Part shown: one piece after another, positions 1 through 64,000 of the stretch | Layout of the letters: every line of letters begins with the position of its first letter | How positions within the stretch are numbered: the first letter of the stretch is position 1 | Assembly (NCBI RefSeq): GCF_003217095.1 | Contig: NZ_QJSR01000002.1 | Location: 124,001 to 188,000, forward strand | Length of the DNA stretch: 64,000 nt | Source of the DNA: Rhizobium sp. PP-CC-3A-592 | GTDB lineage: Bacteria; Pseudomonadota; Alphaproteobacteria; Rhizobiales; Rhizobiaceae | Reading direction: 5' to 3' | The notes under the pieces: generated by a model | What the model was told of the DNA's origin: nothing | What the model saw: the letters and a program-made list of their open reading frames with translations, nothing else | Database searches by the model: none | Position numbers and translations under genes: made by a program

Positions 1-1
1 C

Positions 2-346
2 AGCCACGACCTCGGCGTCATCGCCCGCATGTGCGCCCGCACCCTCGTCCTCTATGCCGGCCGGCGCATGGAGGAGGGGGCGACGCGCGACGTGCTGACC
101 GCGCCGCTGAACCCTTACACGCGCGGCCTGCTGCGGGCCGTTCCCCGTCGGCAGGCGGCGGGCGGACGACTTTCGACCATTCCCGGCACTGTGCCATCCT
201 TTGCCGCCCTTCCGCCCGGCTGCTGTTTTTCCGACCGCTGTCCCGACGTCATAGTCGCCTGCCATGCAGGCGAGCCGGCATGGACCCCAGCCGCACCCGG
301 CCGTGGCGTCCGCTGCCTCCGCGCACACGGGGAGGCCGCGTCATGA
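2..346 (+). CDS. Peptide ABC transporter ATP-binding protein, DppD/OppD type (C-terminal part only)
   Basis: The frame is open from the left edge, so the start and most of the ATPase domain lie outside the window; about 114 residues remain. The first residues, SHDLGVIA, are the switch (H-loop) histidine region of an ABC ATPase. They are followed by the oligopeptide-type C-terminal extension, with an NPYTRGLL motif and a cysteine-rich tail (CCFSDRCP ... C ... C) typical of DppD/OppD. The protein would be the cytoplasmic ATPase energising di- or oligopeptide uptake together with the next gene, whose ATG overlaps this stop by 4 bp (ATGA). Permease and binding-protein genes are presumably upstream. 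The substrate cannot be read from this fragment. Confidence 0.88.
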   Translation, partial: SHDLGVIARMCARTLVLYAGRRMEEGATRDVLTAPLNPYTRGLLRAVPRRQAAGGRLSTIPGTVPSFAALPPGCCFSDRCPDVIVACHAGEPAWTPAAPGRGVRCLRAHGEAAS

Positions 347-1347
347 GCCGGGCGCCGCTTCTCGATATCCGCCGCCTCTCGCGCGATTATGCGAGCGGCG
401 GGCTGCTCGGTGGCAAGCATGTGACCCGAGCGCTGGACGATCTCAGCATGAGCGTTGCGCCGGGAACGATCCACGGGATCGTCGGCGAGTCCGGCTGTGG
501 GAAATCGACGCTTGCGCGTCTGGTGATGGCGCTCGACCGTCCGACATCGGGGAGCGTTCATTTCGGCGGCGAGGATCTGTTCCGCCTCTCGGCGCGTGAC
601 CTGAAGCGCAAGCGGCGGGATTTCCAGATGGTGTTCCAGGACCCGTTCGGCTCGCTCGATCCGCGCCAGACGGTCGGGCGCATCGTGGCCGAGCCGCTGC
701 ATGTGCTGGAGGGGAAACCGGGCAAGGCCGAGCGCCGCGACAGGGTGGCGGCGATGCTGGAGGCCGTGGGCCTCGCGCCCGACCATGCGGCGCGCTACCC
801 GCACGCGTTTTCGGGTGGCCAGCGCCAGCGCATCGCGATCGCCCGGGCGCTGATCACCGAGCCGAAGCTGGTCGTGGCCGACGAAGCGGTCTCCGCGCTC
901 GACCTTTCGGTGCAGGCGCAGGTGCTGAACCTGTTGATGGACCTGCGTGACCGGCGCGGGGTGACGTTCCTGTTCATCACCCACAATCTCGCGGTCGTCG
1001 ATGCCGTGGCCGACCGGGTCGGCGTGATGTATCGCGGGCGGCTGGTGGAGAGCGGGCCGGCACAGGCGGTCTTCGCCCGTCCGCTGCATCCCTATACCAG
1101 GCTGCTTGCCGATGCCGAGCCGGATGTGACCCGCTTCGGCCGGCCGGACCGCCCGCCCGTGGCTGTCGCGGAGCCGATCGATTTCGGCGTCGGCTGCAGC
1201 TTCCGCAACCGCTGTCCGCTGGCCGTGGCGCGGTGTACGGCCGAGCGGCCGGAACTGCGCGAACTTGAGGGCGGGCCGGAGGTGCGCGAACGGCTGACCG
1301 CCTGCCACCGCGCCGAAGGGCTGCTGGAAACGAACACCCCGGGATGA
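343..1347 (+). CDS. Peptide ABC transporter ATP-binding protein, DppF/OppF type
   Basis: A 334-residue ATPase that pairs with the upstream DppD-like protein in a peptide/nickel-family importer on the inner face of the membrane. The Walker A motif GESGCGKST is at about residues 48-56, the signature is [15 protein letters not shown], and the Walker B region ends DEAVSALD. The family usually has DEPVSALD; the Pro to Ala change leaves the catalytic Glu in place. A LHPYTRLL segment and four clustered cysteines form the oligopeptide C-terminal domain. The ATG at 343 was chosen because it gives the usual 4-bp ATGA coupling and starts just before the first beta strand; the same frame is open further upstream. 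An amidase follows 10 bp later, suggesting that imported amides or peptides are hydrolysed by the same operon. Confidence 0.93.
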   Translation: MSRAPLLDIRRLSRDYASGGLLGGKHVTRALDDLSMSVAPGTIHGIVGESGCGKSTLARLVMALDRPTSGSVHFGGEDLFRLSARDLKRKRRDFQMVFQDPFGSLDPRQTVGRIVAEPLHVLEGKPGKAERRDRVAAMLEAVGLAPDHAARYPHAFSGGQRQRIAIARALITEPKLVVADEAVSALDLSVQAQVLNLLMDLRDRRGVTFLFITHNLAVVDAVADRVGVMYRGRLVESGPAQAVFARPLHPYTRLLADAEPDVTRFGRPDRPPVAVAEPIDFGVGCSFRNRCPLAVARCTAERPELRELEGGPEVRERLTACHRAEGLLETNTPG

Positions 1348-1357
1348 TGGAGACGAT

Positions 1358-2746
1358 ATGACCGACCTTCTCGACACCACCATCCCGCAGCTTCGCGCCC
1401 GTTTCGCGGATCGCTCTCTGTCGCCTTCCGAGTATTGGCTGGCGGTGGAGGCGCGCATCGCGGCCTTTGAGCCGTCCGTGGCGGCGCTTTATGCCTATGA
1501 TCCGGACGACGCGCGCGTGCAGGCGGCGGCCTCCACCGCGCGCTGGCTGAAGGGCGCCCCGCTCGGGCCGCTCGATGGCATCCCCGTGACGCTGAAGGAG
1601 CTGATCGCGACGAAGGGCACGCCGGTGCCGCTCGGGACGGCCGCGACGGCCTTGACGCCGGCGGAGGCGGATTCTCCCGTCGCCGCCCGGATGCGGGAGG
1701 ACGGTGCGGTCATCTTCGCCAAGACCACGTGTCCCGACTACGGCATGCTCTCCTCCGGCCTGTCGAGCTTCCACCCTTTGAGCCGCAACCCCTGGAATAC
1801 GGCCATGAATCCCGGCGGATCGAGCGCCGGTGCGGCCGCAGCCGGTGCCGCCGGCTATGGGCCGCTGCATATCGGCACGGATATCGGCGGCTCCGTTCGC
1901 CTGCCGGCCGGCTGGACGGGGCTGTTCGGCTTCAAGCCGAGCAATGGCCGCATTCCGATCGATCCCTATTATGTCGGGCGTTGCGCGGGGCCGATGACGC
2001 GGACGGTCGAGGATGCGGCCTTCGCCATGTCAACGCTGTCCCGGCCGGACGGGCGGGATGCCACCAGCCTGCCACCGAACGCGATCGACTGGATGGATCT
2101 CGATATCGACGTCAGAGGCCTGCGGATCGGTCTGATGCTCGATGCCGGCTGCGGGCTGGAAGCCGAGCCGGAGGTGAAGGCTGCGGTCATTGCCGGCGCC
2201 CGGCACCTCGAGGCGGCGGGGGCCGAGATTATCGAGGTCGGGCCGGTGATGACGCGGGCGATGCTGGACGGGCTCGATCATTTCTGGCGGGCGAAGTTCT
2301 GGGGCGATATCCGGAACCTGGCTGCCGAGCGCCGGGCGATGATCCTGCCCTATATCCATGCCTGGGCGGAAAAGGGCGCCGACGTTACCGGGGTGGAGGC
2401 GGTCGCGGGCTTCGGGCAGACGATGGAGATGCGCAAGGCGGCGGCACAGCTGTTTTCGACCGTGGATGCTGTCCTCTCGCCCACCAATCCGGTCGTGTCC
2501 TACCCGGCCGACTGGGCCTCGCCGACAAACGATCCGGAACGGCCGTTCGAGCACATCGCCTTTACCGTGCCGTGGAACATGTCGGAGCAGCCGGCAGCCT
2601 CGATCAATGCCGGCTTTTCCACCTCCGGCATGCCGATCGGCCTGCAGATCGTCGGTCCGCGCTTTGCGGATCTCACGGTGCTGAAACTGTCGAAATTGTT
2701 CGAGACCCTGACGGGTGGGATCCGCCGCTGGCCGCGCCCAAGCTGA
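1358..2746 (+). CDS. Amidase signature family hydrolase
   Basis: A 462-residue amidase-signature enzyme that hydrolyses an amide bond to acid and ammonia or amine. The Ser-cisSer-Lys triad is visible as K80 (PVTLKEL), S155 (in GGSSAG) and S179 (in DIGGSVR). The spacings of 75 and 24 residues are those of well-studied family members. The Gly-rich stretch around 150-185 is the amidase signature. No signal peptide is seen, so it should be cytoplasmic. The start has a GGAGA ribosome site 4 bp upstream. It lies 10 bp behind the peptide ABC ATPase genes, which points to a role on an imported substrate. GatA of the transamidosome is unlikely because no gatB or gatC is adjacent. The exact substrate is unknown. 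Confidence 0.9.
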   Translation: MTDLLDTTIPQLRARFADRSLSPSEYWLAVEARIAAFEPSVAALYAYDPDDARVQAAASTARWLKGAPLGPLDGIPVTLKELIATKGTPVPLGTAATALTPAEADSPVAARMREDGAVIFAKTTCPDYGMLSSGLSSFHPLSRNPWNTAMNPGGSSAGAAAAGAAGYGPLHIGTDIGGSVRLPAGWTGLFGFKPSNGRIPIDPYYVGRCAGPMTRTVEDAAFAMSTLSRPDGRDATSLPPNAIDWMDLDIDVRGLRIGLMLDAGCGLEAEPEVKAAVIAGARHLEAAGAEIIEVGPVMTRAMLDGLDHFWRAKFWGDIRNLAAERRAMILPYIHAWAEKGADVTGVEAVAGFGQTMEMRKAAAQLFSTVDAVLSPTNPVVSYPADWASPTNDPERPFEHIAFTVPWNMSEQPAASINAGFSTSGMPIGLQIVGPRFADLTVLKLSKLFETLTGGIRRWPRPS

Positions 2747-2752
2747 GCGGCT

Positions 2753-3559
2753 CTACTCGGCGGCCACGATATCAGGGCGTTCGAGATTGACGGCGATGTG
2801 CGGCCAGAGCGGTTCGGTGTCGGCGATCAGCGCCGTCGTGCCTGCGGCGATCCAGGGGATATCGGTGCCGGGCCGCGTGCCGATGCGCACCTCCAGCCCG
2901 GCCTCACGGGCAATGACGGCGCCGCCGGCGATGTCCCACATGGTGGTGTACATCTGCAGATGGCCATCATAGGTGCCGCGTGCGGCAAAGAGCAGGCCGA
3001 TGGAGGTGGAGCGGATCGACTGCACGACCCAGCCGGCATGGCGCAGGCCGACCGTGAGGGCGGCAACCTCGTCGGCCTCGTTCGGCGAGGCATCGCCCAG
3101 CGACATCACGCGCACATCCTCGAACGGCACGGTGCGGGTGAAGGGCTTGCCGTTGCGCAGCAGGCCGGTGCCGTCGGCCGCGGCATAGATCTCGCGGAAC
3201 ACCGGCATGGCGATGACGCCGAGATCGGGCCGGCCATGGGTGACATGGCCGAGCGAGATGCCCCAGAGCGGCGAGCCGCGCAGGAAGTTGGCGGTCCCGT
3301 CGATCGGGTCGATGATCCAGTAGGCATCGCCGCCCGTGCCGCCCATTTCCTCGCCGACCACGGCCTCGCCCGGGAAGGCCTCCGCCAGACGCGCGCGCAC
3401 CAGTCGCTCGACGCTCGTATCGGCTTCGGTCACGAAATCCTGGAAGCCCTTGCTTCCCGTGGCGATGGTGGCGCGGGCCTCGAAGAAGCCGAGCGCCATC
3501 TCCATCGCCTCCTCGATCACAGCAACGGCCTTTTCCAGACGGGTCTGCGTCGTCGTCAT
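2753..3559 (-). CDS. Inositol monophosphatase family protein
   Basis: A 268-residue Mg-dependent phosphatase of the FIG/IMPase superfamily. Visible metal-site motifs are D47 in EADTSVE, E70-E71 in GEEMGG, the hallmark DPIDGTANF at 84-92, and a WDIAGGA motif in the C-terminal half. Members hydrolyse inositol-1-phosphate, histidinol phosphate or 3'-phosphoadenosine nucleotides, and the sequence read here does not decide between them. The ATG at 3559 is preceded by AAGGA; the frame stays open upstream but those codons do not look like protein. It converges on the amidase (6-bp gap) and is divergent from the thiamine operon, so the 240 bp on its right serve both directions. Confidence 0.88.
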   Translation of the reverse strand: MTTTQTRLEKAVAVIEEAMEMALGFFEARATIATGSKGFQDFVTEADTSVERLVRARLAEAFPGEAVVGEEMGGTGGDAYWIIDPIDGTANFLRGSPLWGISLGHVTHGRPDLGVIAMPVFREIYAAADGTGLLRNGKPFTRTVPFEDVRVMSLGDASPNEADEVAALTVGLRHAGWVVQSIRSTSIGLLFAARGTYDGHLQMYTTMWDIAGGAVIAREAGLEVRIGTRPGTDIPWIAAGTTALIADTEPLWPHIAVNLERPDIVAAE

Positions 3560-3764
3560 GCCGATCGTCCTTGATGTTTCGGGCCGTGCGCCCTGTCGCC
3601 TTCCGTCGTCTCTATCGCGGGTTTTGTGCGCTGCGCAAGAGCTTCGCGAACCTCTGTTTCCAATTGGTAACGTTGTGCTTTCGCTTGCGGGCAGCGAAGA
3701 TCCTCCACGCGTGAGGGTCGCCGGAATGCAGGAAGCGGATGCTTTCGAAAAACCGCCGGACGGA

Positions 3765-3794
3765 TTGACAGCAAAGCCAAAAGCGTGAAGTTTG
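3765..3794 (+). promoter_or_regulatory. Probable promoter of the thiamine operon
   Basis: A perfect TTGACA at 3765-3770 is followed 17-18 bp later by a weak -10 (AAGTTT/AGTTTG). This would place the transcript start a few bases before the first helix of the TPP aptamer. The position fits well; the -10 does not, so the call is tentative. Confidence 0.4.
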
Positions 3795-3801
3795 CATCCA
3801 C

Positions 3802-3889
3802 TTCCGAGGGGGGCACCGAACGGTGCTGAGATAGGCGTTGAGCCTGGACCCTTGAACCTGATCCGGGTCATACCGGCGTAGGAACGGAA
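3802..3889 (+). promoter_or_regulatory. TPP riboswitch (THI box)
   Basis: The canonical aptamer core is present: GGGGGCACC ... GGTGCTGAGA at 3809-3832 (helices P2/P3 with the CUGAGA loop), and ACCCTTGAACCTGATC ... GTCATACCGGCGTAGG at 3849-3882 (P4/P5). The outer stem P1 can form between TTCCG at 3802-3806 and CGGAA at 3885-3889. In bacteria this RNA binds thiamine pyrophosphate and lowers expression of the downstream genes. The first gene starts about 60 nt after P1, so control could be at translation or by an early terminator; no clear terminator hairpin with a T run was seen. Confidence 0.96.
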
Positions 3890-3951
3890 ACAGGTGTCCG
3901 CTCACGGCCCTTTCTCTCTTCTCCGCTCGCCTGGATCTCCGTCGCCAATGT

Positions 3952-4815
3952 GTGGAGATCGCTCATGCCGTTCCTCGTCCGTCCACTTTTCCCGCCGCGC
4001 GTTCGCTGCGGCTAGCCGTGCGCGCCTTTCACGCGGCGCTCGGGCTCTGTGTGCTGGTTCTGCTGTGGCAGGCCGGAACAGCCGTGTTTTCGCCGCCGTC
4101 TTATCTGCTGCCGTCACCGCTCGCGGTCGCCAAGGTGTTCCGCGACCAGTGGGATTTCCTGCTGGGGCAAAGCCTCGTCACGCTGTCGGAAATCCTGATC
4201 GGGCTCGTGGCCGGGGCGGTGCTCGGTGCGGGAACGGCGTTCGTTCTGGCGGCGAGTCCGCGCATCGGGCCGTTCGTGTGGCCGACGATTCTCATCCTGC
4301 AGGCGCTGCCGGTCTTCGTGCTGGCGCCGATCCTCGTCGTCTGGCTCGGATTCGGCATGGCGTCGAAAGTTGCCATGACCGTGCTGATCATCTTCTTTCC
4401 CGTCGCCTCGGCCTTTGCCGATGGGCTGAACCGGACGGAGCGGGACATCGTGGACGCGGTGTCCTTGACGCAGGCCTCGCACTGGCAGGCGCTGGTGTCG
4501 GTGCGTGCGCCTCTGGCGCTTCCGAGTCTCGTCTCCGGCCTGCGCGTTGCCGCACCTCTGGCGCCGCTCGGGGCCGTTGTCGGCGAGTGGGTCGGTGCGT
4601 CTGCCGGTCTCGGCTTCGTCATGGTGCAGGCCAATGCCCGCATGCAGACGGCCACCCTCTTTGCCGCCATGGTCGTGCTCGCCGTCATGACGTTGCTCCT
4701 GCGCCTGCTGGTCGATCTCCTCACCGCCCGCCTCGCGCCCTGGGCGCGGGACGGCGTGCGCCTTCATCCCGAACGTCGAACCACTCAAACCGTCTCATCC
4801 TGGAGATCTTCATGA
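3952..4815 (+). CDS. thiX: ABC transporter permease, ThiX-like (thiamine precursor uptake)
   Basis: A 287-residue BPD-type permease (SsuC/TauC/ThiX group) with about six membrane helices. The conserved EAA-loop region reads DAVSLTQASHWQALVSVRAPLALP. It lies directly behind the TPP riboswitch and overlaps the ThiY-like binding protein by 4 bp, which supports a role in importing the pyrimidine precursor or its salvage form. The start is uncertain: GTG 3952 is used, GTG 4018 is possible, and neither has a strong ribosome site. No ATG is available in this frame near the N-terminus. The expected ATPase partner ThiZ is not encoded nearby; the next genes are thiY and then biosynthetic kinases. Confidence 0.85.
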   Translation: MEIAHAVPRPSTFPAARSLRLAVRAFHAALGLCVLVLLWQAGTAVFSPPSYLLPSPLAVAKVFRDQWDFLLGQSLVTLSEILIGLVAGAVLGAGTAFVLAASPRIGPFVWPTILILQALPVFVLAPILVVWLGFGMASKVAMTVLIIFFPVASAFADGLNRTERDIVDAVSLTQASHWQALVSVRAPLALPSLVSGLRVAAPLAPLGAVVGEWVGASAGLGFVMVQANARMQTATLFAAMVVLAVMTLLLRLLVDLLTARLAPWARDGVRLHPERRTTQTVSSWRSS

Positions 4816-5756
4816 TCCGTCTTTTCATCGCGACGATGCTTGGCCTGTCCAGCCTTTTCGCCTCCACCTCCGCGCAGGCCGCCGACAAGCTGACCGTGCT
4901 GCTCGAATGGTTCGTCAACCCCGATCATGCACCCATGGTGATCGCCCAGGAAAAGGGCCTCTTTGCCAAAGCAGGGCTCGATGTCACACTCGTGCCGCCG
5001 GCCGATCCTTCCGTCGTACCGCGGCTCGTGGCCGCCAAGCAGGCGGATATCGGCATCCACTACCAGCCCAATCTCTATCGCGACCATGAAGCCGGCCTGC
5101 CGCTCGTGCGCTTCGGCACGTTGGTGGAAACGCCGCTGAACACGGTGACGGTGCTGGCCGACGGGCCGATCAAGAGCCTGAAGGACCTCAAGGGCCGGAA
5201 GGTCGGTTATTCCGTGTCCGGTTTCGAGGATGTCTTGCTGCAGCGGATGCTGGCGTCCGAAGGGCTCGGCAAGGACGACGTCGAACTCGTCAACGTCAAC
5301 TTCTCGCTGTCGCCGTCGCTGATTTCGGGCGCGGTCGATGCGACGATCGGCGGCTATCGCAATTTCGAACTGACGCAGATGAAGCTCGAGGGACATCCCG
5401 GCCGCGCCCTCTTTCTGGAAGAGCATGGCATCCCCGTCTATGACGAGCTTGTCTTCGTCACCCATCGCGACCTCGTAAACGATGCCCGCCTGCCGCGCTT
5501 TCTGGCGGCCGTCGAGAAGGCCTCGATCTTCCTCACCAACCATCCCGAAGAGGCCTGGGCGCTGTTTGCCAAGGCCTATCCGAACCTCGACGACGAACTG
5601 AACCGCACCGCCTTCTTTGACACGCTGCCGCGCTTCGCCAAGCGTCCCTTTGCGCTCGATACCGGCCGCTACGCCCGGTTCGGCGCCTTCATGCAGGAGG
5701 AGGGGCTGATCGCGAAGGCGCCCGACGTTGCCGATATCGCGGTGGAGCTGAAATGA
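4812..5756 (+). CDS. thiY: ABC transporter substrate-binding protein, ThiY/NMT1 family
   Basis: A 314-residue periplasmic binding protein. A Sec signal peptide covers residues 1 to about 28 (MIRLFIATMLGLSSLF ... AQAAD), followed by the NMT1/THI5 fold start LLEWFVNPDHAPMVIAQEKGLF. ThiY proteins bind hydroxymethylpyrimidine-type precursors such as formylaminopyrimidine. Here that assignment rests on family resemblance, on the TPP riboswitch and on the thi neighbours. The ATG at 4812 is coupled to thiX (ATGA), and the stop overlaps thiM by 4 bp. A general NMT1-family sulfonate or nitrile binder would be the alternative if it lay elsewhere, but the operon makes that unlikely. Confidence 0.87.
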   Translation: MIRLFIATMLGLSSLFASTSAQAADKLTVLLEWFVNPDHAPMVIAQEKGLFAKAGLDVTLVPPADPSVVPRLVAAKQADIGIHYQPNLYRDHEAGLPLVRFGTLVETPLNTVTVLADGPIKSLKDLKGRKVGYSVSGFEDVLLQRMLASEGLGKDDVELVNVNFSLSPSLISGAVDATIGGYRNFELTQMKLEGHPGRALFLEEHGIPVYDELVFVTHRDLVNDARLPRFLAAVEKASIFLTNHPEEAWALFAKAYPNLDDELNRTAFFDTLPRFAKRPFALDTGRYARFGAFMQEEGLIAKAPDVADIAVELK

Positions 5757-6496
5757 GCGAGATCACGCCACAGGCCGTGGCAGGCATGCTGGCGCGGGTG
5801 CAACAGGCGCGGCCGCGCGTGCATTGCCTCATGAACAGCGTGGTGCAGAAGTTCACCGCCGACGGCATCACGGTCATCGGCGGCATACCCTCGATGACCG
5901 GGTCGCTCGAAGAGGTCGAGAGCTTCGTCGGCCGCGCGGATGCGCTGACCGTCAATCTCGGCACGCTGGATGCGGAGCGCCGCGAGGCGATCCGGCTCGG
6001 CGTCGCGGTCGCGCGGGGACAGGGCAAGCCGTGGATCGTCGATCCCGTCCATTGCGATTATTCGCCGTCAAGGCTCGCCTTTGCGCGGGAGCTGATCGCG
6101 CTGCAGCCGACCGTGGTGCGCGGCAATCGTGCCGAGATGGCGCTGATCGGCGAAACGCCCGGAATCTTGCGGATCGTTACCGGTCCGGTCGATCTGCTGC
6201 AGCTCGGAGATGCCTCCGTCGAGATCGGCAACGGGCATCCCTTCATGGCGCAGGTGACCGGCACGGGCTGCCTCTCGGGCGGCGTCATCGCCGCGTTCCT
6301 GGCGGTCGAGCCGGATGCGCTTGCTGCGGCAGCCGCCGCCCTGACGGTCACCGGGGTCGCGGCGGAACTGGCCGCGCCCCATGCGCGCGGGCCCGGCACC
6401 TTCGCGGCGGCCTTTCTCGATGCGCTGGCAACGGTCGGCGAAACCGACATTCTTCATCTCGCAAGGATCCGACATGACCAACCCGAACACGAGTAA
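5753..6496 (+). CDS. thiM: Hydroxyethylthiazole kinase
   Basis: A 247-residue ThiM that phosphorylates 4-methyl-5-(2-hydroxyethyl)thiazole with ATP, salvaging the thiazole half of thiamine. It has the early MNSVVQKFTADG strand-helix, the central DPVHCDYSPSR segment and the anion-hole/catalytic TGTGCLSGG motif in the C-terminal part. The length is close to that of other ThiM proteins. It overlaps thiY by 4 bp and thiE by 23 bp, so the genes are translationally coupled in one salvage operon under TPP control. It acts in the cytoplasm and hands its product to ThiE. Confidence 0.95.
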   Translation: MSEITPQAVAGMLARVQQARPRVHCLMNSVVQKFTADGITVIGGIPSMTGSLEEVESFVGRADALTVNLGTLDAERREAIRLGVAVARGQGKPWIVDPVHCDYSPSRLAFARELIALQPTVVRGNRAEMALIGETPGILRIVTGPVDLLQLGDASVEIGNGHPFMAQVTGTGCLSGGVIAAFLAVEPDALAAAAAALTVTGVAAELAAPHARGPGTFAAAFLDALATVGETDILHLARIRHDQPEHE

Positions 6497-7148
6497 GGTC
6501 GATGACCGCCTGAACGCGATCGTCGATGCATCGCTGGCGGATATCGCGCCGCTGCCGGAGCTGGCGCTGCTTGCCGCCCGCAATGGCGCAACGCTGATCC
6601 AATACCGCGACAAAACGGCTTCCACGCGCGTCATGGTGGAGCGGGCAAGCGCCATCCGCGCGGCCCTTGCCGGCACAGGCGTTGCCTTCGTCGTCAACGA
6701 TCGGGTGGACGTGGCGCTGGCGGCGGGAGCCGACGGCGTGCATCTCGGGGCCGACGACATGGATGCGGAGACGGCGCGGCGGTTGCTCGGCGACGCCGCG
6801 ATCATTGGGCTGACGGTGAAAACGCAAGCCGATGCGGAGCGCGCGGGTCGTGCGCCGGTGGACTATGCCTGTATCGGCGGCGTGTTCGAGACGCTCTCCA
6901 AGGTCAATCCGGATGCCCCGGTCGGGCTTGACGGGCTGCGTGCGTTGCGCGACGCGATCCGCGCCCTTCGGCCGGAGATGCCCGTGAGTGCCATTGCCGG
7001 CATCGACCTGTCGCGCGTGCCGGAGGTGATCGCGGCCGGTGCCGACGGCGTGGCGGTGATCTCGGCGATCTTCCGCGCCAGTGATATCGCCGGCGCGAGC
7101 TGGGCGTTCCGCACGGCGGTGGATGCCGCGCTGGAGAGCAGGACATGA
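6474..7148 (+). CDS. thiE: Thiamine-phosphate synthase
   Basis: A 224-residue TIM-barrel enzyme joining HMP pyrophosphate with thiazole phosphate to thiamine phosphate. Conserved pieces are LIQYRDK (pyrophosphate contact), NDRVDVALAAGADGVHLG, the IGLTVKT strand, and GGVFETLSKVN in place of the usual GPxFxTxTK loop. ATG 6474 was chosen because AAGGA lies 7 bp upstream and because the frame before it only shadows thiM. The overlap with thiM is 23 bp; the stop overlaps thiD as ATGA. An N-terminal extension of about 15 residues precedes the barrel. Confidence 0.93.
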   Translation: MTNPNTSKVDDRLNAIVDASLADIAPLPELALLAARNGATLIQYRDKTASTRVMVERASAIRAALAGTGVAFVVNDRVDVALAAGADGVHLGADDMDAETARRLLGDAAIIGLTVKTQADAERAGRAPVDYACIGGVFETLSKVNPDAPVGLDGLRALRDAIRALRPEMPVSAIAGIDLSRVPEVIAAGADGVAVISAIFRASDIAGASWAFRTAVDAALESRT

Positions 7149-7945
7149 CCGCGATCGCGCTCACCATTGCCGGCTCCGACAGCGGTGGCGGTGCCGGCAT
7201 TCAGGCCGACATCAAGACGTTTTCCGCGCTCGAGACCTTCGCCACGAGCGTCATCACCGCCGTGACGGCGCAGAACACGACGGGCGTAACGGCGGTCGAG
7301 GATATCTCGTGCGGCCTGATCGCCGCGCAGATGGCTGCGGTGTTTGGCGATATGGATGTCCGGGCGCTGAAGATCGGCATGGTGTCGCGGGTCGAGACCA
7401 TCGAGACGATCGCAGCCGGCCTTGTCGGCTTTTCGGGCCCCGTCGTCCTCGATCCGGTCATGGTCGCGACATCCGGCGACCGGCTGCTGCGGGAAGAGGC
7501 GATCGATGCGCTTCGGACCGTGCTGGTGTCGCGGGCCGCGATCGTCACGCCGAACCTGCCGGAGGCGGCGCTGCTGACGGGAACGCCGATCGCGCATGAC
7601 CGCGCCGCCGTGACCAAACAAGCGGAGGCCATCCTGAAGGCCGGGGCAGCGACCGTGCTGATCAAGGGCGGGCATGGCGAGGGGCCTGAAAGCATCGACC
7701 TGCTGTTCGATGGCGGAAGCGTGCGGGCCTTCGCCGCACCGCGCATCGCCACGCGCAACGACCACGGCACGGGCTGCACGCTCGCTGCCGCCATCACCGC
7801 CCATCTCGCGCGCGGTTACGCACTGGTCGAGGCCGTCAGCCTGTCAAAGACCTATCTCCATCAGGCGCTGGAAGCGGGGCGTGGTGTTGCGATCGGCAAG
7901 GGCCGGGGGCCCGTGCACCATTTCTACAGGTGGTGGACGGCGTGA
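7145..7945 (+). CDS. thiD: Hydroxymethylpyrimidine/phosphomethylpyrimidine kinase
   Basis: A 266-residue ribokinase-fold ThiD performing both phosphorylations from HMP to HMP-PP. It begins with the family motif IAGSDSGGGAGIQADIKTF, has DPVMVATSGDRLL in the middle, and the catalytic NDHGTGCTLAAA motif near residues 205-216. With ThiM and ThiE it forms a complete salvage route from HMP plus thiazole to thiamine phosphate. The window contains no thiC, thiG or thiO, so the operon is for salvage rather than de novo synthesis. It is coupled to thiE by ATGA and to the TRAP gene by GTGA. Confidence 0.95.
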   Translation: MTAIALTIAGSDSGGGAGIQADIKTFSALETFATSVITAVTAQNTTGVTAVEDISCGLIAAQMAAVFGDMDVRALKIGMVSRVETIETIAAGLVGFSGPVVLDPVMVATSGDRLLREEAIDALRTVLVSRAAIVTPNLPEAALLTGTPIAHDRAAVTKQAEAILKAGAATVLIKGGHGEGPESIDLLFDGGSVRAFAAPRIATRNDHGTGCTLAAAITAHLARGYALVEAVSLSKTYLHQALEAGRGVAIGKGRGPVHHFYRWWTA

Positions 7946-9792
7946 CGGACGCGGCCGGCCAAGGGGATGTCGGGACCGGCGTCCGCCAAATCGGTGCGCC
8001 GGCGCGCATCGCTGGTGCCATCCTGCGCGTGCTCGACCGTCTTCTCGGGACCCTGGCCGGCCTCGTTCTCGCGATCATGCTCGTGGTAGTGCTGGCCGGT
8101 GTCGTGCTGCGCTACGGGTTTGGAACCGGGCTGATGGGCGCGGAGGATCTCGGGATCTGGCTGCATATCGCCCTCATCGCGCTCGGTGCGCCGCTGGCGC
8201 TGAACGGGCCGCTGGCCATGCGGCTCGATATTCTGGTGTCGCGACTGCCGCCTCTGGCGCTGCGGCTTGCCGGTATCGGCGCGGATGGTGTCTCGGTGCT
8301 CGCCGGCCTCGTGCTCGTCTTCGGCGGCAGGGCTGTCATAGACATGGTTGGGGGCATGTCCCCGACGCTGGGTGTGCCGGAGGCTCTGCGCTTCGGCCTT
8401 CCCATGCTGGGAGGTGCTGCCCTGCTCGTGATGCTGGTTCTCACCCGCATTGCCGAGGGGGACATGCTGCGGGCGGTCGCGGGGCCGGTGCTGGGCGTGG
8501 CGGTGCATCTTCTCGCGGGCCATGTCGTCGTCGAGACGTCCTTGCCGCCGAGCTTCTGGCTGGCGCTCGTCGCCGGGCTCGGGCTTCTGTTGTCGGCGCC
8601 GCTGGCGCATGCGTTTCTGGCGGCGGCAGCGGTGGCGATCGCCTTCGGCAGCAGCCTGCCGGAGCCGGCGATCCTGTCCACGACCGTTGCCGGCCTGTCC
8701 AAATTCCTGCTGCTCGCCGTGCCGTTCTTCCTGCTCACCGGCGCGCTTCTGACGGCGTCGGGTGCTGCCGACCGGCTGGTGCGGTTCGCGGCAAGTCTGG
8801 TCGGGCACCGCCGCGCGGGCCTTGCGCAGACGGTGCTTCTGACCGGCGTGCTGTTTTCAGGCGCCTCAGGCTCGTCGGTCGCGAACGCAGCCTTCGGGGC
8901 GGCGACGTTCCAGCCGGAACTGGTGCGCCGTGGCTATCCACCGGCGCAGGCCGGCGCCATCGTCGCCGCGACCTCCGTGCTCGACAACGTCATCCCGCCC
9001 TCCATCGCCTTCCTGCTTCTCGCCGCTGCGACCAACCTGTCGATCGGCGCGCTGCTGACCGGCGGCTTCTTTGCCGGCGGGCTGATGGCGCTGTGCCTTG
9101 CTGTGGCTATTGCGTTCACGGCCGGTGATCACGGGCGCATGCTGCGCGTCGGGCGCAGCGTCCAGATGCGTGCGGCGCTGTCGGCCGTGCCCGCCTTCGG
9201 GCTCGGGCTCATCGTCGTCTTCGGCATCCGCATCGGCATCGTCACGACGACGGAGGCGGCAGCGCTGGCGGCGGCCTATACGCTCATTCTTGCGCTGGTG
9301 GCGCAGCGCGGTGTCGCCGGCATCGCCGGCGTCTTCCGTCAAGCGGCAGTGGAGGCCTCCGCCATCGGGCTCCTCATCGGCACGGCTGCGCCCTTCGCCT
9401 TTCTGCTCGCCGTCGATGATATCGCAGGGGTAATGCAGTCCGTGGTGACGCTGCTCGGGGGCAGCGCGCTTGCGGTGCTTCTGCTCTCCAACCTCGTCCT
9501 GCTGGCGCTGGGGCTGATCCTCGATATCGGCGCGGCGATCCTCCTCATCGGGCCGGTGCTGCTGCCGGCGGCCGTTTCTGCCGGCATCGATCCCGTGCAT
9601 TTCGGGGTGATCCTCGTGGTCAACCTGATGATCCATGGGCTGACGCCGCCGCTCGGGCTGCTCGTCTATGTCGTATCCGGCGTCACCGGCGTGCCGGCAT
9701 CCGCACTGTTCCGGGCCGTACTTCCCTATCTCGCCGCGCTTCTCGTCTCGCTTTTCATCCTGTCCGCGCTCGCGCTCGTCTTCCGTCCCTGA
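7942..9792 (+). CDS. TRAP transporter fused permease (DctQ-DctM)
   Basis: A 616-residue inner-membrane protein in which a small DctQ-like four-helix domain (about residues 25-160) is fused to a DctM-like large permease (about 190-616). DctM features include the FSGASGSSVANAAFG turn and AATSVLDNVIPPS. TRAP systems use the sodium or proton gradient to import organic acids delivered by a periplasmic binding protein. GTG 7942 is chosen because it gives GTGA overlap with the thiD stop and has AGGTGG about 9 bp upstream; GTG 7930 is an in-frame alternative. The tight coupling to thiD puts it under the TPP riboswitch, which is unusual and suggests the cargo is a thiamine precursor. Confidence 0.9.
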   Translation: MTDAAGQGDVGTGVRQIGAPARIAGAILRVLDRLLGTLAGLVLAIMLVVVLAGVVLRYGFGTGLMGAEDLGIWLHIALIALGAPLALNGPLAMRLDILVSRLPPLALRLAGIGADGVSVLAGLVLVFGGRAVIDMVGGMSPTLGVPEALRFGLPMLGGAALLVMLVLTRIAEGDMLRAVAGPVLGVAVHLLAGHVVVETSLPPSFWLALVAGLGLLLSAPLAHAFLAAAAVAIAFGSSLPEPAILSTTVAGLSKFLLLAVPFFLLTGALLTASGAADRLVRFAASLVGHRRAGLAQTVLLTGVLFSGASGSSVANAAFGAATFQPELVRRGYPPAQAGAIVAATSVLDNVIPPSIAFLLLAAATNLSIGALLTGGFFAGGLMALCLAVAIAFTAGDHGRMLRVGRSVQMRAALSAVPAFGLGLIVVFGIRIGIVTTTEAAALAAAYTLILALVAQRGVAGIAGVFRQAAVEASAIGLLIGTAAPFAFLLAVDDIAGVMQSVVTLLGGSALAVLLLSNLVLLALGLILDIGAAILLIGPVLLPAAVSAGIDPVHFGVILVVNLMIHGLTPPLGLLVYVVSGVTGVPASALFRAVLPYLAALLVSLFILSALALVFRP

Positions 9793-9806
9793 GGATATCA
9801 ACGCCC

Positions 9807-10799
9807 ATGTCCACCGCCACCCGCCGCGCCTTTTTAACATCGACCTTGGCCGCCGGCCTGTTCGCTCCGGCGCTCATCCGCCCTGCGCTCGCAAAAACCA
9901 CGAGCATCACCGTCGCCTCGCTGCTCGGGGAAGACAAGCCGGAAACGAAGATCTGGCGGCATATCGCCGAGCGGGTGGAAAGCCGCATGCCCGGCCGCTT
10001 CCGGTTCAACATCGTCGCCAATGGCGCCTTGGGCGGGGAAAAGGAGGTGGCCGAGGCGACGCGGCTTGGAGCTGTGCAGGCGAGCCTGTCCACCGCCTCC
10101 TCGCTTTCCGGCTGGGTGCCGGAACTGCAGATCCTCGACCTGCCGTTCCTCTACCGCGATGCCGCCCATGTGGCGCGCGTCGTGAACGGCGAGATCGGCG
10201 CCGACCTTCAGGCTAGGCTCAAGGCCCAGAATTTCGTCGCCACGGGCTTCATCGATTACGGCGCACGGCATCTGCTGGCCAAGGAGCCAATCCTGCGTCC
10301 GCAGGACATGGTGGGCCGGAAGATCCGGGTGATCCAGAGCCCGTTGCACATCAAGCTCTGGTCCGGTTTCGGCGCGGTACCGGTCGGTATTCCGATCACC
10401 GAAACCTACAACGCGCTATCGACCGGCGTCGCCGATGCGATGGACCTGACGAAGTCCGCCTATGCCGGCTTCAAGCTCTATGAGGTCGTGCCGGTGATGA
10501 TGCTGACCGGCCATATCCGCGCCTCCGGCGTCGTCTATTTCGCCGGCAGCTTCTGGAACGGGCTCTCACCCGAGGAGCAGCAGGTGTTGTCGGATGCCTC
10601 GAAAGAGGGTGCGGCCACGTTCAATGCGCTGATCGTCGCCGACGAAGAGAAGAGCGTCGCAACGGCGCTGTCCCACGGCGGGCAGGTGCTGGAGGTGCCG
10701 GATATCGCGGCATGGCGGCATGGCGCGCGGGGCGTCTGGGAGGCGTTCGCGCCTGTCGTCGGCGGGCAGGCGCGCATCGATGCGGTGGAGACGATGTGA
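9807..10799 (+). CDS. TRAP transporter substrate-binding protein, DctP family
   Basis: A 330-residue periplasmic receptor for the TRAP permease just upstream (14-bp gap, ribosome site GAGGATA). The N-terminus carries a twin-arginine-like leader (TRRAFLTST ... ALIRPALA). The DctP core has the KIRVIQSP segment, whose arginine normally binds the ligand carboxylate, followed by IPITETYNALSTGVADAMD. The ligand is therefore probably an acid. It is the last gene of the riboswitch operon and is followed by a hairpin between convergent genes. Confidence 0.9.
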   Translation: MSTATRRAFLTSTLAAGLFAPALIRPALAKTTSITVASLLGEDKPETKIWRHIAERVESRMPGRFRFNIVANGALGGEKEVAEATRLGAVQASLSTASSLSGWVPELQILDLPFLYRDAAHVARVVNGEIGADLQARLKAQNFVATGFIDYGARHLLAKEPILRPQDMVGRKIRVIQSPLHIKLWSGFGAVPVGIPITETYNALSTGVADAMDLTKSAYAGFKLYEVVPVMMLTGHIRASGVVYFAGSFWNGLSPEEQQVLSDASKEGAATFNALIVADEEKSVATALSHGGQVLEVPDIAAWRHGARGVWEAFAPVVGGQARIDAVETM

Positions 10800-10809
10800 A
10801 ACCGGTGAA

Positions 10810-10829
10810 GGCGAAGCGAGCGCTTCGCC
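10810..10829. terminator. Hairpin between convergent genes
   Basis: GGCGAAGCG at 10810-10818 and CGCTTCGCC at 10821-10829 form a perfect inverted repeat with a 2-nt centre, lying between the ends of the thi/TRAP operon and the M24 peptidase. There is no T run, so it may act as a weak bidirectional terminator or as a 3' stabilising stem. Confidence 0.5.
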
Positions 10830-10841
10830 CTGCCGAACCCG

Positions 10842-11990
10842 TCAGGCGACCGGCTGCGTCGGGCCGGAGGCCGGCTCGGTGAACCATTTCGGGCCCGTCT
10901 CGGTCATGTAGATGTGGTCTTCGAGGCGGATGCCGAAGCGGTCGGGGAAGACGACCATCGGCTCGTTGGAGAACACCATGCCGGCGCTGAGCGGCAGGGT
11001 GTTGCCGCGCACGATGTAGGGATGTTCGTGGATCTCAAGCCCGAGGCCGTGACCGGCGCGATGGGGCAGGCCGGGCAGCGTGTAGTCGGGGCCGAGGCCG
11101 TGGCGTACGAGCACCGCGCGGGCGGCATCGTCGAGGCTGTGGCAGGGCGCGCCGATGCGGGCGGCGTCGAACACGGCCTGCTGCGCCTCCCGCTCGATGC
11201 CCCAGGCGCGTGCGAATTCCGGCGTCGCCTCGCCCAGCATGTAGGTGCGGGTGAGGTCCGAGTGATAGCCGTCGATCCGCGTGCCCGTGTCAACCAGGAT
11301 CGCATCGCCTTCGGAAAGCACCTGATCGCCATCCGCACCGTGGGGCAGGGAGGTCGCGGTGCCGAAGGAGACGATGCAGAAGGTCGAGCCGGACCCGGCC
11401 AGAGTGCGATGCTCGCGATCGATGAAGCGCACGATGTCCGACGCCCGCACGCCCGGCGCCATCTGCGCATGCGCGCGCCTGTGCACCTCCAGCGTGATGT
11501 TCATCGCATGCTGGATGATGGCGATTTCGGCCGCGGACTTGACGATCCGGATGTCGCGAATGACGGGGCCGCCATCCACGAGGCGTTCCGTGCCGAAGGC
11601 TGTTGCCAACGGATGATAGATGGCGAGAGGCAGGGCATCGTCGAGCGCGAGCGTGCCGTCCGCACCGATGATGCGGCGGACGAGGTCGGCCGGGCTCTCC
11701 TCCTCCTGCCAGACGGCGATCTCGCCCGGAAGATGCGGCAGGGTCTCGACGCGGCTCTGCTCGAAACCGGGGACGATGTAATGCAGCGCGGTCGGGGTGA
11801 CCAAGGCGCCGAGCAGCCGCTCGCTCGCATGCCAGTGAAGGCCGGTGAAATATTGAAGGCTCTTCGACGATCCCAAGAGGAGGCCGGCAAGGCCTTGGGC
11901 GTCGAGGCTCGCGCGCAGTCGCTCCAGTCGCTCCCGCCGCTCGGCATCGGAAATGAACGCGGGAAGGCCAAGGTCGGTGTGGGACATCAT
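10842..11990 (-). CDS. M24 family metallopeptidase (Xaa-Pro dipeptidase-like)
   Basis: A 382-residue pita-bread-fold enzyme. All five metal ligands can be placed: D234 (DTGTRIDG), D245 (HSDLTR), H314 (RAGHGLGLEIHEHP), E343 (FSNEP) and E357 (RLEDH). The N-terminal domain (about 1-160) is of the creatinase/prolidase type. It should cleave Xaa-Pro dipeptides or a related amide in the cytoplasm. The start is ATG 11990, with ATG 11987 as an alternative; the ribosome site is weak. A GntR regulator ends 53 bp upstream on the same strand, so the two are probably co-transcribed and the regulator may respond to the peptidase substrate or product. Confidence 0.9.
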   Translation of the reverse strand: MMSHTDLGLPAFISDAERRERLERLRASLDAQGLAGLLLGSSKSLQYFTGLHWHASERLLGALVTPTALHYIVPGFEQSRVETLPHLPGEIAVWQEEESPADLVRRIIGADGTLALDDALPLAIYHPLATAFGTERLVDGGPVIRDIRIVKSAAEIAIIQHAMNITLEVHRRAHAQMAPGVRASDIVRFIDREHRTLAGSGSTFCIVSFGTATSLPHGADGDQVLSEGDAILVDTGTRIDGYHSDLTRTYMLGEATPEFARAWGIEREAQQAVFDAARIGAPCHSLDDAARAVLVRHGLGPDYTLPGLPHRAGHGLGLEIHEHPYIVRGNTLPLSAGMVFSNEPMVVFPDRFGIRLEDHIYMTETGPKWFTEPASGPTQPVA

Positions 11991-12043
11991 ATGCTTTCTG
12001 TCTGTAAGGCGCGGTGAGAGGCGGGCCAGCGTTGCCAAGCCGC

Positions 12044-12754
12044 TCAGAGGTTCTGGATGGCGGTCGCCTTGCCCATGTCGCGGGCGACATATTCCTGGAT
12101 CTGCCGCACGATCTGGGCTGCATGAGCAATGGCGAGCCGGTCGCATTCTTCCACGTCGCCCGCCTCGATGGCAACGATGAACGCCTCGTGCTCATCGACA
12201 TATTGCCGGGGAAGACGGTCGTCGAAGGTCGAGTAATAGAGCCGCAGGATGCGCCGTCCCTCGTCCAGCAGGCGGCTGAAGAAGGTGACGTAATAAGGAT
12301 TGCCGCCGAGCACGGCGATGGTAACGTGGAACTCGCGGTTCGCCTCGATCATGCCATAGGCATCATGGGCTTCGACCGCCTCGGCGAAGGCCCGCTGATG
12401 CCGGCGGATCTCGGCCATCTGCGCGGCATCGCGGCGGGAGGCGGCGGCACGAGTGGTGACGCGGTACATGAGGGTGAGCGCGTCGAAATAGGTGGGAAGC
12501 TCGGCGAAATCGATGGTGGCGACGATGGTGTTGCGGTTCGGCAGCGTCGTTACGAGACCGTCGGCCGACAGGCGCAGCAGCGCTTCGCGGATCGGCGTTC
12601 GGGACATGCCGAAGCGTTCCGACAGCCGAACCTCATCGAGCGGGCTGCCGGGCGACAACGCCATGGAGAGGATTTCGGCACGCAAGGCCGCATAGACGCT
12701 CTGCGTTCCCGAGCCGCGGGCGCGAACCGTTTCCGGGGAGATCGCTTCCGTCAT
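12044..12754 (-). CDS. GntR-family transcriptional regulator (FCD/FadR subgroup)
   Basis: A 236-residue regulator. The N-terminal winged helix (about residues 18-85) has the GntR pattern VYAALRAEIL ... LSERFGMSRTPIREALLRLSADGLV. The C-terminal all-helical domain (about 90-230) is of the FCD type with its metal-binding EFH-like segment NREFHVTI and a later HEAF. FCD regulators usually bind an organic acid and act as repressors. It precedes the M24 peptidase in the same direction. A palindrome of GntR operator type lies about 75 bp upstream of its start, suggesting autoregulation. The effector is unknown. Confidence 0.92.
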   Translation of the reverse strand: MTEAISPETVRARGSGTQSVYAALRAEILSMALSPGSPLDEVRLSERFGMSRTPIREALLRLSADGLVTTLPNRNTIVATIDFAELPTYFDALTLMYRVTTRAAASRRDAAQMAEIRRHQRAFAEAVEAHDAYGMIEANREFHVTIAVLGGNPYYVTFFSRLLDEGRRILRLYYSTFDDRLPRQYVDEHEAFIVAIEAGDVEECDRLAIAHAAQIVRQIQEYVARDMGKATAIQNL

Positions 12755-12828
12755 GAGACCCCTCTTGGCGTTCCGATGTGCCCTGCGTCACCAAGGCCTG
12801 TGCCGGTTCTATCACGGGGTAATACAGG

Positions 12829-12838
12829 ATGTCGACAT
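12829..12838. promoter_or_regulatory. Candidate GntR operator
   Basis: The perfect 10-bp palindrome ATGTCGACAT matches the general NTGTNNACAN form of FCD-type GntR sites and sits in the only upstream gap of the gntR-peptidase pair. Short palindromes occur by chance, so this is a suggestion based on position. Confidence 0.35.
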
Positions 12839-12860
12839 AATGGGCGCGTTTGGCACAACG

Positions 12861-12891
12861 AAAAACGGCGCGGCAGATGTGCCGCGCCGTT
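12861..12891 (-). terminator. Rho-independent terminator of the general-stress gene
   Basis: A perfect 12-bp stem (AACGGCGCGGCA at 12864-12875 with TGCCGCGCCGTT at 12880-12891) has a 4-nt loop and, read on the minus strand, is followed by TTTTT. It lies 28 bp after the stop of the minus-strand gene starting at 13398. Confidence 0.85.
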
Positions 12892-12918
12892 GGTGACTGA
12901 GCGCATACGGGAAACCGA

Positions 12919-13398
12919 TCAGAGATTGACCTTGGCGTTTTCGCCCATGTCCGGCTTGGTATTCGAGACGGCAGCTGCGGCCATCTTGATGTAGCTGATG
13001 ACGGTGCCCGGGCTGTCCCAGTATTCGGCGAAGGAGGGGGTGACGCGCAGGATGCGGATCTTCGGATCATCCGGGCTGTCCCACCAGGCCTTGGCCGGGG
13101 TGCCCCAGAGTTCCTTGATCTTCTCGCGGTCGTTTTCGACCGTGGCGGTGCCGGACAGCGAGACGTATTTCTGGCCTTTGGTGTCTGCGAAGGCGAGGCA
13201 GACGTTCGGGTGAGCTTCGACTTCCTCGTCCTTGTGGCTGTCGGCATCCGTCAGGAAATAGACGGAATTTTCCATGCGCTCGACATACGCCGCCATCGGC
13301 CGCGCGCGAATGTCGTTGCCGGTTTCGGTCGCCAGCATGCAGAAGCCGATCTTGTCGATCAAGTCCCAGACCTTCGTCGTGTCATCGGTATGCGCCAT
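12919..13398 (-). CDS. General stress protein, pyridoxamine 5'-phosphate oxidase-like FMN-binding split barrel
   Basis: A 159-residue protein of the general stress protein 26 group. The split-barrel pattern runs from KIGFCMLATETGNDIRARPM through YFLTDADSHKDEEV to the C-terminal WWDSPDDPKIRILRV segment. These proteins bind FMN or a related cofactor; the physiological reaction is generally unknown. The start has a strong AAGGAGA site. An EcfG-type promoter lies about 32 bp upstream and a good terminator lies downstream, making it a single-gene stress unit. True PNPOx (pdxH) is unlikely because the length and C-terminus differ. Confidence 0.88.
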   Translation of the reverse strand: MAHTDDTTKVWDLIDKIGFCMLATETGNDIRARPMAAYVERMENSVYFLTDADSHKDEEVEAHPNVCLAFADTKGQKYVSLSGTATVENDREKIKELWGTPAKAWWDSPDDPKIRILRVTPSFAEYWDSPGTVISYIKMAAAAVSNTKPDMGENAKVNL

Positions 13399-13429
13399 GT
13401 GTGTCTCCTTGGGTTCGTTTCGCGAGGAG

Positions 13430-13455
13430 AACAGCGGAGACCGGCTTTCTGTTCC
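13430..13455 (-). promoter_or_regulatory. EcfG (RpoE2) general stress promoter
   Basis: On the minus strand the sequence reads GGAAC (13451-13455), 17 bp, then TGTT (13430-13433). This matches the GGAAC-N16/17-CGTT consensus at 8 of 9 positions. It is 32 bp from the start of the general stress protein. Confidence 0.7.
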
Positions 13456-13478
13456 CTGACGGGTGGCGGTCTGCGGTA

Positions 13479-14447
13479 TCAGGCCAGTTCCAGCAAACCC
13501 CGGGCCGCGGCCTCGTCGGTGATCAGCGTGTGACAGCCGGTGCGGGCCATGGTGGCGCGGATGGCTGCGACGCGCTTGCGACCGCCGGATGCGATGACGA
13601 CGTGGCGGGCCTTGGCGACAGCCGAAAGACCAACGGACATGACGCGCCGGTTCAGCGGGTGATCGACGCTGTTTCCTGCCGCATCCAGGAAATGACAGAG
13701 CGTATCGCAGACCGTGCCGGCGGCCAGCAGCGCTTTCAGGTCCTCCGGCAGCAGGAAGCCCGGGGAGAGCGAGGAGCCATTCGCGCTGAAATCGCCACAG
13801 CTGACGACGGCGATGTCGAGCATTTCGGCGGTGGCGAACAGCCGGTCCAGCCCGCAGCGCTCGATCAGGCGCGCCTTGGTTTCCTCCGAATCCACGATCA
13901 GCGGCGCCAGCATCAGCATGCAGTCCGCGCCGAGCGCGCTGGCCAGCCGCCAGGAATAGTCAACCGGATTGAGCGTCGAGGTCTCCACCAACCCGCCCAG
14001 CAGGGAGACGATCTTGGCCTTTTCCATCCGGGGCGGACGGAAGGTCTGGAGCGAGGCGCTGAGCGTGCGGCCCCAGCCGACGCCGACGACATTGCCGTCG
14101 CGGATCACCTCCGACAGGAAGGTGCCGAGCGCCGCCCCGACATCGCGTGCCGTTTCATCCACATCGCCTTCGCCCGGCACGACGATCGCCTCTTCCAGTC
14201 CGAGTTTTTCCTCAAGACGCAGTGCGAGGCCCGTACAGTCCTCCGGCGTCTCGTTGATCCAGATCTGCACTTCGGCGCGCTTCACGGCCTCGTCCAGCAT
14301 GCGGATGACGGTCGCGCGGCTGATGCCGAGATTTTCGGCGATGTCCTTCTGCGTCAGCCCCCTGTTGTAATAGAGCCAGGCCGCCCGCAGGCGCAGCGAG
14401 CGCGTGTCGAGCAGGATGTTGGGGTTGGTGCGGTCCAGTCTGGCCAA
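13479..14447 (-). CDS. SorC/DeoR-type sugar-binding transcriptional regulator
   Basis: A 322-residue regulator of the SorC family. The N-terminal helix-turn-helix (about residues 20-55) reads AAWLYYNRGLTQKDIAENLGISRATVIRML. The C-terminal effector domain (about 60-320) resembles a phosphosugar isomerase fold, with GNVVGVGWGRT and the SLLGGLV segment. Such proteins sense phosphorylated sugars. The start is a TTG at 14447, supported by a GGAGGGAT site about 8 bp upstream; no ATG is suitably placed. It is divergent from transaldolase and next to the arabinose genes, so it is the obvious candidate regulator of this pentose region. Confidence 0.9.
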   Translation of the reverse strand: MARLDRTNPNILLDTRSLRLRAAWLYYNRGLTQKDIAENLGISRATVIRMLDEAVKRAEVQIWINETPEDCTGLALRLEEKLGLEEAIVVPGEGDVDETARDVGAALGTFLSEVIRDGNVVGVGWGRTLSASLQTFRPPRMEKAKIVSLLGGLVETSTLNPVDYSWRLASALGADCMLMLAPLIVDSEETKARLIERCGLDRLFATAEMLDIAVVSCGDFSANGSSLSPGFLLPEDLKALLAAGTVCDTLCHFLDAAGNSVDHPLNRRVMSVGLSAVAKARHVVIASGGRKRVAAIRATMARTGCHTLITDEAAARGLLELA

Positions 14448-14560
14448 GGCGTCGATCCCTCCGCGTCAGCGGTTTGCCGCGTCAGCGGTCGGCTGCGCAA
14501 GCGGTCTCACGTGTCGTAACGGTCCGTTCGATAGCCCCGAAATTCGAGGATGGTGGCACA

Positions 14561-14606
14561 ACTTTTGAATAAACGATTTGACAAAAGTCATCAAGCTACT
14601 CATATC
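14561..14606 (+). promoter_or_regulatory. Promoter of tal with overlapping operator-like inverted repeat
   Basis: The 309-bp gap between the SorC regulator and tal contains ACTTTTG at 14561-14567 and its exact reverse complement CAAAAGT at 14582-14588, 21 bp apart centre to centre (two helical turns). A perfect -35, TTGACA, at 14578-14583 overlaps the right arm; the -10 about 17 bp later (CATATC/TCATAT) is weak. The rest of the gap shows nothing else convincing. Confidence 0.5.
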
Positions 14607-14756
14607 CAGACGTGCCGGAAGCGGAACCCGATGCTCGTATTCCCGTTCGGTCTCACGATCCGTCGCGCCGCGGCGGAGGTCCTATCGAGGGCAGCAATGA
14701 CGCGCCGCAGAGGCCGCCTGCCGACCCTCCTGACGAAAAGATGACGAAAGGCGAAG

Positions 14757-15713
14757 ATGATGTCCAAGCTGGAACAATTACGCGGCATCACGACCGTCGT
14801 GGCCGACACCGGTGATATCGAGGCCGTTGCCCGCCTCAAGCCGGTGGATTGCACGACCAACCCGACCATCGTGCTGAAGGCGCTGGGTACACCGCTGTTC
14901 GACGAGATCAATGCGGAAGCCGTGACCTGGGCGAAGACGCAGTCGATGGACCATGAAGACCTCGTGCGCGCTGTCGCCGATCGTCTGGCCGTATCCGTCG
15001 GCGCCGAGCTTGCCAAGCTGGTTCCCGGCCGTGTTTCGACAGAGGTCGATGCCGACCTGTCCTTCGACACCGAAGCGTCGATCGACAAGGGCCGCAAGAT
15101 CATCGCCGCCTACAAGGAGCGCGGCATCGAACGCGACCGCATCCTGATCAAGCTCGCCTCCACCTGGGAGGGCATCCGCGCCGCGGAAGTGCTGCAGAAG
15201 GAAGGCATCGACTGCAACCTGACGCTGCTGTTCAGCATGGCCCAGGCGGTCGCCTGCGCCGATGCGAAGGCCTTCCTCATCTCGCCCTTCGTCGGCCGTA
15301 TCCTCGACTGGTACGTCAAGTCCACGGGCGAAAAGTACACCTCGGAAACCGATCCGGGCGTCGTCTCCGTTCGTGAGATCTACAACTACTACAAGGCCAA
15401 CGACATCAAGACCGTCGTCATGGGTGCCTCGTTCCGCAATATCGGCGAGATTGAAGCCCTTGCCGGTTGCGACCGCCTGACGATCAGCCCGGCGCTGCTC
15501 GAAGAGCTGTCCAAGGACGAGGGCACGCTCGAGCGCAAGCTTTCGCCGGAAAACATCACGCCGGTGGACAAGATCCACATGGACGAAAAGACGTTCCGCT
15601 GGATGCTGAACGAGGACGCGATGGCGACCGAAAAGCTCTCCGAAGGCATCCGCGCCTTCGCGAAGGATCTGCAGGCACTTCGCGACCAGGTTTCCAAGCG
15701 TCTGGCTGTCTGA
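14757..15713 (+). CDS. tal: Transaldolase
   Basis: A 318-residue transaldolase of the TalB subfamily. It transfers dihydroxyacetone from sedoheptulose 7-phosphate to glyceraldehyde 3-phosphate in the non-oxidative pentose phosphate pathway. The Schiff-base lysine is K132 in [12 protein letters not shown], as in Escherichia coli TalB. TTNPTIV near residue 35 and GASFRN near 225 are also typical. Length and lack of a leader fit a cytosolic enzyme. Two consecutive ATGs are possible (14757, 14760); AAAGG at 14747 favours the second slightly. It links AraBAD output (xylulose 5-phosphate) to central metabolism and shares promoter sequence features with the ara and ytf units. Confidence 0.96.
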
Positions 15714-15741
15714 GCTGACGAAGACGCTGATGGACGTTGAA

Positions 15742-15772
15742 GAAGGCCGGTGCATTTGATGCATCGGCCTTC
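15742..15772 (+). terminator. Probable terminator after tal
   Basis: GAAGGCCGGTGCA and TGCATCGGCCTTC pair over 13 bp with one G-T wobble and a 5-nt loop, 28 bp after the tal stop. The following TCTCG is a poor T tract, so termination may be partial. Confidence 0.6.
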
Positions 15773-16128
15773 TCGCTGTCATGCTCCTGTGCCAATCTGC
15801 ACGGGCTCCCGCAGGCCACATCATGTCCATGCGGAAAAGCGAACGTTCCCTGTTTACAAAAGTATTACAATATGATTTTTCTGTCCGCGCCGTTCGCGGA
15901 ACGGCATTCTTCGGGAGGGGAATCAGGATATTGGTGCATGTGGGATCGGCGGGCTTCAAGGCCGCGCGGATCGTCATGCACGATGGGCGTTGTCGATCCC
16001 AAGGTTTTGATCCGGCATCGTACCTGACGTCTCTGCTGCGATCCCAGCGCGTGTCGGCACGACGCGTTGCGGTCGCAGCAGTCCGTGACATCTCGGCTGG
16101 CTGACATTCGCATTTTTCTGGAGCTTTC
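15773..16128 (+). other. Long araB leader region with a possible 57-codon ORF
   Basis: These 356 bp contain the operator-like site at 15861-15877 and then about 250 bp of apparent leader. Within it GGGAGGGG (15913-15920) sits 10 bp ahead of TTG/GTG codons at 15931/15934, opening a frame that runs to a stop at 16104, 24 bp before araB. The 57 codons encode a basic, low-complexity-looking peptide with no recognised family. It may be a leader ORF, a remnant or chance; no gene is claimed. Confidence 0.2.
15861..15877. promoter_or_regulatory. Operator-like palindrome upstream of araB
   Basis: Read on the minus strand, AATCATATTGTAATACT matches the perfect palindrome AGTCATATTGTATGACT found ahead of the ytfQ-like gene at 14 of 17 positions. 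On the plus strand it is preceded by TTTACAAAAGT, which resembles TTTACTAAAGT at ytfQ and TTGACAAAAGT at tal. This points to a common regulator. Confidence 0.5.
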
Positions 16129-17790
16129 ATGTTCACTCTCGGTATCGACTACGGCACCAACTCGGTTCGCGCCCTCATCGTGCGCGCGTCCGACGGCAAG
16201 GAATACGGCACGGGCGTCGTGGATTATCCGAGCGGGACGCAGGGCGTGCTGCTCGATCCCCGCGACCACAATGTCGCCCGCCAGAGCCCGGCCGATTACC
16301 TCTACGGCCTGCAGGAAAGCGTCGCGCGTGCCTTGAAGCAGGCCGTCGCCCAGCCGGATTTCGAGGTCTCCAAGGTCGCCGGCATCGGCGTGGACAGCAC
16401 GGGTTCGAGCCCGCTCCCGGTGGATGCGACGAACCAGGCGCTCGGCATGCTGCCGGAATTCCAGTCCAATCCGAATGCCCAGTGCTGGCTGTGGAAGGAC
16501 CATACGAGCTGGCGCGAGGCGGCCCGCATCACCGAGCTTGCCGGTGAGCATCGCCCGCAATACATCGCCATGGTCGGCTCGACATACTCGTCGGAATGGT
16601 GGTGGTCGAAGATCTGGCGCTGCCTGACGGTCGCCCCCGACGTGTTCGCAGCGGCGCATTCCTGGGTGGAGCTGGCCGATTGGGTCCCATCCGTATTGGC
16701 TGGCGTCAAGAACCCCAAAGATATCGTGCGCGGCGTCTGCGCCGCCGGTCACAAGGCGCTTTACAACAAGACGTGGAACGGGCTGCCGGACAAGGAATTC
16801 CTGGCGATGCTCGATCCGAAGATCGCCGATCTGCGCGACCGTCTCTACGACAACGCCTATGACGCCGCGACGCCGGCTGGTGCGCTGTCTGCCGATTGGG
16901 CCGAGAAACTGGGTCTGCCCGCAGGCATTCCGATCGCCGTCGGCGCGTTCGACGTTCATTACGGCGCCATCGGCTGCGGCGTCGAGGAGGGTACGCTGGT
17001 CAAGGTCATCGGCACCTCCACCTGCGACTGCGCCGTCGTGCCTGTGAAGACCCAGCCGGGCGACATTCCCGGCATCTGCGGCATCGTGGAAGGCTCGATC
17101 CTGCCCGGCTTCTTCGGCGTCGAGGCCGGACAGTCGGCCGTGGGCGATATCTTCAAGTGGTGGGTCGAGGGCGTCTGCGGCGGCTCCGGCGCGCTGCATG
17201 GCGAACTGACGGCGGAAGCCGAGCAGCTGAAGCCCGGCCAGACCGGCCTGCTGGCGCTCGACTGGAACAACGGCAACCGCACCATCCTCGTCGATCAGCG
17301 CCTCTCGGGCCTGATCCTCGGGCAGACGCTCTACACGACCCGCGCCGAGATTTATCGCGCGCTGGTCGAGGCGACGGCCTTCGGGGCGCGCGCCATCATC
17401 GAACGCATCCGGGAATACGGCGTCGCGGTTGACCGCGTCGTCTGCACCGGCGGTATTGCCGAAAAGAACCCGATGCTGATGCAGATCTATGCCGACGTCA
17501 CCGGCTGCACCATGCTGGTCGCCGGCTCCAGCCAGACCTGCGCGCTCGGCGGCGCCATTGCCGCATCGGTTCTGGCTGGCGCGCACACCGATTTCGAGGC
17601 CGCACAGTCGGCCATGACCTCGCTGCGCGACGAGCGTTACACGCCGATCGCCGAAAACCAGGCCGTCTACAACGACCTCTACAGGCTCTACCGCGATCTG
17701 CATGACAGCTTCGGCGGTCTCAACAAGCAGGCGGATCTCTCCGGCCTGATGAAGAGCCTGATTGACATCAAGTACACCGCCAACAGCTGA
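16129..17790 (+). CDS. araB: Ribulokinase
   Basis: A 553-residue FGGY-family kinase phosphorylating L-ribulose to L-ribulose 5-phosphate. The N-terminal ATPase fold starts GIDYGTNSVRALIV. Ribulokinase-type sequence includes STGSSPLPVD, the LWKDHT loop and SEWWWSKI. The C-terminal half has GAFDVHYGAIGCG, KVIGTSTCDC and the GGIAEKNPMLMQIYADV nucleotide site. Length is close to E. coli AraB (566). CTGGAG lies about 6 bp before the ATG. It is the first gene of araB-araA-araD, followed by araA after 51 bp. The pathway is cytoplasmic and should be induced by arabinose through the operator-like site in its leader. Confidence 0.96.
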   Translation: MFTLGIDYGTNSVRALIVRASDGKEYGTGVVDYPSGTQGVLLDPRDHNVARQSPADYLYGLQESVARALKQAVAQPDFEVSKVAGIGVDSTGSSPLPVDATNQALGMLPEFQSNPNAQCWLWKDHTSWREAARITELAGEHRPQYIAMVGSTYSSEWWWSKIWRCLTVAPDVFAAAHSWVELADWVPSVLAGVKNPKDIVRGVCAAGHKALYNKTWNGLPDKEFLAMLDPKIADLRDRLYDNAYDAATPAGALSADWAEKLGLPAGIPIAVGAFDVHYGAIGCGVEEGTLVKVIGTSTCDCAVVPVKTQPGDIPGICGIVEGSILPGFFGVEAGQSAVGDIFKWWVEGVCGGSGALHGELTAEAEQLKPGQTGLLALDWNNGNRTILVDQRLSGLILGQTLYTTRAEIYRALVEATAFGARAIIERIREYGVAVDRVVCTGGIAEKNPMLMQIYADVTGCTMLVAGSSQTCALGGAIAASVLAGAHTDFEAAQSAMTSLRDERYTPIAENQAVYNDLYRLYRDLHDSFGGLNKQADLSGLMKSLIDIKYTANS

Positions 17791-17841
17791 CAATTCCGCA
17801 CCCTCAAAGGTGCGACAGGATAGACAACAAGGACTGATACG

Positions 17842-19350
17842 ATGTTTGGTTTGAAGCCCGCTAAAATCTGGTTCGTCTGCGGATCGCAGCATCTCTATGG
17901 CCCGGAAGCGCTGCAGCAGGTCACGGCGCATGCCGAGGAAATCGCCAAGGCGCTCGACGCCACCGGCAATTTCCCGCTGGAAATCGTCTGCCGCCCGATC
18001 GTGACGACGCCGGAACAAGCCGCCGATCTCTGCATCGAGGCCAATGCCGATGCGGAATGCGCCGGCCTCATCCTCTGGATGCACACCTTCTCGCCTGCCA
18101 AGATGTGGATTCGCGGCCTTGCGCAGCTGAACAAGCCGTTCCTGCATCTCCACACCCAGTACGATCGCGAACTGCCCTGGGCGACGATCGACATGGACTA
18201 CATGAACCTGAACCAGTCGGCGCATGGCGACCGCGAAGCCGGCTTCCTGCACACGCGCCTGCGCCTCGGCCGCAAGGTCGTCGTCGGCCACTGGACGGAC
18301 CCGGAAGTCCACCAGCGCATCGACGCCTGGATCCGTGCCGTTCGCGCCTGGCATGACTGGCAGGGCGCCCGTTTCTGCCGCTTCGGCGACAACATGCGCT
18401 TCGTTTCCGTCACCGACGGCGACAAGGTCTCGGCTGAGATGGCCTTCGGCTTCTCGGTCAACACCTACGGCATCGGCGATCTTGCTGCCCGCATGAACGC
18501 CGTCAGCGACGAAGACGTCAAGGCGCTGGCTGCCGAATACGTCAAGCTCTACAACGTCGTGCCGGAGCTTGCTGAAGGCGGCGCCCGTCACGCTTCGCTG
18601 CTCTACAACGCCCGCCAGGAACTCGGCATTCGCGCTTTTCTCGAAGAAGGCGGCTTCAAGGGCTTCACCACCACCTTCGAAGACCTTCATGGCCTGACCC
18701 AGTTGCCCGGCATGGCGCCGCAGCGCCTGATGGCCGACGGCTACGGCTTTGCCGGCGAAGGTGACTGGAAGACGTCGGCTCTGCTGCGCGCGCTGAAGGT
18801 GATGGGCGAAGGCCTGACCGGCGCGACGTCCTTCATGGAAGACTACACCTACCACATGGCGCCCGGCTCCGAGCAGGTGCTCGGCTCGCACATGCTGGAA
18901 ATTTGCCCGACGATCGCGAGCGGCACGCCGTCGGTCGAGATCCACGCGCTCGGCATTGGCGGCAAGGACGATCCGGTCCGCCTCGTGTTCGACGCCGTCA
19001 AGGGACCGGCGCTGAATGCGTCGCTGATCGATCTCGGCAACCGCTTCCGCCTGCTCGTCAACGAAGTCACGTCCGTCGAGCATCCCGACCTGCCGAAGCT
19101 GCCGGTCGCGCGTGCCGTCTGGGAATGCAAGCCGGACTTCAAGACCGCCTGCACCTCGTGGATTCTGGCCGGTGGCGCGCACCACACGGTCTACAGCTAC
19201 GACGTGACAACCGAGATGCTGGAAGACTTCGCCACCATCGCCGGCATCGAGCTTGCCCTCATCAACGACGACACGACGCTGCCCGCCTTCAAGCAGGACC
19301 TTCGCAACAACGAGGTGTATTACCACTTCGCCCGCGGCATCCGGGGCTAA
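17842..19350 (+). CDS. araA: L-arabinose isomerase
   Basis: A 502-residue isomerase converting L-arabinose to L-ribulose, with a Mn-dependent active site. Family features are the start [28 protein letters not shown], the catalytic MEDYTYH region, and a late histidine in [11 protein letters not shown]. Length equals that of E. coli AraA (500). It has a clear AAGGA ribosome site and ends 7 bp before araD. It is the first step of the isomerase (phosphorylative) pathway, in contrast to the oxidative arabinose pathway commonly described in rhizobia. Confidence 0.97.
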
Positions 19351-19357
19351 GGGCGCC

Positions 19358-20071
19358 ATGTCGGTCTATACGGAACTGAAGCGCGAAGCCTACGAGGCCA
19401 ATGTCTCGCTGCCGCGCCACGGCCTGATCAACCTGACCTTCGGCAATGCGAGCGCGGTCGACCGTGCTCGCGGCGTCTTCGCGATCAAGCCGAGCGGCGT
19501 GGATTATACCGCGATGACGGTCGAGGACATGGTGATCGTCGATTTCGACGGCAAACGGGTGGAGGGGACGCTCAACCCGTCTTCCGACACGCCGACGCAT
19601 CGTCGTCTGCTGATGGCCTTCGAGGAGATCGGCGGCGTCGTGCACACGCACTCCTCGCACGCGACAGCCTTCGCCCAGGCCGGCATGCCGATCCCGATCT
19701 TCGGGACGACGCATGCCGACTATTTCAACGGCGAGATCCCGGTGACCCGCAAGATGACGGCCGAGGAGATCGGCACGGCCTACGAGTGGGAGACCGGCAA
19801 CGTCATCGTCGAGCGTCTGGGAAATGTCGATCCGCTCGATTTCCCGGGCGTCCTCGTCAACCGCCACGCCCCGTTCACCTGGGGCAAGACGGTGGCGAAG
19901 GCGGTGGAAGTGGCCGTTGCCGTCGAGTGCATCGCGCACATGGCGATGATGTCGCTGCAGCTCGCGCCGAAGCTGCCGCAGATCGAGCCGGAACTGCTCG
20001 CCAAGCACTTCAAGCGTAAGCATGGGCCTGGCGCCTATTACGGCCAGAGCGACACCAAAACCAAGTCCTAA
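19358..20071 (+). CDS. araD: L-ribulose-5-phosphate 4-epimerase
   Basis: A 237-residue class II aldolase-fold epimerase converting L-ribulose 5-phosphate to D-xylulose 5-phosphate. Zinc ligands are visible in VVHTHSSHATAFAQ and in NRHAPFTWG; NLTFGNASAVDR is the phosphate/substrate loop. ATG 19358 is chosen: AAGGGC is just upstream and the gap to araA is 7 bp, while the open frame before it only shadows araA. Completing araBAD, its product enters the pentose phosphate pathway, where the nearby transaldolase acts. A good terminator follows 15 bp after the stop. Confidence 0.96.
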   Translation: MSVYTELKREAYEANVSLPRHGLINLTFGNASAVDRARGVFAIKPSGVDYTAMTVEDMVIVDFDGKRVEGTLNPSSDTPTHRRLLMAFEEIGGVVHTHSSHATAFAQAGMPIPIFGTTHADYFNGEIPVTRKMTAEEIGTAYEWETGNVIVERLGNVDPLDFPGVLVNRHAPFTWGKTVAKAVEVAVAVECIAHMAMMSLQLAPKLPQIEPELLAKHFKRKHGPGAYYGQSDTKTKS

Positions 20072-20086
20072 GTACCTGAAACTAAT

Positions 20087-20115
20087 ACACCCGCGCCTGA
20101 CAGTGCGGGTGTTTT
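20087..20115 (+). terminator. Rho-independent terminator of araBAD
   Basis: ACACCCGC (20087-20094) pairs with GCGGGTGT (20105-20112) across a 10-nt loop and runs into TTTT. It lies just after araD. Confidence 0.8.
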
Positions 20116-20199
20116 CGCATGCGCTGGCGGGAGGTGAAATGGCGCGTCAAAACGTGCGCGAAAAATGTCGAATGGTTGCATTTTGGCGCACGCATCCAC

Positions 20200-20229
20200 T
20201 TTACTAAAGTCATATTGTATGACTATATA
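20200..20229 (+). promoter_or_regulatory. Promoter and palindromic operator of the furanose importer
   Basis: AGTCATA-TTG-TATGACT at 20208-20224 is a perfect 17-bp inverted repeat. It fills the spacer between a possible -35 (TTTACT, 20200-20205) and -10 (TATATA, 20224-20229), a placement typical of repression. A close relative lies ahead of araB. Confidence 0.6.
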
Positions 20230-20265
20230 CGGCCATCGCTGAGGAGCGATTTTTGGGAGGAAATC

Positions 20266-21228
20266 ATGAAATTTGTTAAGGCACTTAGCTGTGCAACGGT
20301 TCTCGCTGGCTGCGTTTTCTCGAGCGTATCCGCTGCCGACATGACGGTCGGCTTTTCGCAGATCGGCTCGGAGTCCGGCTGGCGCGCGGCAGAAACCACG
20401 GTGACGAAGCAGGAAGCCGAAAAGCGCGGCATCGACCTGAAATTCGCCGATGCTCAGCAGAAGCAGGAAAACCAGATCAAGGCGTTGCGTTCGTTCATCG
20501 CGCAGGGCGTCGATGCGATCTTCGTCGCGCCCGTCGTTGCGACCGGCTGGGACGAAGTGCTCGGCGAAGCCAAGGATGCCGAAATTCCGGTCATCCTGCT
20601 CGACCGCACCGTCGATGCCGACAAGAGCCTCTATATGACGGCCGTCACGTCGGACCTCGTGCATGAAGGCAATGTCGCCGGCAAGTGGCTGGTCGATACG
20701 ACCGCGGGCAAGCCGTGCAACGTCGTCGAGCTGCAGGGCACGACGGGCTCCTCGCCCGCCATCGACCGCAAGAAGGGCTTTGAAGAAGCGCTGAAGGGCC
20801 ACGACAACCTCAAGATCGTCCGCTCGCAGACCGGTGACTTCACCCGCACCAAGGGCAAGGAAGTCATGGAAAGCTTCCTGAAGGCCGAGAACGGTGGCAA
20901 GAACATCTGCGCCCTCTACGCCCACAATGACGACATGGCCGTCGGCGCGATCCAGGCCATCAAGGAAGCCGGCCTGAAGCCGGGCACCGACATTCTCGTC
21001 GTCTCTATCGACGCCGTGCCGGATATCTTCCAGGCGATGGCAGCCGGCGAAGCCAATGCGACGGTCGAACTGACCCCGAACATGGCCGGCCCCGCCTTCG
21101 ACGCTCTCGCCGCCTTCAAGAAGGACGGCAAGGAGCCGCCGAAGTGGATCCAGACGGAATCCAAGCTCTACACCCAGGCCGACGAGCCGCAGAAGGTGTA
21201 CGAAGCCAAGAAGGGCCTCGGCTACTAA
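20266..21228 (+). CDS. ytfQ: Sugar ABC transporter substrate-binding protein, YtfQ-like
   Basis: A 320-residue periplasmic protein with a Sec signal peptide (residues 1 to about 23, ending VSAAD). The mature part begins MTVGFSQIGSESGWRAAET, the characteristic YtfQ start, and the two-lobe type I fold includes LLDRTVDADKSLYMT and HNDDMAVGAIQAIKEAG. E. coli YtfQ binds galactofuranose. Here, next to araBAD, an L-arabinofuranose-type ligand is plausible but inferred. The start has an excellent GGGAGG site, and the upstream operator-like palindrome links it to araB. Stems in the 264-bp gap to the ATPase gene may allow higher expression of this receptor than of the membrane parts. Confidence 0.92.
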   Translation: MKFVKALSCATVLAGCVFSSVSAADMTVGFSQIGSESGWRAAETTVTKQEAEKRGIDLKFADAQQKQENQIKALRSFIAQGVDAIFVAPVVATGWDEVLGEAKDAEIPVILLDRTVDADKSLYMTAVTSDLVHEGNVAGKWLVDTTAGKPCNVVELQGTTGSSPAIDRKKGFEEALKGHDNLKIVRSQTGDFTRTKGKEVMESFLKAENGGKNICALYAHNDDMAVGAIQAIKEAGLKPGTDILVVSIDAVPDIFQAMAAGEANATVELTPNMAGPAFDALAAFKKDGKEPPKWIQTESKLYTQADEPQKVYEAKKGLGY

Positions 21229-21240
21229 GACATCTCCCAA

Positions 21241-21308
21241 GCCCGGATTCTCACATCCGGGCGAAGGGTTTTAGCATGCGACCGGCGGGAGCGGAGGCCT
21301 CCGCCGGT
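21241..21308 (+). terminator. Intra-operon stems between ytfQ and ytfR
   Basis: GCCCGGAT (21241-21248) pairs with ATCCGGGC (21255-21262) and is followed by GAAGGGTTTT. A second stem, ACCGGCGG (21281-21288) with CCGCCGGT (21301-21308), follows. Such structures after a binding-protein gene often give partial termination or protect the upstream mRNA. The remaining 180 bp before ytfR show no gene. Confidence 0.5.
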
Positions 21309-21492
21309 TCATTTCTGCCGGTCGGCAATGACGCGCTTCGTTCCAGCGCTCCCGGCCGCCGTCGCCCCGTATATCCGGCCCTTCCGACTCCGTATGCCGG
21401 AGGAGGCGGGCGCGAACGGGCGACACAGCATCCACTGACAGCATTGGAGCGATCCGGGCGCATGACCGCCGGCGGGTGCTCCGGGAGGGATC

Positions 21493-23043
21493 ATGCAGGC
21501 AGATCGGGATACCGTTCTATCCGCCAACCGCATCGACAAGGTTTTTCCGGGTGCCAAGGCGCTCAGCCAGGTCGATTTCTCGCTCCGGCGCGGCGAGGTG
21601 CATGCGCTTCTCGGCGAAAACGGCGCGGGCAAGTCCACGCTGGTGAAGTGCCTGACGGGTGCCTACCACCGCGACGGCGGCACGATCCTGCTCGATGGCA
21701 CCGATATCGACCCGCGCGATACGCTCGACGCGCAGCGTCTGGGCATCGGCACGGTTTACCAGGAGGTCAATCTCCTGCCCAATCTCAGCGTTGCCGAAAA
21801 TCTCTTCCTTGGGCGCCAGCCGCGCCGCTTCGGCCTGATCGACACGGGCGCGGTCAACCGCAAGGCGCGGGCGCTGCTCGCCGAATACGAGCTCGACATC
21901 GATGTGACCGCCGGTCTCGATAGTTTTTCGGTCGCCATCCAGCAGGTGATCGCCATTGCCCGCGCCGTCGATGTGTCAGGCAAAGTGCTCATTCTCGACG
22001 AGCCGACCGCCAGCCTCGATGCCCATGAAGTCGCCATGCTGTTTCGCGTCGTGCGGCGGCTGAAGGCGAGGGGGCTCGGCATCATCTTCATCACCCACTT
22101 CCTTGAACAGGTCTACGAGATCACCGATCGCGTCACCATCCTGCGCAACGGCCAGCTGGTCGGCACGCGCGACACGGCAAGCCTCGAGCGGCGTGAGCTG
22201 ATTGCCATGATGCTCGGCCGCGAACTGGCCGCGGAAGTGCATGACGAGGCAGGCGCCGCAAAGGTCGCCGATGGCCCCGTGCGCTTCCAGTTCCGCGATT
22301 TCGGTCGCAAGGGGCGCATCAATCCGTTCAATCTCGACGTGAAGGCGGGCGAGGTCATCGGCATTGCCGGGCTGCTCGGCTCCGGCCGCACCGAAACGGC
22401 CGAGGTCATGTTCGGCGCCCGACGTGCCGACAGCGGCACCGCGACGATCGACGGCAAGGCGGCGGATCTGTCGTCGCCGCGTGCCGCCATCCGCCAGAAG
22501 TTCGGATTCTGCCCCGAAGACCGCAAGACGGACGGCATCATCGGCGACCTCTCGGTGCGCGAGAACATCGCGCTTGCGCTGCAGGCCCGGCGCGGCTGGG
22601 CACGGCCGATCGCGCGGGCTGAACAGGACCGGCTGGCGGCCGAGTACATCAAGGCGCTCGATATTCGCACGACCGACGCGGAAAAGCCCATCCGGCTTCT
22701 TTCGGGCGGCAACCAGCAGAAGGCGATCCTTGCCCGCTGGCTTGCGACCAACCCCGAATTCCTCATTCTCGACGAGCCGACGCGGGGCATCGATGTCGGT
22801 GCCCACGCCGAAATCATCCGGCTCATCGAAACGCTCTGCGAGAAAGGCATGTCGCTCATCGTGATCTCGTCCGAAATCGAGGAACTGGTGGTCTACAGCC
22901 ACCGCGTGATCGTGCTGCGCGACCACCAGCACGTGGCCGAACTGACGGGTGCCGAGATCACCACGGACAGTATCGTCAACACGATTGCCGGACCGGCGAA
23001 GACGCCGGCCGAGCTATCGGCCGCCGCTGGGGAGATCGCGTAA
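21493..23043 (+). CDS. ytfR: Sugar ABC transporter ATP-binding protein, YtfR-like (two nucleotide-binding domains)
   Basis: A 516-residue tandem ABC ATPase of the ribose/galactofuranose type. NBD1 has Walker A GENGAGKST at about residues 42-50 and Walker B LILDEPTASLD. NBD2 (about 265-500) has a degenerate P-loop (GLLGSGRTE), the signature LLSGGNQQKAILARWL and LILDEPTRGID, the usual asymmetric arrangement of this family. It should energise import through YtfT and YjfF. The ATG has GGGAGG 4 bp upstream, and its stop overlaps the next ATG by one base (TAATG). Confidence 0.94.
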   Translation: MQADRDTVLSANRIDKVFPGAKALSQVDFSLRRGEVHALLGENGAGKSTLVKCLTGAYHRDGGTILLDGTDIDPRDTLDAQRLGIGTVYQEVNLLPNLSVAENLFLGRQPRRFGLIDTGAVNRKARALLAEYELDIDVTAGLDSFSVAIQQVIAIARAVDVSGKVLILDEPTASLDAHEVAMLFRVVRRLKARGLGIIFITHFLEQVYEITDRVTILRNGQLVGTRDTASLERRELIAMMLGRELAAEVHDEAGAAKVADGPVRFQFRDFGRKGRINPFNLDVKAGEVIGIAGLLGSGRTETAEVMFGARRADSGTATIDGKAADLSSPRAAIRQKFGFCPEDRKTDGIIGDLSVRENIALALQARRGWARPIARAEQDRLAAEYIKALDIRTTDAEKPIRLLSGGNQQKAILARWLATNPEFLILDEPTRGIDVGAHAEIIRLIETLCEKGMSLIVISSEIEELVVYSHRVIVLRDHQHVAELTGAEITTDSIVNTIAGPAKTPAELSAAAGEIA

Positions 23044-24065
23044 TGTCCATGCTCGGCCTCTATGGCAGGCGGCTTCTGCCGCAGTTCATCGCGCTTGCGA
23101 TCATCCTCGGCTTGGTGTCCATCGCCTTTCCCGGCTTCTTCAACCTGCAGGTCCAGAACGGTCGGCTCTACGGCTCGCTGATCGACATTCTCAATCGCGG
23201 CGCGCCGGTGGCGCTGCTGGCGATCGGCATGACCGTGGTTATCGCCACCAAGGGCATCGACCTTTCCGTCGGTGCCGTCATGGCGATCTGCGGCGCCGTC
23301 GCGGCATCCGCCATTACCTCGGGCTACTCGCTTCCGGCCACGCTGCTGGTCACGGTCGGCGTCGGCGTTCTCTGCGGCTTGTGGAACGGCATCCTCGTCG
23401 CCATCCTCGACATTCAGCCGATCATCGCCACGCTGGTGCTGATGGTGGCCGGGCGCGGTATCGCGCAGATGGTGACCAACGGCGCCATCCTGACCTTCAA
23501 CGACGAAGGCCTGATCTTCATCGGCAGCGGCTCTCTGTTCGGCCTGCCCATGCCGATCGTCATCTGGATCACGGCCGGCATTCTCGTCGCCCTCCTCGTG
23601 CGGCGCACCGCGCTCGGCATGCTGATCGAGGCCGTCGGGGTCAACCGCCGGGCGAGCACGCTTGCGGGTGTCTCGACCCCGGTGCTGCTGATCGCGGCCT
23701 ATGTCCTCTCGGGCCTCTGCGCCTCCGTCGCCGGCATCATCGCGGCCGCCGACATTCGCGGCGCCGATGCCAACAATGCCGGGCTGTGGCTCGAGCTCGA
23801 CGCGATCCTTGCGGTCGTTATCGGCGGGACGTCGCTGCTCGGCGGCCGGTTCTCGATCGCGGCCTCGCTGCTCGGCGCCATGATCATCCAGTCGATCAAT
23901 ACCGGCATTCTGCTGTCGGGCTTCCCGCCCGAGTTCAACCTGATCATCAAGGCGGCGATCATCGTCTTCATTCTGGTGCTGCAATCGCCGAAGCTGCAAG
24001 GCACGCTCGCCTTCTTCTCCAGATCGAATGCCGCCACCAAGCCTGCGGAGAGCAAAGCGAAATGA
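23043..24065 (+). CDS. ytfT: Sugar ABC transporter permease, YtfT-like
   Basis: A 340-residue inner-membrane permease of the RbsC/AraH family with about eight to ten helices. Family signatures are GAPVALLAIGMTVVIATKGIDLSVGAVMAI and AVVIGGTSLLGGRFS. It forms a heterodimeric channel with the following YjfF-like protein. Its ATG overlaps the ytfR stop by one base and its stop overlaps yjfF as ATGA. Gene order and family match E. coli ytfQ-ytfR-ytfT-yjfF. Confidence 0.93.
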   Translation: MSMLGLYGRRLLPQFIALAIILGLVSIAFPGFFNLQVQNGRLYGSLIDILNRGAPVALLAIGMTVVIATKGIDLSVGAVMAICGAVAASAITSGYSLPATLLVTVGVGVLCGLWNGILVAILDIQPIIATLVLMVAGRGIAQMVTNGAILTFNDEGLIFIGSGSLFGLPMPIVIWITAGILVALLVRRTALGMLIEAVGVNRRASTLAGVSTPVLLIAAYVLSGLCASVAGIIAAADIRGADANNAGLWLELDAILAVVIGGTSLLGGRFSIAASLLGAMIIQSINTGILLSGFPPEFNLIIKAAIIVFILVLQSPKLQGTLAFFSRSNAATKPAESKAK

Positions 24066-25030
24066 AAGCCAAACATCTTCCGCTGGCGGCGACGATCCTG
24101 ATTTTCGTGCTGTCCTATGCGCTCTGCGCCTTCCAGTACCCCAACATCCTGTCGACGCGCGTCATCGGCAACCTTCTGACGGACAACGCCTTCCTCGGCA
24201 TCGCGGCGGTCGGCATGACCTTCGTCATCCTCTCGGGCGGTATCGATCTCTCGATCGGCTCCGTTATCGCCTTTACCGGCGTCTTCCTTGCGGTGATGAT
24301 GGAGAACACGTCGATCCATCCGCTGGCGGCCTTCGTGCTGGTGCTGATCATCACCACCAGCTTCGGCGCGCTGATGGGCGCCATCATCCATCATCTGGAG
24401 ATGCCCGCCTTCATCGTGACGCTCGCCGGCATGTTTCTCGCCCGCGGCATGGCCTTCGTGCTGTCGATCGACAGCATCCCGATCCGCCATCCGTTCTATG
24501 CGACGATGAAGAGCTTCTACCTCAAGCTTCCGGGCGGCGGGCGTCTGACGCTGATCGGCGGCGTCATGCTGCTGGTCTTTGCGCTCGGCATTCTCATTGC
24601 CCACCGCACCCGCTTCGGCACCAACGTCTACGCGCTCGGTGGTGGAGCCCAGACGGCGCGGCTGATGGGGGTTCCCACGGGCCTGACGACGATCATGATC
24701 TATGCGCTCTCGGGCCTGCTCGCCGGCCTCTCGGGCATCGTGTTCTCGCTCTACACCTCGGCCGGCTATTCGCTGGCGACTGTCGGCGTCGAGCTGGATG
24801 CGATCGCGGCCGTGGTCATCGGGGGAACGCTTCTGTCCGGCGGATCGGGCTTCGTGGCGGGAACGCTGATCGGCATTCTCATCCAGGGGCTGATCCAGAC
24901 CTACATCACCTTCGACGGATCGCTCTCCAGCTGGTGGACGAAGATCCTGATCGGCTTCCTCCTCTTCGCCTTCATCCTGTTGCAGAAGGGTATTTTGTAC
25001 CTGTCGCGCAACAACCGCGCGCTGGCCTGA
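24062..25030 (+). CDS. yjfF: Sugar ABC transporter permease, YjfF-like
   Basis: A 322-residue second permease of the furanose importer, with about eight or more membrane helices. It shares the family motifs GMTFVILSGGIDLSIGSVIA and AAVVIGGTLLSGGSG. The ATG at 24062 is translationally coupled to ytfT (ATGA); the upstream open frame is only a shadow of ytfR/ytfT. It is the last gene of the importer operon and is followed by a hairpin. Substrate inference is as for the binding protein: a furanose sugar, possibly arabinofuranose. Confidence 0.93.
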   Translation: MKAKHLPLAATILIFVLSYALCAFQYPNILSTRVIGNLLTDNAFLGIAAVGMTFVILSGGIDLSIGSVIAFTGVFLAVMMENTSIHPLAAFVLVLIITTSFGALMGAIIHHLEMPAFIVTLAGMFLARGMAFVLSIDSIPIRHPFYATMKSFYLKLPGGGRLTLIGGVMLLVFALGILIAHRTRFGTNVYALGGGAQTARLMGVPTGLTTIMIYALSGLLAGLSGIVFSLYTSAGYSLATVGVELDAIAAVVIGGTLLSGGSGFVAGTLIGILIQGLIQTYITFDGSLSSWWTKILIGFLLFAFILLQKGILYLSRNNRALA

Positions 25031-25039
25031 TACGAAACA

Positions 25040-25066
25040 GCCCCGCCAGTTCACACTGGACGGGGC
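25040..25066. terminator. Hairpin between yjfF and a convergent small gene
   Basis: GCCCCGCCAGT (25040-25050) pairs with ACTGGACGGGGC (25055-25066) with one bulged A and a 4-nt loop. The following CGTCTTATCTTTCC is moderately T-rich, so it can serve yjfF and perhaps the opposing gene. Confidence 0.65.
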
Positions 25067-25094
25067 CGTCTTATCTTTCCAATCTGAATTGGGC

Positions 25095-25328
25095 TTAAGA
25101 TGCCTTGCCGGGTTCGCCGGCGCTGGCGTCGCGCTCCTCGTAGTTCAGGTCGAAGTCCTTGCCATCGCGCTTGCTCCCGCCCGGACCGCTGTGGACGGTG
25201 CTGTCCTCGGAGCCGGTGATCACGGTGGGCTTTGCGCTCGTGACGCCGTTATTGTCGCGCCCGATCGTCGGACGCGTGAAGGCGCCTTTGGCATCGGTTT
25301 CGGCTGCGGGTTTCTGATCCTCGGCCAT
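25095..25328 (-). CDS. Small hydrophilic protein of unknown function (77 aa)
   Basis: A 77-residue, highly charged protein without hydrophobic segments or recognised domain, likely disordered. It starts MAEDQKPAAET and contains SGPGGSKRDGKDFDLNYEERD. The ATG at 25328 has a GGAGA site; the frame before it is not protein-like. It follows the 63-aa gene by 40 bp on the same strand and probably shares the EcfG-type promoter of that gene, so a stress-related role is inferred from context only. I do not recognise the family. Confidence 0.6.
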   Translation of the reverse strand: MAEDQKPAAETDAKGAFTRPTIGRDNNGVTSAKPTVITGSEDSTVHSGPGGSKRDGKDFDLNYEERDASAGEPGKAS

Positions 25329-25368
25329 GATAGTCTCCTCTCTGCATTTATCCGGTGTTGAACGTCTG

Positions 25369-25560
25369 TCAGACGATATGGTCCGTGGTCTTCCAGTGAT
25401 CGGCGATCTCGATGAAAGCCGCCTTGATCTCCTCGCGGGTCCAGCCGGCATGCATGGCGGCTTCCGTCACCTGCTGCACCTTCGCTCCGATCGCCTCGCG
25501 GCAGTCGAGCGTGCGGTCGGCATAATCGTCTTTTTCCCTTGGTTCCTTGATGGGCTGCAT
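25369..25560 (-). CDS. Small conserved-looking protein of unknown function (63 aa)
   Basis: A 63-residue soluble protein: an acidic/basic N-terminus (MQPIKEPREKDDYADRTLD) and a helical C-terminal part with REAIGAKVQQVTEAAMHAGW and EEIKAAFIEIADHW. The latter looks like a compact helix-turn-helix-like bundle, but no family is assigned. The ATG at 25560 is favoured by AAGGA about 8 bp upstream; an in-frame ATG at 25587 would add 9 residues. An EcfG-like promoter (GGAAC-N16-GGTT) lies about 100 bp upstream. It and the 77-aa protein likely form a two-gene stress operon. Confidence 0.62.
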   Translation of the reverse strand: MQPIKEPREKDDYADRTLDCREAIGAKVQQVTEAAMHAGWTREEIKAAFIEIADHWKTTDHIV

Positions 25561-25658
25561 GGCGGTTCCTTTTTCTTTATCCTGCATCGGCAAGCGCCGC
25601 CGTCCCGACGGATGGCTTCCCGTTGCGTCGGCTCTCGATGGGCCGGCTCTGACAAGAG

Positions 25659-25683
25659 AACCAAGGGCTGCGGGATAGGTTCC
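25659..25683 (-). promoter_or_regulatory. EcfG-like promoter for the two small genes
   Basis: Minus-strand GGAAC (25679-25683), 16 bp, GGTT (25659-25662): 8 of 9 consensus positions. It lies about 100 bp from the 63-aa ORF start. Confidence 0.5.
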
Positions 25684-25747
25684 TGCGGAGGCTGCACGGC
25701 CCGGTCCCGTAGGGGACGTTGCCCGCAGGGGAAGTTGATAGTTCTGC

Positions 25748-25772
25748 GGAACCGCCATGGCCTGAGGCCGTT
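25748..25772 (+). promoter_or_regulatory. EcfG (RpoE2) general stress promoter of the molybdoenzyme gene
   Basis: GGAAC (25748-25752), 16 bp, CGTT (25769-25772): a perfect consensus match placed 30 bp before the ATG at 25803. Confidence 0.75.
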
Positions 25773-25802
25773 GCTGTTCTTTCCGCCTCTGGAGCTTCCG
25801 AT

Positions 25803-28088
25803 ATGTCTCACGTGCCCAAGATCACGACCTACACCGCGCCTGCTGGCGGATGGGGGTCGGTCAAGTCGCTGATGCGCCAGGCGCGGCAGAGCAAGCGGCC
25901 GATCTCGATCCTTCCGGGTCTTGCCAAGATCAACAAGCCGGACGGATTTGCCTGCGTCAGCTGCGCCTGGGCCAAGCCGGCAAAGCCCCATCCGGCCGAG
26001 TTCTGCGAGAACGGCGCCAAGGCGACCTTCTGGGAGCTGACGGCCGACCGCGCGACGCCTGCGATGTTTGCGCGGCATACCCTGACCGAAATGAAGGGCT
26101 GGGACGACTTCAAGCTCGAATCCACCGGTCGGCTGACGCACCCGATGCGCTACGACGCTGCGACCGATCGCTATGTCGAGACCACCTGGGAAGAGGCCTA
26201 TGTGGCGATCGGCGCCGAGATGAAGGCGATCCAGGCGGAGGATCCGAAGCGCACCGTCTTCTACGCATCCGGCCGCGCCTCGCTCGAAACGTCCTATATG
26301 TATGCGCTGCTCGCCCGGCTCTACGGCAACAACAACCTGCCGGACAGTTCCAACATGTGCCACGAGTCGACCTCCGTCGGGCTGCTGGAAAGCATCGGGC
26401 AGCCTGTCGGCACCGTGCGGCTGGATGATTTCGAGGCGGCGGATGCGATGTTCTTCTTCGGGCAGAACCCGGGCTCGAACAGCCCGCGCATGCTGCACCA
26501 GTTGCAGGAGGCCGTGCAGCGCGGCGCGCGGATCGTGACGTTCAATCCGCTGAAGGAGCGGGGCCTGGAACGGTTCGTCAATCCGCAGGACCCGGTGCAG
26601 ATGCTGACGCAGAATGCGACCCAGATCTCCTGCCAGTATCATCAGGTGAAAGCCGGGGGCGACATCGCCGTCATCGTCGGCATGGCGAAGGCACTGTTGG
26701 AGGCCGACGATGCCGACCTGCAGCGCGGCGGCAAGGGCGTGCTTGATCGGGAGTTTCTCGCCGAGCACACAACCGGGGCAGAAGACTTCATCGCCTATGT
26801 CAGAGCGCAGGACTGGCTGGCGCTGGAGCGGGAATCGGGTCTCAGCCGCAGCGCGATCACGGAAGCCGCGGGCGTCTATATGAGCGCGAAGAGCGTCATG
26901 GGCATCTATGGCATGGGCCTGACCCAGCACAAGCTCGGGGTTCAGACGGTGCAGGTCCTCGTCAACCTGCTGCTGCTGCGCGGCAATTTCGGCCGGCCGG
27001 GTGCCGGTATCTGTCCCGTGCGCGGCCATTCCAACGTGCAGGGCCAGCGCACCGTCGGGATTTCGGAAAAGCCCGAGCTGGTGCCATTGGACAAGCTTGC
27101 GGAACTCTACGGCTTCGAGCCGCCGCGCGATGAGGGGCTTGCGACCGTGGATGCCTGCAAGGGCATCATCGAGGGGACGGTGGATGCCTTCATCGGTCTC
27201 GGCGGCAATTTCCTGCGGGCCGTGCCGGAACAGGGACTGATGGAAGAGGCGTGGCCGCGTATGCGGCTGACGGTGCAGATCGCGACCAAGCTCAACCGGG
27301 GCCACCTGTTCAACGGTCGTGTCGCCTATCTCCTGCCATGCCTCGGACGCACCGAGATCGACCAACAGGCGAGCGGGCCGCAGACCGTGACGATGGAGGA
27401 CAGCACGTCCTGCTTCCACGGATCGAAGGGTTTTCACGCGCCAGCGGCCGATACGCTGCAGTCGGAAATCCGCATTGTCGCCGAGCTGGCAAAGGCATCG
27501 CTGGCGTCGAACCCGCGTGTTCCCTGGGACCGTTGGGTGGACGACTATGCCACGGTGCGCGACGCGATCGAGGCTACCTATCCGGATCTCTTCAAGGATT
27601 TCAACAAGCGGATGCACACGCCCGGCGGCATGGAAAAGCCGCTGCCGGTGCGCGATTTGATCTGGAAGACGGAGAGCGGCAAGGCCGAGTTCAAGCTGCC
27701 GAAATCCCTGTCGGCAAGTTTTGCCGGGGACGGTCCCGATGTGCTGCGGCTGATGACGCTGCGCTCGAACGATCAGTTCAACACGACGGTCTATGGGTAT
27801 GACGACCGTTTTCGTGGAGTGGACGGCACACGGATGGTATTGTTTTTGAACAAAAAAGAGATGGCGCGGATCGGCGCGCGGGCCGGTGAAACGATCGCGC
27901 TCGAAACCGTTGCCGACGACGGTGTGGCGCGCCGTATCGACGGGCTGCAGATCGTGCCCTACGACATTCCGGATGGGTGCTGCGGTGCCTATTATCCCGA
28001 ATGCAACGTGCTGATCCCGCTCTGGCAGCATGCCGAGCGGAGCAAGGTGCCAGCGGCAAAATCGGTGCCGGTGCGGATCGTGCGATAG
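25803..28088 (+). CDS. Molybdopterin oxidoreductase, FdhF/YdeP family
   Basis: A 761-residue Mo-bis-PGD enzyme. The N-terminal iron-sulfur region has C51xxC54 (GFACVSCAW) and C68. Residue C186 in NMCHESTS occupies the metal-ligand position that is Sec or Cys in formate dehydrogenase H. Later segments include FFFGQNPGSNSPRM, GAGICPVRGHSNVQG and a C-terminal molydopterin-dinucleotide domain (LRSNDQFNTTVYGYDDR). YdeP-type relatives are linked to acid or general stress, but the substrate is unknown. No signal peptide is present, so it is cytoplasmic. ATG 25803 is chosen on a GGAG site and the family start; an EcfG promoter sits 30 bp upstream. No partner subunit is adjacent. Confidence 0.9.
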   Translation: MSHVPKITTYTAPAGGWGSVKSLMRQARQSKRPISILPGLAKINKPDGFACVSCAWAKPAKPHPAEFCENGAKATFWELTADRATPAMFARHTLTEMKGWDDFKLESTGRLTHPMRYDAATDRYVETTWEEAYVAIGAEMKAIQAEDPKRTVFYASGRASLETSYMYALLARLYGNNNLPDSSNMCHESTSVGLLESIGQPVGTVRLDDFEAADAMFFFGQNPGSNSPRMLHQLQEAVQRGARIVTFNPLKERGLERFVNPQDPVQMLTQNATQISCQYHQVKAGGDIAVIVGMAKALLEADDADLQRGGKGVLDREFLAEHTTGAEDFIAYVRAQDWLALERESGLSRSAITEAAGVYMSAKSVMGIYGMGLTQHKLGVQTVQVLVNLLLLRGNFGRPGAGICPVRGHSNVQGQRTVGISEKPELVPLDKLAELYGFEPPRDEGLATVDACKGIIEGTVDAFIGLGGNFLRAVPEQGLMEEAWPRMRLTVQIATKLNRGHLFNGRVAYLLPCLGRTEIDQQASGPQTVTMEDSTSCFHGSKGFHAPAADTLQSEIRIVAELAKASLASNPRVPWDRWVDDYATVRDAIEATYPDLFKDFNKRMHTPGGMEKPLPVRDLIWKTESGKAEFKLPKSLSASFAGDGPDVLRLMTLRSNDQFNTTVYGYDDRFRGVDGTRMVLFLNKKEMARIGARAGETIALETVADDGVARRIDGLQIVPYDIPDGCCGAYYPECNVLIPLWQHAERSKVPAAKSVPVRIVR

Positions 28089-28101
28089 CTTAAAGAGAAA
28101 A

Positions 28102-28134
28102 AGCCCGCTTGCCAGAGGGAACGGCAGGCGGGCT
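28102..28134. terminator. Bidirectional rho-independent terminator
   Basis: AGCCCGCTTGCC (28102-28113) pairs with GGCAGGCGGGCT (28123-28134) with one wobble and a 9-nt loop. On the minus strand it is followed by TTTTTCTCTTT, a strong tract for the PPC-domain gene; on the plus strand it closes the molybdoenzyme gene with CTTC only. Confidence 0.85.
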
Positions 28135-28158
28135 CTTCGCAGTTCGACGTATCTTTGA

Positions 28159-28605
28159 TCAGGCCGCGTTGGGGTCGATCAGGGCGAAGCCCATGCCTGG
28201 CTGTCTGCGGCGGCGCAGGACGGCTGGCGTTTCCGTCAGGATGACTTCGAGTGTTGGGTTGACGATACCCGACACGAAATGTCCGCCACGCGTGGTGCAG
28301 TCCCTGAGGCCGAGGACGGCGTGAAGATGCAGGCTCGGCTTGCCGTCGTCGCCCTCCGCCACGTCGCCGAGGAGGCTCAGAACCTCGCTTTGCTGCGGAA
28401 CTTCCGTGTTCACGTAGGATTTCTCCGCCATGTCGAACCAGGCGATGGTGGCGTGCGAGAACGCGCCGATCGCTGTGATCGACGCGCCGCTGATCGCGTT
28501 CTCGGCAGCGAACCGCGTGATGCCGGCGAAGGCTTCCTCGTCTTTTTCGAGGATCAGCACGAACATGCGGTCGGTCGAACCGCTGGAGATCTCGCGGCTC
28601 TTCAT
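28159..28605 (-). CDS. PPC-domain (DUF296) protein
   Basis: A 148-residue PCC/PPC (PD1-like) domain protein. The family pattern is visible as MFVLILEKDEEAFAGITRFA at the start, ASITAIGAFSHATIAWFD in the middle, and the metal/trimer motif LHLHAVLGLRDCTTRGGHF. Bacterial stand-alone PPC proteins are trimers of unclear function; plant relatives bind DNA. Its ATG overlaps the SDR stop by 4 bp (ATGA on the minus strand), so it is the second gene of an SDR-PPC pair ending at a strong terminator. Confidence 0.88.
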   Translation of the reverse strand: MKSREISSGSTDRMFVLILEKDEEAFAGITRFAAENAISGASITAIGAFSHATIAWFDMAEKSYVNTEVPQQSEVLSLLGDVAEGDDGKPSLHLHAVLGLRDCTTRGGHFVSGIVNPTLEVILTETPAVLRRRRQPGMGFALIDPNAA

Positions 28606-29363
28606 TGCGGCGGCTGCCCGTTGGAGGCGGAGAGGCCGCCGTCGACGGCGATATTGGCGCCGGTGATGAAGCTGGCGTCGGGGCTGGCGAGAAAAGCGAT
28701 GACGGCGGCGACCTCATCCGGCTCGCAGACACGGCCGAGCGGGATGCGCTCGTAGAAGGTCTGGAGCAATGGTTCGTCGTCCATCATGTCCTCGGTCATG
28801 CCGGTGCGGGTGAGGCTTGGGCAGACAGCATTGACGCGAATGCCGCGCTTGCCGAGGTCCATGGCGAGCGCGCGGGTGAAGTTGACGACGGCGCCCTTGG
28901 CGGCATTGTAGGGGCTCATGCCCCAGTCGCCGCCCATGCCGGAGACGGAGGCCGTGTTGATGATGGAGCCGCCGGTCTTTTCGAGATGCGGGATGGCGGC
29001 GCGACAGCCGTAAAAGACGCCGTCCGCATCCGTCGCCATGACCTTGCGCCAGGCATCGTCGGTGATTTCCTCCGGCTTGCCGTTCTCGGCCGTTCCCGCA
29101 TTGTTGACGAGCACGTCGATCTGCCCGAAGCGATGGACGGCGGTTTCCACCAGCGCATCCACGGAGGTGGATTGGGAGACATCGGCCACCTGCACCAGCG
29201 TACGATCCCTCGGGAAGGCCTGCGCGGTGGTGGTCAGCGTCTCCCCGTCCTTGTCGACCATGACAACGCGGGCGCCTTCTTCGGAGAAGCGACGGGCGGT
29301 GGCCGCGCCAATGCCGGAGGCCGCACCGGTAACGATGACGACCTTGTCTTCGAAGCGATTCAT
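28602..29363 (-). CDS. Short-chain dehydrogenase/reductase
   Basis: A 253-residue classical SDR. The Rossmann motif TGAASGIG lies at about residues 12-19, then VNNAG, the catalytic serine region TASVSG, and YNAAK with the catalytic Tyr-Lys. The C-terminus has the family PLGRVCEPDEVAAVIAFLASP and GANIAVDGG. It should reduce or oxidise a hydroxy/keto substrate with NAD(P). The ATG at 29363 has AAGGA 7 bp upstream. It precedes the PPC protein and lies 73 bp after the catalase-like gene, from which a strong hairpin separates it. Confidence 0.92.
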   Translation of the reverse strand: MNRFEDKVVIVTGAASGIGAATARRFSEEGARVVMVDKDGETLTTTAQAFPRDRTLVQVADVSQSTSVDALVETAVHRFGQIDVLVNNAGTAENGKPEEITDDAWRKVMATDADGVFYGCRAAIPHLEKTGGSIINTASVSGMGGDWGMSPYNAAKGAVVNFTRALAMDLGKRGIRVNAVCPSLTRTGMTEDMMDDEPLLQTFYERIPLGRVCEPDEVAAVIAFLASPDASFITGANIAVDGGLSASNGQPPQ

Positions 29364-29388
29364 GCAATTTTCCTTCATTTCAGTCTCT

Positions 29389-29412
29389 GCCGCAGCGTCG
29401 AGACGCTGCGGC
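29389..29412 (-). terminator. Strong hairpin between the catalase-like gene and the SDR
   Basis: GCCGCAGCGTC (29389-29399) and GACGCTGCGGC (29402-29412) form a perfect 11-bp inverted repeat with a 2-nt centre. No T run follows, so it may be a processing or attenuation stem dividing the pao-catalase transcript from SDR-PPC. Confidence 0.5.
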
Positions 29413-29436
29413 ACGCGTTTTGCCGTTGCCGCCGCC

Positions 29437-30546
29437 TTATCCGGCAGCGACGGGACAGCGGGCACCGGGCTCGCGTACGGGCACGGGATTGCGCTCCGAG
29501 CGGAAGGCCGCCGATGAGTCGTAGGCCTGACGGCGCATGCGCATGATGGAGCCAAGCGGCCGGTGCGCGACGATGCCGTTCCAGGGGCGGAAGGACAGGC
29601 CGTCGTCGATGCGCTTCTGCTTCTCCTCCGTCCAGGCATCCTGCGGCTTCACGGTCAGCCTTGCCACGGGAATGAACGGGCTTTGGTCTTCATCCCAAAG
29701 TGCGGAGGCGTCCTCGACCGGCATGGTTTCCAGATCCGTGCAGAGCTGCACCCGAAGTTCCCATGTCGCAGTTTCGCTGCTGAAAAAGCTGCGGACCGCG
29801 TTTCTCAGCGCGTTTTCGTCCTTATCGGCGTCGATCGGCTGGTCCTTCAGGGCTTTTAGGTTCTCGGTCACCGGTACCAGTGTAAATTTGGCGATGTAGT
29901 CGCCATAGCGGTGCGGCAGCTGCGTGAAGAAGCTTTCGCCGAGAATATGGGTCTCGGGATGGCCGCCGAGGCTCTTCAGCGTGGCACTTTCAGCCCCGAA
30001 CGTCTCCAGCGCACTTTCGACGACGCGGAAGACCTTGGATGCCACCTCCTTGGTCCGCTCCATGCGGTCGGTGGTCAGTGCAAGGCCCTTGAGGTTCGTC
30101 AGGAAGGCCTTGGCGCTCGGCGAGTTGAAGAGCTTGCCGTTGACCATCAGGAAATCCTGGCTGGTCGAACCTTCCAGCCCGCCGGGCAGGCGCTCACCCT
30201 CGACATCGAGGATCTTCAGCGAGAAGCCGCGCGGGGTGGACACGCTGTCGTGAAGGATATCGCCCGGCGAGGTGGACAGGCGGATGACCGCATTGTGCCG
30301 GCCGGGCTTGGCGAAGACGCCCTGCGCCAGCGGCTCCGGCAGATCAGGCAGAATGTCCAGCTCGCCATCGAGCAGACCGTGGCTCTTCGCGTGCACGCTG
30401 CGCACGGCATGGCCGCCATTGCGCCAGGTGGTGTGGGCGATGGAGAGCAGGGTTTCAGCCAGCGCGCGGGACGTCTCCGGCTCGTCCTTTTCGACGGTTT
30501 CGACATCGGGTCGGTAGCGTTCAAGTTTCGTGGGGAGCTGGGTCAT
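29437..30546 (-). CDS. Catalase-family heme protein (small catalase-like)
   Basis: A 369-residue member of the catalase-core superfamily, shorter than a monofunctional catalase. The distal histidine region is VRSVHAKSHGLLDGEL (about residues 48-63). A C-terminal MRMRRQAYDSSAAFR resembles the proximal R-x3-Y heme-ligand motif. Between them are FSLKILDVEGE and DFLMVNGKLF, which match the catalase-related (SrpA-like) group. Activity could be catalatic or peroxidatic. Its ATG overlaps the stop of the PaoC-like gene by 4 bp, so it is co-translated with an oxidase that may release hydrogen peroxide. No signal peptide is seen. Confidence 0.85.
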   Translation of the reverse strand: MTQLPTKLERYRPDVETVEKDEPETSRALAETLLSIAHTTWRNGGHAVRSVHAKSHGLLDGELDILPDLPEPLAQGVFAKPGRHNAVIRLSTSPGDILHDSVSTPRGFSLKILDVEGERLPGGLEGSTSQDFLMVNGKLFNSPSAKAFLTNLKGLALTTDRMERTKEVASKVFRVVESALETFGAESATLKSLGGHPETHILGESFFTQLPHRYGDYIAKFTLVPVTENLKALKDQPIDADKDENALRNAVRSFFSSETATWELRVQLCTDLETMPVEDASALWDEDQSPFIPVARLTVKPQDAWTEEKQKRIDDGLSFRPWNGIVAHRPLGSIMRMRRQAYDSSAAFRSERNPVPVREPGARCPVAAG

Positions 30547-32798
30547 GCGTGCTTCAACTCGCTTTCAAGAATCTTGTCGATCGTAATGGGGAAATGGCGG
30601 AATCGCGTGCCCGTCGCGTGGTAGATTGCGTTGGCGACGGCTGCGGCAACGCCGACGATGCCGATCTCGCCAAGGCCTTTCACGCCGATCGGGCTTGCTT
30701 TGTCGTCATGCTCATCGACGAAAATGACCTCCAGATCGGAAATGTCGGCGTGCGCCGGCACGTGATATTCAGCGAGATTGTGGTTCATGATGCGGCCGGT
30801 GCGGTGGTCGATCATGCTTTCCTCGTGCAGCGCCATACCGATGCCCATGACGATGCCGCCCAGGATCTGGCTGCGGGCCGTCTTGGGGTTGAGGATGCGG
30901 CCGGCGCCGATGGCACTGACGACGCGGGTGACCCTGATGACGCCCAGCTGCTCGTCAATCTTCACCTCCACGAACACAGCAGAGTGGGTGTAGCTGACGA
31001 ACTTGCGCATCTGCAGCATGTCCGGCCCGGCCTTGCCCAGCTCCTCGACCGACGACAATTGCTTGGAGGCGAGGATATCCGACAAAGCGATACCCACCTG
31101 GCTGTTGACGTCCAGCACCAGCCGGCCGTCGCGGATCACGACCTCCTCGGGCTTTGCTTTTTCGAGCGGTGAGTTCTCCATGTCCTGCGCCATGTCGAGC
31201 AGCGTTGCCTTTACCGCTTCCGCGGCGATCTGCACGGCGGAACCGGTGGAGGCCGCAGTCCAGGAGCCCCCCTCGACGCCCGTGGTCGGAAGCGTCGAGT
31301 CGGCGATCGCGACATGGACGGCCTCGATCGGCACGTCGAAGGCCTCGGCACCGAGCTGGGCGAGGATCGTGTAGGTGCCGGTACCGATGTCGGTTGCGGC
31401 GGCAGACACGGTGACCTTGCCGTCGATCGCGTAGCGGACCTTCGCTTCGGCCGGCGCCATGCCGGCCTCCCAGAAGCCGGTGGCCATGCCCCAGCCGACG
31501 AGATCGTGTCCGTCGCGCATGGAACGGGGGGCGGCTGACCGCTCGCTCCAGCCAAAGGCTTCAGCGCCTTCGCGGTAGCAGGCGTGCAGCGCCTTGGAGG
31601 TCAGCTGCTTGTCCCCATTCTGATCGAAGTGGATGAAGTTCTTCACCCGCAGCTCCAGCGGGTCGATGCCGATTTCGGTGGCAAGCTCGTCCATCGCGGA
31701 TTCGAGCGCCAGAACGCCGGTGGCCGCCCCCGGCGCCCGCATGTCGCCGGGCGTGGACATATCGACCTGTGCGAGCTCGTAGGTCAGCTTGGCATTGTCG
31801 CACTTGTAGGCAAGGCCAGACCAGTTGACGACGACCTCCTGATAATCCTCGTAGCGCGACGTTGCTTGCACGGCGTGGTGCATGACCGATTGCAGCATGC
31901 CGTCTGCGTCGGCCGCCAACGACACCGTCTGCAGGGAGGAAGGCCGCCATGTCAGCGCGAACATTTCCTGACGCGACATTTCCACCTTCACCGAACGCTT
32001 CAGGTCTAGGCTCGCCATGACGGCGAGGAAGAGCTGGTGCTTCGGGCGCAGGCCCTGGCCGAAGGCGCCGCCGACATAGGCGTTCTTGACGATGACATCA
32101 TCCGGATCGAGCCCGAAGATGTTGCAGATATAGTCGCGCGAGGCCTGCGACCCCTGCGTCTTGTCATGCACCGTCAGCTGCTTGTCGTTCTCCCAGAGAA
32201 CCGTGGTGGCGAACAGCTCCATCGGATTGTGGTGCTCGCCCTCCATCACGTATTCCGCTGAGATCCTGTAGGCAGCACCCGCGAAGGCTTCTTCCGCCTT
32301 GCCGCGCGGCTTCGGCGGTGGCTGGATGCCGGAACGCTTCTTCTTCGGCTCGTAGGCGTTCGGGTAGACGGTGTGCAGGTTTGTCTCGGGCGTCTCCGCC
32401 TTGTATTCCACCGTTACGAGCGACGCCGCATCACGTGCGGCCTCATAGGTTTCCGCGATGACGAGCGCCACCGGCTGGCCATCGAACTGGATGTGCGGCT
32501 TTTCGAGCGGGCGAAACGGGCTGCCGGGCGGGGCTACGCTGTCCTGCCACTTGCTGTCCCACCAGGCCGCACTCGGCCGGTTCTCATGCGTGTAGATCTT
32601 GACGACGCCGGGGACGGCCTCGGCCTTCGACGTGTCGATGCTGCGGATCTTGCCGGTAGCGATGGTGGACAGGACGATAGCGCCGTGCAGCATACCGGGC
32701 TCGTAATGCTCGGCCGCGTAAGGCGCGGTGCCGGAGACCTTCAGCGGGCCATCGATCCGGGAGACCGGGAGCCCTACGATTTTGGAGGGGTTGAACAT
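30543..32798 (-). CDS. paoC: Aldehyde oxidoreductase, molybdenum-binding subunit (PaoC-like)
   Basis: A 751-residue large subunit of the xanthine oxidase family. It begins SRIDGPLKVSGTAPYAAEH, carries the Mo-cofactor segments GAFGQGLRPKHQLF and MRAPGAATGVLALESAMDEL, and ends with the catalytic glutamate in GVKGLGEIGIVG. This arrangement is that of PaoC/YagR, which oxidises aromatic and other aldehydes to acids. It lies 9 bp behind the FAD subunit and is coupled to the catalase-like gene. A PaoD/XdhC-type cofactor insertion chaperone is not present in the window. Confidence 0.93.
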   Translation of the reverse strand: MFNPSKIVGLPVSRIDGPLKVSGTAPYAAEHYEPGMLHGAIVLSTIATGKIRSIDTSKAEAVPGVVKIYTHENRPSAAWWDSKWQDSVAPPGSPFRPLEKPHIQFDGQPVALVIAETYEAARDAASLVTVEYKAETPETNLHTVYPNAYEPKKKRSGIQPPPKPRGKAEEAFAGAAYRISAEYVMEGEHHNPMELFATTVLWENDKQLTVHDKTQGSQASRDYICNIFGLDPDDVIVKNAYVGGAFGQGLRPKHQLFLAVMASLDLKRSVKVEMSRQEMFALTWRPSSLQTVSLAADADGMLQSVMHHAVQATSRYEDYQEVVVNWSGLAYKCDNAKLTYELAQVDMSTPGDMRAPGAATGVLALESAMDELATEIGIDPLELRVKNFIHFDQNGDKQLTSKALHACYREGAEAFGWSERSAAPRSMRDGHDLVGWGMATGFWEAGMAPAEAKVRYAIDGKVTVSAAATDIGTGTYTILAQLGAEAFDVPIEAVHVAIADSTLPTTGVEGGSWTAASTGSAVQIAAEAVKATLLDMAQDMENSPLEKAKPEEVVIRDGRLVLDVNSQVGIALSDILASKQLSSVEELGKAGPDMLQMRKFVSYTHSAVFVEVKIDEQLGVIRVTRVVSAIGAGRILNPKTARSQILGGIVMGIGMALHEESMIDHRTGRIMNHNLAEYHVPAHADISDLEVIFVDEHDDKASPIGVKGLGEIGIVGVAAAVANAIYHATGTRFRHFPITIDKILESELKHA

Positions 32799-32807
32799 GG
32801 AATTCTC

Positions 32808-33824
32808 CTAGCGAATGGCTTTGTCGGACTGCACCTGCGGCGTGCCGCTGGCGGCCTGCGTCAGGGCGCGGATGATCGTCCGCTCGGCCATCGGGATCTT
32901 GAAATCATTGCCGCCTTGTCCCTGGGCGCCGGCAAGAAGCCGCTGCGCCAGCTGGCGGAACGTGGCCTCGTCGGCAGGCTTGCCGGCGCATTCGGCCTCT
33001 GCGAGCGGGTCCCGCCACGGCTTGTGGGCAACGCCGCCGAGTGCCACCCGGATATCGACGATCGCGCGGTCCTTCATGTCGATCGCGGCGGCGACCGAGA
33101 CGAGAGCGAAGGCGTAGGACAGGCGGTCGCGGATCTTCAGATAGCTGTGGTTTGCGGCGAAGTGATCCGGACGAAGACGGATGGCCACGACCATCTCGTC
33201 CGGCGCCAGCGTGTTGTCATATTGCGGCTCTTCACCGGGAAGGCGGTGGAAATCGAGGAAGGCGATGTCGCGGCGGCCGTTCGGGCCCTCCACCTCGACC
33301 ACGGCATCGAGCGCGGCGAGTGCGACGCACATGTCGGAGGGGTGCGTGGCGATGCAGGAGGCGCTTGTGCCGAGGATTGCATGAATGCGGTTCACGCCGC
33401 CGATCGCGCCGCAGCCGGAACCGGGCTCGCGCTTGTTGCACGGGCTCGACGGGTCGTAAAAGTAGTAGCAGCGGGTGCGCTGGAGCAGGTTGCCACCCGT
33501 GGTCGCGGCGTTGCGCAGCTGCGGGGAGGCGCCGGCCAGTACGGCACTGGCGAGCAGCGGGAAGCGTTCTATGACGGTTGGGTCATAGGCGAGCGCTGCA
33601 TTGCTCACCAGCGCACCGATCCTCAGGGAGCCGTCCTCAAGCGTTTCGATGTCCTTCAGCGGCAGGCGGTTGATGTCGATGACGGTGGCGGGGCTCATGA
33701 CGTCGTACTTCATGAGATCAACGAGATTGGTGCCGCCGGCAAGAAGCCGGGCCTGCGGATCTGCCGATAGCGCCGCTACGGCGCCGGCGACATCTTCCGC
33801 GCGGATGTAGGAGAACTGTTTCAT
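32808..33824 (-). CDS. paoB: Aldehyde oxidoreductase, FAD-binding subunit (PaoB-like)
   Basis: A 338-residue FAD subunit of the CO/xanthine dehydrogenase type. The FAD site includes LLAGGTNLVDLMKYDV and ATTGGNLLQRTRC. Four cysteines in the following insert (CYYFYDP, SSPCNK, GSGCGA, SASCIA) match the extra [4Fe-4S] cluster that marks PaoB among its relatives. ATG 33824 is chosen on a strong AAGGAGG site and ATGA coupling to the 2Fe-2S subunit. It passes electrons from the PaoA-like clusters to FAD in the heterotrimer. Confidence 0.92.
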   Translation of the reverse strand: MKQFSYIRAEDVAGAVAALSADPQARLLAGGTNLVDLMKYDVMSPATVIDINRLPLKDIETLEDGSLRIGALVSNAALAYDPTVIERFPLLASAVLAGASPQLRNAATTGGNLLQRTRCYYFYDPSSPCNKREPGSGCGAIGGVNRIHAILGTSASCIATHPSDMCVALAALDAVVEVEGPNGRRDIAFLDFHRLPGEEPQYDNTLAPDEMVVAIRLRPDHFAANHSYLKIRDRLSYAFALVSVAAAIDMKDRAIVDIRVALGGVAHKPWRDPLAEAECAGKPADEATFRQLAQRLLAGAQGQGGNDFKIPMAERTIIRALTQAASGTPQVQSDKAIR

Positions 33825-34339
33825 TCTGCAGCCTCCTTGTAGTTCTTGCCGGATTGCTGGCCCATCACCTGTTCGATCGCATCCGCGATGTTGGTGTAGG
33901 CCCCGCATCGACAGAGATTGCCGCTCATCAATTCACGGATCTCTTCGCGGGAATGCGCATGGCCTTCGTTCATGAGGCCGGCGGCGGAACAGATCTGTCC
34001 GGGCGTGCAATAGCCGCACTGATAGGCATCATGATCAACAAAAGCCTGTTGTAGGGCGTGAAGATGGCCGGGCTGTCCAAGACCTTCGATCGTGGTGATT
34101 TCAGCGCCGTCGAGCGTGACGGCGAGTTTCAGGCAGGAATTGACACGCTGTCCGTCGATGAGGACGGTGCAGGCGCCACACTGGCCGTGGTCGCAACCTT
34201 TCTTGGTGCCGGGCAGTTCCATCGGGCCGCGCAGCAGGTCGAGCAACGTGACCCAGGGCGCGACGTTCAGCCGCTCCTGCCTCCCGTTCAGCGTGATCAC
34301 GATCGGAATGGCCATTCGTTCGGCATCGGCGTGAAGCAT
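33821..34339 (-). CDS. paoA: Aldehyde oxidoreductase, 2Fe-2S subunit (PaoA-like, no Tat leader)
   Basis: A 172-residue small subunit with two [2Fe-2S] domains: a plant-ferredoxin-type site (KKGCDHGQCGACTVLIDG ... C) and a helical site (CGYCTPGQIC ... NLCRCG). E. coli PaoA is longer because of a twin-arginine leader that takes the trimer to the periplasm; here the protein starts MLHADAERMAIPIV, so the complex is predicted to be cytoplasmic. ATG 34339 has AAGGG upstream; ATG 34315 is the alternative. First gene of paoABC-catalase, divergent from ku with an EcfG-like promoter in the gap. Confidence 0.92.
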   Translation of the reverse strand: MLHADAERMAIPIVITLNGRQERLNVAPWVTLLDLLRGPMELPGTKKGCDHGQCGACTVLIDGQRVNSCLKLAVTLDGAEITTIEGLGQPGHLHALQQAFVDHDAYQCGYCTPGQICSAAGLMNEGHAHSREEIRELMSGNLCRCGAYTNIADAIEQVMGQQSGKNYKEAAE

Positions 34340-34378
34340 AGCAAACCCTTTCTCGCACTAAATTTGGAGATGGATCAC

Positions 34379-34403
34379 AACTGTATGCGGGTCGGAATGT
34401 TCC
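34379..34403 (-). promoter_or_regulatory. EcfG-like promoter for paoABC-catalase
   Basis: Minus-strand GGAAC (34399-34403), 16 bp, AGTT (34379-34382): 8 of 9 consensus positions, 40 bp before the PaoA-like start. Its -35 is half of the palindrome GGTCGGAA-TG-TTCCGACC (34390-34407). Confidence 0.6.
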
Positions 34404-34407
34404 GACC

Positions 34408-34432
34408 GGAACCTCTGCCCGGTCATTCCGTT
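34408..34432 (+). promoter_or_regulatory. EcfG (RpoE2) general stress promoter for ku-ligD
   Basis: GGAAC (34408-34412), 16 bp, CGTT (34429-34432): a perfect match, 43 bp before the ku ATG and only 4 bp from the opposing -35 of the pao promoter. Confidence 0.78.
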
Positions 34433-34475
34433 TGGTTCGCACACGGTGGTGAAAAGAGTAGCGAGGACGCAGCGA

Positions 34476-35315
34476 ATGGCACGACGAGCGAGCTGGAAAG
34501 GCCAGTTGAAATTGCGGGACCTCACCTGTGCGGTCGGGCTTTACACGGCCATTTCCTCGTCTGAAAAGATCTCGTTCAACATCATCAACCGCAAGACCGG
34601 CCACCGGGTCGAGCGGCAGTTCGTGGACAGCGAAACCGGCAAGCCCGTCGAGCGGGACGACCAGATCAAGGGCTATCCGCTCGACAACGGCGACTATATC
34701 GCGATCGAGGGCGACGAACTGGCGGCGCTGATGCCGGACAGCGACAAGGTGCTGAAGGTGACGAGGTTCATCGCGCTCGATGCCATCGACACGCTCTATT
34801 TCGACAAGCCCTATCACCTGGCGCCCGTCGAGGATCACGACGCGGAAACGCTGGCGCTGCTTGCGCGCACCATGCGGGATGAAAACGTGGCGGCGATCGC
34901 GGAAGCCATCCTCTTCCGGCGCAACCGCACCGTCCTCATCCGCCCGCAGGACGACACGCTGATCGCGACGACGCTCAACTTCGACTACGAGGTTCGTTCT
35001 GTGAAGACGGCCTTCAAGTCGATCCCCGAGATCGAATTCGACGAGGAAATGCTGGAGCTTGCCGGGCATATCATCGGCACGAAATCCGGCACCTTCGACC
35101 CCGAGAGCTACACCGACCGCTACAATGATGCGCTCGCCGAACTGGTGAAGGCGAAGATCGAGGGACGGACCATCGAGAAGAAGGCGCCGCCGAAGCACGA
35201 CAATGTCGTCGATCTCAAGGAGGCGCTGCGGCAGAGCCTGGGCGGTGCGGCTTCCAAGGCCAAATCGACCGGCAAGGGCAAGGCTGCGGGTTCGCGGCAG
35301 AAGAAGGCGAGCTGA
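34476..35315 (+). CDS. ku: Non-homologous end joining protein Ku (first paralogue)
   Basis: A 279-residue bacterial Ku that forms a ring on double-strand break ends and recruits LigD. The Ku core begins ASWKGQLKLRDLTCAVGLYTA and includes DSETGKPVERDDQIKGYPLDNGDYIAIEGDEL, then a lysine-rich C-terminal tail (about 245-279) typical of rhizobial Ku. ATG 34476 is used because GAGGA lies about 8 bp upstream; a GTG 30 bp earlier is in frame but less well placed. ligD follows after 2 bp, so the pair is one operon under an EcfG promoter. A second Ku lies convergent at 37.9 kb. Confidence 0.95.
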   Translation: MARRASWKGQLKLRDLTCAVGLYTAISSSEKISFNIINRKTGHRVERQFVDSETGKPVERDDQIKGYPLDNGDYIAIEGDELAALMPDSDKVLKVTRFIALDAIDTLYFDKPYHLAPVEDHDAETLALLARTMRDENVAAIAEAILFRRNRTVLIRPQDDTLIATTLNFDYEVRSVKTAFKSIPEIEFDEEMLELAGHIIGTKSGTFDPESYTDRYNDALAELVKAKIEGRTIEKKAPPKHDNVVDLKEALRQSLGGAASKAKSTGKGKAAGSRQKKAS

Positions 35316-35317
35316 CG

Positions 35318-37861
35318 ATGAGTCTCGACACCTACAATGCCAAGCGGCGCTTCGATGCGACGCCGGAGCCGAAAGGCGAGGCCGCCAAGGCTACAAAGCG
35401 GAAGGCCGCCACTGATAGCGCGAGCTTCGTCATCCAGAAGCATGACGCGACGCGGCTGCATTATGATTTCCGGCTCGAAATGGATGGCGTGCTGAAGAGT
35501 TGGGCCGTGACCAAGGGGCCGAGCCTCAACCCCGAGGACAAGCGGCTGGCGGTCCATGTCGAGGACCATCCGCTGTCCTATGGCGATTTCGAAGGCGTGA
35601 TCCCCAAGGGGCAATATGGCGGCGGTACCGTCATCGTCTGGGATCGCGGCACTTGGACGCCGATCGGCGATCTCGCCAAGGCTTACGCCAAGGGGCATCT
35701 GGAGTTTACCCTGGACGGCGAGAAGCTCCAGGGGCGCTGGCATCTGGTGCGCATGCATGGCAAACCGGGTGAGACGCGCGAGAACTGGCTGCTGATCAAG
35801 GGCGACGATGAGGCGGCGCGGGACGACAGCTTCGACATTCTCAAGGAGCGACCGGAATCGGTAAAGTCTGGGCGCGACCTGAAAGACGTCGCCAAGAACC
35901 CCGGCGATACATGGAACTCGAAGAGCACATCGAAGGCGAGCAACTCCAAACGCGGCAAGCCCGCCGACGTGACGACAGCCGCCGAGGGACAGGCGCATGC
36001 CTGGCCGAAGGGCGCGAAGACGGCAGCTCTTCCGGATTTCGTGGAGCCGGCTCTGGCGACGCTGAAGCCGAACGCGCCGTCGGGCGACCGGTGGGTGCAT
36101 GAGATCAAGTTCGACGGCTACCGCCTGCAGGCGCGCATCGAGAAGGGCAAGGTTCGACTGCTCACCCGCAGCGGGCTCGACTGGACGGAGCGGTTCGGTG
36201 ACCAGGTCGCCGCCGCCCTCGCGGGCCTACCGGTGGAGACGGCGCTGATCGATGGCGAAATCGTTGTTCATAAGGACAATGGCGCGTCCGATTTCTCCGC
36301 CCTGCAGGAGGATCTGAGCCTCGGGCGCAGCGACCGGTTCATCTATTATGCCTTCGACATCCTGCATCTCGACGGGCACGACCTGACCAAGGCAACGCTG
36401 ATCGACCGCAAAAATCTGTTGCAGAAGCTTATCCTTGCCGACAGCCCTACCGTCCGCTTCAGCGAGCATTTCGAGGACGATGGCGATCTCGTGCTGACGC
36501 ATGCCTGCCGGTTGAGTCTGGAAGGCGTGGTTTCCAAGGAGCGTTCCGGCTCCTATGTCTCGGGCCGCAAAGGCAGCTGGGTCAAGTCGAAGTGCTCCGA
36601 GCGGCAGGAGTTCGTGATCGGCGGCTATGCGCCGTCGTCCGCATCGGATCACGCGATCGGCGCGCTGGCGCTCGGGGTCTACGAGGACGGCGCGCTCCGC
36701 CATGTCGGGCGGGTCGGCACCGGTTTCAGCCATGCGATGGCGGATATGCTGTTCGAGGCGTTGTCGGCCATTGAGCGCTCGGACAGCCCATTCCGCGACA
36801 AGTTGACGGCGGATGCGCGGCGCGGCCTGCATTACGTCGAGCCGACGCTGGTGGCGGAGGTCGAGTTTCGCGCATGGTCGGCGGATGGCAATCTGCGCCA
36901 TGCCTCGTTCCGCGGCCTGCGAGAGGACAAGCCGGCAAGCGAGGTGCGGCAGGAAAGCCCGGCCGCGGAAAAGGGCCGGAAATCGCCAGCCCTTCCCAAG
37001 GCCGCGATCACCTTGACGCACCCGGACAGGCTCTATTGGCCGCAGGAGGGCGTGACGAAGGAGGGACTTGCCGAATATTACGCGCAGGTCTGGTCGTTCA
37101 TGGCACCCTATGTGGTCGATCGGCCGCTCTCGCTGCTGCGTTGCCCGGATGGCATCGACGGCAAGCAGCGCTTCTTCCAGAAACATGCCTGGCGCGGTAT
37201 CAACAAGGCGATCCACCAAATCAAGGACCCGAAGGACAAGGCCGGCGAGCCATCGCTTCGAATCACGGATTTCGACGGACTGATCGCACTCGTGCAGTCC
37301 GCAGCGCTCGAAATCCACCCTTGGGGTACGACGACGCGCAACTGGGAAAAGCCCGACATGATCACCATGGACCTCGACCCCGGCGAGGATGTGAGCTGGG
37401 CCGACATCATCGAGGCCGCTCTTCTGCTGAAGGGAGAGATCGAAGCGAAGGGGCTTGCCGCCTTCGTCAAGACATCCGGCGGCAAGGGGCTGCATGTGGT
37501 CGTCCCCCTGAAGCCCTCGGCCGGGTGGCCGGCGGTCAAGGCTTTCGCCAAATCCCTGGCGACGGATGCGGCGAAAAAGGATCCGGACCGCTACCTCGCG
37601 GTGGCCACCAAGGCGAAGCGCCGCGGGCGAATCTTCATCGACTATCTCCGCAACGGCCGCGGGGCGACGGCGGTCGCGCCATACTCAACGCGCGCGCGCC
37701 CGGGCACAGCCGTCTCCGCGCCGCTCGAATGGTCGGAGCTGTCGGAGGCGATCGGGCCCGATTGTTTCACCGTGGACAATATGCCGGCCCGGCTCGCGTC
37801 GTTGAAGAAGGACCCGTGGGACGGGTTCTTCGCAGCGGCCAAAGTGCTTCCGAAGGCTTGA
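35318..37861 (+). CDS. ligD: ATP-dependent DNA ligase D (PE-ligase-polymerase)
   Basis: An 847-residue multidomain end-joining enzyme in the order phosphoesterase (about residues 1-170, with H42, H48 and H84), ATP-dependent ligase (about 235-540; adenylated lysine K264 in EIKFDGYRL) and primase-polymerase (about 560-847; metal aspartates in TMDLDPGED, and SGGKGLHVVVPL). A charged Ser/Lys linker joins the first two domains. It trims, fills and seals DNA ends held by Ku. It starts 2 bp after ku and has AAGGCGAG upstream, so the proteins are made together. Confidence 0.97.
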   Translation: MSLDTYNAKRRFDATPEPKGEAAKATKRKAATDSASFVIQKHDATRLHYDFRLEMDGVLKSWAVTKGPSLNPEDKRLAVHVEDHPLSYGDFEGVIPKGQYGGGTVIVWDRGTWTPIGDLAKAYAKGHLEFTLDGEKLQGRWHLVRMHGKPGETRENWLLIKGDDEAARDDSFDILKERPESVKSGRDLKDVAKNPGDTWNSKSTSKASNSKRGKPADVTTAAEGQAHAWPKGAKTAALPDFVEPALATLKPNAPSGDRWVHEIKFDGYRLQARIEKGKVRLLTRSGLDWTERFGDQVAAALAGLPVETALIDGEIVVHKDNGASDFSALQEDLSLGRSDRFIYYAFDILHLDGHDLTKATLIDRKNLLQKLILADSPTVRFSEHFEDDGDLVLTHACRLSLEGVVSKERSGSYVSGRKGSWVKSKCSERQEFVIGGYAPSSASDHAIGALALGVYEDGALRHVGRVGTGFSHAMADMLFEALSAIERSDSPFRDKLTADARRGLHYVEPTLVAEVEFRAWSADGNLRHASFRGLREDKPASEVRQESPAAEKGRKSPALPKAAITLTHPDRLYWPQEGVTKEGLAEYYAQVWSFMAPYVVDRPLSLLRCPDGIDGKQRFFQKHAWRGINKAIHQIKDPKDKAGEPSLRITDFDGLIALVQSAALEIHPWGTTTRNWEKPDMITMDLDPGEDVSWADIIEAALLLKGEIEAKGLAAFVKTSGGKGLHVVVPLKPSAGWPAVKAFAKSLATDAAKKDPDRYLAVATKAKRRGRIFIDYLRNGRGATAVAPYSTRARPGTAVSAPLEWSELSEAIGPDCFTVDNMPARLASLKKDPWDGFFAAAKVLPKA

Positions 37862-37875
37862 TGCTTTTAATGTCA

Positions 37876-37898
37876 GAGGAGCGGGTTACCCGCTCTTC
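37876..37898. terminator. Hairpin between ligD and the convergent second ku
   Basis: AGAGGAGCGGG and CCCGCTCTTCT (one mismatch) flank TTA, which is the stop codon of the minus-strand Ku gene. The stem is short-looped and lacks a T tract, so bidirectional termination is only probable. Confidence 0.5.
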
Positions 37899-38677
37899 TC
37901 CTGCTGCAGGCTTTTCTTCAGCGCATCCATGATGTTGATGACGTTGCCCGAGGACTTCACCGGTGCGCGCGACGTCTTCGCCGGCTTGCCATCCTTCTTC
38001 TGGCGGCTTTTGATGAAGGCCTTGATCTTCTTCTGGACGGGGTCCTGGACCAGCGTCGGGCTCCACGCGCCCTTGTCCTTTTCGACCAGTTTTGCGAGCG
38101 CTGCCATTTCCGCCTTGCCGCCCTTGGCCTTTACGTCGAGGTCGGCGACGGCCTCGCGGACATCTTCGCCGTAATGCAGCGTCCAGAGCACGATGCCCTT
38201 GCCGTTCGGCACCAGCAGCACGGCGCGCTCGCGGCGATAGAGGACGAGGCGGGCGATACCGACAACGTTCTTGCGGGCCATGGCCTCGCGGATGACGCAG
38301 AAGGCCTCTGCACCGACTTTGTCCTCGGGGACGAGGAAATGCGGCTTGTCGTACCAGATCCAGTCGATGGAATCGCGCGGCACGAAGGTGGAGATGTCGA
38401 TCGTGCGCGTGCTCTCCAGCCCGACGCCCTCGATCTCGTCATCCTCCAGCAGGACATAATCGTCCTCACCTTTGGGGAAGCCCTTTACCTGATCCTTGTC
38501 CGCGACCTTCTTGTGCGTCACGCTGTCGATGTAGCGGCTTTCGACCCGGTTCTTCGTGGCGCGGTTGAGAACATGGAAACGCACCTTCTCGCTTTCCGTG
38601 GTCGCCGGCGTCAGCGATACGGACGCCGTGACGAGGGATAGCCGGAGGTAACCTTTCCAGAAGCTGTTGCGGGCCAT
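37886..38677 (-). CDS. ku: Non-homologous end joining protein Ku (second paralogue)
   Basis: A 263-residue Ku that clearly differs from the first copy: the core starts NSFWKGYLRLSLVTASVSLTPAT and continues KNRVESRYIDSVTHKKVADKDQVKGFPKGEDDYVLLEDDEIE. The C-terminal region is lysine-rich (KAFIKSRQKKDGKPAK). ATG 38677 has GAGGAC upstream. It is convergent with ligD and co-directional with the aldose dehydrogenase, 74 bp behind it; a 10-bp hairpin precedes its ribosome site. No EcfG promoter was found directly upstream. Two divergent Ku copies suggest homo- or heterodimers with different roles. Confidence 0.94.
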   Translation of the reverse strand: MARNSFWKGYLRLSLVTASVSLTPATTESEKVRFHVLNRATKNRVESRYIDSVTHKKVADKDQVKGFPKGEDDYVLLEDDEIEGVGLESTRTIDISTFVPRDSIDWIWYDKPHFLVPEDKVGAEAFCVIREAMARKNVVGIARLVLYRRERAVLLVPNGKGIVLWTLHYGEDVREAVADLDVKAKGGKAEMAALAKLVEKDKGAWSPTLVQDPVQKKIKAFIKSRQKKDGKPAKTSRAPVKSSGNVINIMDALKKSLQQEKSG

Positions 38678-38692
38678 GTCTTGTCCTCGATA

Positions 38693-38721
38693 GCGGTGGC
38701 GGATCATCAACCCGCCACCGC
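38693..38721 (-). promoter_or_regulatory. Hairpin in front of the second ku gene
   Basis: GCGGTGGCGG (38693-38702) and CCGCCACCGC (38712-38721) form a perfect 10-bp stem with a 9-nt loop. It lies after the aldose dehydrogenase stop and about 15 bp before the ku start, so it could be a terminator without a T tract or a translational control stem. Confidence 0.4.
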
Positions 38722-38751
38722 CGAAAAGGTTGCCGTGGCATCGTCAGACGA

Positions 38752-40047
38752 TCAGCCCTGACGCGAAAGCTTCAGGATCGCCGACGTTCCCTCCTTCGGG
38801 TTTTCAGTGACGGCATAGATTGCGCCGTCGGGGCCGATCTTCACGTCGCGGATGCGGGCTTCGAGCGGAATGCGTTCCTCGTGGGAGACCTTGTCGCCGT
38901 CCATGTGCAGCACGACGAGACCGGTGGAGACGAGGCCGCCGATGAGGGCGGCGCCGTCCCATTCCGGAAACTCGGTGCCGCTGTAGAACACCATGCCCGA
39001 AGGACCGATGACCGGATCCCAGTAGTAGACAGGCTGCTCCATGCCGTCCTTGGCGGTGATGCCGTCGCCGATGGCCGCGCCGCTATAGTCGAGGCCGTAG
39101 GTGATGACCGGCCAGCCGTAGTTGAGGCCCGCCTGCGGCATGTTCAGTTCGTCGCCGCCCTTCGGCCCGTGCTCGACGGTCCAGAGCCGGCCCTTGGCGT
39201 CGAGCGCAGCGGATTGCAGGTTGCGGTGGCCGTAGCTCCAGATTTCCGGCTGCGCATCGCCCTTGCCGGCAAATGGGTTGTCGGCAAGCGCCTTGCCGGA
39301 GGCGTCGATGCGGAACACCTTGCCGAAGCCGCTCTTCAGGTCCTGCGCGAAGACGCGGGTCTCGCGGTCGGAGCGCTCGCCGACGGTCACGTAGAGTTCG
39401 CCATTATTGCCGAAGACGAGGCGGGAGCCGTAGTGCTTGGTGTTGTCGTAGCCGGGCATCTGGCGGAAGATGACGTTGACGTCCTCCAGCGCCGCGCCGC
39501 CCTGATCGTCCGCTACCAGTTTGGCCGAGGCGACGGAGGTGCCGTTGCCTTCCTCACGCGGCTCGGAGAAGGAGAAGAAGATGCGGTTGGAGGTGGCGAA
39601 ATCCGGCGCGATCGCGACATCCAGCAGGCCGGCCTGACCGTCGGAGATCACGGCGGGCACGCCTTTCAGCGCGGTGCTCGGCTTGCCGTCCGCACCGACG
39701 ATATGCATGGAGCCCTTCTTGGCGGCGACCAGCATGCGGCCGTCCGCCAGGAACTCCATCGACCAGAGCTGCGGCAGGCCTTCGGCGACGGCCTGATGGG
39801 TCACGGTCGGCATCTTGTCCGGCTGCGGCGCGCGGGTCTGGTTTTCGAAGGCAGGCTTCTGGTCCGGTGCGTTCGCCGCTTCCGTCTCGACCGGCTTGCC
39901 GGCGGCCTTTACCTCGCCCGTTGCGGGCGGCTGGCCTTCGACATGGTCGATGGGGGAGGTGTCGCCCGTCGATTGAGCCATCAGGGGGCTCGCGGTCAGG
40001 AGTGCGGTCAGGACGGTTCCGGCAAGGAGGCAAGCACGCGTTTTCAT
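38752..40047 (-). CDS. Soluble aldose sugar dehydrogenase (PQQ-dependent GDH-B/YliI family)
   Basis: A 431-residue secreted beta-propeller. A Sec signal peptide covers residues 1 to about 25 (MKTRACLLAGTVLTALL ... LMAQS), followed by a Pro/Ala-rich linker to about residue 80. The propeller has GQAGLLDVAIAPDF, RLVFGNNGELYVTVGERSD, SYGHRNLQS and LNYGWPVITYG, as in YliI-type PQQ enzymes that oxidise aldoses in the periplasm. AGGAA lies just upstream of the ATG. It is divergent from the glycosyltransferase gene at 40.25 kb. No PQQ biosynthesis genes are in the window. Confidence 0.88.
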   Translation of the reverse strand: MKTRACLLAGTVLTALLTASPLMAQSTGDTSPIDHVEGQPPATGEVKAAGKPVETEAANAPDQKPAFENQTRAPQPDKMPTVTHQAVAEGLPQLWSMEFLADGRMLVAAKKGSMHIVGADGKPSTALKGVPAVISDGQAGLLDVAIAPDFATSNRIFFSFSEPREEGNGTSVASAKLVADDQGGAALEDVNVIFRQMPGYDNTKHYGSRLVFGNNGELYVTVGERSDRETRVFAQDLKSGFGKVFRIDASGKALADNPFAGKGDAQPEIWSYGHRNLQSAALDAKGRLWTVEHGPKGGDELNMPQAGLNYGWPVITYGLDYSGAAIGDGITAKDGMEQPVYYWDPVIGPSGMVFYSGTEFPEWDGAALIGGLVSTGLVVLHMDGDKVSHEERIPLEARIRDVKIGPDGAIYAVTENPKEGTSAILKLSRQG

Positions 40048-40253
40048 CGATGTTCCTGTCTTGATGACGGCGTCGGGCGACGCATTGACGATGGAAACGG
40101 ATGTAGAGCGTGGGTTACGGATTGCTCATCGCGCCGCGTTCAAGATTATTTTATCGCCGCGTCGGCAAGGCTCTGGCGATCTCTGGATACTCGCGGGCAA
40201 GTCCGGGCGGAAGCATTTGGAGGGCGGGGCGGGGATGGTGTAGATCAGGGCGC

Positions 40254-41354
40254 ATGAAGATCGCATTCTACGCTCCCCTCAAGTCTCCCCGTCACCCGGT
40301 GCCCTCGGGCGACCGGCTGATGTCGCGGCTGATGATGCAGGCGCTCGAGCTTGCCGGGCATCAGGTCGCGCTCGTCTCGGAATTGCGCAGCTTCACGCGC
40401 ACGCCGGAGGAGATCGGCGATCTCGAAGCTGCGGCCGGCGCCGAGCGTGAGCGCATTGCGCAGGACTGGCAGGCGAGCGGCGTGCCCGATTGCTGGTTCT
40501 GCTATCACCCTTATTACAAGGCGCCGGATCTGCTGGGACCATTTCTCTCAAAAGCGTACGGCATCGGTTACGTCACGGTCGAGGCCTCCTATTCGGCGCG
40601 GCGCGACAAAGATGGGTGGGCGCAGGCGCAGGCGGCGCTTTTGGAAACGCTGACGGCGGCGTCCGTCAATATCTGCATGACCGCGCGGGACAAGGTCGGC
40701 ATTCTCGACGGTGCGCCGCATGCGCCCGTCGAGCGGTTGCAGCCGTTCATCGATCCCGCGCTCTTCCTCGCCCGCGATCCCGCGCCGCATCCCGGCCGGC
40801 TCGTGACCGTGGCGATGATGCGTCCGGGCGACAAGATGGACAGTTACCGGATGCTGGCCGACGCGCTGTCGCGCCTGCTGCATCTCCCCTTCACGCTGTC
40901 GATCGTGGGCGATGGCAAGGCGCGTTCCGAGGTGGAGGCCCTGTTCGCGCCGCTCGGGCCCGGCCGGGTCGTGTGGAGTGGAGAGCGAAGTGCGCAAGAG
41001 GTGGCAGCGCTGTTGTCGACCTCCGCGCTTTATGTCTGGCCCGGCTGCGGCGAGGCCTACGGGCTTGCCTATCTGGAAGCGCAGGCGGCAGGTCTGCCCG
41101 TGGTGGCGCAGGCCATTGCCGGTGTTCCCGAGGTGGTGGAGCATGGGCGCACGGGCGTGCTGACGCCGCCGGGCGATGTCGAGGCCTATGCGGAGGCCAT
41201 TGCCGGCTTCCTCAAGGATGAGACGCGACGGCAGGCCATGGGAGCGGAGGCTCGATTGTTTGCGGGGACGGAGCGTGGACTTGCGCCCGCCGCGTCCCGG
41301 CTCGGCGATATTCTCGGCCGGCATGTAGACCTGAAGCGGGAGCCACGGTCATGA
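40254..41354 (+). CDS. Glycosyltransferase, GT4-like
   Basis: A 366-residue GT-B glycosyltransferase. The N-terminus KIAFYAPLKSPRHPVPSGDRLMSRLM is the acceptor-side Rossmann start; the C-terminal domain holds the donor-binding glutamates in GCGEAYGLAYLEAQAAGLPVV and the loop GVPEVVEHGRTGVLTPPGD. No membrane segment is present. ATG 40254 starts at the first beta strand; the open frame before it is not protein-like. It overlaps the deacetylase gene by 4 bp (ATGA), a pairing that suggests both act on the same surface or storage glycan. Confidence 0.87.
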   Translation: MKIAFYAPLKSPRHPVPSGDRLMSRLMMQALELAGHQVALVSELRSFTRTPEEIGDLEAAAGAERERIAQDWQASGVPDCWFCYHPYYKAPDLLGPFLSKAYGIGYVTVEASYSARRDKDGWAQAQAALLETLTAASVNICMTARDKVGILDGAPHAPVERLQPFIDPALFLARDPAPHPGRLVTVAMMRPGDKMDSYRMLADALSRLLHLPFTLSIVGDGKARSEVEALFAPLGPGRVVWSGERSAQEVAALLSTSALYVWPGCGEAYGLAYLEAQAAGLPVVAQAIAGVPEVVEHGRTGVLTPPGDVEAYAEAIAGFLKDETRRQAMGAEARLFAGTERGLAPAASRLGDILGRHVDLKREPRS

Positions 41355-42103
41355 ACACCGATATCACCACCGTCCTCGACCGCTTTCGGGAGGCGGGACA
41401 AGTCGCTCGCTTCTGGCTGCGCGACGATGACGCCAGCGAGCCGACGCCGGCACTTGATCGTCTGCTGGAGTTGACGGAGGCCCACGATGTTCCCCTGACG
41501 CTCGCCGTCATACCGCAGCCGACGGGCGAGGCGCTTGCCGAGCGGTTGGCGCGCGCGCGCCATGTCAGCGTAACGGTGCACGGCTGGCGGCATGCCGATC
41601 ATGCGGCGGAGACGTCCAAGAAGCGGGAACTCGGAGCCGATCGTCCCGTGGATGTCATTCTCGGGGAGCTTTCGGCGGGTTTTACCAAGCTTGCAGCCCT
41701 GCATGGCGACCGATTCCAGCCGGTGCTGGTTCCGCCGTGGAATCGGATCGATCCCGGCCTTCTGCCCCGTCTCTCCGGCCTGGGCTTCCGGGCCCTCTCG
41801 GTTTATGGGCCGGAGAAGCCGGCCGCATTGCCGATGATCAACACGCATGTGGACGTGATGGACTGGCACGGTACGCGCGGCTGCCGCGACCGCGACGCGC
41901 TGCGGCGCGAGATCGTCGCGCGGCTGACCGTCTGCCTGGAACGCGGCGGCAGCATCGGCCTGCTCACTCATCATCTCGTTCATGATGAGGCCGTGTGGGC
42001 GTTTCTTGGCGATCTGTTCGACGCGGCGGCCGCGCATCCTGCTTGCCGCTGGGTTGGGCTTGCCGAGCTTGTCGAAGAGATTGCTGTCGATCAGAAACGG
42101 TAG
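41351..42103 (+). CDS. Polysaccharide deacetylase-family protein
   Basis: A 250-residue carbohydrate-esterase-4-like protein. The motif 1 aspartates are in FWLRDDDASEP (about residues 21-31), motif 2 is the zinc HxxxH type in VHGWRHADHA, and motif 3 is represented by PPWNRIDP. No signal peptide is seen, so it is probably cytoplasmic and may act on a lipid-linked or nucleotide-linked intermediate. It is translationally coupled to the upstream glycosyltransferase. Its 3' end overlaps the tail of the convergent OmpW-like gene by 13 bp. Confidence 0.82.
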   Translation: MNTDITTVLDRFREAGQVARFWLRDDDASEPTPALDRLLELTEAHDVPLTLAVIPQPTGEALAERLARARHVSVTVHGWRHADHAAETSKKRELGADRPVDVILGELSAGFTKLAALHGDRFQPVLVPPWNRIDPGLLPRLSGLGFRALSVYGPEKPAALPMINTHVDVMDWHGTRGCRDRDALRREIVARLTVCLERGGSIGLLTHHLVHDEAVWAFLGDLFDAAAAHPACRWVGLAELVEEIAVDQKR

Positions 42104-42777
42104 CTGACGCCGAAACCGAGCGAGAGGCTTTTCACATCCGTGCGTGCCGTGACGCCGGAATTGGTGAGGACCTGCGTGGGGGGCAGGACCAGCCGCATCT
42201 CTGCGTTGGCAAACCACGTCTCGGTCATCTGCACATCCATGCCGGCGCGGATCATCGGCGAGATCTGGCCTTCCACGCTGAAGTCCTTGACGAGCGGGCT
42301 CGCGGGCTTTGCGCCCTTGTACCACGTCGCAACGGCGCCGAGACCGATATAGGGGTTGATGCGGGCGTCCGGCAGCAGGTGATAGTCCGCCGACAGCGCC
42401 AGCGGCAGCGTCCAGATCGAGCCCACGTCGATATCGCCATAGAGGCTGTCGCGGATCTTGAACCGCGTCTTCAGTGCGCCGGCCTGGCCCGTGATGGCGA
42501 TGTGATCGGTGAGGAAATAGCTGATATCCACATCCGGCAGCACCATGCGGGGAACCTCGATCGTGCCGCCGATCAGGTCGATGCGCGAGTGCAGATCGTA
42601 GGGCAACACGCCGGAGATACGAGCGCGTATCAAAAGATCGCCGGCGCCGAGACCGGAGATGGGTTCGGCGCTCGTCTCATGGTTTCCGGCTGTGCCCAGT
42701 GCGGCATCCTGAGCCGACGCGGATTGTCCCAGGGCCAGAAGGCCGAGGATTCCCGACAGGAGAATCCCGAAGCGCAT
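42091..42777 (-). CDS. Outer-membrane beta-barrel protein, OmpW-like
   Basis: A 228-residue outer-membrane protein. The Sec signal peptide is at residues 1-24 (MRFGILLSGILGLLAL ... SASAQ). The mature part has alternating beta strands with the OmpW pattern PDVDISYFLTDHIAITGQAG, PLALSADYHLLPDARINPYIGLG, and the C-terminal barrel strand ending GFGVSYRF with terminal Phe. OmpW proteins are eight-stranded pores for small hydrophobic compounds. ATG 42777 is chosen by the signal peptide; longer in-frame starts exist upstream. Its gene tail overlaps the deacetylase gene. Confidence 0.85.
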   Translation of the reverse strand: MRFGILLSGILGLLALGQSASAQDAALGTAGNHETSAEPISGLGAGDLLIRARISGVLPYDLHSRIDLIGGTIEVPRMVLPDVDISYFLTDHIAITGQAGALKTRFKIRDSLYGDIDVGSIWTLPLALSADYHLLPDARINPYIGLGAVATWYKGAKPASPLVKDFSVEGQISPMIRAGMDVQMTETWFANAEMRLVLPPTQVLTNSGVTARTDVKSLSLGFGVSYRF

Positions 42778-42879
42778 GGCGTGGCACGCCACCTGTCTGT
42801 CGTCTCCCGATGGCGGTGAGAGAACCCGGTTGTCCCGTCCGCAGAGCCTGCCCATCGTCGTCATTGAAGTTCCAAACCG

Positions 42880-42955
42880 CGCATTAATCTAATATCTATT
42901 ATTCTATTTAAGCTTTATCGATCATACGTGATACCGCGTGTTTTGACGGACGGAT
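42880..42955. promoter_or_regulatory. AT-rich divergent promoter region (ompW-like / GGDEF)
   Basis: A markedly AT-rich stretch (TTAATCTAATATC ... TTTAAGC) in otherwise GC-rich DNA lies between two divergent genes. It probably holds both promoters. I could not assign -35/-10 pairs with confidence. Confidence 0.4.
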
Positions 42956-42989
42956 TCTGGGGGCTTTCGCCGGAAATGAAAGGGTGTTT

Positions 42990-44189
42990 ATGGTAGACGT
43001 GCAGACGCTGCTCGTCTCGAGCGTTACGGCACGTGCGGGTTTTCTTCTGGTCTTCCTGCTCTACAGTTTTCGCCCGGGTGCGACGAACGCTTACCGGTTC
43101 TGGACGCTGAGCATCATCTGTTCCGCGCTTGGCATCTGGCTGAACTACCAGGACGCCGCCTATCCGAACTTCAGCGCGGAAAAAGGCGCTCTGGTCTACC
43201 TCGTCGTCGGCCTGAGCATCGTGTCGGTGGAGGCGGGGGCAAAGTCCTTCTTCGACCTGCCGCTCGATCGCGTCAGGTTCGTCGCGACGTGGATCGCGCC
43301 GGCGCTGACCTACTGGACTGCCGCGAGCATCGGCCTTTCCCCGAGTTACGTGCTGGCGTTGACCATGAGCACGCTCGTCTACATTCTCACCACCGCATCC
43401 TCGAGCTTCCTCAAGGGGCGCCGGCAGAAACGGCTGCCATCCCAGATCCTGATCGGCTCGTCGCTCGCCTTCTACGCCGTCGCTCTCGTGGGAACGATCA
43501 TCTCGCTGATCGTCGGCCATCTCTTCGGTTATGAAGGTCTCGGCCCGAGCAGTCGCAACATCTACCTCTCCGTGTTCATCGACCAGACCGTCAGCGTCCT
43601 CATCTATGTCGGGCTGGTGGCCATGACGCTCGAGGAAGCGCAGCGCCAGATGCAGATCGCCGCGACCACAGACCCGCTGACGGGCCTTGCCAATCGCCGG
43701 GGGCTGCAGGAGCGCGCGCTGGCGATCATCGGCGCCGGGCAACGGCTGCAGCGGCCGATGGCGGTGCTGATCGCGGATATCGACCACTTCAAATCGATCA
43801 ACGACCGGTATGGCCATGCCTATGGCGATCGCGTGCTGCAACAGTTTGCCGAGCGGCTGCCCGTCGTCGTCAAGCGCCAGCAGGATGTGCTTGCCCGCTG
43901 GGGCGGTGAGGAGTTCGTCGCCGTCCTTCACGGTGCGTCGCTGGAGGATGCCACGCATCTCGCCGAGCTGCTCTGTCGGACGATCGAGGAACGGCCGTTC
44001 GACGTCGGCGGCACGAAGGTCACGGTGACCACCAGCATCGGTGTCGCGCCCTTCGGGGGTGAAGAGCGGCTGCTGGAACAGGCGATCGACATCGCCGACG
44101 CCGCGCTCTACAAGGCCAAGCGCACTGGACGCAACCGGGTTTGCGTCAGCACCGCGACGCAGGATCTGGTGGCAGAAGCCGCTGACTGA
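42990..44189 (+). CDS. Membrane-bound diguanylate cyclase (GGDEF)
   Basis: A 399-residue protein: six or so membrane helices in residues 1 to about 212, then a GGDEF domain (about 225-395) making cyclic di-GMP from two GTP. The active site is intact (GGEEF at 305-309; ADIDHFKSIND before it), and an RxxD product-inhibition site (RQQD, 296-299) is present five residues upstream. ATG 42990 is preferred over GTG 42984 because AAAGGG lies 6 bp before it. It stands alone, abutting the convergent MBL gene with no gap. The membrane part has no recognised ligand domain. Confidence 0.93.
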   Translation: MVDVQTLLVSSVTARAGFLLVFLLYSFRPGATNAYRFWTLSIICSALGIWLNYQDAAYPNFSAEKGALVYLVVGLSIVSVEAGAKSFFDLPLDRVRFVATWIAPALTYWTAASIGLSPSYVLALTMSTLVYILTTASSSFLKGRRQKRLPSQILIGSSLAFYAVALVGTIISLIVGHLFGYEGLGPSSRNIYLSVFIDQTVSVLIYVGLVAMTLEEAQRQMQIAATTDPLTGLANRRGLQERALAIIGAGQRLQRPMAVLIADIDHFKSINDRYGHAYGDRVLQQFAERLPVVVKRQQDVLARWGGEEFVAVLHGASLEDATHLAELLCRTIEERPFDVGGTKVTVTTSIGVAPFGGEERLLEQAIDIADAALYKAKRTGRNRVCVSTATQDLVAEAAD

Positions 44190-45020
44190 TCAGAGATCGA
44201 CGACCTGCCCGTCGAACGCAGAAAAGGCGCCGGGGAAGAGGATCTTGGCCTGTCTCTCCACGGCATCGAGCGCGTCGTCGGTGCGGAACGGGGCGTGATG
44301 CATGAAGGCGACGCGCTTGGCGCCGGCGGCCTTGGCAAGACGGATACCCTGTTCCCAGGAGGAGTGACCGTAGCCGACGTGCCGTTCCATCTCGGCGTCG
44401 TCATACATGGCGTCGTAGATGAAGAGGTCGCAGCCTTCGATCAGTTCGAGCACGGCGGGGTCGAGCGTTCCGGGGTGATGTTCCGTATCGGTAATGAGCG
44501 CGCAGGCGCGTCCGCCCCATTCGACGCGGTAGCCGACGGCACCGCCGGGGTGGTTGAGGCTGCCGGTGCGGATCTCGACGCCGCGGACGGGGGTGAGAAG
44601 ATCGCCGGAGCGGAAATCGCGCGCGTCCAGCGCCGCGCGGCAGATATCGGGCTCGACCGGAAACCACGGCGGCCGCATGAATTCGCCGATCATCTGGCGC
44701 GTCGACATGCGTCCGGCGAGATGCCCCGACCAGAGCGTCACGTCGGCGGAATGGTCATAGAGCGGCGGGAAGAAGGGCAGGCCGATGATGTGGTCGTAAT
44801 GACAGTGCGTGAAGAACAGGTTGAACGCGGAGACGCCTTCGGCCTTGAGCGCGACGCCGGCCGGCATCAGGCCCGAGCCTGCATCGAAGATCAGGCGTTC
44901 GCTACCGCATTGCATCTCGATGCACACGGTCCGGCCGCCATAGCGCTGGAACTCGGCCCCCGCTACCGGCAGGCTTCCCCGAACGCCCCAGAAACGTACG
45001 CGAAACAGATTGTCGTTCAC
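44190..45020 (-). CDS. MBL-fold metallo-hydrolase
   Basis: A 276-residue metallo-beta-lactamase-fold hydrolase. The zinc motif is HCHYDH at about 72-77, with GGAVGYRVEW and ALITDTEHHPG later, and a final histidine in FMHHAPFRTDD. The start region FRVRFWGVRGSLPVAG is typical of a group related to PhnP/cyclic phosphodiesterases. GTG 45020 is used because conservation begins there; ATG 45155 is in frame but the extra 45 residues are not protein-like. Substrate unknown; a phosphodiester or cyclic nucleotide is possible. Convergent with the diguanylate cyclase. Confidence 0.85.
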   Translation of the reverse strand: MNDNLFRVRFWGVRGSLPVAGAEFQRYGGRTVCIEMQCGSERLIFDAGSGLMPAGVALKAEGVSAFNLFFTHCHYDHIIGLPFFPPLYDHSADVTLWSGHLAGRMSTRQMIGEFMRPPWFPVEPDICRAALDARDFRSGDLLTPVRGVEIRTGSLNHPGGAVGYRVEWGGRACALITDTEHHPGTLDPAVLELIEGCDLFIYDAMYDDAEMERHVGYGHSSWEQGIRLAKAAGAKRVAFMHHAPFRTDDALDAVERQAKILFPGAFSAFDGQVVDL

Positions 45021-45247
45021 ACTTTGCTTCAGTTTCGACCCGCCCCTTTCGGTGGCTCGCCAACACTGTCCCTCTGCTGTTGCGTGGGTCAGGATCGACC
45101 CCGCCGGCTTCTGTGTCCGGCCGTATTTTTGCCATGTTATCCAAACTGTCCACATGAAGCGAGACGGACATTCGCTTTTTCTCGTTTCTCGTGTCAGAGA
45201 CAGGGGGAACGCTATCCGATCCCGCTTTCGAAACCGTTGCCTTCGCC

Positions 45248-46978
45248 ATGTCTGTCAAGGAATTTCCGCCGATCGCCGTGATCGCCGACGCTCATGTTCA
45301 CGATCCCGCCGCCGACTTCGGTTTTCCCGGAGCGGTCCATACGGGCGGTCTGTCCGTTCGGCCGCTGGCGGAGGCGGCACGGTCCACGCGGGTGTTCAAC
45401 GAGAGCCTGCAGGCCTTCCGCACGGCGCTCGACGATGTCGCGTCGCGCGGCATCCGGCATGTGGTTCTTCTCGGCGACTATACCGATGACGGTCAGGTCG
45501 CGACCACGGCGGCCGTTGCCGTGATCCTTAGGGATTATGGCGCTCGGCATGGCATGGCGTTCTTCGCCTTGCCCGGAAACCACGATATCTTCGCCGACAC
45601 CGGCCGGCATCGCACCAAGCGGTTTCTGGAAGCCGACGGATCGGGCGCAGTGGTGACGAGCCATCCGGTGACCACTTCGGGCGCCACCCTGCCGCCGGGG
45701 ATTTCGCGCGATCTCCCGGTGACGGTGTCGCCCGAGATGTTCTGCCCCGGCTATCCCGACGGGCTGATGCCGGTCGGGGCGCACGGCTATTTCCCGCAGC
45801 CATCCTATCTGCACTGGGAGACGCCTTTCGGTCTGCATGGTGATAGCGAGAAGCGGATGTTCACGGCGGTCTCATCGAGCGGAGCGACGCGACGGCCGCT
45901 GATGGAGGCCTCCTATCTGGTGGAGCCGGTCGAAGGGCTGTGGCTGCTGATGATCGACGCGAACGTGTTCGTGCCGATCGATGGATCGGACGACTGGGTC
46001 GACAGCACGTCGGCCGGCTGGAATGCGATGCTGGTGCACAAGCGCCATGTGATCGACTGGATGGCCGATGTCGGTGCGCGGGCCGCGCGTCTCGGCAAGC
46101 GTCTCATTGCCTTTTCCCATTATCCCGCGCTCGATCCGCTGGATGGAACCCGGGCGGCGGAGATCGCGCTGCTTGGACCCACGGCGACATCGGGCCGCAT
46201 TCCCGGCGACGCGGTCGGAGAGGCGTTCATCGCGGCAGGGATACCCCTGCATTTCAGCGGACACCTTCACGTCAACGACACGGCGCGGATGCGGCGCGGA
46301 GAGGGGTTCTTCGTGAACGTTGCCGTCCCCTCGCTCGTCGGCTTTCCCCCGGCCTACAAGATCCTGACGCTGCGTGAGGGCACTGCCGAGATCGAGACGG
46401 TGTCGCTCGGAGATATGTCGATGGATGGAGCGATCGGGGCGCTCTATGCCGCCGAAGTGCGGCGTACCGGCGTGAAGACCGGGGGAATGGCCGAGGCAAC
46501 CCGCTATGGCGACTTCCTTTCGGCTCATATCGGTCATCTCGCCTGGCGGCGGCACCTGAAGCGGGAATGGCCGGCAGCGCTCGGCGCGCTGCTGCGGGCC
46601 GCCACGCTTGGCGATCTCGCGCAACTGGCAATGCGGCCCGCGGTTCCGATGGAGGATGCCGCTGCCATGTTTCCAATCGCGGGCGGTCAGACGAAAGCTT
46701 CGGCGGAGGGCGCTCCGGAGACACTGTCGGCCATCGCGTTCCTCGGCGACTGGTATCGCCTGCGGATGGCGAGCGATTCCGGGCTGGCTTCGGTCTCACA
46801 GCCACAGCTGCGGTTCTATGACAGGCTGTCGGCGCTTTATCAGGCGCAGGCCTGGCCGGATGGCACGGCGCAAAGCGGGATTGCGGCGATGCTGTCGCTC
46901 TTCGAGGCCTACCGCACCGGGTTGCCCTCCAAGGATTTCCGGATCGACCTCCGCACCGGCGATATCACGGTTCGATAG
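45248..46978 (+). CDS. Calcineurin-like metallophosphoesterase
   Basis: A 576-residue protein with a dimetal phosphoesterase domain in the first 400 residues: DAHVHD (about 13-18), GDYTDDG, GNHD, SHYP and SGHLH in the usual order. The C-terminal 180 residues are helical and unassigned. No signal peptide is visible. ATG 45248 is preferred; GTG 45191 is in frame and would add 19 residues, and neither has a clear ribosome site. It is divergent from the MBL hydrolase. Possible substrates are cyclic nucleotides or phospholipid head groups; the sequence does not decide. Confidence 0.83.
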   Translation: MSVKEFPPIAVIADAHVHDPAADFGFPGAVHTGGLSVRPLAEAARSTRVFNESLQAFRTALDDVASRGIRHVVLLGDYTDDGQVATTAAVAVILRDYGARHGMAFFALPGNHDIFADTGRHRTKRFLEADGSGAVVTSHPVTTSGATLPPGISRDLPVTVSPEMFCPGYPDGLMPVGAHGYFPQPSYLHWETPFGLHGDSEKRMFTAVSSSGATRRPLMEASYLVEPVEGLWLLMIDANVFVPIDGSDDWVDSTSAGWNAMLVHKRHVIDWMADVGARAARLGKRLIAFSHYPALDPLDGTRAAEIALLGPTATSGRIPGDAVGEAFIAAGIPLHFSGHLHVNDTARMRRGEGFFVNVAVPSLVGFPPAYKILTLREGTAEIETVSLGDMSMDGAIGALYAAEVRRTGVKTGGMAEATRYGDFLSAHIGHLAWRRHLKREWPAALGALLRAATLGDLAQLAMRPAVPMEDAAAMFPIAGGQTKASAEGAPETLSAIAFLGDWYRLRMASDSGLASVSQPQLRFYDRLSALYQAQAWPDGTAQSGIAAMLSLFEAYRTGLPSKDFRIDLRTGDITVR

Positions 46979-46980
46979 CC

Positions 46981-47081
46981 TAAAGCGCGTCACGATCTTT
47001 CAGATTCGCTCCTTGCGCTATAGGTCCTTGTTTGGTGCATGTCGTCATCGCAAAACCGCTGCACACTTTTGCGCGACATGC
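46981..47081. repeat. Rhizobial intergenic palindromic repeat
   Basis: From TAAAGCGCGTCACGATC the segment resembles an intergenic repeat often seen after genes in Rhizobiaceae. Its 3' half is a long interrupted hairpin: GCATGTCG (47037-47044) with CGACATGC (47074-47081), and CGCAAAA (47049-47055) with TTTTGCG (47067-47073). It fills the gap between two convergent genes and may terminate both. Only one copy was seen in the window, so the family assignment is from memory of related genomes. Confidence 0.6.
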
Positions 47082-47082
47082 T

Positions 47083-47544
47083 TTATTCGAGTTCGCGCAC
47101 GCGGCTGCGGGCTTCCGTGAGTTCGCTTGTCGTGTGGCTCAGGCGGTCGGCCAGCACACGCATGATCTCGATGGTGATTTCAGGAAAATCGGTCAGGAGC
47201 TTGATGAAGTGGTCCTTTCGGATGCGCAGGGCCTCGACCGCGGTGGTCGTCTTCACGGTTGCCGTTCTCGAGACGTCGCAGAGGATGGCGATCTCGCCGA
47301 CGATCGAATTGCGCTCGACTTCGGCCACGCGGATCGGGCCGGTCGAGGATTCCACCAGGATCTCCGCCTTGCCGTCCAGCACGACATAGGCCGCATCACC
47401 GGCATCGCCTTGGTGGAAGAGCGTTTCGCCGATGCCGTAGCTCACGCGGTCCGAGGTGAAGGCCAGCAGCTTCAGCTTGCCGGCTTCCACACCGGAAAAG
47501 AGCGGCACCCGCCGCAGCATTTGCACTTCGTCCTTCAGCAACAT
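47083..47544 (-). CDS. Stand-alone cyclic nucleotide-binding domain protein
   Basis: A 153-residue protein consisting of a single Crp-type cNMP-binding domain. The phosphate-binding cassette GEIAILCDVSRTATV (about 83-97) keeps the key Glu84 and Arg93, so binding of cAMP or cGMP is likely. The C-terminal helix (DRLSHTTSELTEARSRVRELE) looks like a coiled coil; no DNA-binding domain follows. It is the last gene of a long minus-strand run, 109 bp behind the degenerate ABC protein. A role as a regulatory partner of the membrane or glycosyltransferase proteins is inferred from context. Confidence 0.88.
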   Translation of the reverse strand: MLLKDEVQMLRRVPLFSGVEAGKLKLLAFTSDRVSYGIGETLFHQGDAGDAAYVVLDGKAEILVESSTGPIRVAEVERNSIVGEIAILCDVSRTATVKTTTAVEALRIRKDHFIKLLTDFPEITIEIMRVLADRLSHTTSELTEARSRVRELE

Positions 47545-47653
47545 CAGCTCGTAAACTCCCCATGTTCGGCGCTGCCCGTCCGTGTCCTTCCGGGCGATGC
47601 ATCGGTGGCTGCCAGTCTTTTCGTGCCTGCCGGTCTTCCGGTTCCCGCGATTA

Positions 47654-50452
47654 TCACGCGGTTACCAACTGTTTAAAGACACCGTCATTGTTTACCAGAT
47701 TGGCGTGCGTGTCATCCTCCACGAGCGCGCCGCGATCAAACACCAGCACGCGCTCGAACAATTTCGTCAGTCCGTTGTTCGACAGCACCCAGATCACGGC
47801 CGGATTGGCGCCGTTGCGGGTGAGCAGCTTCATCACGTCGCGGACGATCTCGTCCTGCAAACGGTGATCGAGGCTCGGGAGGGGGCGGTTGAAGACATAG
47901 TAGTCCGAGCGGCGGATGATGGCGCGGGCAAGGTTCAGCTTCTGCCGCTGGACGGCCGTCAGGCGCTTGCCGCCGGCGCCGAGATTGAAGTCGAGACCGA
48001 TATCCAGCACCTGCTCGATCAGGCCCTGTGAATTCAGCAGCGACGACACGATGGCACGGATGCGCTTGGAGCCGTCGGTGTGCTTGTGGCTGATGCGGCC
48101 GAAGAGCACGTTGTCCATGAGGCTGGCGGAGGCGAGGTATTTTTCCGGGTCGTAGCGCTCGATGTCGTGGGTCAACTCTTCCGGCATGTTTTCGTGGAAC
48201 TGACGGCGGACCTCGACGATTTGCGCCATCAGCGCCTCGGTCAACAGACCGAAGCGGTGGCGGGGCTCGACATAGTTGAAGCTCAGGCGGATGATCTGGT
48301 AGCGATCGTCCTCCGTCGCGGTCTCCAGCCCCTTGCCGGCATATTTCTGAAGCAGCAGCTGGTAGGCCGGGATGTCGTCGGCCGTCATGAAAGTCAGCTG
48401 CTGGAAGAAGGGGTGGTCCGGCGGCAGATCGGCGAAGAGTTCCACCGCGTTCTCGGCGATCTGGTAGCCCATGTCGAAGAGCACGCGGTCGATCCCGGTC
48501 TCCGAGACGACCTTGCGGAAGTAAGGGTTCTTGGCGATGGCGCGGCCGGCCACGCTCGGGGCGGTCGCCGTGCCGAACAGCAGGTTCTCGCCGACGGTGG
48601 CTTCCATATTGTATTCGCCGGGCTCGAAATAGGCGATCAGCCCGTTGAGGCCGGCTTCTTCCAGCTCCTCGCGCAGCGCCTGGCGCATGTCCACGATGCT
48701 GGCCGCAAATTCCGGCCGGTCCGCAGGGTCGATATTGGTGCGAAGCGCGAGGTCGAGAATGTCCTTCGACAGTTGCACGGTGTCGAGCACGGCGAGGATC
48801 GAGGGGAAGAGATCCTCGGCCTGCGTTGCGCCGGCGGCGGTGTAGTCGATCCAGTCGCCATTGACGTCGTAGTCGGGATTTCCGGCGAGCTTGGCTTCCG
48901 TCACTTCCCATTTGCGATGGGCGGCAAGGCTGCCCTCGTAGGTGGCGGCCGCCAGCGGCGCGTGCTTCAGGCCGTAGAGCAGGTTGTCGCGCAGCGAGCC
49001 GTAGAAGAAGTAGGTATCCGACGATGCATAGGTGATCGCCCGACCGACGACGGATTCCGGCATATGCAGCAGATCCTCGCCGCCAAGCGTCACCTTGCCG
49101 CCTTCCGGCCAGATCAGGCGGCCGAAGGCCTCCGCCAGCACGTCGCCGCCACTGGCGGCACCGCCGATGATCGCCACCTTTTCGCCGGGCTTGATCTCGA
49201 CCGAGACATGCTCCAGCAGACGGGCGCCGCTGTCGTCGGCAAGGGTGAGGCCGGAGGCCGCAAGGGCGCCAGACGCTTCGTTTCCGCCACCGCTGGCGGC
49301 TGCCGCAGCACCGGCAAGGCCCGCACCGGCGGCCACGGCGCCGACGGCAACGGCACCGGTGGAAATGGCACCCGTGGAAATCGCCTGGATCTTCGGATCG
49401 ATCAGCGGCTCGACCGTGAACTGCTCGACCACCTGGACGTATTTCACCTGCACGTCCTGACGCAGCTGGTCCCAGTCGATCAACTCTTTCAGAGGCCCTG
49501 GCAGATCCTTGTAGGCGCTGATGACGGCGACGAGCTGGCCGATGTCGAGCTGTCCGCGCAGGGCCAGATAGCCGCCGATGCAGTAGAACAGGAAGGGCGT
49601 CAGCTGCGCGAGGAAGTTGTTGATGAACTTCACCATGAACTTCCACTGGTAGAGATCGTAGCGGATCTTGTAGATCCGCCCCAGCCGCGCGGCCACGTCG
49701 GCGCGCTCGTAGTTCGAGGTGTCGTAGGCGTGGATGGTGCTGATACCGTCGACGATCTCGCTGACGCGGCCGGCAAGCTCACGCGCGGTGATCTGGCGCT
49801 CGCGGCCGAGCACCAGCAGGCGGCGGCGCATGCGCGGGATGATGGTCGCCTGGATGCCGACCATGAAGGCGGCGATGAAGCCGAGCCACATGTTCTGCAT
49901 GAAGATGAAGGCAAGCGCCGTCAGGGCCTGTCCGCCGAGCAGAGCCGGCGAGACGAAGGCGTCGCCCGTGAAGCCGCCGAGCGGTTCGACCTCGTCCTTG
50001 ACCATGGAGGAGACTTCCGCCCCCTTCATGCGCTTGAACTGGGTCGGCGGGAACCGGAGGATGCGATCGATGAGCTCGAAGCGGATGCGGCGCAGCAGGC
50101 GCTCGCCGAGCCGGCCCTTGTAGGTGTTGATGTAGAGCTTGAAGAGGCCGTTGATGATGACGAGCAGGAGAAAGATGACGCTCAGCGCATAGAGCGTTTC
50201 CATGCGCGTCAGGTCGATGCCGTTGAACAGCGTGACGTTGCCGATCCACGGAAGGGAGAAGGAAATGTCGAAGAACCGCTCGGTCGCGCCCGGCTGCTCG
50301 AAACCCTTTCCCTGTATGGGCCCGTTGACGATCTGCTTGGGCAGATCGAATGACAGGAAGTAGGGGATCATCGACACGGCGACGATCATGAGGATCCACA
50401 TCTGCTGCTTGCGCGTGTGGGTCCAGATGTAACGGGTAAGGCGGATATCCAT
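47654..50452 (-). CDS. ABC exporter-like protein with a non-catalytic, expanded nucleotide-binding domain
   Basis: A 932-residue protein. Residues 1-345 form an exporter-type transmembrane domain (RLGERLLRRIRFELIDRILRFP, then SEIVDGISTIHAYD). An Ala/Gly/Ser-rich linker (about 357-402) follows, then an ABC-like domain (403-932). Its P-loop is GGAASGGD at 430-437, lacking the lysine; the signature region reads LTAVQRQKLNLARA (831-844) instead of LSGGQ; Walker B is YVFNRPLPSLD, lacking the Asp and Glu. About 270 extra residues carry three copies of the helical-subdomain motif: NLLYG (490-494), NLLFG (623-627), NVLFG (781-785). ATP hydrolysis is not expected. ATG 50452 is chosen by domain start; a GGAGGAGA site 40 bp upstream leaves it uncertain. 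Confidence 0.85.
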   Translation of the reverse strand: MDIRLTRYIWTHTRKQQMWILMIVAVSMIPYFLSFDLPKQIVNGPIQGKGFEQPGATERFFDISFSLPWIGNVTLFNGIDLTRMETLYALSVIFLLLVIINGLFKLYINTYKGRLGERLLRRIRFELIDRILRFPPTQFKRMKGAEVSSMVKDEVEPLGGFTGDAFVSPALLGGQALTALAFIFMQNMWLGFIAAFMVGIQATIIPRMRRRLLVLGRERQITARELAGRVSEIVDGISTIHAYDTSNYERADVAARLGRIYKIRYDLYQWKFMVKFINNFLAQLTPFLFYCIGGYLALRGQLDIGQLVAVISAYKDLPGPLKELIDWDQLRQDVQVKYVQVVEQFTVEPLIDPKIQAISTGAISTGAVAVGAVAAGAGLAGAAAAASGGGNEASGALAASGLTLADDSGARLLEHVSVEIKPGEKVAIIGGAASGGDVLAEAFGRLIWPEGGKVTLGGEDLLHMPESVVGRAITYASSDTYFFYGSLRDNLLYGLKHAPLAAATYEGSLAAHRKWEVTEAKLAGNPDYDVNGDWIDYTAAGATQAEDLFPSILAVLDTVQLSKDILDLALRTNIDPADRPEFAASIVDMRQALREELEEAGLNGLIAYFEPGEYNMEATVGENLLFGTATAPSVAGRAIAKNPYFRKVVSETGIDRVLFDMGYQIAENAVELFADLPPDHPFFQQLTFMTADDIPAYQLLLQKYAGKGLETATEDDRYQIIRLSFNYVEPRHRFGLLTEALMAQIVEVRRQFHENMPEELTHDIERYDPEKYLASASLMDNVLFGRISHKHTDGSKRIRAIVSSLLNSQGLIEQVLDIGLDFNLGAGGKRLTAVQRQKLNLARAIIRRSDYYVFNRPLPSLDHRLQDEIVRDVMKLLTRNGANPAVIWVLSNNGLTKLFERVLVFDRGALVEDDTHANLVNNDGVFKQLVTA

Positions 50453-50600
50453 GAAGGGCTGCCATCGAGACGAAGCGGAGACGATGCGGCGGACCAGATG
50501 CTCGTCTGTCTCCTCCGTTACGGTGGAATCTATAGTAGTGATGGCAGGAAAACCACCCGCAAACGCATCGTCCTGTATCGCGCGAGAGGCGATTTCACCG

Positions 50601-51770
50601 TCACGCGTCCGACAGCATGTCGCGCAGGATATCGGCCGTCCTGTCGGCGCCCTCGAGGTCGATCGAGAGATCGCCTTGCTGGAAGGCCGGAGCATCGAGA
50701 CCGGAGCGGATGGCCGCGGCGACCCGCTCGGCCGAAATGTCTGAATCGCTGAGCACTGTCACGAGGCCGAGATGCTCCAGGCGTTCGGCACGAGCCGCCT
50801 GTTCGGTTTCGCCGCCTGTCGTGAACGGCACGACGATCGCCCGGCAGCGCGCCCGCAGAATATCGCAGACCGTGTTGTAGCCGGCCTGCGACACCGAGAG
50901 GGTCGCGCCCGAAAGGAGGCTCGCGAAGTCGGGGCGGAAGCGGAAGACCTTGACATTGCCGACGACGCCGGCGGCGATCGCATCGTGGTCGGCCTGCGCG
51001 AGGTTCGGACCTGTTATCAGCGCCCAGGGTTTTTCCGGCCGGAGGATGGCGGTGGCGCCGACGACCGCGTGCAGCACGTGCCGGCCGACAGCGCCGCCGC
51101 CGGCCGAGACGATCACCTCGAAACGGTCTGCCGGGGCGTCGGGCTGCGGCGGGGCGACGAGGCCGGTATAGACCACCTTGTCGGCGATCTCGTCGGCATG
51201 GGGAAAGGTCTCCTCCAGCCTTGCGAAGGTCGGGTCCCCATGGATCAGGATACGATCGAAATAGCGGTCGATATAGTCCACCGTCTCGCGGTCGCGCTCC
51301 GGTTTCGGGCGCTTTTGCAGGATATCGCGCACGGAGGCGAAGATTTTCGGCGGCTCGGGCATGGCGCGGGCGGCGTCGAGGAAGGGCAGAAGCTCGAAGC
51401 GCATCTGACGCCGGCCGAACGGAAAGGCCTCGGTAAGGATGGCATGCGGCCTGATCTCGTGGAGGATGGCGACCAGCCGGTCGCGGCGCATGTCGCGGAA
51501 GGCGTCATCGACCGGATTGCCGTCCATGTCCTGCAGGGCAGAAAAGCCCTCATCGCTGGAGACGACCGGCGGCAGCGCGATGTGGCGGACGGCTGGGCCG
51601 GGGAAACCGGACACGGGCTTGCCACCGGTGACGACCGTCACGTCGAAGCCGCGCACGGCCAGCGCGTTGGCAATGCGGCTCGCGCGGGTCAGGTGGCCGA
51701 TGCCGAGCAGGTGCTGGACGTAGAAGAGAACGCGTTTCGTTTCCGGATCGGTCATTCGGCTGTCCGCCAT
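50601..51770 (-). CDS. Glycosyltransferase, MurG/GT28-like
   Basis: A 389-residue GT-B protein. The N-terminus has VLFYVQHLLGIGHLTRASRIANAL, the GHxxR acceptor loop of MurG-like enzymes; the C-terminal donor domain has SAGGGAVGRHVL, ATLSVSQAGYNTVCDIL and a PFTTGGETEQAARAERLEHLG loop resembling that of MurG. No membrane helices. ATG 51770 gives a 19-bp overlap with the upstream GT4 gene; ATG 51755 is the alternative. With the two other glycosyltransferases it probably builds a lipid-linked glycan on the inner membrane. Donor and acceptor sugars are unknown. Confidence 0.83.
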   Translation of the reverse strand: MADSRMTDPETKRVLFYVQHLLGIGHLTRASRIANALAVRGFDVTVVTGGKPVSGFPGPAVRHIALPPVVSSDEGFSALQDMDGNPVDDAFRDMRRDRLVAILHEIRPHAILTEAFPFGRRQMRFELLPFLDAARAMPEPPKIFASVRDILQKRPKPERDRETVDYIDRYFDRILIHGDPTFARLEETFPHADEIADKVVYTGLVAPPQPDAPADRFEVIVSAGGGAVGRHVLHAVVGATAILRPEKPWALITGPNLAQADHDAIAAGVVGNVKVFRFRPDFASLLSGATLSVSQAGYNTVCDILRARCRAIVVPFTTGGETEQAARAERLEHLGLVTVLSDSDISAERVAAAIRSGLDAPAFQQGDLSIDLEGADRTADILRDMLSDA

Positions 51771-52996
51771 TCGGTTTCAAAGAGATTGCGAAGCTGGGTG
51801 ATGCTGGTGTGGTAGTCGAAATCCTTGCGGACGCGCCGCTCGGCGGCGTCACCGAGCCGCTTGCGGCGATCGGGATCGCGGATGGCGCGCTCCAGGGCGT
51901 TCGCGATCGCCTCGGGGTTCTCGGGCGGAACGAGCAGGCCGTTCTCATCGTTCGACAGAAGCTCCGGCACGCCGGAGATCGTGGTGGAGAGGCAGACGAG
52001 GCGCTGGCTTGAGGCCTCGACGATCACGTTCGGCAAGCCGTCGCGGTCGCCATCCGCGCCGATGCGGCAGGCGAGCGCGAAGATGTCGGAGGCCCGATAG
52101 CGCGCGAGAACGTCCTCCTGTGCCATGGCGCCCAGCCAGTCGATGCGATCCGCGATGCCGAGGTCGGTTGCCATGTCCTTCAGGGATTTGGCGAGCGTGC
52201 CGCCGCCGATATGAACGAAGCGCCAAGCGAGATCGGCGGGCAGGCTCGCTAAGGCCTTGAGGAGCAGGTCGTAACCCTTCTTTTCCACAGCGCGGCCGAC
52301 GCTGAGAATGACGACGGGGTCAGTGGGATCGCTGCCGTCGCGCGGGCGGCGCTCCTGCGTGAAGGGTGCGAAGCGGGCGAGGTCGAGGCCGTGATAGCTC
52401 AGATGCACGGTCGTCTTGTCGGCGGCCAGCGTGCGCAGGTGGTGGAAGCCGGTTTCGGTGCAGGTCACGGTCCAGCGGTTGGTGGCGAGCTTGTCGGTCA
52501 GCTCCCAGTCGGGCGAGGTCCAGATGTCCTTGGCATGGGCCGAGCATGTCCACGGGATGCCGGTCAGGAGGCTGGTATAGGCGGCGACGGATGCGGGCGT
52601 GTGGATGAAGTGGGCGTGCAGCCAGTCTCCACCCTCCGGCCATTCCGCGGCAAGGACGGCGGCCTGGCCGAAGCGGCGGACCCGGTTGCGCGAGACATCG
52701 CGCGCCAGGTCGCGGCGGAAGGCTGTAAACGCCTTTCGGAAACCGGGACGCCGGGCCGCCGCCCACAACCCGCGCAGCACGCGCAGCGGCTCGTGGTGCA
52801 GATATTCGGGGAGGTAGAGAACCGGCGCGCGGATTTCGTCGTGAACGGGATGACGCTTCCTGTCGGTCGGATGGCGCATCGAAATCAGCGACAGTTCCAG
52901 CCCGGACTGTTCAAGGCCCAGCAGTTCCTGCGCGATGAAGGTTTCCGACAGGCGCGGATAACCCTTCAGGATGACGACGATCTTGCGGCTTTGCAT
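51752..52996 (-). CDS. Glycosyltransferase, GT4 family
   Basis: A 414-residue GT-B enzyme. The start is KIVVILKGYPRLSETFIAQELLGL, the pattern of exopolysaccharide-type GT4 proteins (YPRLSETF). HAHFIHTPASVA lies in the N-terminal domain, VGRAVEKKGYDLLLKAL begins the C-terminal domain, and DGLPNVIVEASSQRL carries the donor-binding Glu. It is 6 bp behind the first GT28-like gene and overlaps the second, so the three are co-translated. Retaining chemistry with a nucleotide sugar is expected. Confidence 0.88.
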   Translation of the reverse strand: MQSRKIVVILKGYPRLSETFIAQELLGLEQSGLELSLISMRHPTDRKRHPVHDEIRAPVLYLPEYLHHEPLRVLRGLWAAARRPGFRKAFTAFRRDLARDVSRNRVRRFGQAAVLAAEWPEGGDWLHAHFIHTPASVAAYTSLLTGIPWTCSAHAKDIWTSPDWELTDKLATNRWTVTCTETGFHHLRTLAADKTTVHLSYHGLDLARFAPFTQERRPRDGSDPTDPVVILSVGRAVEKKGYDLLLKALASLPADLAWRFVHIGGGTLAKSLKDMATDLGIADRIDWLGAMAQEDVLARYRASDIFALACRIGADGDRDGLPNVIVEASSQRLVCLSTTISGVPELLSNDENGLLVPPENPEAIANALERAIRDPDRRKRLGDAAERRVRKDFDYHTSITQLRNLFETEWRTAE

Positions 52997-53002
52997 GACG
53001 TT

Positions 53003-54211
53003 TCAGGCCTTGACGACGCTCAAATGGTCGCGTTCGCGCCCGTCTAGCATGTTGCCGACGATCCGGGAAATATTACTCAGGCCGTCGAGATGCATGTTGC
53101 TGGCATGATGGGAGGGCGGCGCGCGGTGCGGCAGGGCATGAAGGGCGGCGGCCAGCCGCTTGGGATCGGCGGCCTCTTGTGGCAGCAGCATATCGACGAG
53201 CCCGAGTTCGCTGGCGCGGCGGGCGCGGATCAGTTGTTCCTCGCGCGGGACGACGCGCGGTACGATCAGGGCAGGTTTGTCGAAGGAGAGGATCTCGCAA
53301 TAGGTGTTGTAGCCGCCCATGGCAACGACGCCGCTGGCATTGGCGATCAGCTCTTCCATGCGGTTGTCGAACTCGATCACCGTCAGGTGCGGGGTCAGCG
53401 CGCATTTCGACAGCAGCTTGTGGCGCTGCTTTGCCGGCATGTAGGGGCCGAGCACGACGAAAGACGGGTGCGTCAATGTCGGGTCGGCGCGGTAGGCGTC
53501 CACCACGTCGTGGATGAGGTCGGAGCCATCGCCGCCGCCGCCGGTGGTGATGAGGATGTAGTCGCCCTTCGGCTTGTGCTCGGAGCTGACGTCGAGCGAG
53601 ACGCTGCGCTGGAGGAAGCCGACGAAATCCATGCGGGCGCGGACCTGCGCCGGCACGTCGAGACCGACCAGCGGATCGTAGAAATCAGGCGGGCCGTAGA
53701 CCCAGACGGTATCGTAGAACTGGCCGATCTTGCGCATCACGTCGTTGCGCTTCCACTCGGCGTCGAGCAGATGCGGCGCGTCCATGACCTCGCGCAGGCC
53801 AAGCACCAGCGTCGTGCCCTGATGCTTGAGGTAGGACAGCGTGTCCTCGACCTCGCCGCGAAGCCCCATCGGTTCCTTGTCGACGATGAAGATGTCGGGC
53901 TTGAAGGTCTCGGCCGTGTGCCGGATGATCGACCGGCGCATCTTCAGCGTCTCGTTCAGATCGATATGCCGATCCATCGAGGTGTATTCGCCGTTGCGCA
54001 GCTTGATGACGCTCGGGATCTTTACGAAATCGACGCGGGCCCGGTAATCATAGGCACCGGCGATGGTCGCGCCCGAAATGATCAGAACCTGCAGGCCGCG
54101 ATAGTCCTCGACGAGCGCATGCGCGATCGCCCGGCACCGCCGCAGGTGGCCGAGACCGAACGTATCGTGGCTGTACATGAGGATGCGGGCATTCTCGATG
54201 CGACGCGTCAT
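53003..54211 (-). CDS. Glycosyltransferase-like protein, MurG/GT28-like
   Basis: A 402-residue GT-B protein related in design to the gene at 50.6-51.8 kb: ILMYSHDTFGLGHLRRCRAIAHAL at the N-terminus, TTGGGGDGSDLIHDV at the inter-domain hinge, and AMGGYNTYCEILSFDKPALIVPRVVPREEQLIRA in the donor site. ATG 54211 is used because GGAG is 9 bp upstream; GTG 54217 would add two residues. It is the first of three consecutive glycosyltransferases and starts 45 bp after the peptide-importer operon on the same strand, so read-through is possible. Confidence 0.83.
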   Translation of the reverse strand: MTRRIENARILMYSHDTFGLGHLRRCRAIAHALVEDYRGLQVLIISGATIAGAYDYRARVDFVKIPSVIKLRNGEYTSMDRHIDLNETLKMRRSIIRHTAETFKPDIFIVDKEPMGLRGEVEDTLSYLKHQGTTLVLGLREVMDAPHLLDAEWKRNDVMRKIGQFYDTVWVYGPPDFYDPLVGLDVPAQVRARMDFVGFLQRSVSLDVSSEHKPKGDYILITTGGGGDGSDLIHDVVDAYRADPTLTHPSFVVLGPYMPAKQRHKLLSKCALTPHLTVIEFDNRMEELIANASGVVAMGGYNTYCEILSFDKPALIVPRVVPREEQLIRARRASELGLVDMLLPQEAADPKRLAAALHALPHRAPPSHHASNMHLDGLSNISRIVGNMLDGRERDHLSVVKA

Positions 54212-54256
54212 CGGCACGGCTCCACGCGCAGGGCAGGCTTCATCACCATGGAAAAC

Positions 54257-55474
54257 TCACTTGTACGGATCAGCCGCATCTCTAAGTCCATCGCCCAGAA
54301 AGTTAAAGGCCAGGATGACGAGAATGACCGGAATGGTTGGGTAGAGCAACCATGGATAAAAAGCGATGGTACTGACGCTGCGCGCTTCCGTCAGGAGAAT
54401 GCCCCAGCTGGTAATCGGCGGACGCAGGCCGAGACCGAGGAAACTCAAGGCGGTTTCGCCGAGAATCATCGCCGGGATCGACATGGTCGCGCTGGCGATC
54501 AGGTGCGACATGAAGCCGGGCACGAGGTGGCGGCCGATGATGCGGCTGGTCTTTGCCCCCATCAGCTGTGCCGCGAGCACGTAGTCTTCCTCGCGCAGGG
54601 CCAGCAGCTTGGAGCGCACCGCGCGGGCAAGGCCTGTCCAGTCGAGAAGGCCGAGGATGGCGGTGATGCCGAGATAGATGACAAGGGGGCTCCATGTCAC
54701 CGGCATGATGGCCGCAAGCGCCATCCAGAGCGGAATGCTCGGGATCGACTGCAGCACCTCGATGACGCGCTGGACGATGAGGTCGAAGACACCGCCCTTA
54801 TAGCCGGCAAGGCCGCCGATGACGATGCCGAGAATGAAGCTCATCGTCACGCCGAGCAGGCCGATGGTGAGCGAGATGCGGGCGCCGTAGAGAATGCGCG
54901 ACAGCACGTCGCGACCGAGCCGATCGCTGCCGAGCATGAAGAACTGCCCGCCCTGTGCCGGACAGACGAAATGGAGCGAGGCGGGAACGAGGCCCCAGAA
55001 ATTATAGGCGTCACCGCTGCAGAAGAAGCGCAGCTTCTCGATCCGCTCGGGATCTTCCGTATAGACGCGGCGCAGCGTGTCCATGTCGAGGTTCATCGTG
55101 CGGCCGTAGACGAACGGGCCGACGAACTGGCCGTCATCGAACAGGTGCACCTGCTGCGGCGGCGCGTGGATGAAATCGACGTTGCGGGTGTGCAGGTTGT
55201 AAGGCGCCAGGAACTCGACGATCGTGACCATCGCATACAGCAGAACGAGGAAGACGAGCGAGATGACGGCAACCCGGTGCCGCTTGAACTTCCACCACAT
55301 CAACCGAAGCTGGGATGCCTCATAGACGTGTCTCTGCTCCTCGCTCATCGTTTCCACGGCCATCGGATCGAAGGGGGCTGCGGAAACGAAGTGCGTCAGG
55401 GGCTGGCCGGGTGCGGGCAGGCAGGCGGGTGGCCCGCTGGGGGACGTCGTGGACGGCGGATGCGTTGCGGTCAC
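54257..55474 (-). CDS. Oligopeptide ABC transporter permease, OppC/DppC type
   Basis: A 405-residue permease with a long N-terminal cytoplasmic extension (about 1-65), one helix, a large periplasmic loop (about 92-195), then five helices with the EAA motif VLAAQLMGAKTSRIIGRHLVPG. The GSDRLGRDVLSRILYGARISL segment is diagnostic for OppC. The start is GTG 55474, coupled to the OppB stop (GTGA). The loop and extension make it longer than most DppC proteins. Last gene of ATPase-SBP-OppB-OppC. The substrate is unknown; it may be an oligopeptide or an opine-like compound. Confidence 0.92.
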   Translation of the reverse strand: MTATHPPSTTSPSGPPACLPAPGQPLTHFVSAAPFDPMAVETMSEEQRHVYEASQLRLMWWKFKRHRVAVISLVFLVLLYAMVTIVEFLAPYNLHTRNVDFIHAPPQQVHLFDDGQFVGPFVYGRTMNLDMDTLRRVYTEDPERIEKLRFFCSGDAYNFWGLVPASLHFVCPAQGGQFFMLGSDRLGRDVLSRILYGARISLTIGLLGVTMSFILGIVIGGLAGYKGGVFDLIVQRVIEVLQSIPSIPLWMALAAIMPVTWSPLVIYLGITAILGLLDWTGLARAVRSKLLALREEDYVLAAQLMGAKTSRIIGRHLVPGFMSHLIASATMSIPAMILGETALSFLGLGLRPPITSWGILLTEARSVSTIAFYPWLLYPTIPVILVILAFNFLGDGLRDAADPYK

Positions 55475-56469
55475 TTCGTGCTGCCCCCCTGGAGCCGGAT
55501 GCGCGGATCGAGCAGCGCCAGCGCGATGTCGGAGACGAGCACGCCGATGACGGTGAGGAAGGCGAGGAACATCAGGAACGACCCGGCGAGATACATGTCC
55601 TGGCTCTGCAGCGCCTTGATGAGCATCGGCCCGGTGGTTTCCAGCGACAGCACGATGGCCGTGATTTCGGCACCGGAGATGATGGCCGGCAGGATCGAGC
55701 CGATGTCGGCGATGAAGAAGTTGAGGGCCATGCGGAGCGGGTACTTCACCAGTGCCCGGAAGGGATGAAGACCCTTCGCCTTCGCCGTCACCACATATTG
55801 CTTCTGGAGTTCATCGAGCAGGTTGGCGCGCAGGCGGCGGATCATGCCGGCCGTTCCCGCGGTGCCGATGATGATGACGGGGATCCAGAGATGCTCGAGG
55901 ATCGACAGGAACTTGTCCCAGCTCATCGGCTGCGACAGATATTTCTGGTCCATGAGGTGCCCGATGGACGTACCGAACCACATGTTGGCGAAGTACATAA
56001 GGATCAACGCGAACATGAAATTGGGAATGGCAAGGCCGAGCAGGCCGAGAAAGGTCAGGCCGTAATCGCCCCAGCTGTACTGATGCGTGGCCGAGTAGAT
56101 GCCGATCGGGAAAGCGATGAGCCAGGTGAAGATGATGGTCACGAAGGAGACGAGAACCGTCAGCCAGAGCCGGTCACCGACGACGTCGGAGACCGGCAGC
56201 TGGTATTCGAACGAGTAGCCGAAATCGCCCTGCAGCATGCCGGCGACCCAGTGGAAGTAGCGCATGATCGGCGGGCGGTCGAAGCCGTATTCGGCCCGCA
56301 GCGCCTCAATCTCCGCCATATCGACGCCTTCGCCCTGGGCGCGCATTTCCGAGATATAGCTCTCGAAATAATCGCCCGGGGGAAGTTCGATGATGGTGAA
56401 GACGAGGGCCGAGATAATGACGAGCGTCGGGATCATGGCACTGACGCGCCAGAGAATGTATCGCAGCAT
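55471..56469 (-). CDS. Oligopeptide ABC transporter permease, OppB/DppB type
   Basis: A 332-residue six-helix permease. It starts LRYILWRVSAMIPTLVIISALVF, has DFGYSFEYQLPVSDVVGDRL in the periplasmic loop and the EAA-like QKQYVVTAKAKGLHPFRALVKYPLRMAL. It pairs with the OppC-like protein. Its ATG is 3 bp after the binding-protein stop, and its end overlaps the next gene by 4 bp. Domain layout and length are standard for the family. Confidence 0.93.
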   Translation of the reverse strand: MLRYILWRVSAMIPTLVIISALVFTIIELPPGDYFESYISEMRAQGEGVDMAEIEALRAEYGFDRPPIMRYFHWVAGMLQGDFGYSFEYQLPVSDVVGDRLWLTVLVSFVTIIFTWLIAFPIGIYSATHQYSWGDYGLTFLGLLGLAIPNFMFALILMYFANMWFGTSIGHLMDQKYLSQPMSWDKFLSILEHLWIPVIIIGTAGTAGMIRRLRANLLDELQKQYVVTAKAKGLHPFRALVKYPLRMALNFFIADIGSILPAIISGAEITAIVLSLETTGPMLIKALQSQDMYLAGSFLMFLAFLTVIGVLVSDIALALLDPRIRLQGGSTK

Positions 56470-56472
56470 CGA

Positions 56473-58395
56473 TCAGCTCACCTTGTCGCCGAGCCAGAAC
56501 GTATCCGGCATGTAGACCCCGAAGAAGCAGGTCGGATCGAAGCCGTAGAGGCCCTGTTCCGGAACGTTCTGCATGCGCGATGTATGAAGGATCGGCTGGA
56601 GCGTGGCGTTGACCATGCCGATGGAATAGACCTGATCGGTATAGATCGACAGCATCTCGTGCCAGATCCGCGTGCGGCCCGCATTGTCGGCCGTGCGGCG
56701 CCATTCCTTCAGCAGGTCCACCAGCTTCTGCGCTTCGGGGAGTTCCGGCGCATGACCGAACTGGCCGAGCGACAGGTAATGCATGCCCCAGACCGGCCAT
56801 TGCAGCTGGTCGTCGGTGCTCGGGGCCAGCGAGCTCGGGCTCATGTCGGCCGTAGGCACGCCATTGGAGAGCCCGAGCCACATGGACATCATGATCTCGC
56901 CGCCCATGGTGCGGTTTCGGAAGACCTCGCGCTGGGAGGTCTTGATGAAGAGCGGGATGCCGATCTTTGCCCAGTGATCGGTCACGAGTTCGAGGACGTC
57001 GGTTTCCAGCGTGCTCTCGCCCGCGGTTTCCACGACGATCTGCGCGAGGCGGCCATCCGGCAGAAGGCGCATGCCGTCCTCGTTGCGGCCGGTCAGGCCT
57101 GCTTCGTCCAGCAGGCGGTTGGCCTGCTCGGTGTCATGCTGCGACCAGGCGGCGGCATATTCCGGCTTGTAGAGCGGGCTCTCCGGCAGCACGGTATCGG
57201 CGCTTTCCGTGCCCAGGCCGTAGAAGGCGACCATGTTGATCTCGCGCCGGTCGATGGCGAGCGAGAGGGCGCGGCGAACGCGGACGTCGCGCAACAGGCC
57301 CTGCCAGACGGGGTCGCCGTAATTGAGGTTTGGCAGCAGCGCAACGCGCGATCCTTGCGTGCGCTTCCACAGCTTCACCTTCACCGGATACCGCTTTTCG
57401 GAATCCTTGATAAAGGCATAGTCGGTAAAGTCGATGTTCTGCGCCTGCAGGTCGGCTTCGCCGCCGCCGGTCTTTGCGGCGATGATGCCGGGTGTGGAGA
57501 CGTTGAGGACCACACGGTCGATATAGGGAAGCTGCATCCCGTTTTCGTCGACGCGGTGGAAGAAGGGGTTCCGGTCGAAGATGAACTGTTCGGCCGGCGA
57601 GGCCGTCGTGTTCTGCCACGGGTCGAGCGTCGGCAGGTCCGGATTGTCGGGCCGGTTCTGGCGCGACATCTTGATGTGCAGGTCCGCCCACTTCTTAACG
57701 CGGTACTTCTTCATGAAGGTCTTGAGCTGTTCCTCGGTCTGGTACTTTTTGTGGAACTGCTTCATGTAGGCGGCGGGCAAGAGCAGGATCAGCGGCAGTG
57801 CCGCCGCGAGATTGGGCAGGAAATCGGGGTTGGGCGCATCCCAGCTGTAGCGAACGGTGCGCGCGTCGAGGACCTCGAAACGCGGCGGTTTGCCATCCGC
57901 GAGAAGCTCCTGCTGCACGCCGCCCTTGCGCAGGTCCTCGTTCAGGACCACGTCTTCCCAGGTATACCGGAAGTCTTCCGACGTGAGCGGGCTTCCGTCC
58001 GACCAGCGATGGCCCTCGCGAATGCGGAAGGTGAAGACCTTCTCGCCCTCGACCTCGCAGGCCTCCAGAATATCCGGCTGGAAACTCAGCTTCTCGTCGT
58101 AGCCGACCAGACGGGCATAGCCGTTGATGAACATCGCGCGGATGTCCTTCTGGCTGCCGATGAGGATGCGGATGGAACCGCCATAGCTGCCGGGTGTGCG
58201 GCCCATGGCGGCGAGGTTGACGATGCGCGGCGTCTTCGGCACGCGCTCGATCATCGGCGGCAGGGTTCCGGCCGTGATCTTTTCGAGAAGGATCTCGGGC
58301 TCCGTCCCCGCGGCCATGGCCGTGCGTGGAAACACGAGGCGGGGCAGGGCGATGGCGGAGGCGAGGAGGCCGAGGGTGGTGCGGCGCTTGATCAC
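56473..58395 (-). CDS. Oligopeptide ABC transporter substrate-binding protein (family 5)
   Basis: A 640-residue periplasmic SBP of the peptide/nickel cluster. A twin-arginine leader is at the N-terminus ([16 protein letters not shown] ... AMAAG). The core has FRIREGHRWSDGSPLTSEDFRYTWED, the usual family-5 signature, and VRRALSLAIDRREINMVAFYG. It is about 100 residues longer than DppA, as in groups binding larger ligands. The ATG overlaps the ATPase stop by 4 bp. Tat export suggests folding before translocation. Ligand unknown. Confidence 0.92.
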   Translation of the reverse strand: MIKRRTTLGLLASAIALPRLVFPRTAMAAGTEPEILLEKITAGTLPPMIERVPKTPRIVNLAAMGRTPGSYGGSIRILIGSQKDIRAMFINGYARLVGYDEKLSFQPDILEACEVEGEKVFTFRIREGHRWSDGSPLTSEDFRYTWEDVVLNEDLRKGGVQQELLADGKPPRFEVLDARTVRYSWDAPNPDFLPNLAAALPLILLLPAAYMKQFHKKYQTEEQLKTFMKKYRVKKWADLHIKMSRQNRPDNPDLPTLDPWQNTTASPAEQFIFDRNPFFHRVDENGMQLPYIDRVVLNVSTPGIIAAKTGGGEADLQAQNIDFTDYAFIKDSEKRYPVKVKLWKRTQGSRVALLPNLNYGDPVWQGLLRDVRVRRALSLAIDRREINMVAFYGLGTESADTVLPESPLYKPEYAAAWSQHDTEQANRLLDEAGLTGRNEDGMRLLPDGRLAQIVVETAGESTLETDVLELVTDHWAKIGIPLFIKTSQREVFRNRTMGGEIMMSMWLGLSNGVPTADMSPSSLAPSTDDQLQWPVWGMHYLSLGQFGHAPELPEAQKLVDLLKEWRRTADNAGRTRIWHEMLSIYTDQVYSIGMVNATLQPILHTSRMQNVPEQGLYGFDPTCFFGVYMPDTFWLGDKVS

Positions 58396-60326
58396 GGCTG
58401 GAGCTCCTTCACGTCGACATTCCGGCTTGCCAGCACCCAGTGACCGTTGCCGAGATCGGCGGGCGCAAGGCCGGCATCGCTTTCGCCCGGCCGGAAGGCG
58501 GCGTTCCAGCGCTTCTTATCGGAGGCCCCGCCGGCATTGAGTGCGACGAAGTCGAGCGGCCGGTCGAGGTCGGGGAAGGGCACGGCGGCCAGCAGCGCCT
58601 TGGTATAGGGGTGAACCGGCGCGCGCATCAGCTGTTCGCGCGGCGCAAGCTCGACGATCCGTCCGGCGCACATGACGGCGATACGGTCGGCCATGTAATC
58701 GACAACGGCGAGATTGTGCGAGATGAAGAGATAGGTCAGGCCGAGTTCCGCCTGCAGGTCCTTCAGGAGGTTGAGGATCTGCGCCTGCACGGACACGTCG
58801 AGTGCGGAGACCGGCTCGTCGCAGATCAGCAGTTCGGGCCCGAGTGCCAGAGCGCGGGCGATGCCGATGCGCTGGCGCTGCCCGCCGGAGAAGCTGTGGG
58901 GATAGCGGTTCATGTGCCGCTCGTTGAGGCCGATGGCCTTCAGCAGCGCCTTCACCGTCTGCTGCCGGCTCTTCGGATCGCCGCGGCGATGGATCTCGAG
59001 CGGTTCGCTGAGGATGTTCTGCACCGTCATGCGCGGCGAGAGCGACGAGACGGGATCCTGAAAGATCATCTGCATGCGGGTGCGCAGTCTCTCCAGCGAC
59101 TTGCCATGAGCCTCGCGGATGTCGATCGGGCCATCGGCCGAGTTCAGCATGATCGAGCCGGTGTCCGGCGAGAGCGCCCGCATCAGGATCTTGCTGAGCG
59201 TCGTCTTGCCGCAGCCGCTTTCGCCCACGAGCCCCAGACATTCGCCGCGCCGGATGTCGAAGCTCACATCATCGACCGCGCGATACTGGTTGGCCTTGCC
59301 CTTCTTCCACCAGCCGGACGTGCGGCTGGAAAACGTCTTGCCGACATGGCGTACGGAGAGGAGCACATCCTCGCCCGGTGCCGGTAGCGTATCCTCGACG
59401 CGGGGTAGCGGTCGCGCGGGCGCACGTTCGCCCTTGCGCCGCACGATCAGGCTCTCGACGTTGACAGGCACCTCGCGCAGCGCCTTCAGGCGCTCGCCGG
59501 GCTTCATGTCGAAATGCGGCACGGCCGCCATCAGCCCCTTTAGATAGGGGTGGGACGGATTGCGGAAGATATCCTCCACCGAACCCGCCTCCATGATCTC
59601 GCCGTGATAGATCACCACGACCTCGTCGGCCATGTTGGCGACGATGCCGAGATCGTGGGTGATGAGCAGCACGGCCATGTTGAAGGTCGATTGCAGATCC
59701 TTCAGCAATTGCAGGATTTGCGCCTGGATGGTCACGTCGAGCGCCGTCGTCGGCTCGTCGGCAATCAGGAGTGACGGCTTGCAGATCAGCGCCATGGCGA
59801 TCATCGCGCGCTGGCGCATGCCGCCGGAAAGCTCGAAGGGATACATGCCGAAGGCACGCTTGGGGTCGGGGAAGCCGACGAGACGCAGCATCTCTTCGGT
59901 CTGTTCCCGCTGTCCCGGCTTGTCGACGTTGCGATGGATGCGCAGGCTTTCGCTGATCTGGTCGCCGATCGTGTGGAGCGGCGACAGCGAGGTCATCGGC
60001 TCCTGGAAGATCATGCCGATGCGGTTGCCGCGGAAGGCGCGCATGTCGGCCCCCTCGGGCGCGAGCGCCGCGAGATCGATCACACCGCCCGGTGCCGTCT
60101 CATCCTTGAAGAGGATCTTGCCGCCGATCCTCGCCGATCTCGGCAGGATGCCCATGACGGCCTGGCTGATCACGGATTTTCCGGACCCGGACTCGCCCAC
60201 GAGCGCCGTGACCTTGCCCGGCAGGACCCGGAGGCTCGCCTTTCGAACCGCGTCGATCTGGCCGCCGAACATGGCGAAAGAAACGCTCAGGTCCTCGATC
60301 CGCAGCAGGTCTCCGCCTGATGTCAT
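58392..60326 (-). CDS. Oligopeptide ABC transporter ATPase, DppD-DppF fusion
   Basis: A 644-residue double ATPase. NBD1 (about 1-290) has [24 protein letters not shown] and [14 protein letters not shown]2 (about 320-600) has [24 protein letters not shown] and [11 protein letters not shown]. Each is followed by a [15 protein letters not shown] oligopeptide motif. Both sites look catalytically complete. ATG 60326 is chosen because GGGGA lies about 9 bp upstream and the protein then begins [18 protein letters not shown] 60338 and TTG 60386 are longer options. First gene of the importer operon, 206 bp behind the cyclase. Confidence 0.92.
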
Positions 60327-60532
60327 GCCTGCCATTCCCCACTTATTCTCTCCATCCGGTGCGGATGGTGGCTGGCTTTGCGCCAATACCTTATGGGAAG
60401 ACTATCGCAGGCATTTCGGCCTGTCCATGACCGCAATGGAAACCGCACGGTCACGCCTTCCCGGCGTCGGCTGCGGGTCTAGCGTCGTCATGTATCGTTT
60501 TTTTGAAATGATGCCCCGCGGCTAAACAATTT

Positions 60533-61873
60533 CTATTGCAGCAGTTTGTTCCAGATGTCCCGCTGCGGCGTGTTGCGGTTGCGGTAGAGCAGCATGACCT
60601 GCTCCGCCTCGGAGCTGCTTTCCTGCGTCCGGTGGCGGATGGCCTCCGCCTGATCGATCTTCAGGAGCTTTTCGCTCGGCACCAGCACCGTCAGTTTCTG
60701 GCGCACGCCGCGCAGTTTTTCCTCGCCGAGCGTTTCCCATTCGCCGCCGGCATAGGCGGTGAAGGCCTGGCTGGCGACGATGTGGGTCGAATGCTTCTTG
60801 GTCAGCCCCTGCAGGCGGGAGACCTCGTTGACGGCGGTGCCGAAGGTGGAGAAGGTCAGGCGGTCGCGCAGGCCGACATTGCCGAACATGACGTTGCCGA
60901 TATGCAGGCCGATGCCGTAGCCGACCTCGCTCAGCCCGTTTTCCCGCCGCTCGCTGTTCATCTCGGCCATGCGCGCCGTGGCCTGACGCACGGCCTCCAT
61001 GGCCGCAAGGGCCGCGGCCTGCGACGGTTCGCGGTGGCGCCCGCAAGGATAGACGGCGAGGAAGCCATCGCCGAGGAAGCTCAGGATCTCGCCACCGCCG
61101 CGGTTGAACGGCGTAGCGATGGCGTCGAAGAACTGGTTGAGCGTGTCGATATAGGCCTGACGGCCTTCGCGTTCGGCAAGAACGGTTGACTGTCGCATGT
61201 CGGCCATGACGAGCACGGCGCGGATGGTTTCACCGTCGCCGCGCCGGATCTGGCCGGACAGCACGCGCTTGCCGGCGTTTTCGCCGAGATAGGTGGTGAG
61301 CATGTTGTCGGCGAGCTTGCCGAGCACGGCCATCTTGGCGGCAACGGCCAGGCTGCTCTGGAGCCGCAGCATGGCCTCGATCAGCTGGTCGGAGAAACCT
61401 TCCGGCGCGTCCGTGGTCCAGGAGCCGACCATGCCCTGTCCGTGGCTTTCGCTGAAGGACTGCACGAAGGCGAAGTAATCGGTCGCGCCGTCGCGCTTCA
61501 GTTCCTCGAAGATCGGGAACTCGATGGGAGACTCCGGCGTAATGCGGCGGCGCAGATGGTCGAGGTCGTGGGAATAGAGGTAGTAATAGGGGCTGCGCAG
61601 GAAGCGCTCCGCATCCGTCTCGCTCTGACCGGCGCGAAAGCCCTCGACGGTGACGCCCTTGCCGCGCTGCCAGGTGAAGCCGAGCGCGTCGTAGAGCGGA
61701 TGGAGCATGGCGAAGCTCAGATGCACGCGCGACAGCGGCACACCGGCGGCGGCAAGCCGTTCGCAGAAGCCCGTCACCAGCATTTCGAGCGAGGCGCCGT
61801 TCAGCGCCGTCTGCTTGAGCCACAGGGACACGCGATCGAGCAGATGGGTGGAAACCTGCTGCGTCTGGGTCAT
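60533..61873 (-). CDS. Class III adenylate/guanylate cyclase
   Basis: A 446-residue soluble protein: a helical/unknown N-terminal sensor (about 1-210) and a class III cyclase domain (about 215-420). Metal aspartates are D225 (VMADMRQST) and D269 (FLGDGFLAVYP); the transition-state Asn349 and Arg353 are in GTAVNEVSRL. The purine-specifying pair appears as Ser265 and Thr340 instead of Lys and Asp, so specificity for ATP or GTP is unclear. GGGAAGA precedes the ATG. It heads a minus-strand run that ends with a cNMP-binding domain protein. Confidence 0.9.
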   Translation of the reverse strand: MTQTQQVSTHLLDRVSLWLKQTALNGASLEMLVTGFCERLAAAGVPLSRVHLSFAMLHPLYDALGFTWQRGKGVTVEGFRAGQSETDAERFLRSPYYYLYSHDLDHLRRRITPESPIEFPIFEELKRDGATDYFAFVQSFSESHGQGMVGSWTTDAPEGFSDQLIEAMLRLQSSLAVAAKMAVLGKLADNMLTTYLGENAGKRVLSGQIRRGDGETIRAVLVMADMRQSTVLAEREGRQAYIDTLNQFFDAIATPFNRGGGEILSFLGDGFLAVYPCGRHREPSQAAALAAMEAVRQATARMAEMNSERRENGLSEVGYGIGLHIGNVMFGNVGLRDRLTFSTFGTAVNEVSRLQGLTKKHSTHIVASQAFTAYAGGEWETLGEEKLRGVRQKLTVLVPSEKLLKIDQAEAIRHRTQESSSEAEQVMLLYRNRNTPQRDIWNKLLQ

Positions 61874-62116
61874 GTCGATCTTCCCGCTGTTTGCTGCGAA
61901 CGATCACCGCAGGCCGATATCAACCCCCCGGCATGACGCGATCGTCTTCACGATATAATGACGCAGTATGGTGGAAACCAGAACGCCGGCGACGAAAAGT
62001 TGGCGATGGCTGCTGCGAGGGAATTCGCATGATGGCCCGGCCTTGACAGCGGCAGGCCAAGTCCGCATCTGCCATGGCTCCGGCGTGCGAGGCGCGCCCA
62101 ACAGGCAAGGTTACCG

Positions 62117-63448
62117 ATGAGCACGTCTCCCCACGCGGTTCTCCTGTCGCGGATCGCCGATCGCGCGGCGCATGCCGGCGTCATCGGCCTTGGCTATGTC
62201 GGACTGCCGCTCGCCATCGCCATCGCGCGCAAGGGTTTTACCGTCACCGGCTTCGATATCGACCCCGGCAAGATCGTCGCCATCGACGCGGGCCGGTCCT
62301 ATATCGAGGCGGTCGGCGACGATGTTCTCGCAGCCGAGCGGGATGCAGGACGGTTCTCCGCGACGGTCGATTTCGATGGCCTTGCCGCCTGCGACGTCAT
62401 CGTCATCTGCGTGCCGACACCGCTGACGCGGCATCGCGATCCCGACCTCACTTATATCGTCAAGACCTGCCAGGAGATCGCCCTGCGGCTGCGGCCGGGG
62501 CAGCTCGTGGTGCTGGAATCCACCACCTATCCCGGCACGACGACGGATGTCGTGCGGCCGATCCTGGCTGCCACCGGGCTCAATATCGGGGAGGAGGTCT
62601 TCCTCGGCTTCTCGCCCGAGCGCGAAGACCCCGGCAACCGCGATTTCTCGACCACCAGCATTCCGAAGATCGTCGCCGGCGACGGTGATGCGGCAGCGGA
62701 AGCGATGGAGGCGTTCTATTCGGCCGTGGTGGAGCGCGTCGTGCCCGTCTCCACGACGGCGACGGCCGAGGCTGTGAAGCTGACGGAGAACATTTTTCGC
62801 GCGGTCAACATCGCGCTGGTCAACGAGCTGAAGACGGTGTTCGAAGCCATGGGCGTCGATATCTGGGAGGTCATCGACGCGGCGAAGACCAAGCCGTTCG
62901 GCTATATGCCATTCTATCCCGGTCCCGGTCTCGGTGGGCACTGCATCCCGATCGATCCGTTCTATCTCACCTGGAAATCCCGTGAATACGACCTGCCGAC
63001 CCGCTTCATCGAGCTCGCGGGCGAGATCAATTCGGCCATGCCGAAGCATATCGTCGGGCGGCTGGCCGAAGCGCTCGATATTCACCTTGGTAAAGCCCTC
63101 AGCCGGTCGCGTGTGCTGATCATCGGGCTCGCCTATAAGAAGAACGTGCCGGATATCCGCGAGAGCCCGTCGCTGAAACTGATCGAGCTGATCGAGGAGC
63201 GCGGCGGCAGCGCATCCTTCCATGATCCGCATGTGGACGAGATCCCGAAGACGCGCGAATATCTATCGCTGAAGGGTCGGCGCTCGGTGCCGCTGAGCGA
63301 ACTTGGCCGTTTCGATGCCGTACTGGTCGCCACCGATCATGACGATGTCGATTATGCGCTGATCGCGCAGCACGCGCCGCTGATCATCGACACGCGCAAC
63401 GTCTTTGCCCGTCGTGGTATCCAAGGTGGATTGATCGTGAAGGCGTGA
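62117..63448 (+). CDS. Nucleotide sugar dehydrogenase (UDP-GlcNAc/GalNAc 6-dehydrogenase type)
   Basis: A 443-residue UDP-sugar dehydrogenase oxidising C6 of a UDP-hexosamine to the uronic acid with two NAD. The Rossmann motif GVIGLGYVGLPLA is at 21-33, the catalytic cysteine is C276 in GPGLGGHCIPIDPFYL, and K221 and N225 lie in AVKLTENIFR. The PIDPFYLTWKSREYDL pattern is that of WbpA/TviB-type enzymes rather than plain UDP-glucose dehydrogenase, but this is by resemblance. It supplies acidic sugars for surface polysaccharides and could feed the glycosyltransferases at 50-54 kb. It is divergent from the cyclase; no acetyltransferase or aminotransferase is adjacent. Confidence 0.9.
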   Translation: MSTSPHAVLLSRIADRAAHAGVIGLGYVGLPLAIAIARKGFTVTGFDIDPGKIVAIDAGRSYIEAVGDDVLAAERDAGRFSATVDFDGLAACDVIVICVPTPLTRHRDPDLTYIVKTCQEIALRLRPGQLVVLESTTYPGTTTDVVRPILAATGLNIGEEVFLGFSPEREDPGNRDFSTTSIPKIVAGDGDAAAEAMEAFYSAVVERVVPVSTTATAEAVKLTENIFRAVNIALVNELKTVFEAMGVDIWEVIDAAKTKPFGYMPFYPGPGLGGHCIPIDPFYLTWKSREYDLPTRFIELAGEINSAMPKHIVGRLAEALDIHLGKALSRSRVLIIGLAYKKNVPDIRESPSLKLIELIEERGGSASFHDPHVDEIPKTREYLSLKGRRSVPLSELGRFDAVLVATDHDDVDYALIAQHAPLIIDTRNVFARRGIQGGLIVKA

Positions 63449-63452
63449 GGCG

Positions 63453-64000
63453 TCAGGCCGCGGGTGCCGCCTGCATGGGTGCTTTCAGATGGCTGGCCGC
63501 CATGGCATAGCCGCCATTGGCGCCGTCGATGAAGTGCATGTGGTCGCGGCTGAGCGCGGTGGGCACGATGCAGGTCATCAGCGCCTCGTCCTGCCGGTGG
63601 AGGCCGTAGCGGCAGACGCCTTCGGAGGCCGCGCGTTTCAGCCGTGCCTCCAGGCTGACGAGGCGCCCCGCCTCGATGTCGATGGTCATCTTCAGGCCGT
63701 CGTCGAACTTGCGGAAGTCCGAATTGCTGGCGACATCCTGACGGTAGATCTTCGGATCGAAGCGGCCGAGCGTCATTCCGAGCTTTGCCAGGCCATAGGT
63801 CAGTGCTGCTTCCACGAGGATGCGGCCGCGCTGGCGCAGGCGACCGGGTTTTCCAACCGTGCGCACTTCCGTCTCCAGACCTTCGCGGGAGAGGCCGAGC
63901 GTCGGGCCTTCCGCCGGGACCGGATGGCCTTCGCGTTCCTCGCCCGCGGCCAGCGCGACGATATCGGAAACCAGCGTCGCGAAGGGGCCGGCCTCCTTGC
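63453..64000 (-). CDS. DUF3095-like protein (C-terminal part; start outside window)
   Basis: The minus-strand frame is open to the right edge, so at least 181 residues of the C-terminus are present and the N-terminus is missing. The conserved run is DFRKFDDGLKMTIDIEAG, LKRAASEGVCRYGLHRQDEALMTCIVP, and DHMHFIDGANGGYAMAASHLK, which I recognise as the DUF3095 type, a family thought to be a degenerate relative of nucleotide cyclases. Function unknown. It converges on the nucleotide sugar dehydrogenase with a 4-bp gap. The identification is from memory of the motif. Confidence 0.7.
   Translation of the reverse strand, partial: KEAGPFATLVSDIVALAAGEEREGHPVPAEGPTLGLSREGLETEVRTVGKPGRLRQRGRILVEAALTYGLAKLGMTLGRFDPKIYRQDVASNSDFRKFDDGLKMTIDIEAGRLVSLEARLKRAASEGVCRYGLHRQDEALMTCIVPTALSRDHMHFIDGANGGYAMAASHLKAPMQAAPAA

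Follow-up and report, generated by a model that had tools for sequence, protein, structure and literature searches.

ABC transporters are defined by ATP-driven transport. Degenerate-site heterodimers, CFTR and SUR have at least one competent site per complex, each half of the known heterodimers still contributes to one full site, and SUR is a non-transporting ABC protein. The cyanobacterial ABC exporter HetC carries a cNMP domain at its N-terminus together with a C39 peptidase domain, and one of its ATPase residues is required; the cNMP domain bound ppGpp, and cAMP was without effect (PMC10986499). S. meliloti makes a surface polysaccharide, PPP, that reportedly protects it from an antimicrobial peptide and is possibly tied to symbiosis. 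Nine genes, located between smb21252 and smb21271, are described as necessary for PPP and protective against phazolicin (PMC10128002).

The window (the whole stretch of 64,000 nucleotides analyzed here, from a bacterium of the root-nodule type) encodes an ABC exporter-like protein that is, by sequence, catalytically dead, as are its rhizobial relatives. The gene and its features are as follows.

47654..50452 (-), pseudo-ABC exporter-like protein, 932 amino acids (translation, motif positions, Pfam, orthologs)
49517..50215 (-), ABC exporter transmembrane domain, residues 80-312 (Pfam match)
49277..49381 (-), Ala/Gly/Ser-rich linker, approximately residues 358-392 (translation, ortholog comparison)
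49142..49165 (-), degenerate P-loop GGAASGGD, residues 430-437, with Lys to Gly and Ser/Thr to Asp
48971..48997 (-), first motif copy, SLRDNLLYG, residues 486-494, in the usual Q-loop position
48143..48970 (-), central part of the insertion specific to this family, residues 495-770 (basis of profile A4)
48569..48715 (-), first copy of the duplicated block, residues 580-628, ending with TVGENLLFG (619-627)
48095..48238 (-), second copy of the duplicated block, residues 739-786, ending with SLMDNVLFG (777-785)
47942..47962 (-), degenerate signature LTAVQRQ, residues 831-837
47867..47899 (-), degenerate Walker B YVFNRPLPSLD, residues 852-862, with Asp-Glu to Asn-Arg

Translation places the six motifs at the residues given in the original prediction (starts at 430 for GGAASGGD, 486 for SLRDNLLYG, 619 for TVGENLLFG, 777 for SLMDNVLFG, 831 for LTAVQRQ, and 852 for YVFNRPLPSLD), and the spacing of about 400 residues from P-loop to signature is also as claimed there. 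The start at 50452 is backed by conservation among orthologs from residue 1 on, with the start codon of each ortholog chosen as the one nearest to the place matching 50452; a longer open reading frame reaching 50695 would overlap the upstream gene. The Ala/Gly/Ser-rich linker is long only in the window protein and 4 of 80 orthologs (lengths of 927-947 versus 900-905).

The exporter membrane domain is retained, as had been predicted: Pfam ABC_membrane matches residues 80-312 at 79.5 bits, which places the protein in the exporter type IV fold. This is the best conserved part of the 81 rhizobial proteins, with a mean majority residue of 0.88 (0.72-0.75 elsewhere) and 178 of 345 positions invariant. 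The nucleotide-binding domain is recognized by its profile, although ABC_tran aligns only to residues 413-510 (31.9 bits versus a cut-off of 25); residues 769-930 can also be aligned to exporters of known structure.

We scored six core ATPase features in 81 rhizobial proteins (the window protein and 80 orthologs) and in 70 more distant members. None of the six is kept in any of the 81, which supports the degraded ATPase site of the original prediction. At Walker A (GxxGxGK[ST]) the window protein has Gly at the Lys position, then Asp, and Lys occurs in 0/81; LTAVQ stands in place of LSGGQ, with second-position Ser in 0/81. Asn-Arg replaces the Walker B Asp-Glu (Asp 0 and Glu 0 of 81; Asn in place of Asp in 81/81), and Ser occupies the H-loop, scored at alignment column 891 (His 0 of 81). 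Distant members are more varied. Walker A Lys is found in 40/70, H-loop His in 20/70, and Walker B Glu in 33/70, and the residue after the Lys is Glu/Asp in 27 and Ser/Thr in 4 of the 40 Lys-bearing proteins. The full set of six occurs in no member, rhizobial or distant; the highest retention is five, in the distant member L151. An ortholog with the Walker A Lys, named in the original prediction as the finding that would speak against it, is thus absent among the 80 close orthologs and present among 40 of the distant members. We read the loss of the Lys as most likely derived and the insertion as the older feature. Those distant members that have both the Lys and the Walker B Glu could still be able to bind or hydrolyze ATP.

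The recurrence of the motif after the Q-loop had been taken for a triplicated helical subdomain. The repetition is beyond chance; what it represents, from sequence comparison, is an insertion of about 290 residues containing a tandem duplication. Alignments with solved exporters bring both copy 1 and copy 3 onto the single ordinary motif, and copy 3 runs into the ordinary helical subdomain and signature. Copies 1 and 3 are separated by two inserted units, and profile-profile comparison shows the second halves of these units to be clearly duplicated (48 columns, 580-628 versus 739-786, probability 98%; the E value of 1e-14 is that of this single comparison). A second match of the insert profile to the next unit in the same open frame was found in 10 of 31 matching genomes (E 5e-7 to 6e-6), a group that does not include the genome of the window. 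Exact full triplication, including the signature helix and Walker B strand, was rejected by profile comparison without the ENLLFG motif. The helix following the motif is weakly alike in all three copies: its local scores are 23.1, 21.4, and 28.2, where the best of 60 column shuffles reached 18.8, 19.3, and 18.9. When the units are aligned over their whole length, the match fails (probabilities of only 2, 0.03, and 10%). Because only this helix rises above the shuffles, and weakly, and the full-length alignment fails, we do not claim a wider repeat. Relatives of the insertion were sought in the PDB (0 sequences at E up to 1) and in Pfam, where none was convincing (six families, each in 1/53 members, E 0.03-0.09).

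The protein belongs to a large alphaproteobacterial family, with matches in 131 of 385 genomes sampled from the class and 70 of 151 sampled from the family. The gene is under strong purifying selection: whole-gene dN/dS is 0.042, 0.026, and 0.056 in the three closest pairs, and values by domain in these pairs are 0.00-0.09. Full-length open frames occur in most of the matching genomes listed, and the lost ATPase motifs give way to other residues in a regular fashion. A pseudogene is ruled out by dN/dS and conservation. In a more distant pair, the window protein and L006, the first part of the dead domain is under less constraint than the membrane domain (dN/dS 0.34 versus 0.16).

Directly downstream of the ABC gene is a gene for a small protein with a cyclic-nucleotide-binding domain, and a predicted cyclase is encoded in the same array. 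This partner is our principal new finding; neither it nor the glycosyltransferase surroundings nor the extent of the family figured in the original prediction.

47083..47544 (-), partner protein of 153 amino acids with one Pfam domain, cNMP_binding, and the phosphate-binding cassette GEIAILCDVSRTATV
60533..61873 (-), neighboring protein that contains a nucleotidyl cyclase domain of class III (Pfam Guanylate_cyc, 37.5 bits, cut-off 21.9)

No DNA-binding domain was matched by Pfam in the 153 amino acids of the partner. The partner gene is found in this position in 80/80 rhizobial loci, where its open frame begins -357 to +170 bases from the end of the ABC frame. Beyond the rhizobial set it is beside or fused to the ABC gene in 85 of 89 homologs (70 adjacent, 15 fused), and cNMP_binding is at the C-terminus in all four fused proteins scanned with Pfam. 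The other four homologs lack it in the 9.0, 1.8, 2.0, and 2.9 kb downstream examined after extension; three of these group on the tree (support 87) and keep four of the six ATPase features. The Glu and Arg of the phosphate-binding cassette, which we take to be ligand-pocket residues, are present in 160/169 and 167/169 aligned rows. The pocket thus looks intact, and these residues suggest but do not prove binding of a cyclic nucleotide, given that the cNMP domain of HetC took ppGpp. A nucleotidyl cyclase is present in both the window array and the S. meliloti array.

The surrounding genes are rich in glycosyltransferases.

50601..51770 (-), GT28-like glycosyltransferase
51752..52996 (-), GT4 glycosyltransferase
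53003..54217 (-), second GT28-like glycosyltransferase
54257..60386 (-), Opp-type peptide importer genes (permease, permease, binding protein, double ATPase)
40110..41354 (+), GT4 glycosyltransferase, recurring neighbor
41351..42103 (+), possible polysaccharide deacetylase, recurring neighbor (Pfam 18.2 bits, below the cut-off of 23.1)

Homologs of the three neighboring glycosyltransferases occur in 70, 70, and 69 of 80 rhizobial loci and in 20, 19, and 20 of 42 wider loci. In about half of these wider loci, the flanks examined contain no glycosyltransferase homolog, and the two glycosyltransferase clusters F1 and F2 have no member in any of 13 fused loci, so a role in glycan production may not hold across the family. 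The S. meliloti 1021 ortholog is on pSymB at 841723-844432, in matching gene order, and these coordinates and this order fit the smb21252-smb21271 interval. By our own mapping, with locus tags placed via gene order in strain R28, the locus would lie within the published PPP region and the ABC gene would be one of the nine PPP genes. The locus tags are absent from the main text of the NCR247 sensitivity paper (PMC5539429). Identity with the msbA2 locus is ruled out by its different place on pSymB. A cAMP link to PPP is weak because a cyaA mutant of S. meliloti was only slightly altered in phazolicin sensitivity (MIC 0.74 versus 1.47; PMC10128002).

Given the lost ATPase residues, the repeated block, and the cNMP-binding partner, the protein may contribute to surface-sugar production under the control of a signal and not be an ATP-driven pump. 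We propose, at about even chance, a pseudo-ABC component that responds to cyclic nucleotides and takes part in glycan synthesis or translocation. The small cNMP protein would dock on the eroded nucleotide-binding domain and insertion, and the membrane domain would take its conformation from the binding of cAMP, or of a nucleotide like it, instead of from ATP hydrolysis. The rhizobial complex would serve the envelope-glycan pathway of the neighboring glycosyltransferases (the PPP polysaccharide in S. meliloti), either as a gated path, not ATP-driven, taken by the glycan or by a lipid-linked precursor of it, or as a membrane hub that switches on glycan synthesis. More tentatively, and with more doubt than belief, the input may have been swapped: the ATP motor would have been given up and replaced by a cNMP sensor docked on the dead, insertion-bearing nucleotide-binding domain, leaving a cyclic-nucleotide-gated, ATP-independent translocase or valve for an envelope glycan, which would be conserved in the Alphaproteobacteria at several stages of motor loss.

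It is unlikely, though well worth weighing, that the protein moves no substrate and, with the cNMP protein, anchors or switches cytoplasmic glycosyltransferases, as a bacterial analog of the SUR type. The loss of all six features in the rhizobial proteins and the glycosyltransferase genes adjoining most rhizobial loci fit such a scaffold, but the family persists where no member of the glycosyltransferase clusters is nearby, and conservation is highest in the membrane domain, as expected if a substrate is still handled (docking could explain this too). The protein could be one half of a heterodimeric exporter of the TM287/288 type, with the ATP-competent half encoded elsewhere; degenerate sites are known in heterodimeric exporters (PMC7756269), and another 45 ABC matches, all weaker, occur in the host genome. 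We find this quite improbable, since no exporter half-gene was found in the annotated S. meliloti array or the window neighbors scanned, and the ABC genes in those neighborhoods are of importer type. Loss of both the Walker residues and the signature also sets the protein apart from the known heterodimers.

An ATP-driven exporter with an unusual site, whose divergent residues bind and slowly hydrolyze ATP, would be in keeping with the Lys, His, and Glu of many distant members and with the five features of L151. The absence of all six from the window protein and its 80 rhizobial relatives, the lack of a complete set in any member, and the prevalence of Glu/Asp after the Lys make this very improbable. 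Motif loss taken alone would also look like a decaying gene or an assembly artefact, to which we give almost no credence in view of dN/dS of 0.03-0.06 in the closest pairs, mostly full-length frames among the genomes listed, and regular replacement residues.

The ATPase of this widespread bacterial lineage has eroded to varying degrees while the membrane domain, partly duplicated insert, and nucleotide-sensor partner persist. Such a lineage offers a natural series on how a pump turns into a regulator, valve, or passive translocase. For the uncharacterized PPP surface polysaccharide, it also hints at a membrane component and a signal input.

The protein shares with MsbA-type (type IV / B-family) exporters the exporter membrane domain and a recognizable nucleotide-binding domain. 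Its best NCBIfam profile is MsbA_lipidA (TIGR02203), at 144.8 bits, far below the cut-off of 602, so it is not an MsbA equivalog. Unlike MsbA, it lacks the Walker A Lys, Walker B Asp/Glu, H-loop, and LSGGQ, and it has the insertion of about 290 residues and the cNMP-binding partner. MsbA2 (SMb21191), a polysaccharide exporter of S. meliloti, is likewise an ABC exporter encoded beside glycosyltransferase genes (PMC3687685), but its operon (an acyltransferase and two glycosyltransferases) is elsewhere on pSymB, at about 938 kb. Degenerate-site heterodimers, CFTR, and SUR also combine an exporter fold with at least one non-catalytic site used for gating or regulation; the rhizobial protein differs in showing no competent site and no exporter half encoded nearby. 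No C39 peptidase domain was matched by Pfam in the window protein or nine long homologs scanned. As in HetC (PMC10986499), an exporter is joined with a cNMP-type sensor domain; unlike in HetC, the sensor here is encoded by its own gene or placed at the C-terminus, and by sequence the ATPase site of the rhizobial protein is dead.

The ABC gene and the gene for its cyclic-nucleotide-binding (cNMP-binding) partner are located in the window as follows.

47654-50452, minus strand, ABC gene, 932 residues encoded
47083-47544, minus strand, partner gene, 153-residue cNMP-binding protein

Open reading frames on this strand run in the order Opp-type importer (from 60386 downwards), three glycosyltransferases, ABC gene and partner gene. 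The motifs named in the original prediction were all found at their residues in the translated ABC gene. Pfam recognizes an exporter membrane domain at residues 80-312 and an ABC nucleotide-binding domain as a fragment only (residues 413-510). The best NCBIfam profile is MsbA (144.8 bits versus a cut-off of 602). Antisense to the ABC gene, an open frame of 757 residues (48080-50353, plus strand) is probably a high-GC artefact, because the window shows many such frames.

When one genome per species was scanned, at least 594 stretches matched the ABC protein, and at least 580 of the stretches listed encode a relative (E limit 1e-3); the 80 best of these, with titles that name Hyphomicrobiales, are the rhizobial loci analyzed here. 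With even but partial genome sampling, a profile search at E up to 1e-60 matched 70 of 151 genomes of the family, 131 of 385 of the class and 32 of 398 of the phylum, where the sole match outside the class is an open reading frame with a membrane domain only. A profile of the insertion alone (residues 495-770; E up to 1e-5) matched 31 of the 398 phylum genomes, all 31 being the window's own genome or members of the same family, order or class, in a sample whose extra-class share is unstated. Among the plasmids searched, the named carriers include Rhizobium, Sinorhizobium, Azospirillum and Ruegeria. The match is split in two pieces in an S. meliloti plasmid (CP130056.1) and a Sinorhizobium sp. 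K101 plasmid (NZ_CP104133.1), which may reflect frameshifts or sequencing errors.

We scored six ATPase features (Walker A lysine, the next serine or threonine, Walker B aspartate, catalytic glutamate, H-loop histidine and SGGQ) on a single MAFFT alignment. None of the 81 rhizobial proteins (that of the window and the 80 others) has any of them, so the original prediction of a dead nucleotide-binding domain holds by sequence. The replacements are regular: glycine or alanine followed by glutamate or aspartate at Walker A, asparagine at the Walker B aspartate (81 of 81) and arginine at the catalytic glutamate (70 of 81). Loss of the lysine, conserved in all 81, does not extend to the wider family as a whole, as 40 of 70 further homologues retain it; the next residue is glutamate or aspartate in 27 of these 40, and serine or threonine in 4. 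No further homologue has all six features, one has five (L151), five have four and 12 have none. These are not random-sample shares, since the 70 comprise 29 loci returned by the class search (own genome excluded), 40 places hand-picked from its list for diversity and Ruegeria locus L085. A membrane-domain tree (56 rows, quick method) places the rhizobial rows in one group (support 100) nested in a 26-row group (support 100); the other rows of that larger group mostly keep the lysine, whose presence or absence requires 14 changes across the whole tree. The least eroded member found, L151 (6992-9628, minus strand), has a GKT Walker A, a DE Walker B, the H-loop histidine and the signature LSGAQ. 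It may be near the ancestral state and useful as an experimental control.

Decay of the ABC gene was rejected, given low dN/dS and conservation across the 81 proteins. The three closest pairs show a large excess of synonymous over non-synonymous change (whole-gene dN/dS 0.042, 0.026 and 0.056), and the dead domain is constrained about as much as the rest of the gene. For two pairs at greater distance the values were 0.19 and 0.13; in the pair with 0.19, the dead domain is looser over its N-terminal part (0.34) than the membrane domain is (0.16). Across the 81 proteins the majority residue averages 0.88 for the membrane domain, against 0.72-0.75 for the two dead-domain halves and the insertion.

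The original prediction took the motifs SLRDNLLYG (copy 1), TVGENLLFG (copy 2) and SLMDNVLFG (copy 3) as signs of a triplicated helical subdomain. Residues up to 496, including copy 1, and from 769, including copy 3, align to the same single ordinary motif of exporters of known structure, and the ordinary signature region follows copy 3. Two inserted units lie between residues 496 and 769. Their final 48 columns align mutually (probability 98%, E 1e-14), and independently, in 10 of the 31 genomes, the insertion profile matches a second time, at the copy-3 region (E 5e-7 to 6e-6; in the window's own genome no second match reaches this limit). Generic ABC similarity does not explain these second matches, since the PDB set has many ordinary exporters and the insertion matches none of them at E up to 1. 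The units showed no match when aligned end to end (2, 0.03 and 10% probability). The three motif copies and the duplicated 48 columns thus stand, triplication of the whole subdomain is not supported, and we read the region as an insertion with an internal tandem duplication, giving three copies of the motif. The case for a repeat of the first helix of the helical subdomain is weaker: each pair of post-motif helices scores above 60 of 60 column shuffles, at low probabilities (26, 12 and 48%). Searches with the insertion returned no PDB sequence at E up to 1 and no convincing Pfam family.

A cNMP-binding gene is present on the same strand in all 80 rhizobial loci, with an open frame that starts from 357 bases before to 170 after the end of the ABC frame. 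In Ruegeria the ABC protein itself ends in the cNMP domain. Among 89 further homologues (deduplicated, above 700 bits, L085-L201, some also rhizobial) the partner is adjacent in 70 (same strand, frame starting 3500 bases before to 700 after the ABC frame end), fused in 15 and not found in four. These four gave no match in longer stretches of 9.0, 1.8, 2.0 and 2.9 kb downstream, the last three running only to the contig end. Fused proteins cluster in the tree (9 of 56 rows, 2 changes). Of the four partner-less loci, L102, L108 and L111 form a group on the tree (support 87) and retain four of the six ATPase features. This hints at a possible association of the partner with a more eroded ATPase site, although L151 (five features) and L116 (four) do have the partner. 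In CRP, a glutamate and an arginine of the phosphate-binding cassette hold the cyclic nucleotide. The glutamate is kept in 160 and the arginine in 167 of 169 aligned rows (one per locus, some being repeat fetches of the same place). With these kept and all six ATPase features lost in the 81 rhizobial proteins, the sensor pocket looks alive while the rhizobial ATP site is, by sequence, dead.

Some relatives depart from this design. Membrane-domain-only relatives (frames of 382-547 amino acids between stops) occur at L086:11773-13242, L188:6920-8194 (minus strand), L189:6770-7981, L190:6719-7984 and L191:1-1146, and no nucleotide-binding domain was found in these loci; the copy on a Phaeobacter plasmid lies within a cluster of genes for copper handling. 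A divergent group (L137 and L192-L195, from genomes G283, G528, G629, G506 and G513) has the same insertion with a poorly matching membrane domain, and L137 has an additional insertion at the signature. This group has no closely adjacent cNMP gene; in L193 and L194 the only cNMP matches are weak ones, 0.9 and 4 kb downstream.

Neighbour counts are bounded by flank length and simple open reading frame calls. Homologues of the three neighbouring glycosyltransferases are found in 70, 70 and 69 of the 80 rhizobial loci. For the 42 wider loci (the 40 picked places, L085 and L088, with flanks mostly about 6-7 kb) the counts are 20, 19 and 20; one gene may count for both GT28-like neighbours, because those two are related. 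Independent clustering of 56 loci recovered a GT4 cluster in 20 and a GT28 cluster in 18, and none of the 13 fused loci has either. The Opp importer genes are present in 64-73 of the 80 rhizobial loci, three of the four in only 4 of the 42 wider loci. Also recurring are a further GT4 gene (33 of 80 and 17 of 42) and a possible deacetylase (28 of 80 and 13 of 42). A nucleotidyl cyclase domain protein is present in the window array and also in arrays of S. meliloti. Its distance from the ABC gene in the window, slightly more than 10 kb, is at the limit of the flanks available for the 80 loci; only 15 of these loci have a match, three over more than 60% of the protein's length. An MBL-fold hydrolase (44190-45155, minus strand; 30 of 80 loci) and a calcineurin-like phosphoesterase (45191-46978, plus strand; 14 of 80) near the pair are possible cyclic-nucleotide or glycan enzymes.

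The S. meliloti 1021 orthologue is on pSymB (841723-844432). In strain R28 the genes are annotated, in order, as GT4, polysaccharide deacetylase, MBL-fold hydrolase, nucleotide sugar dehydrogenase, cyclase, polysaccharide lyase, four Opp-type genes, glycosyltransferase, GT4, glycosyltransferase, methyltransferase (opposite strand), ABC protein, Crp/Fnr-type protein and FkbM methyltransferase. According to PMC10128002, PPP, an uncharacterised surface polysaccharide that shields against phazolicin, needs nine genes between smb21252 and smb21271; mutants in two glycosyltransferase genes, smb21252 and smb21265, are about 8 times more sensitive (MIC 0.18 versus 1.47 ug/mL). The same paper names cAMP as a regulator of genes possibly involved; cyaA insertions were depleted, and the cyaA mutant MIC was little changed (0.74). 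Other papers report that Myxococcus attack induces seven of the nine PPP genes (PMC10315480), that SMb21245 is near 813.5 kb and SMb21257 is an adenylate cyclase (PMC12542648), and that the cAMP-dependent regulator Clr acts, perhaps indirectly, on an adjoining polysaccharide cluster that extends to smb21248 (PMC5498481). As the published anchors agree with the R28 order, the ABC protein and partner most likely lie within smb21252-smb21271, and we infer that they are among the nine PPP genes.

Loss of the ATPase residues, the insertion and its duplication, selection, linkage or fusion to the partner and the rhizobial glycan neighbourhood are shown by the data. In our model the ABC protein and partner would be in contact, the partner's ligand would be a cyclic nucleotide, and the pair would control glycan movement or synthesis. 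We give an even chance to the general form, a cyclic-nucleotide-responsive pseudo-ABC component of envelope-glycan production. A stronger form, with a membrane domain that still lets substrate through without ATP, seems rather doubtful. In the published literature searched, subscription papers and supplements aside, the accessible text does not describe the ABC protein, its insertion or its pairing with the partner. The nearest precedent found is HetC, an exporter that according to PMC10986499 has its cNMP domain at the N-terminus and depends on an ATPase residue.
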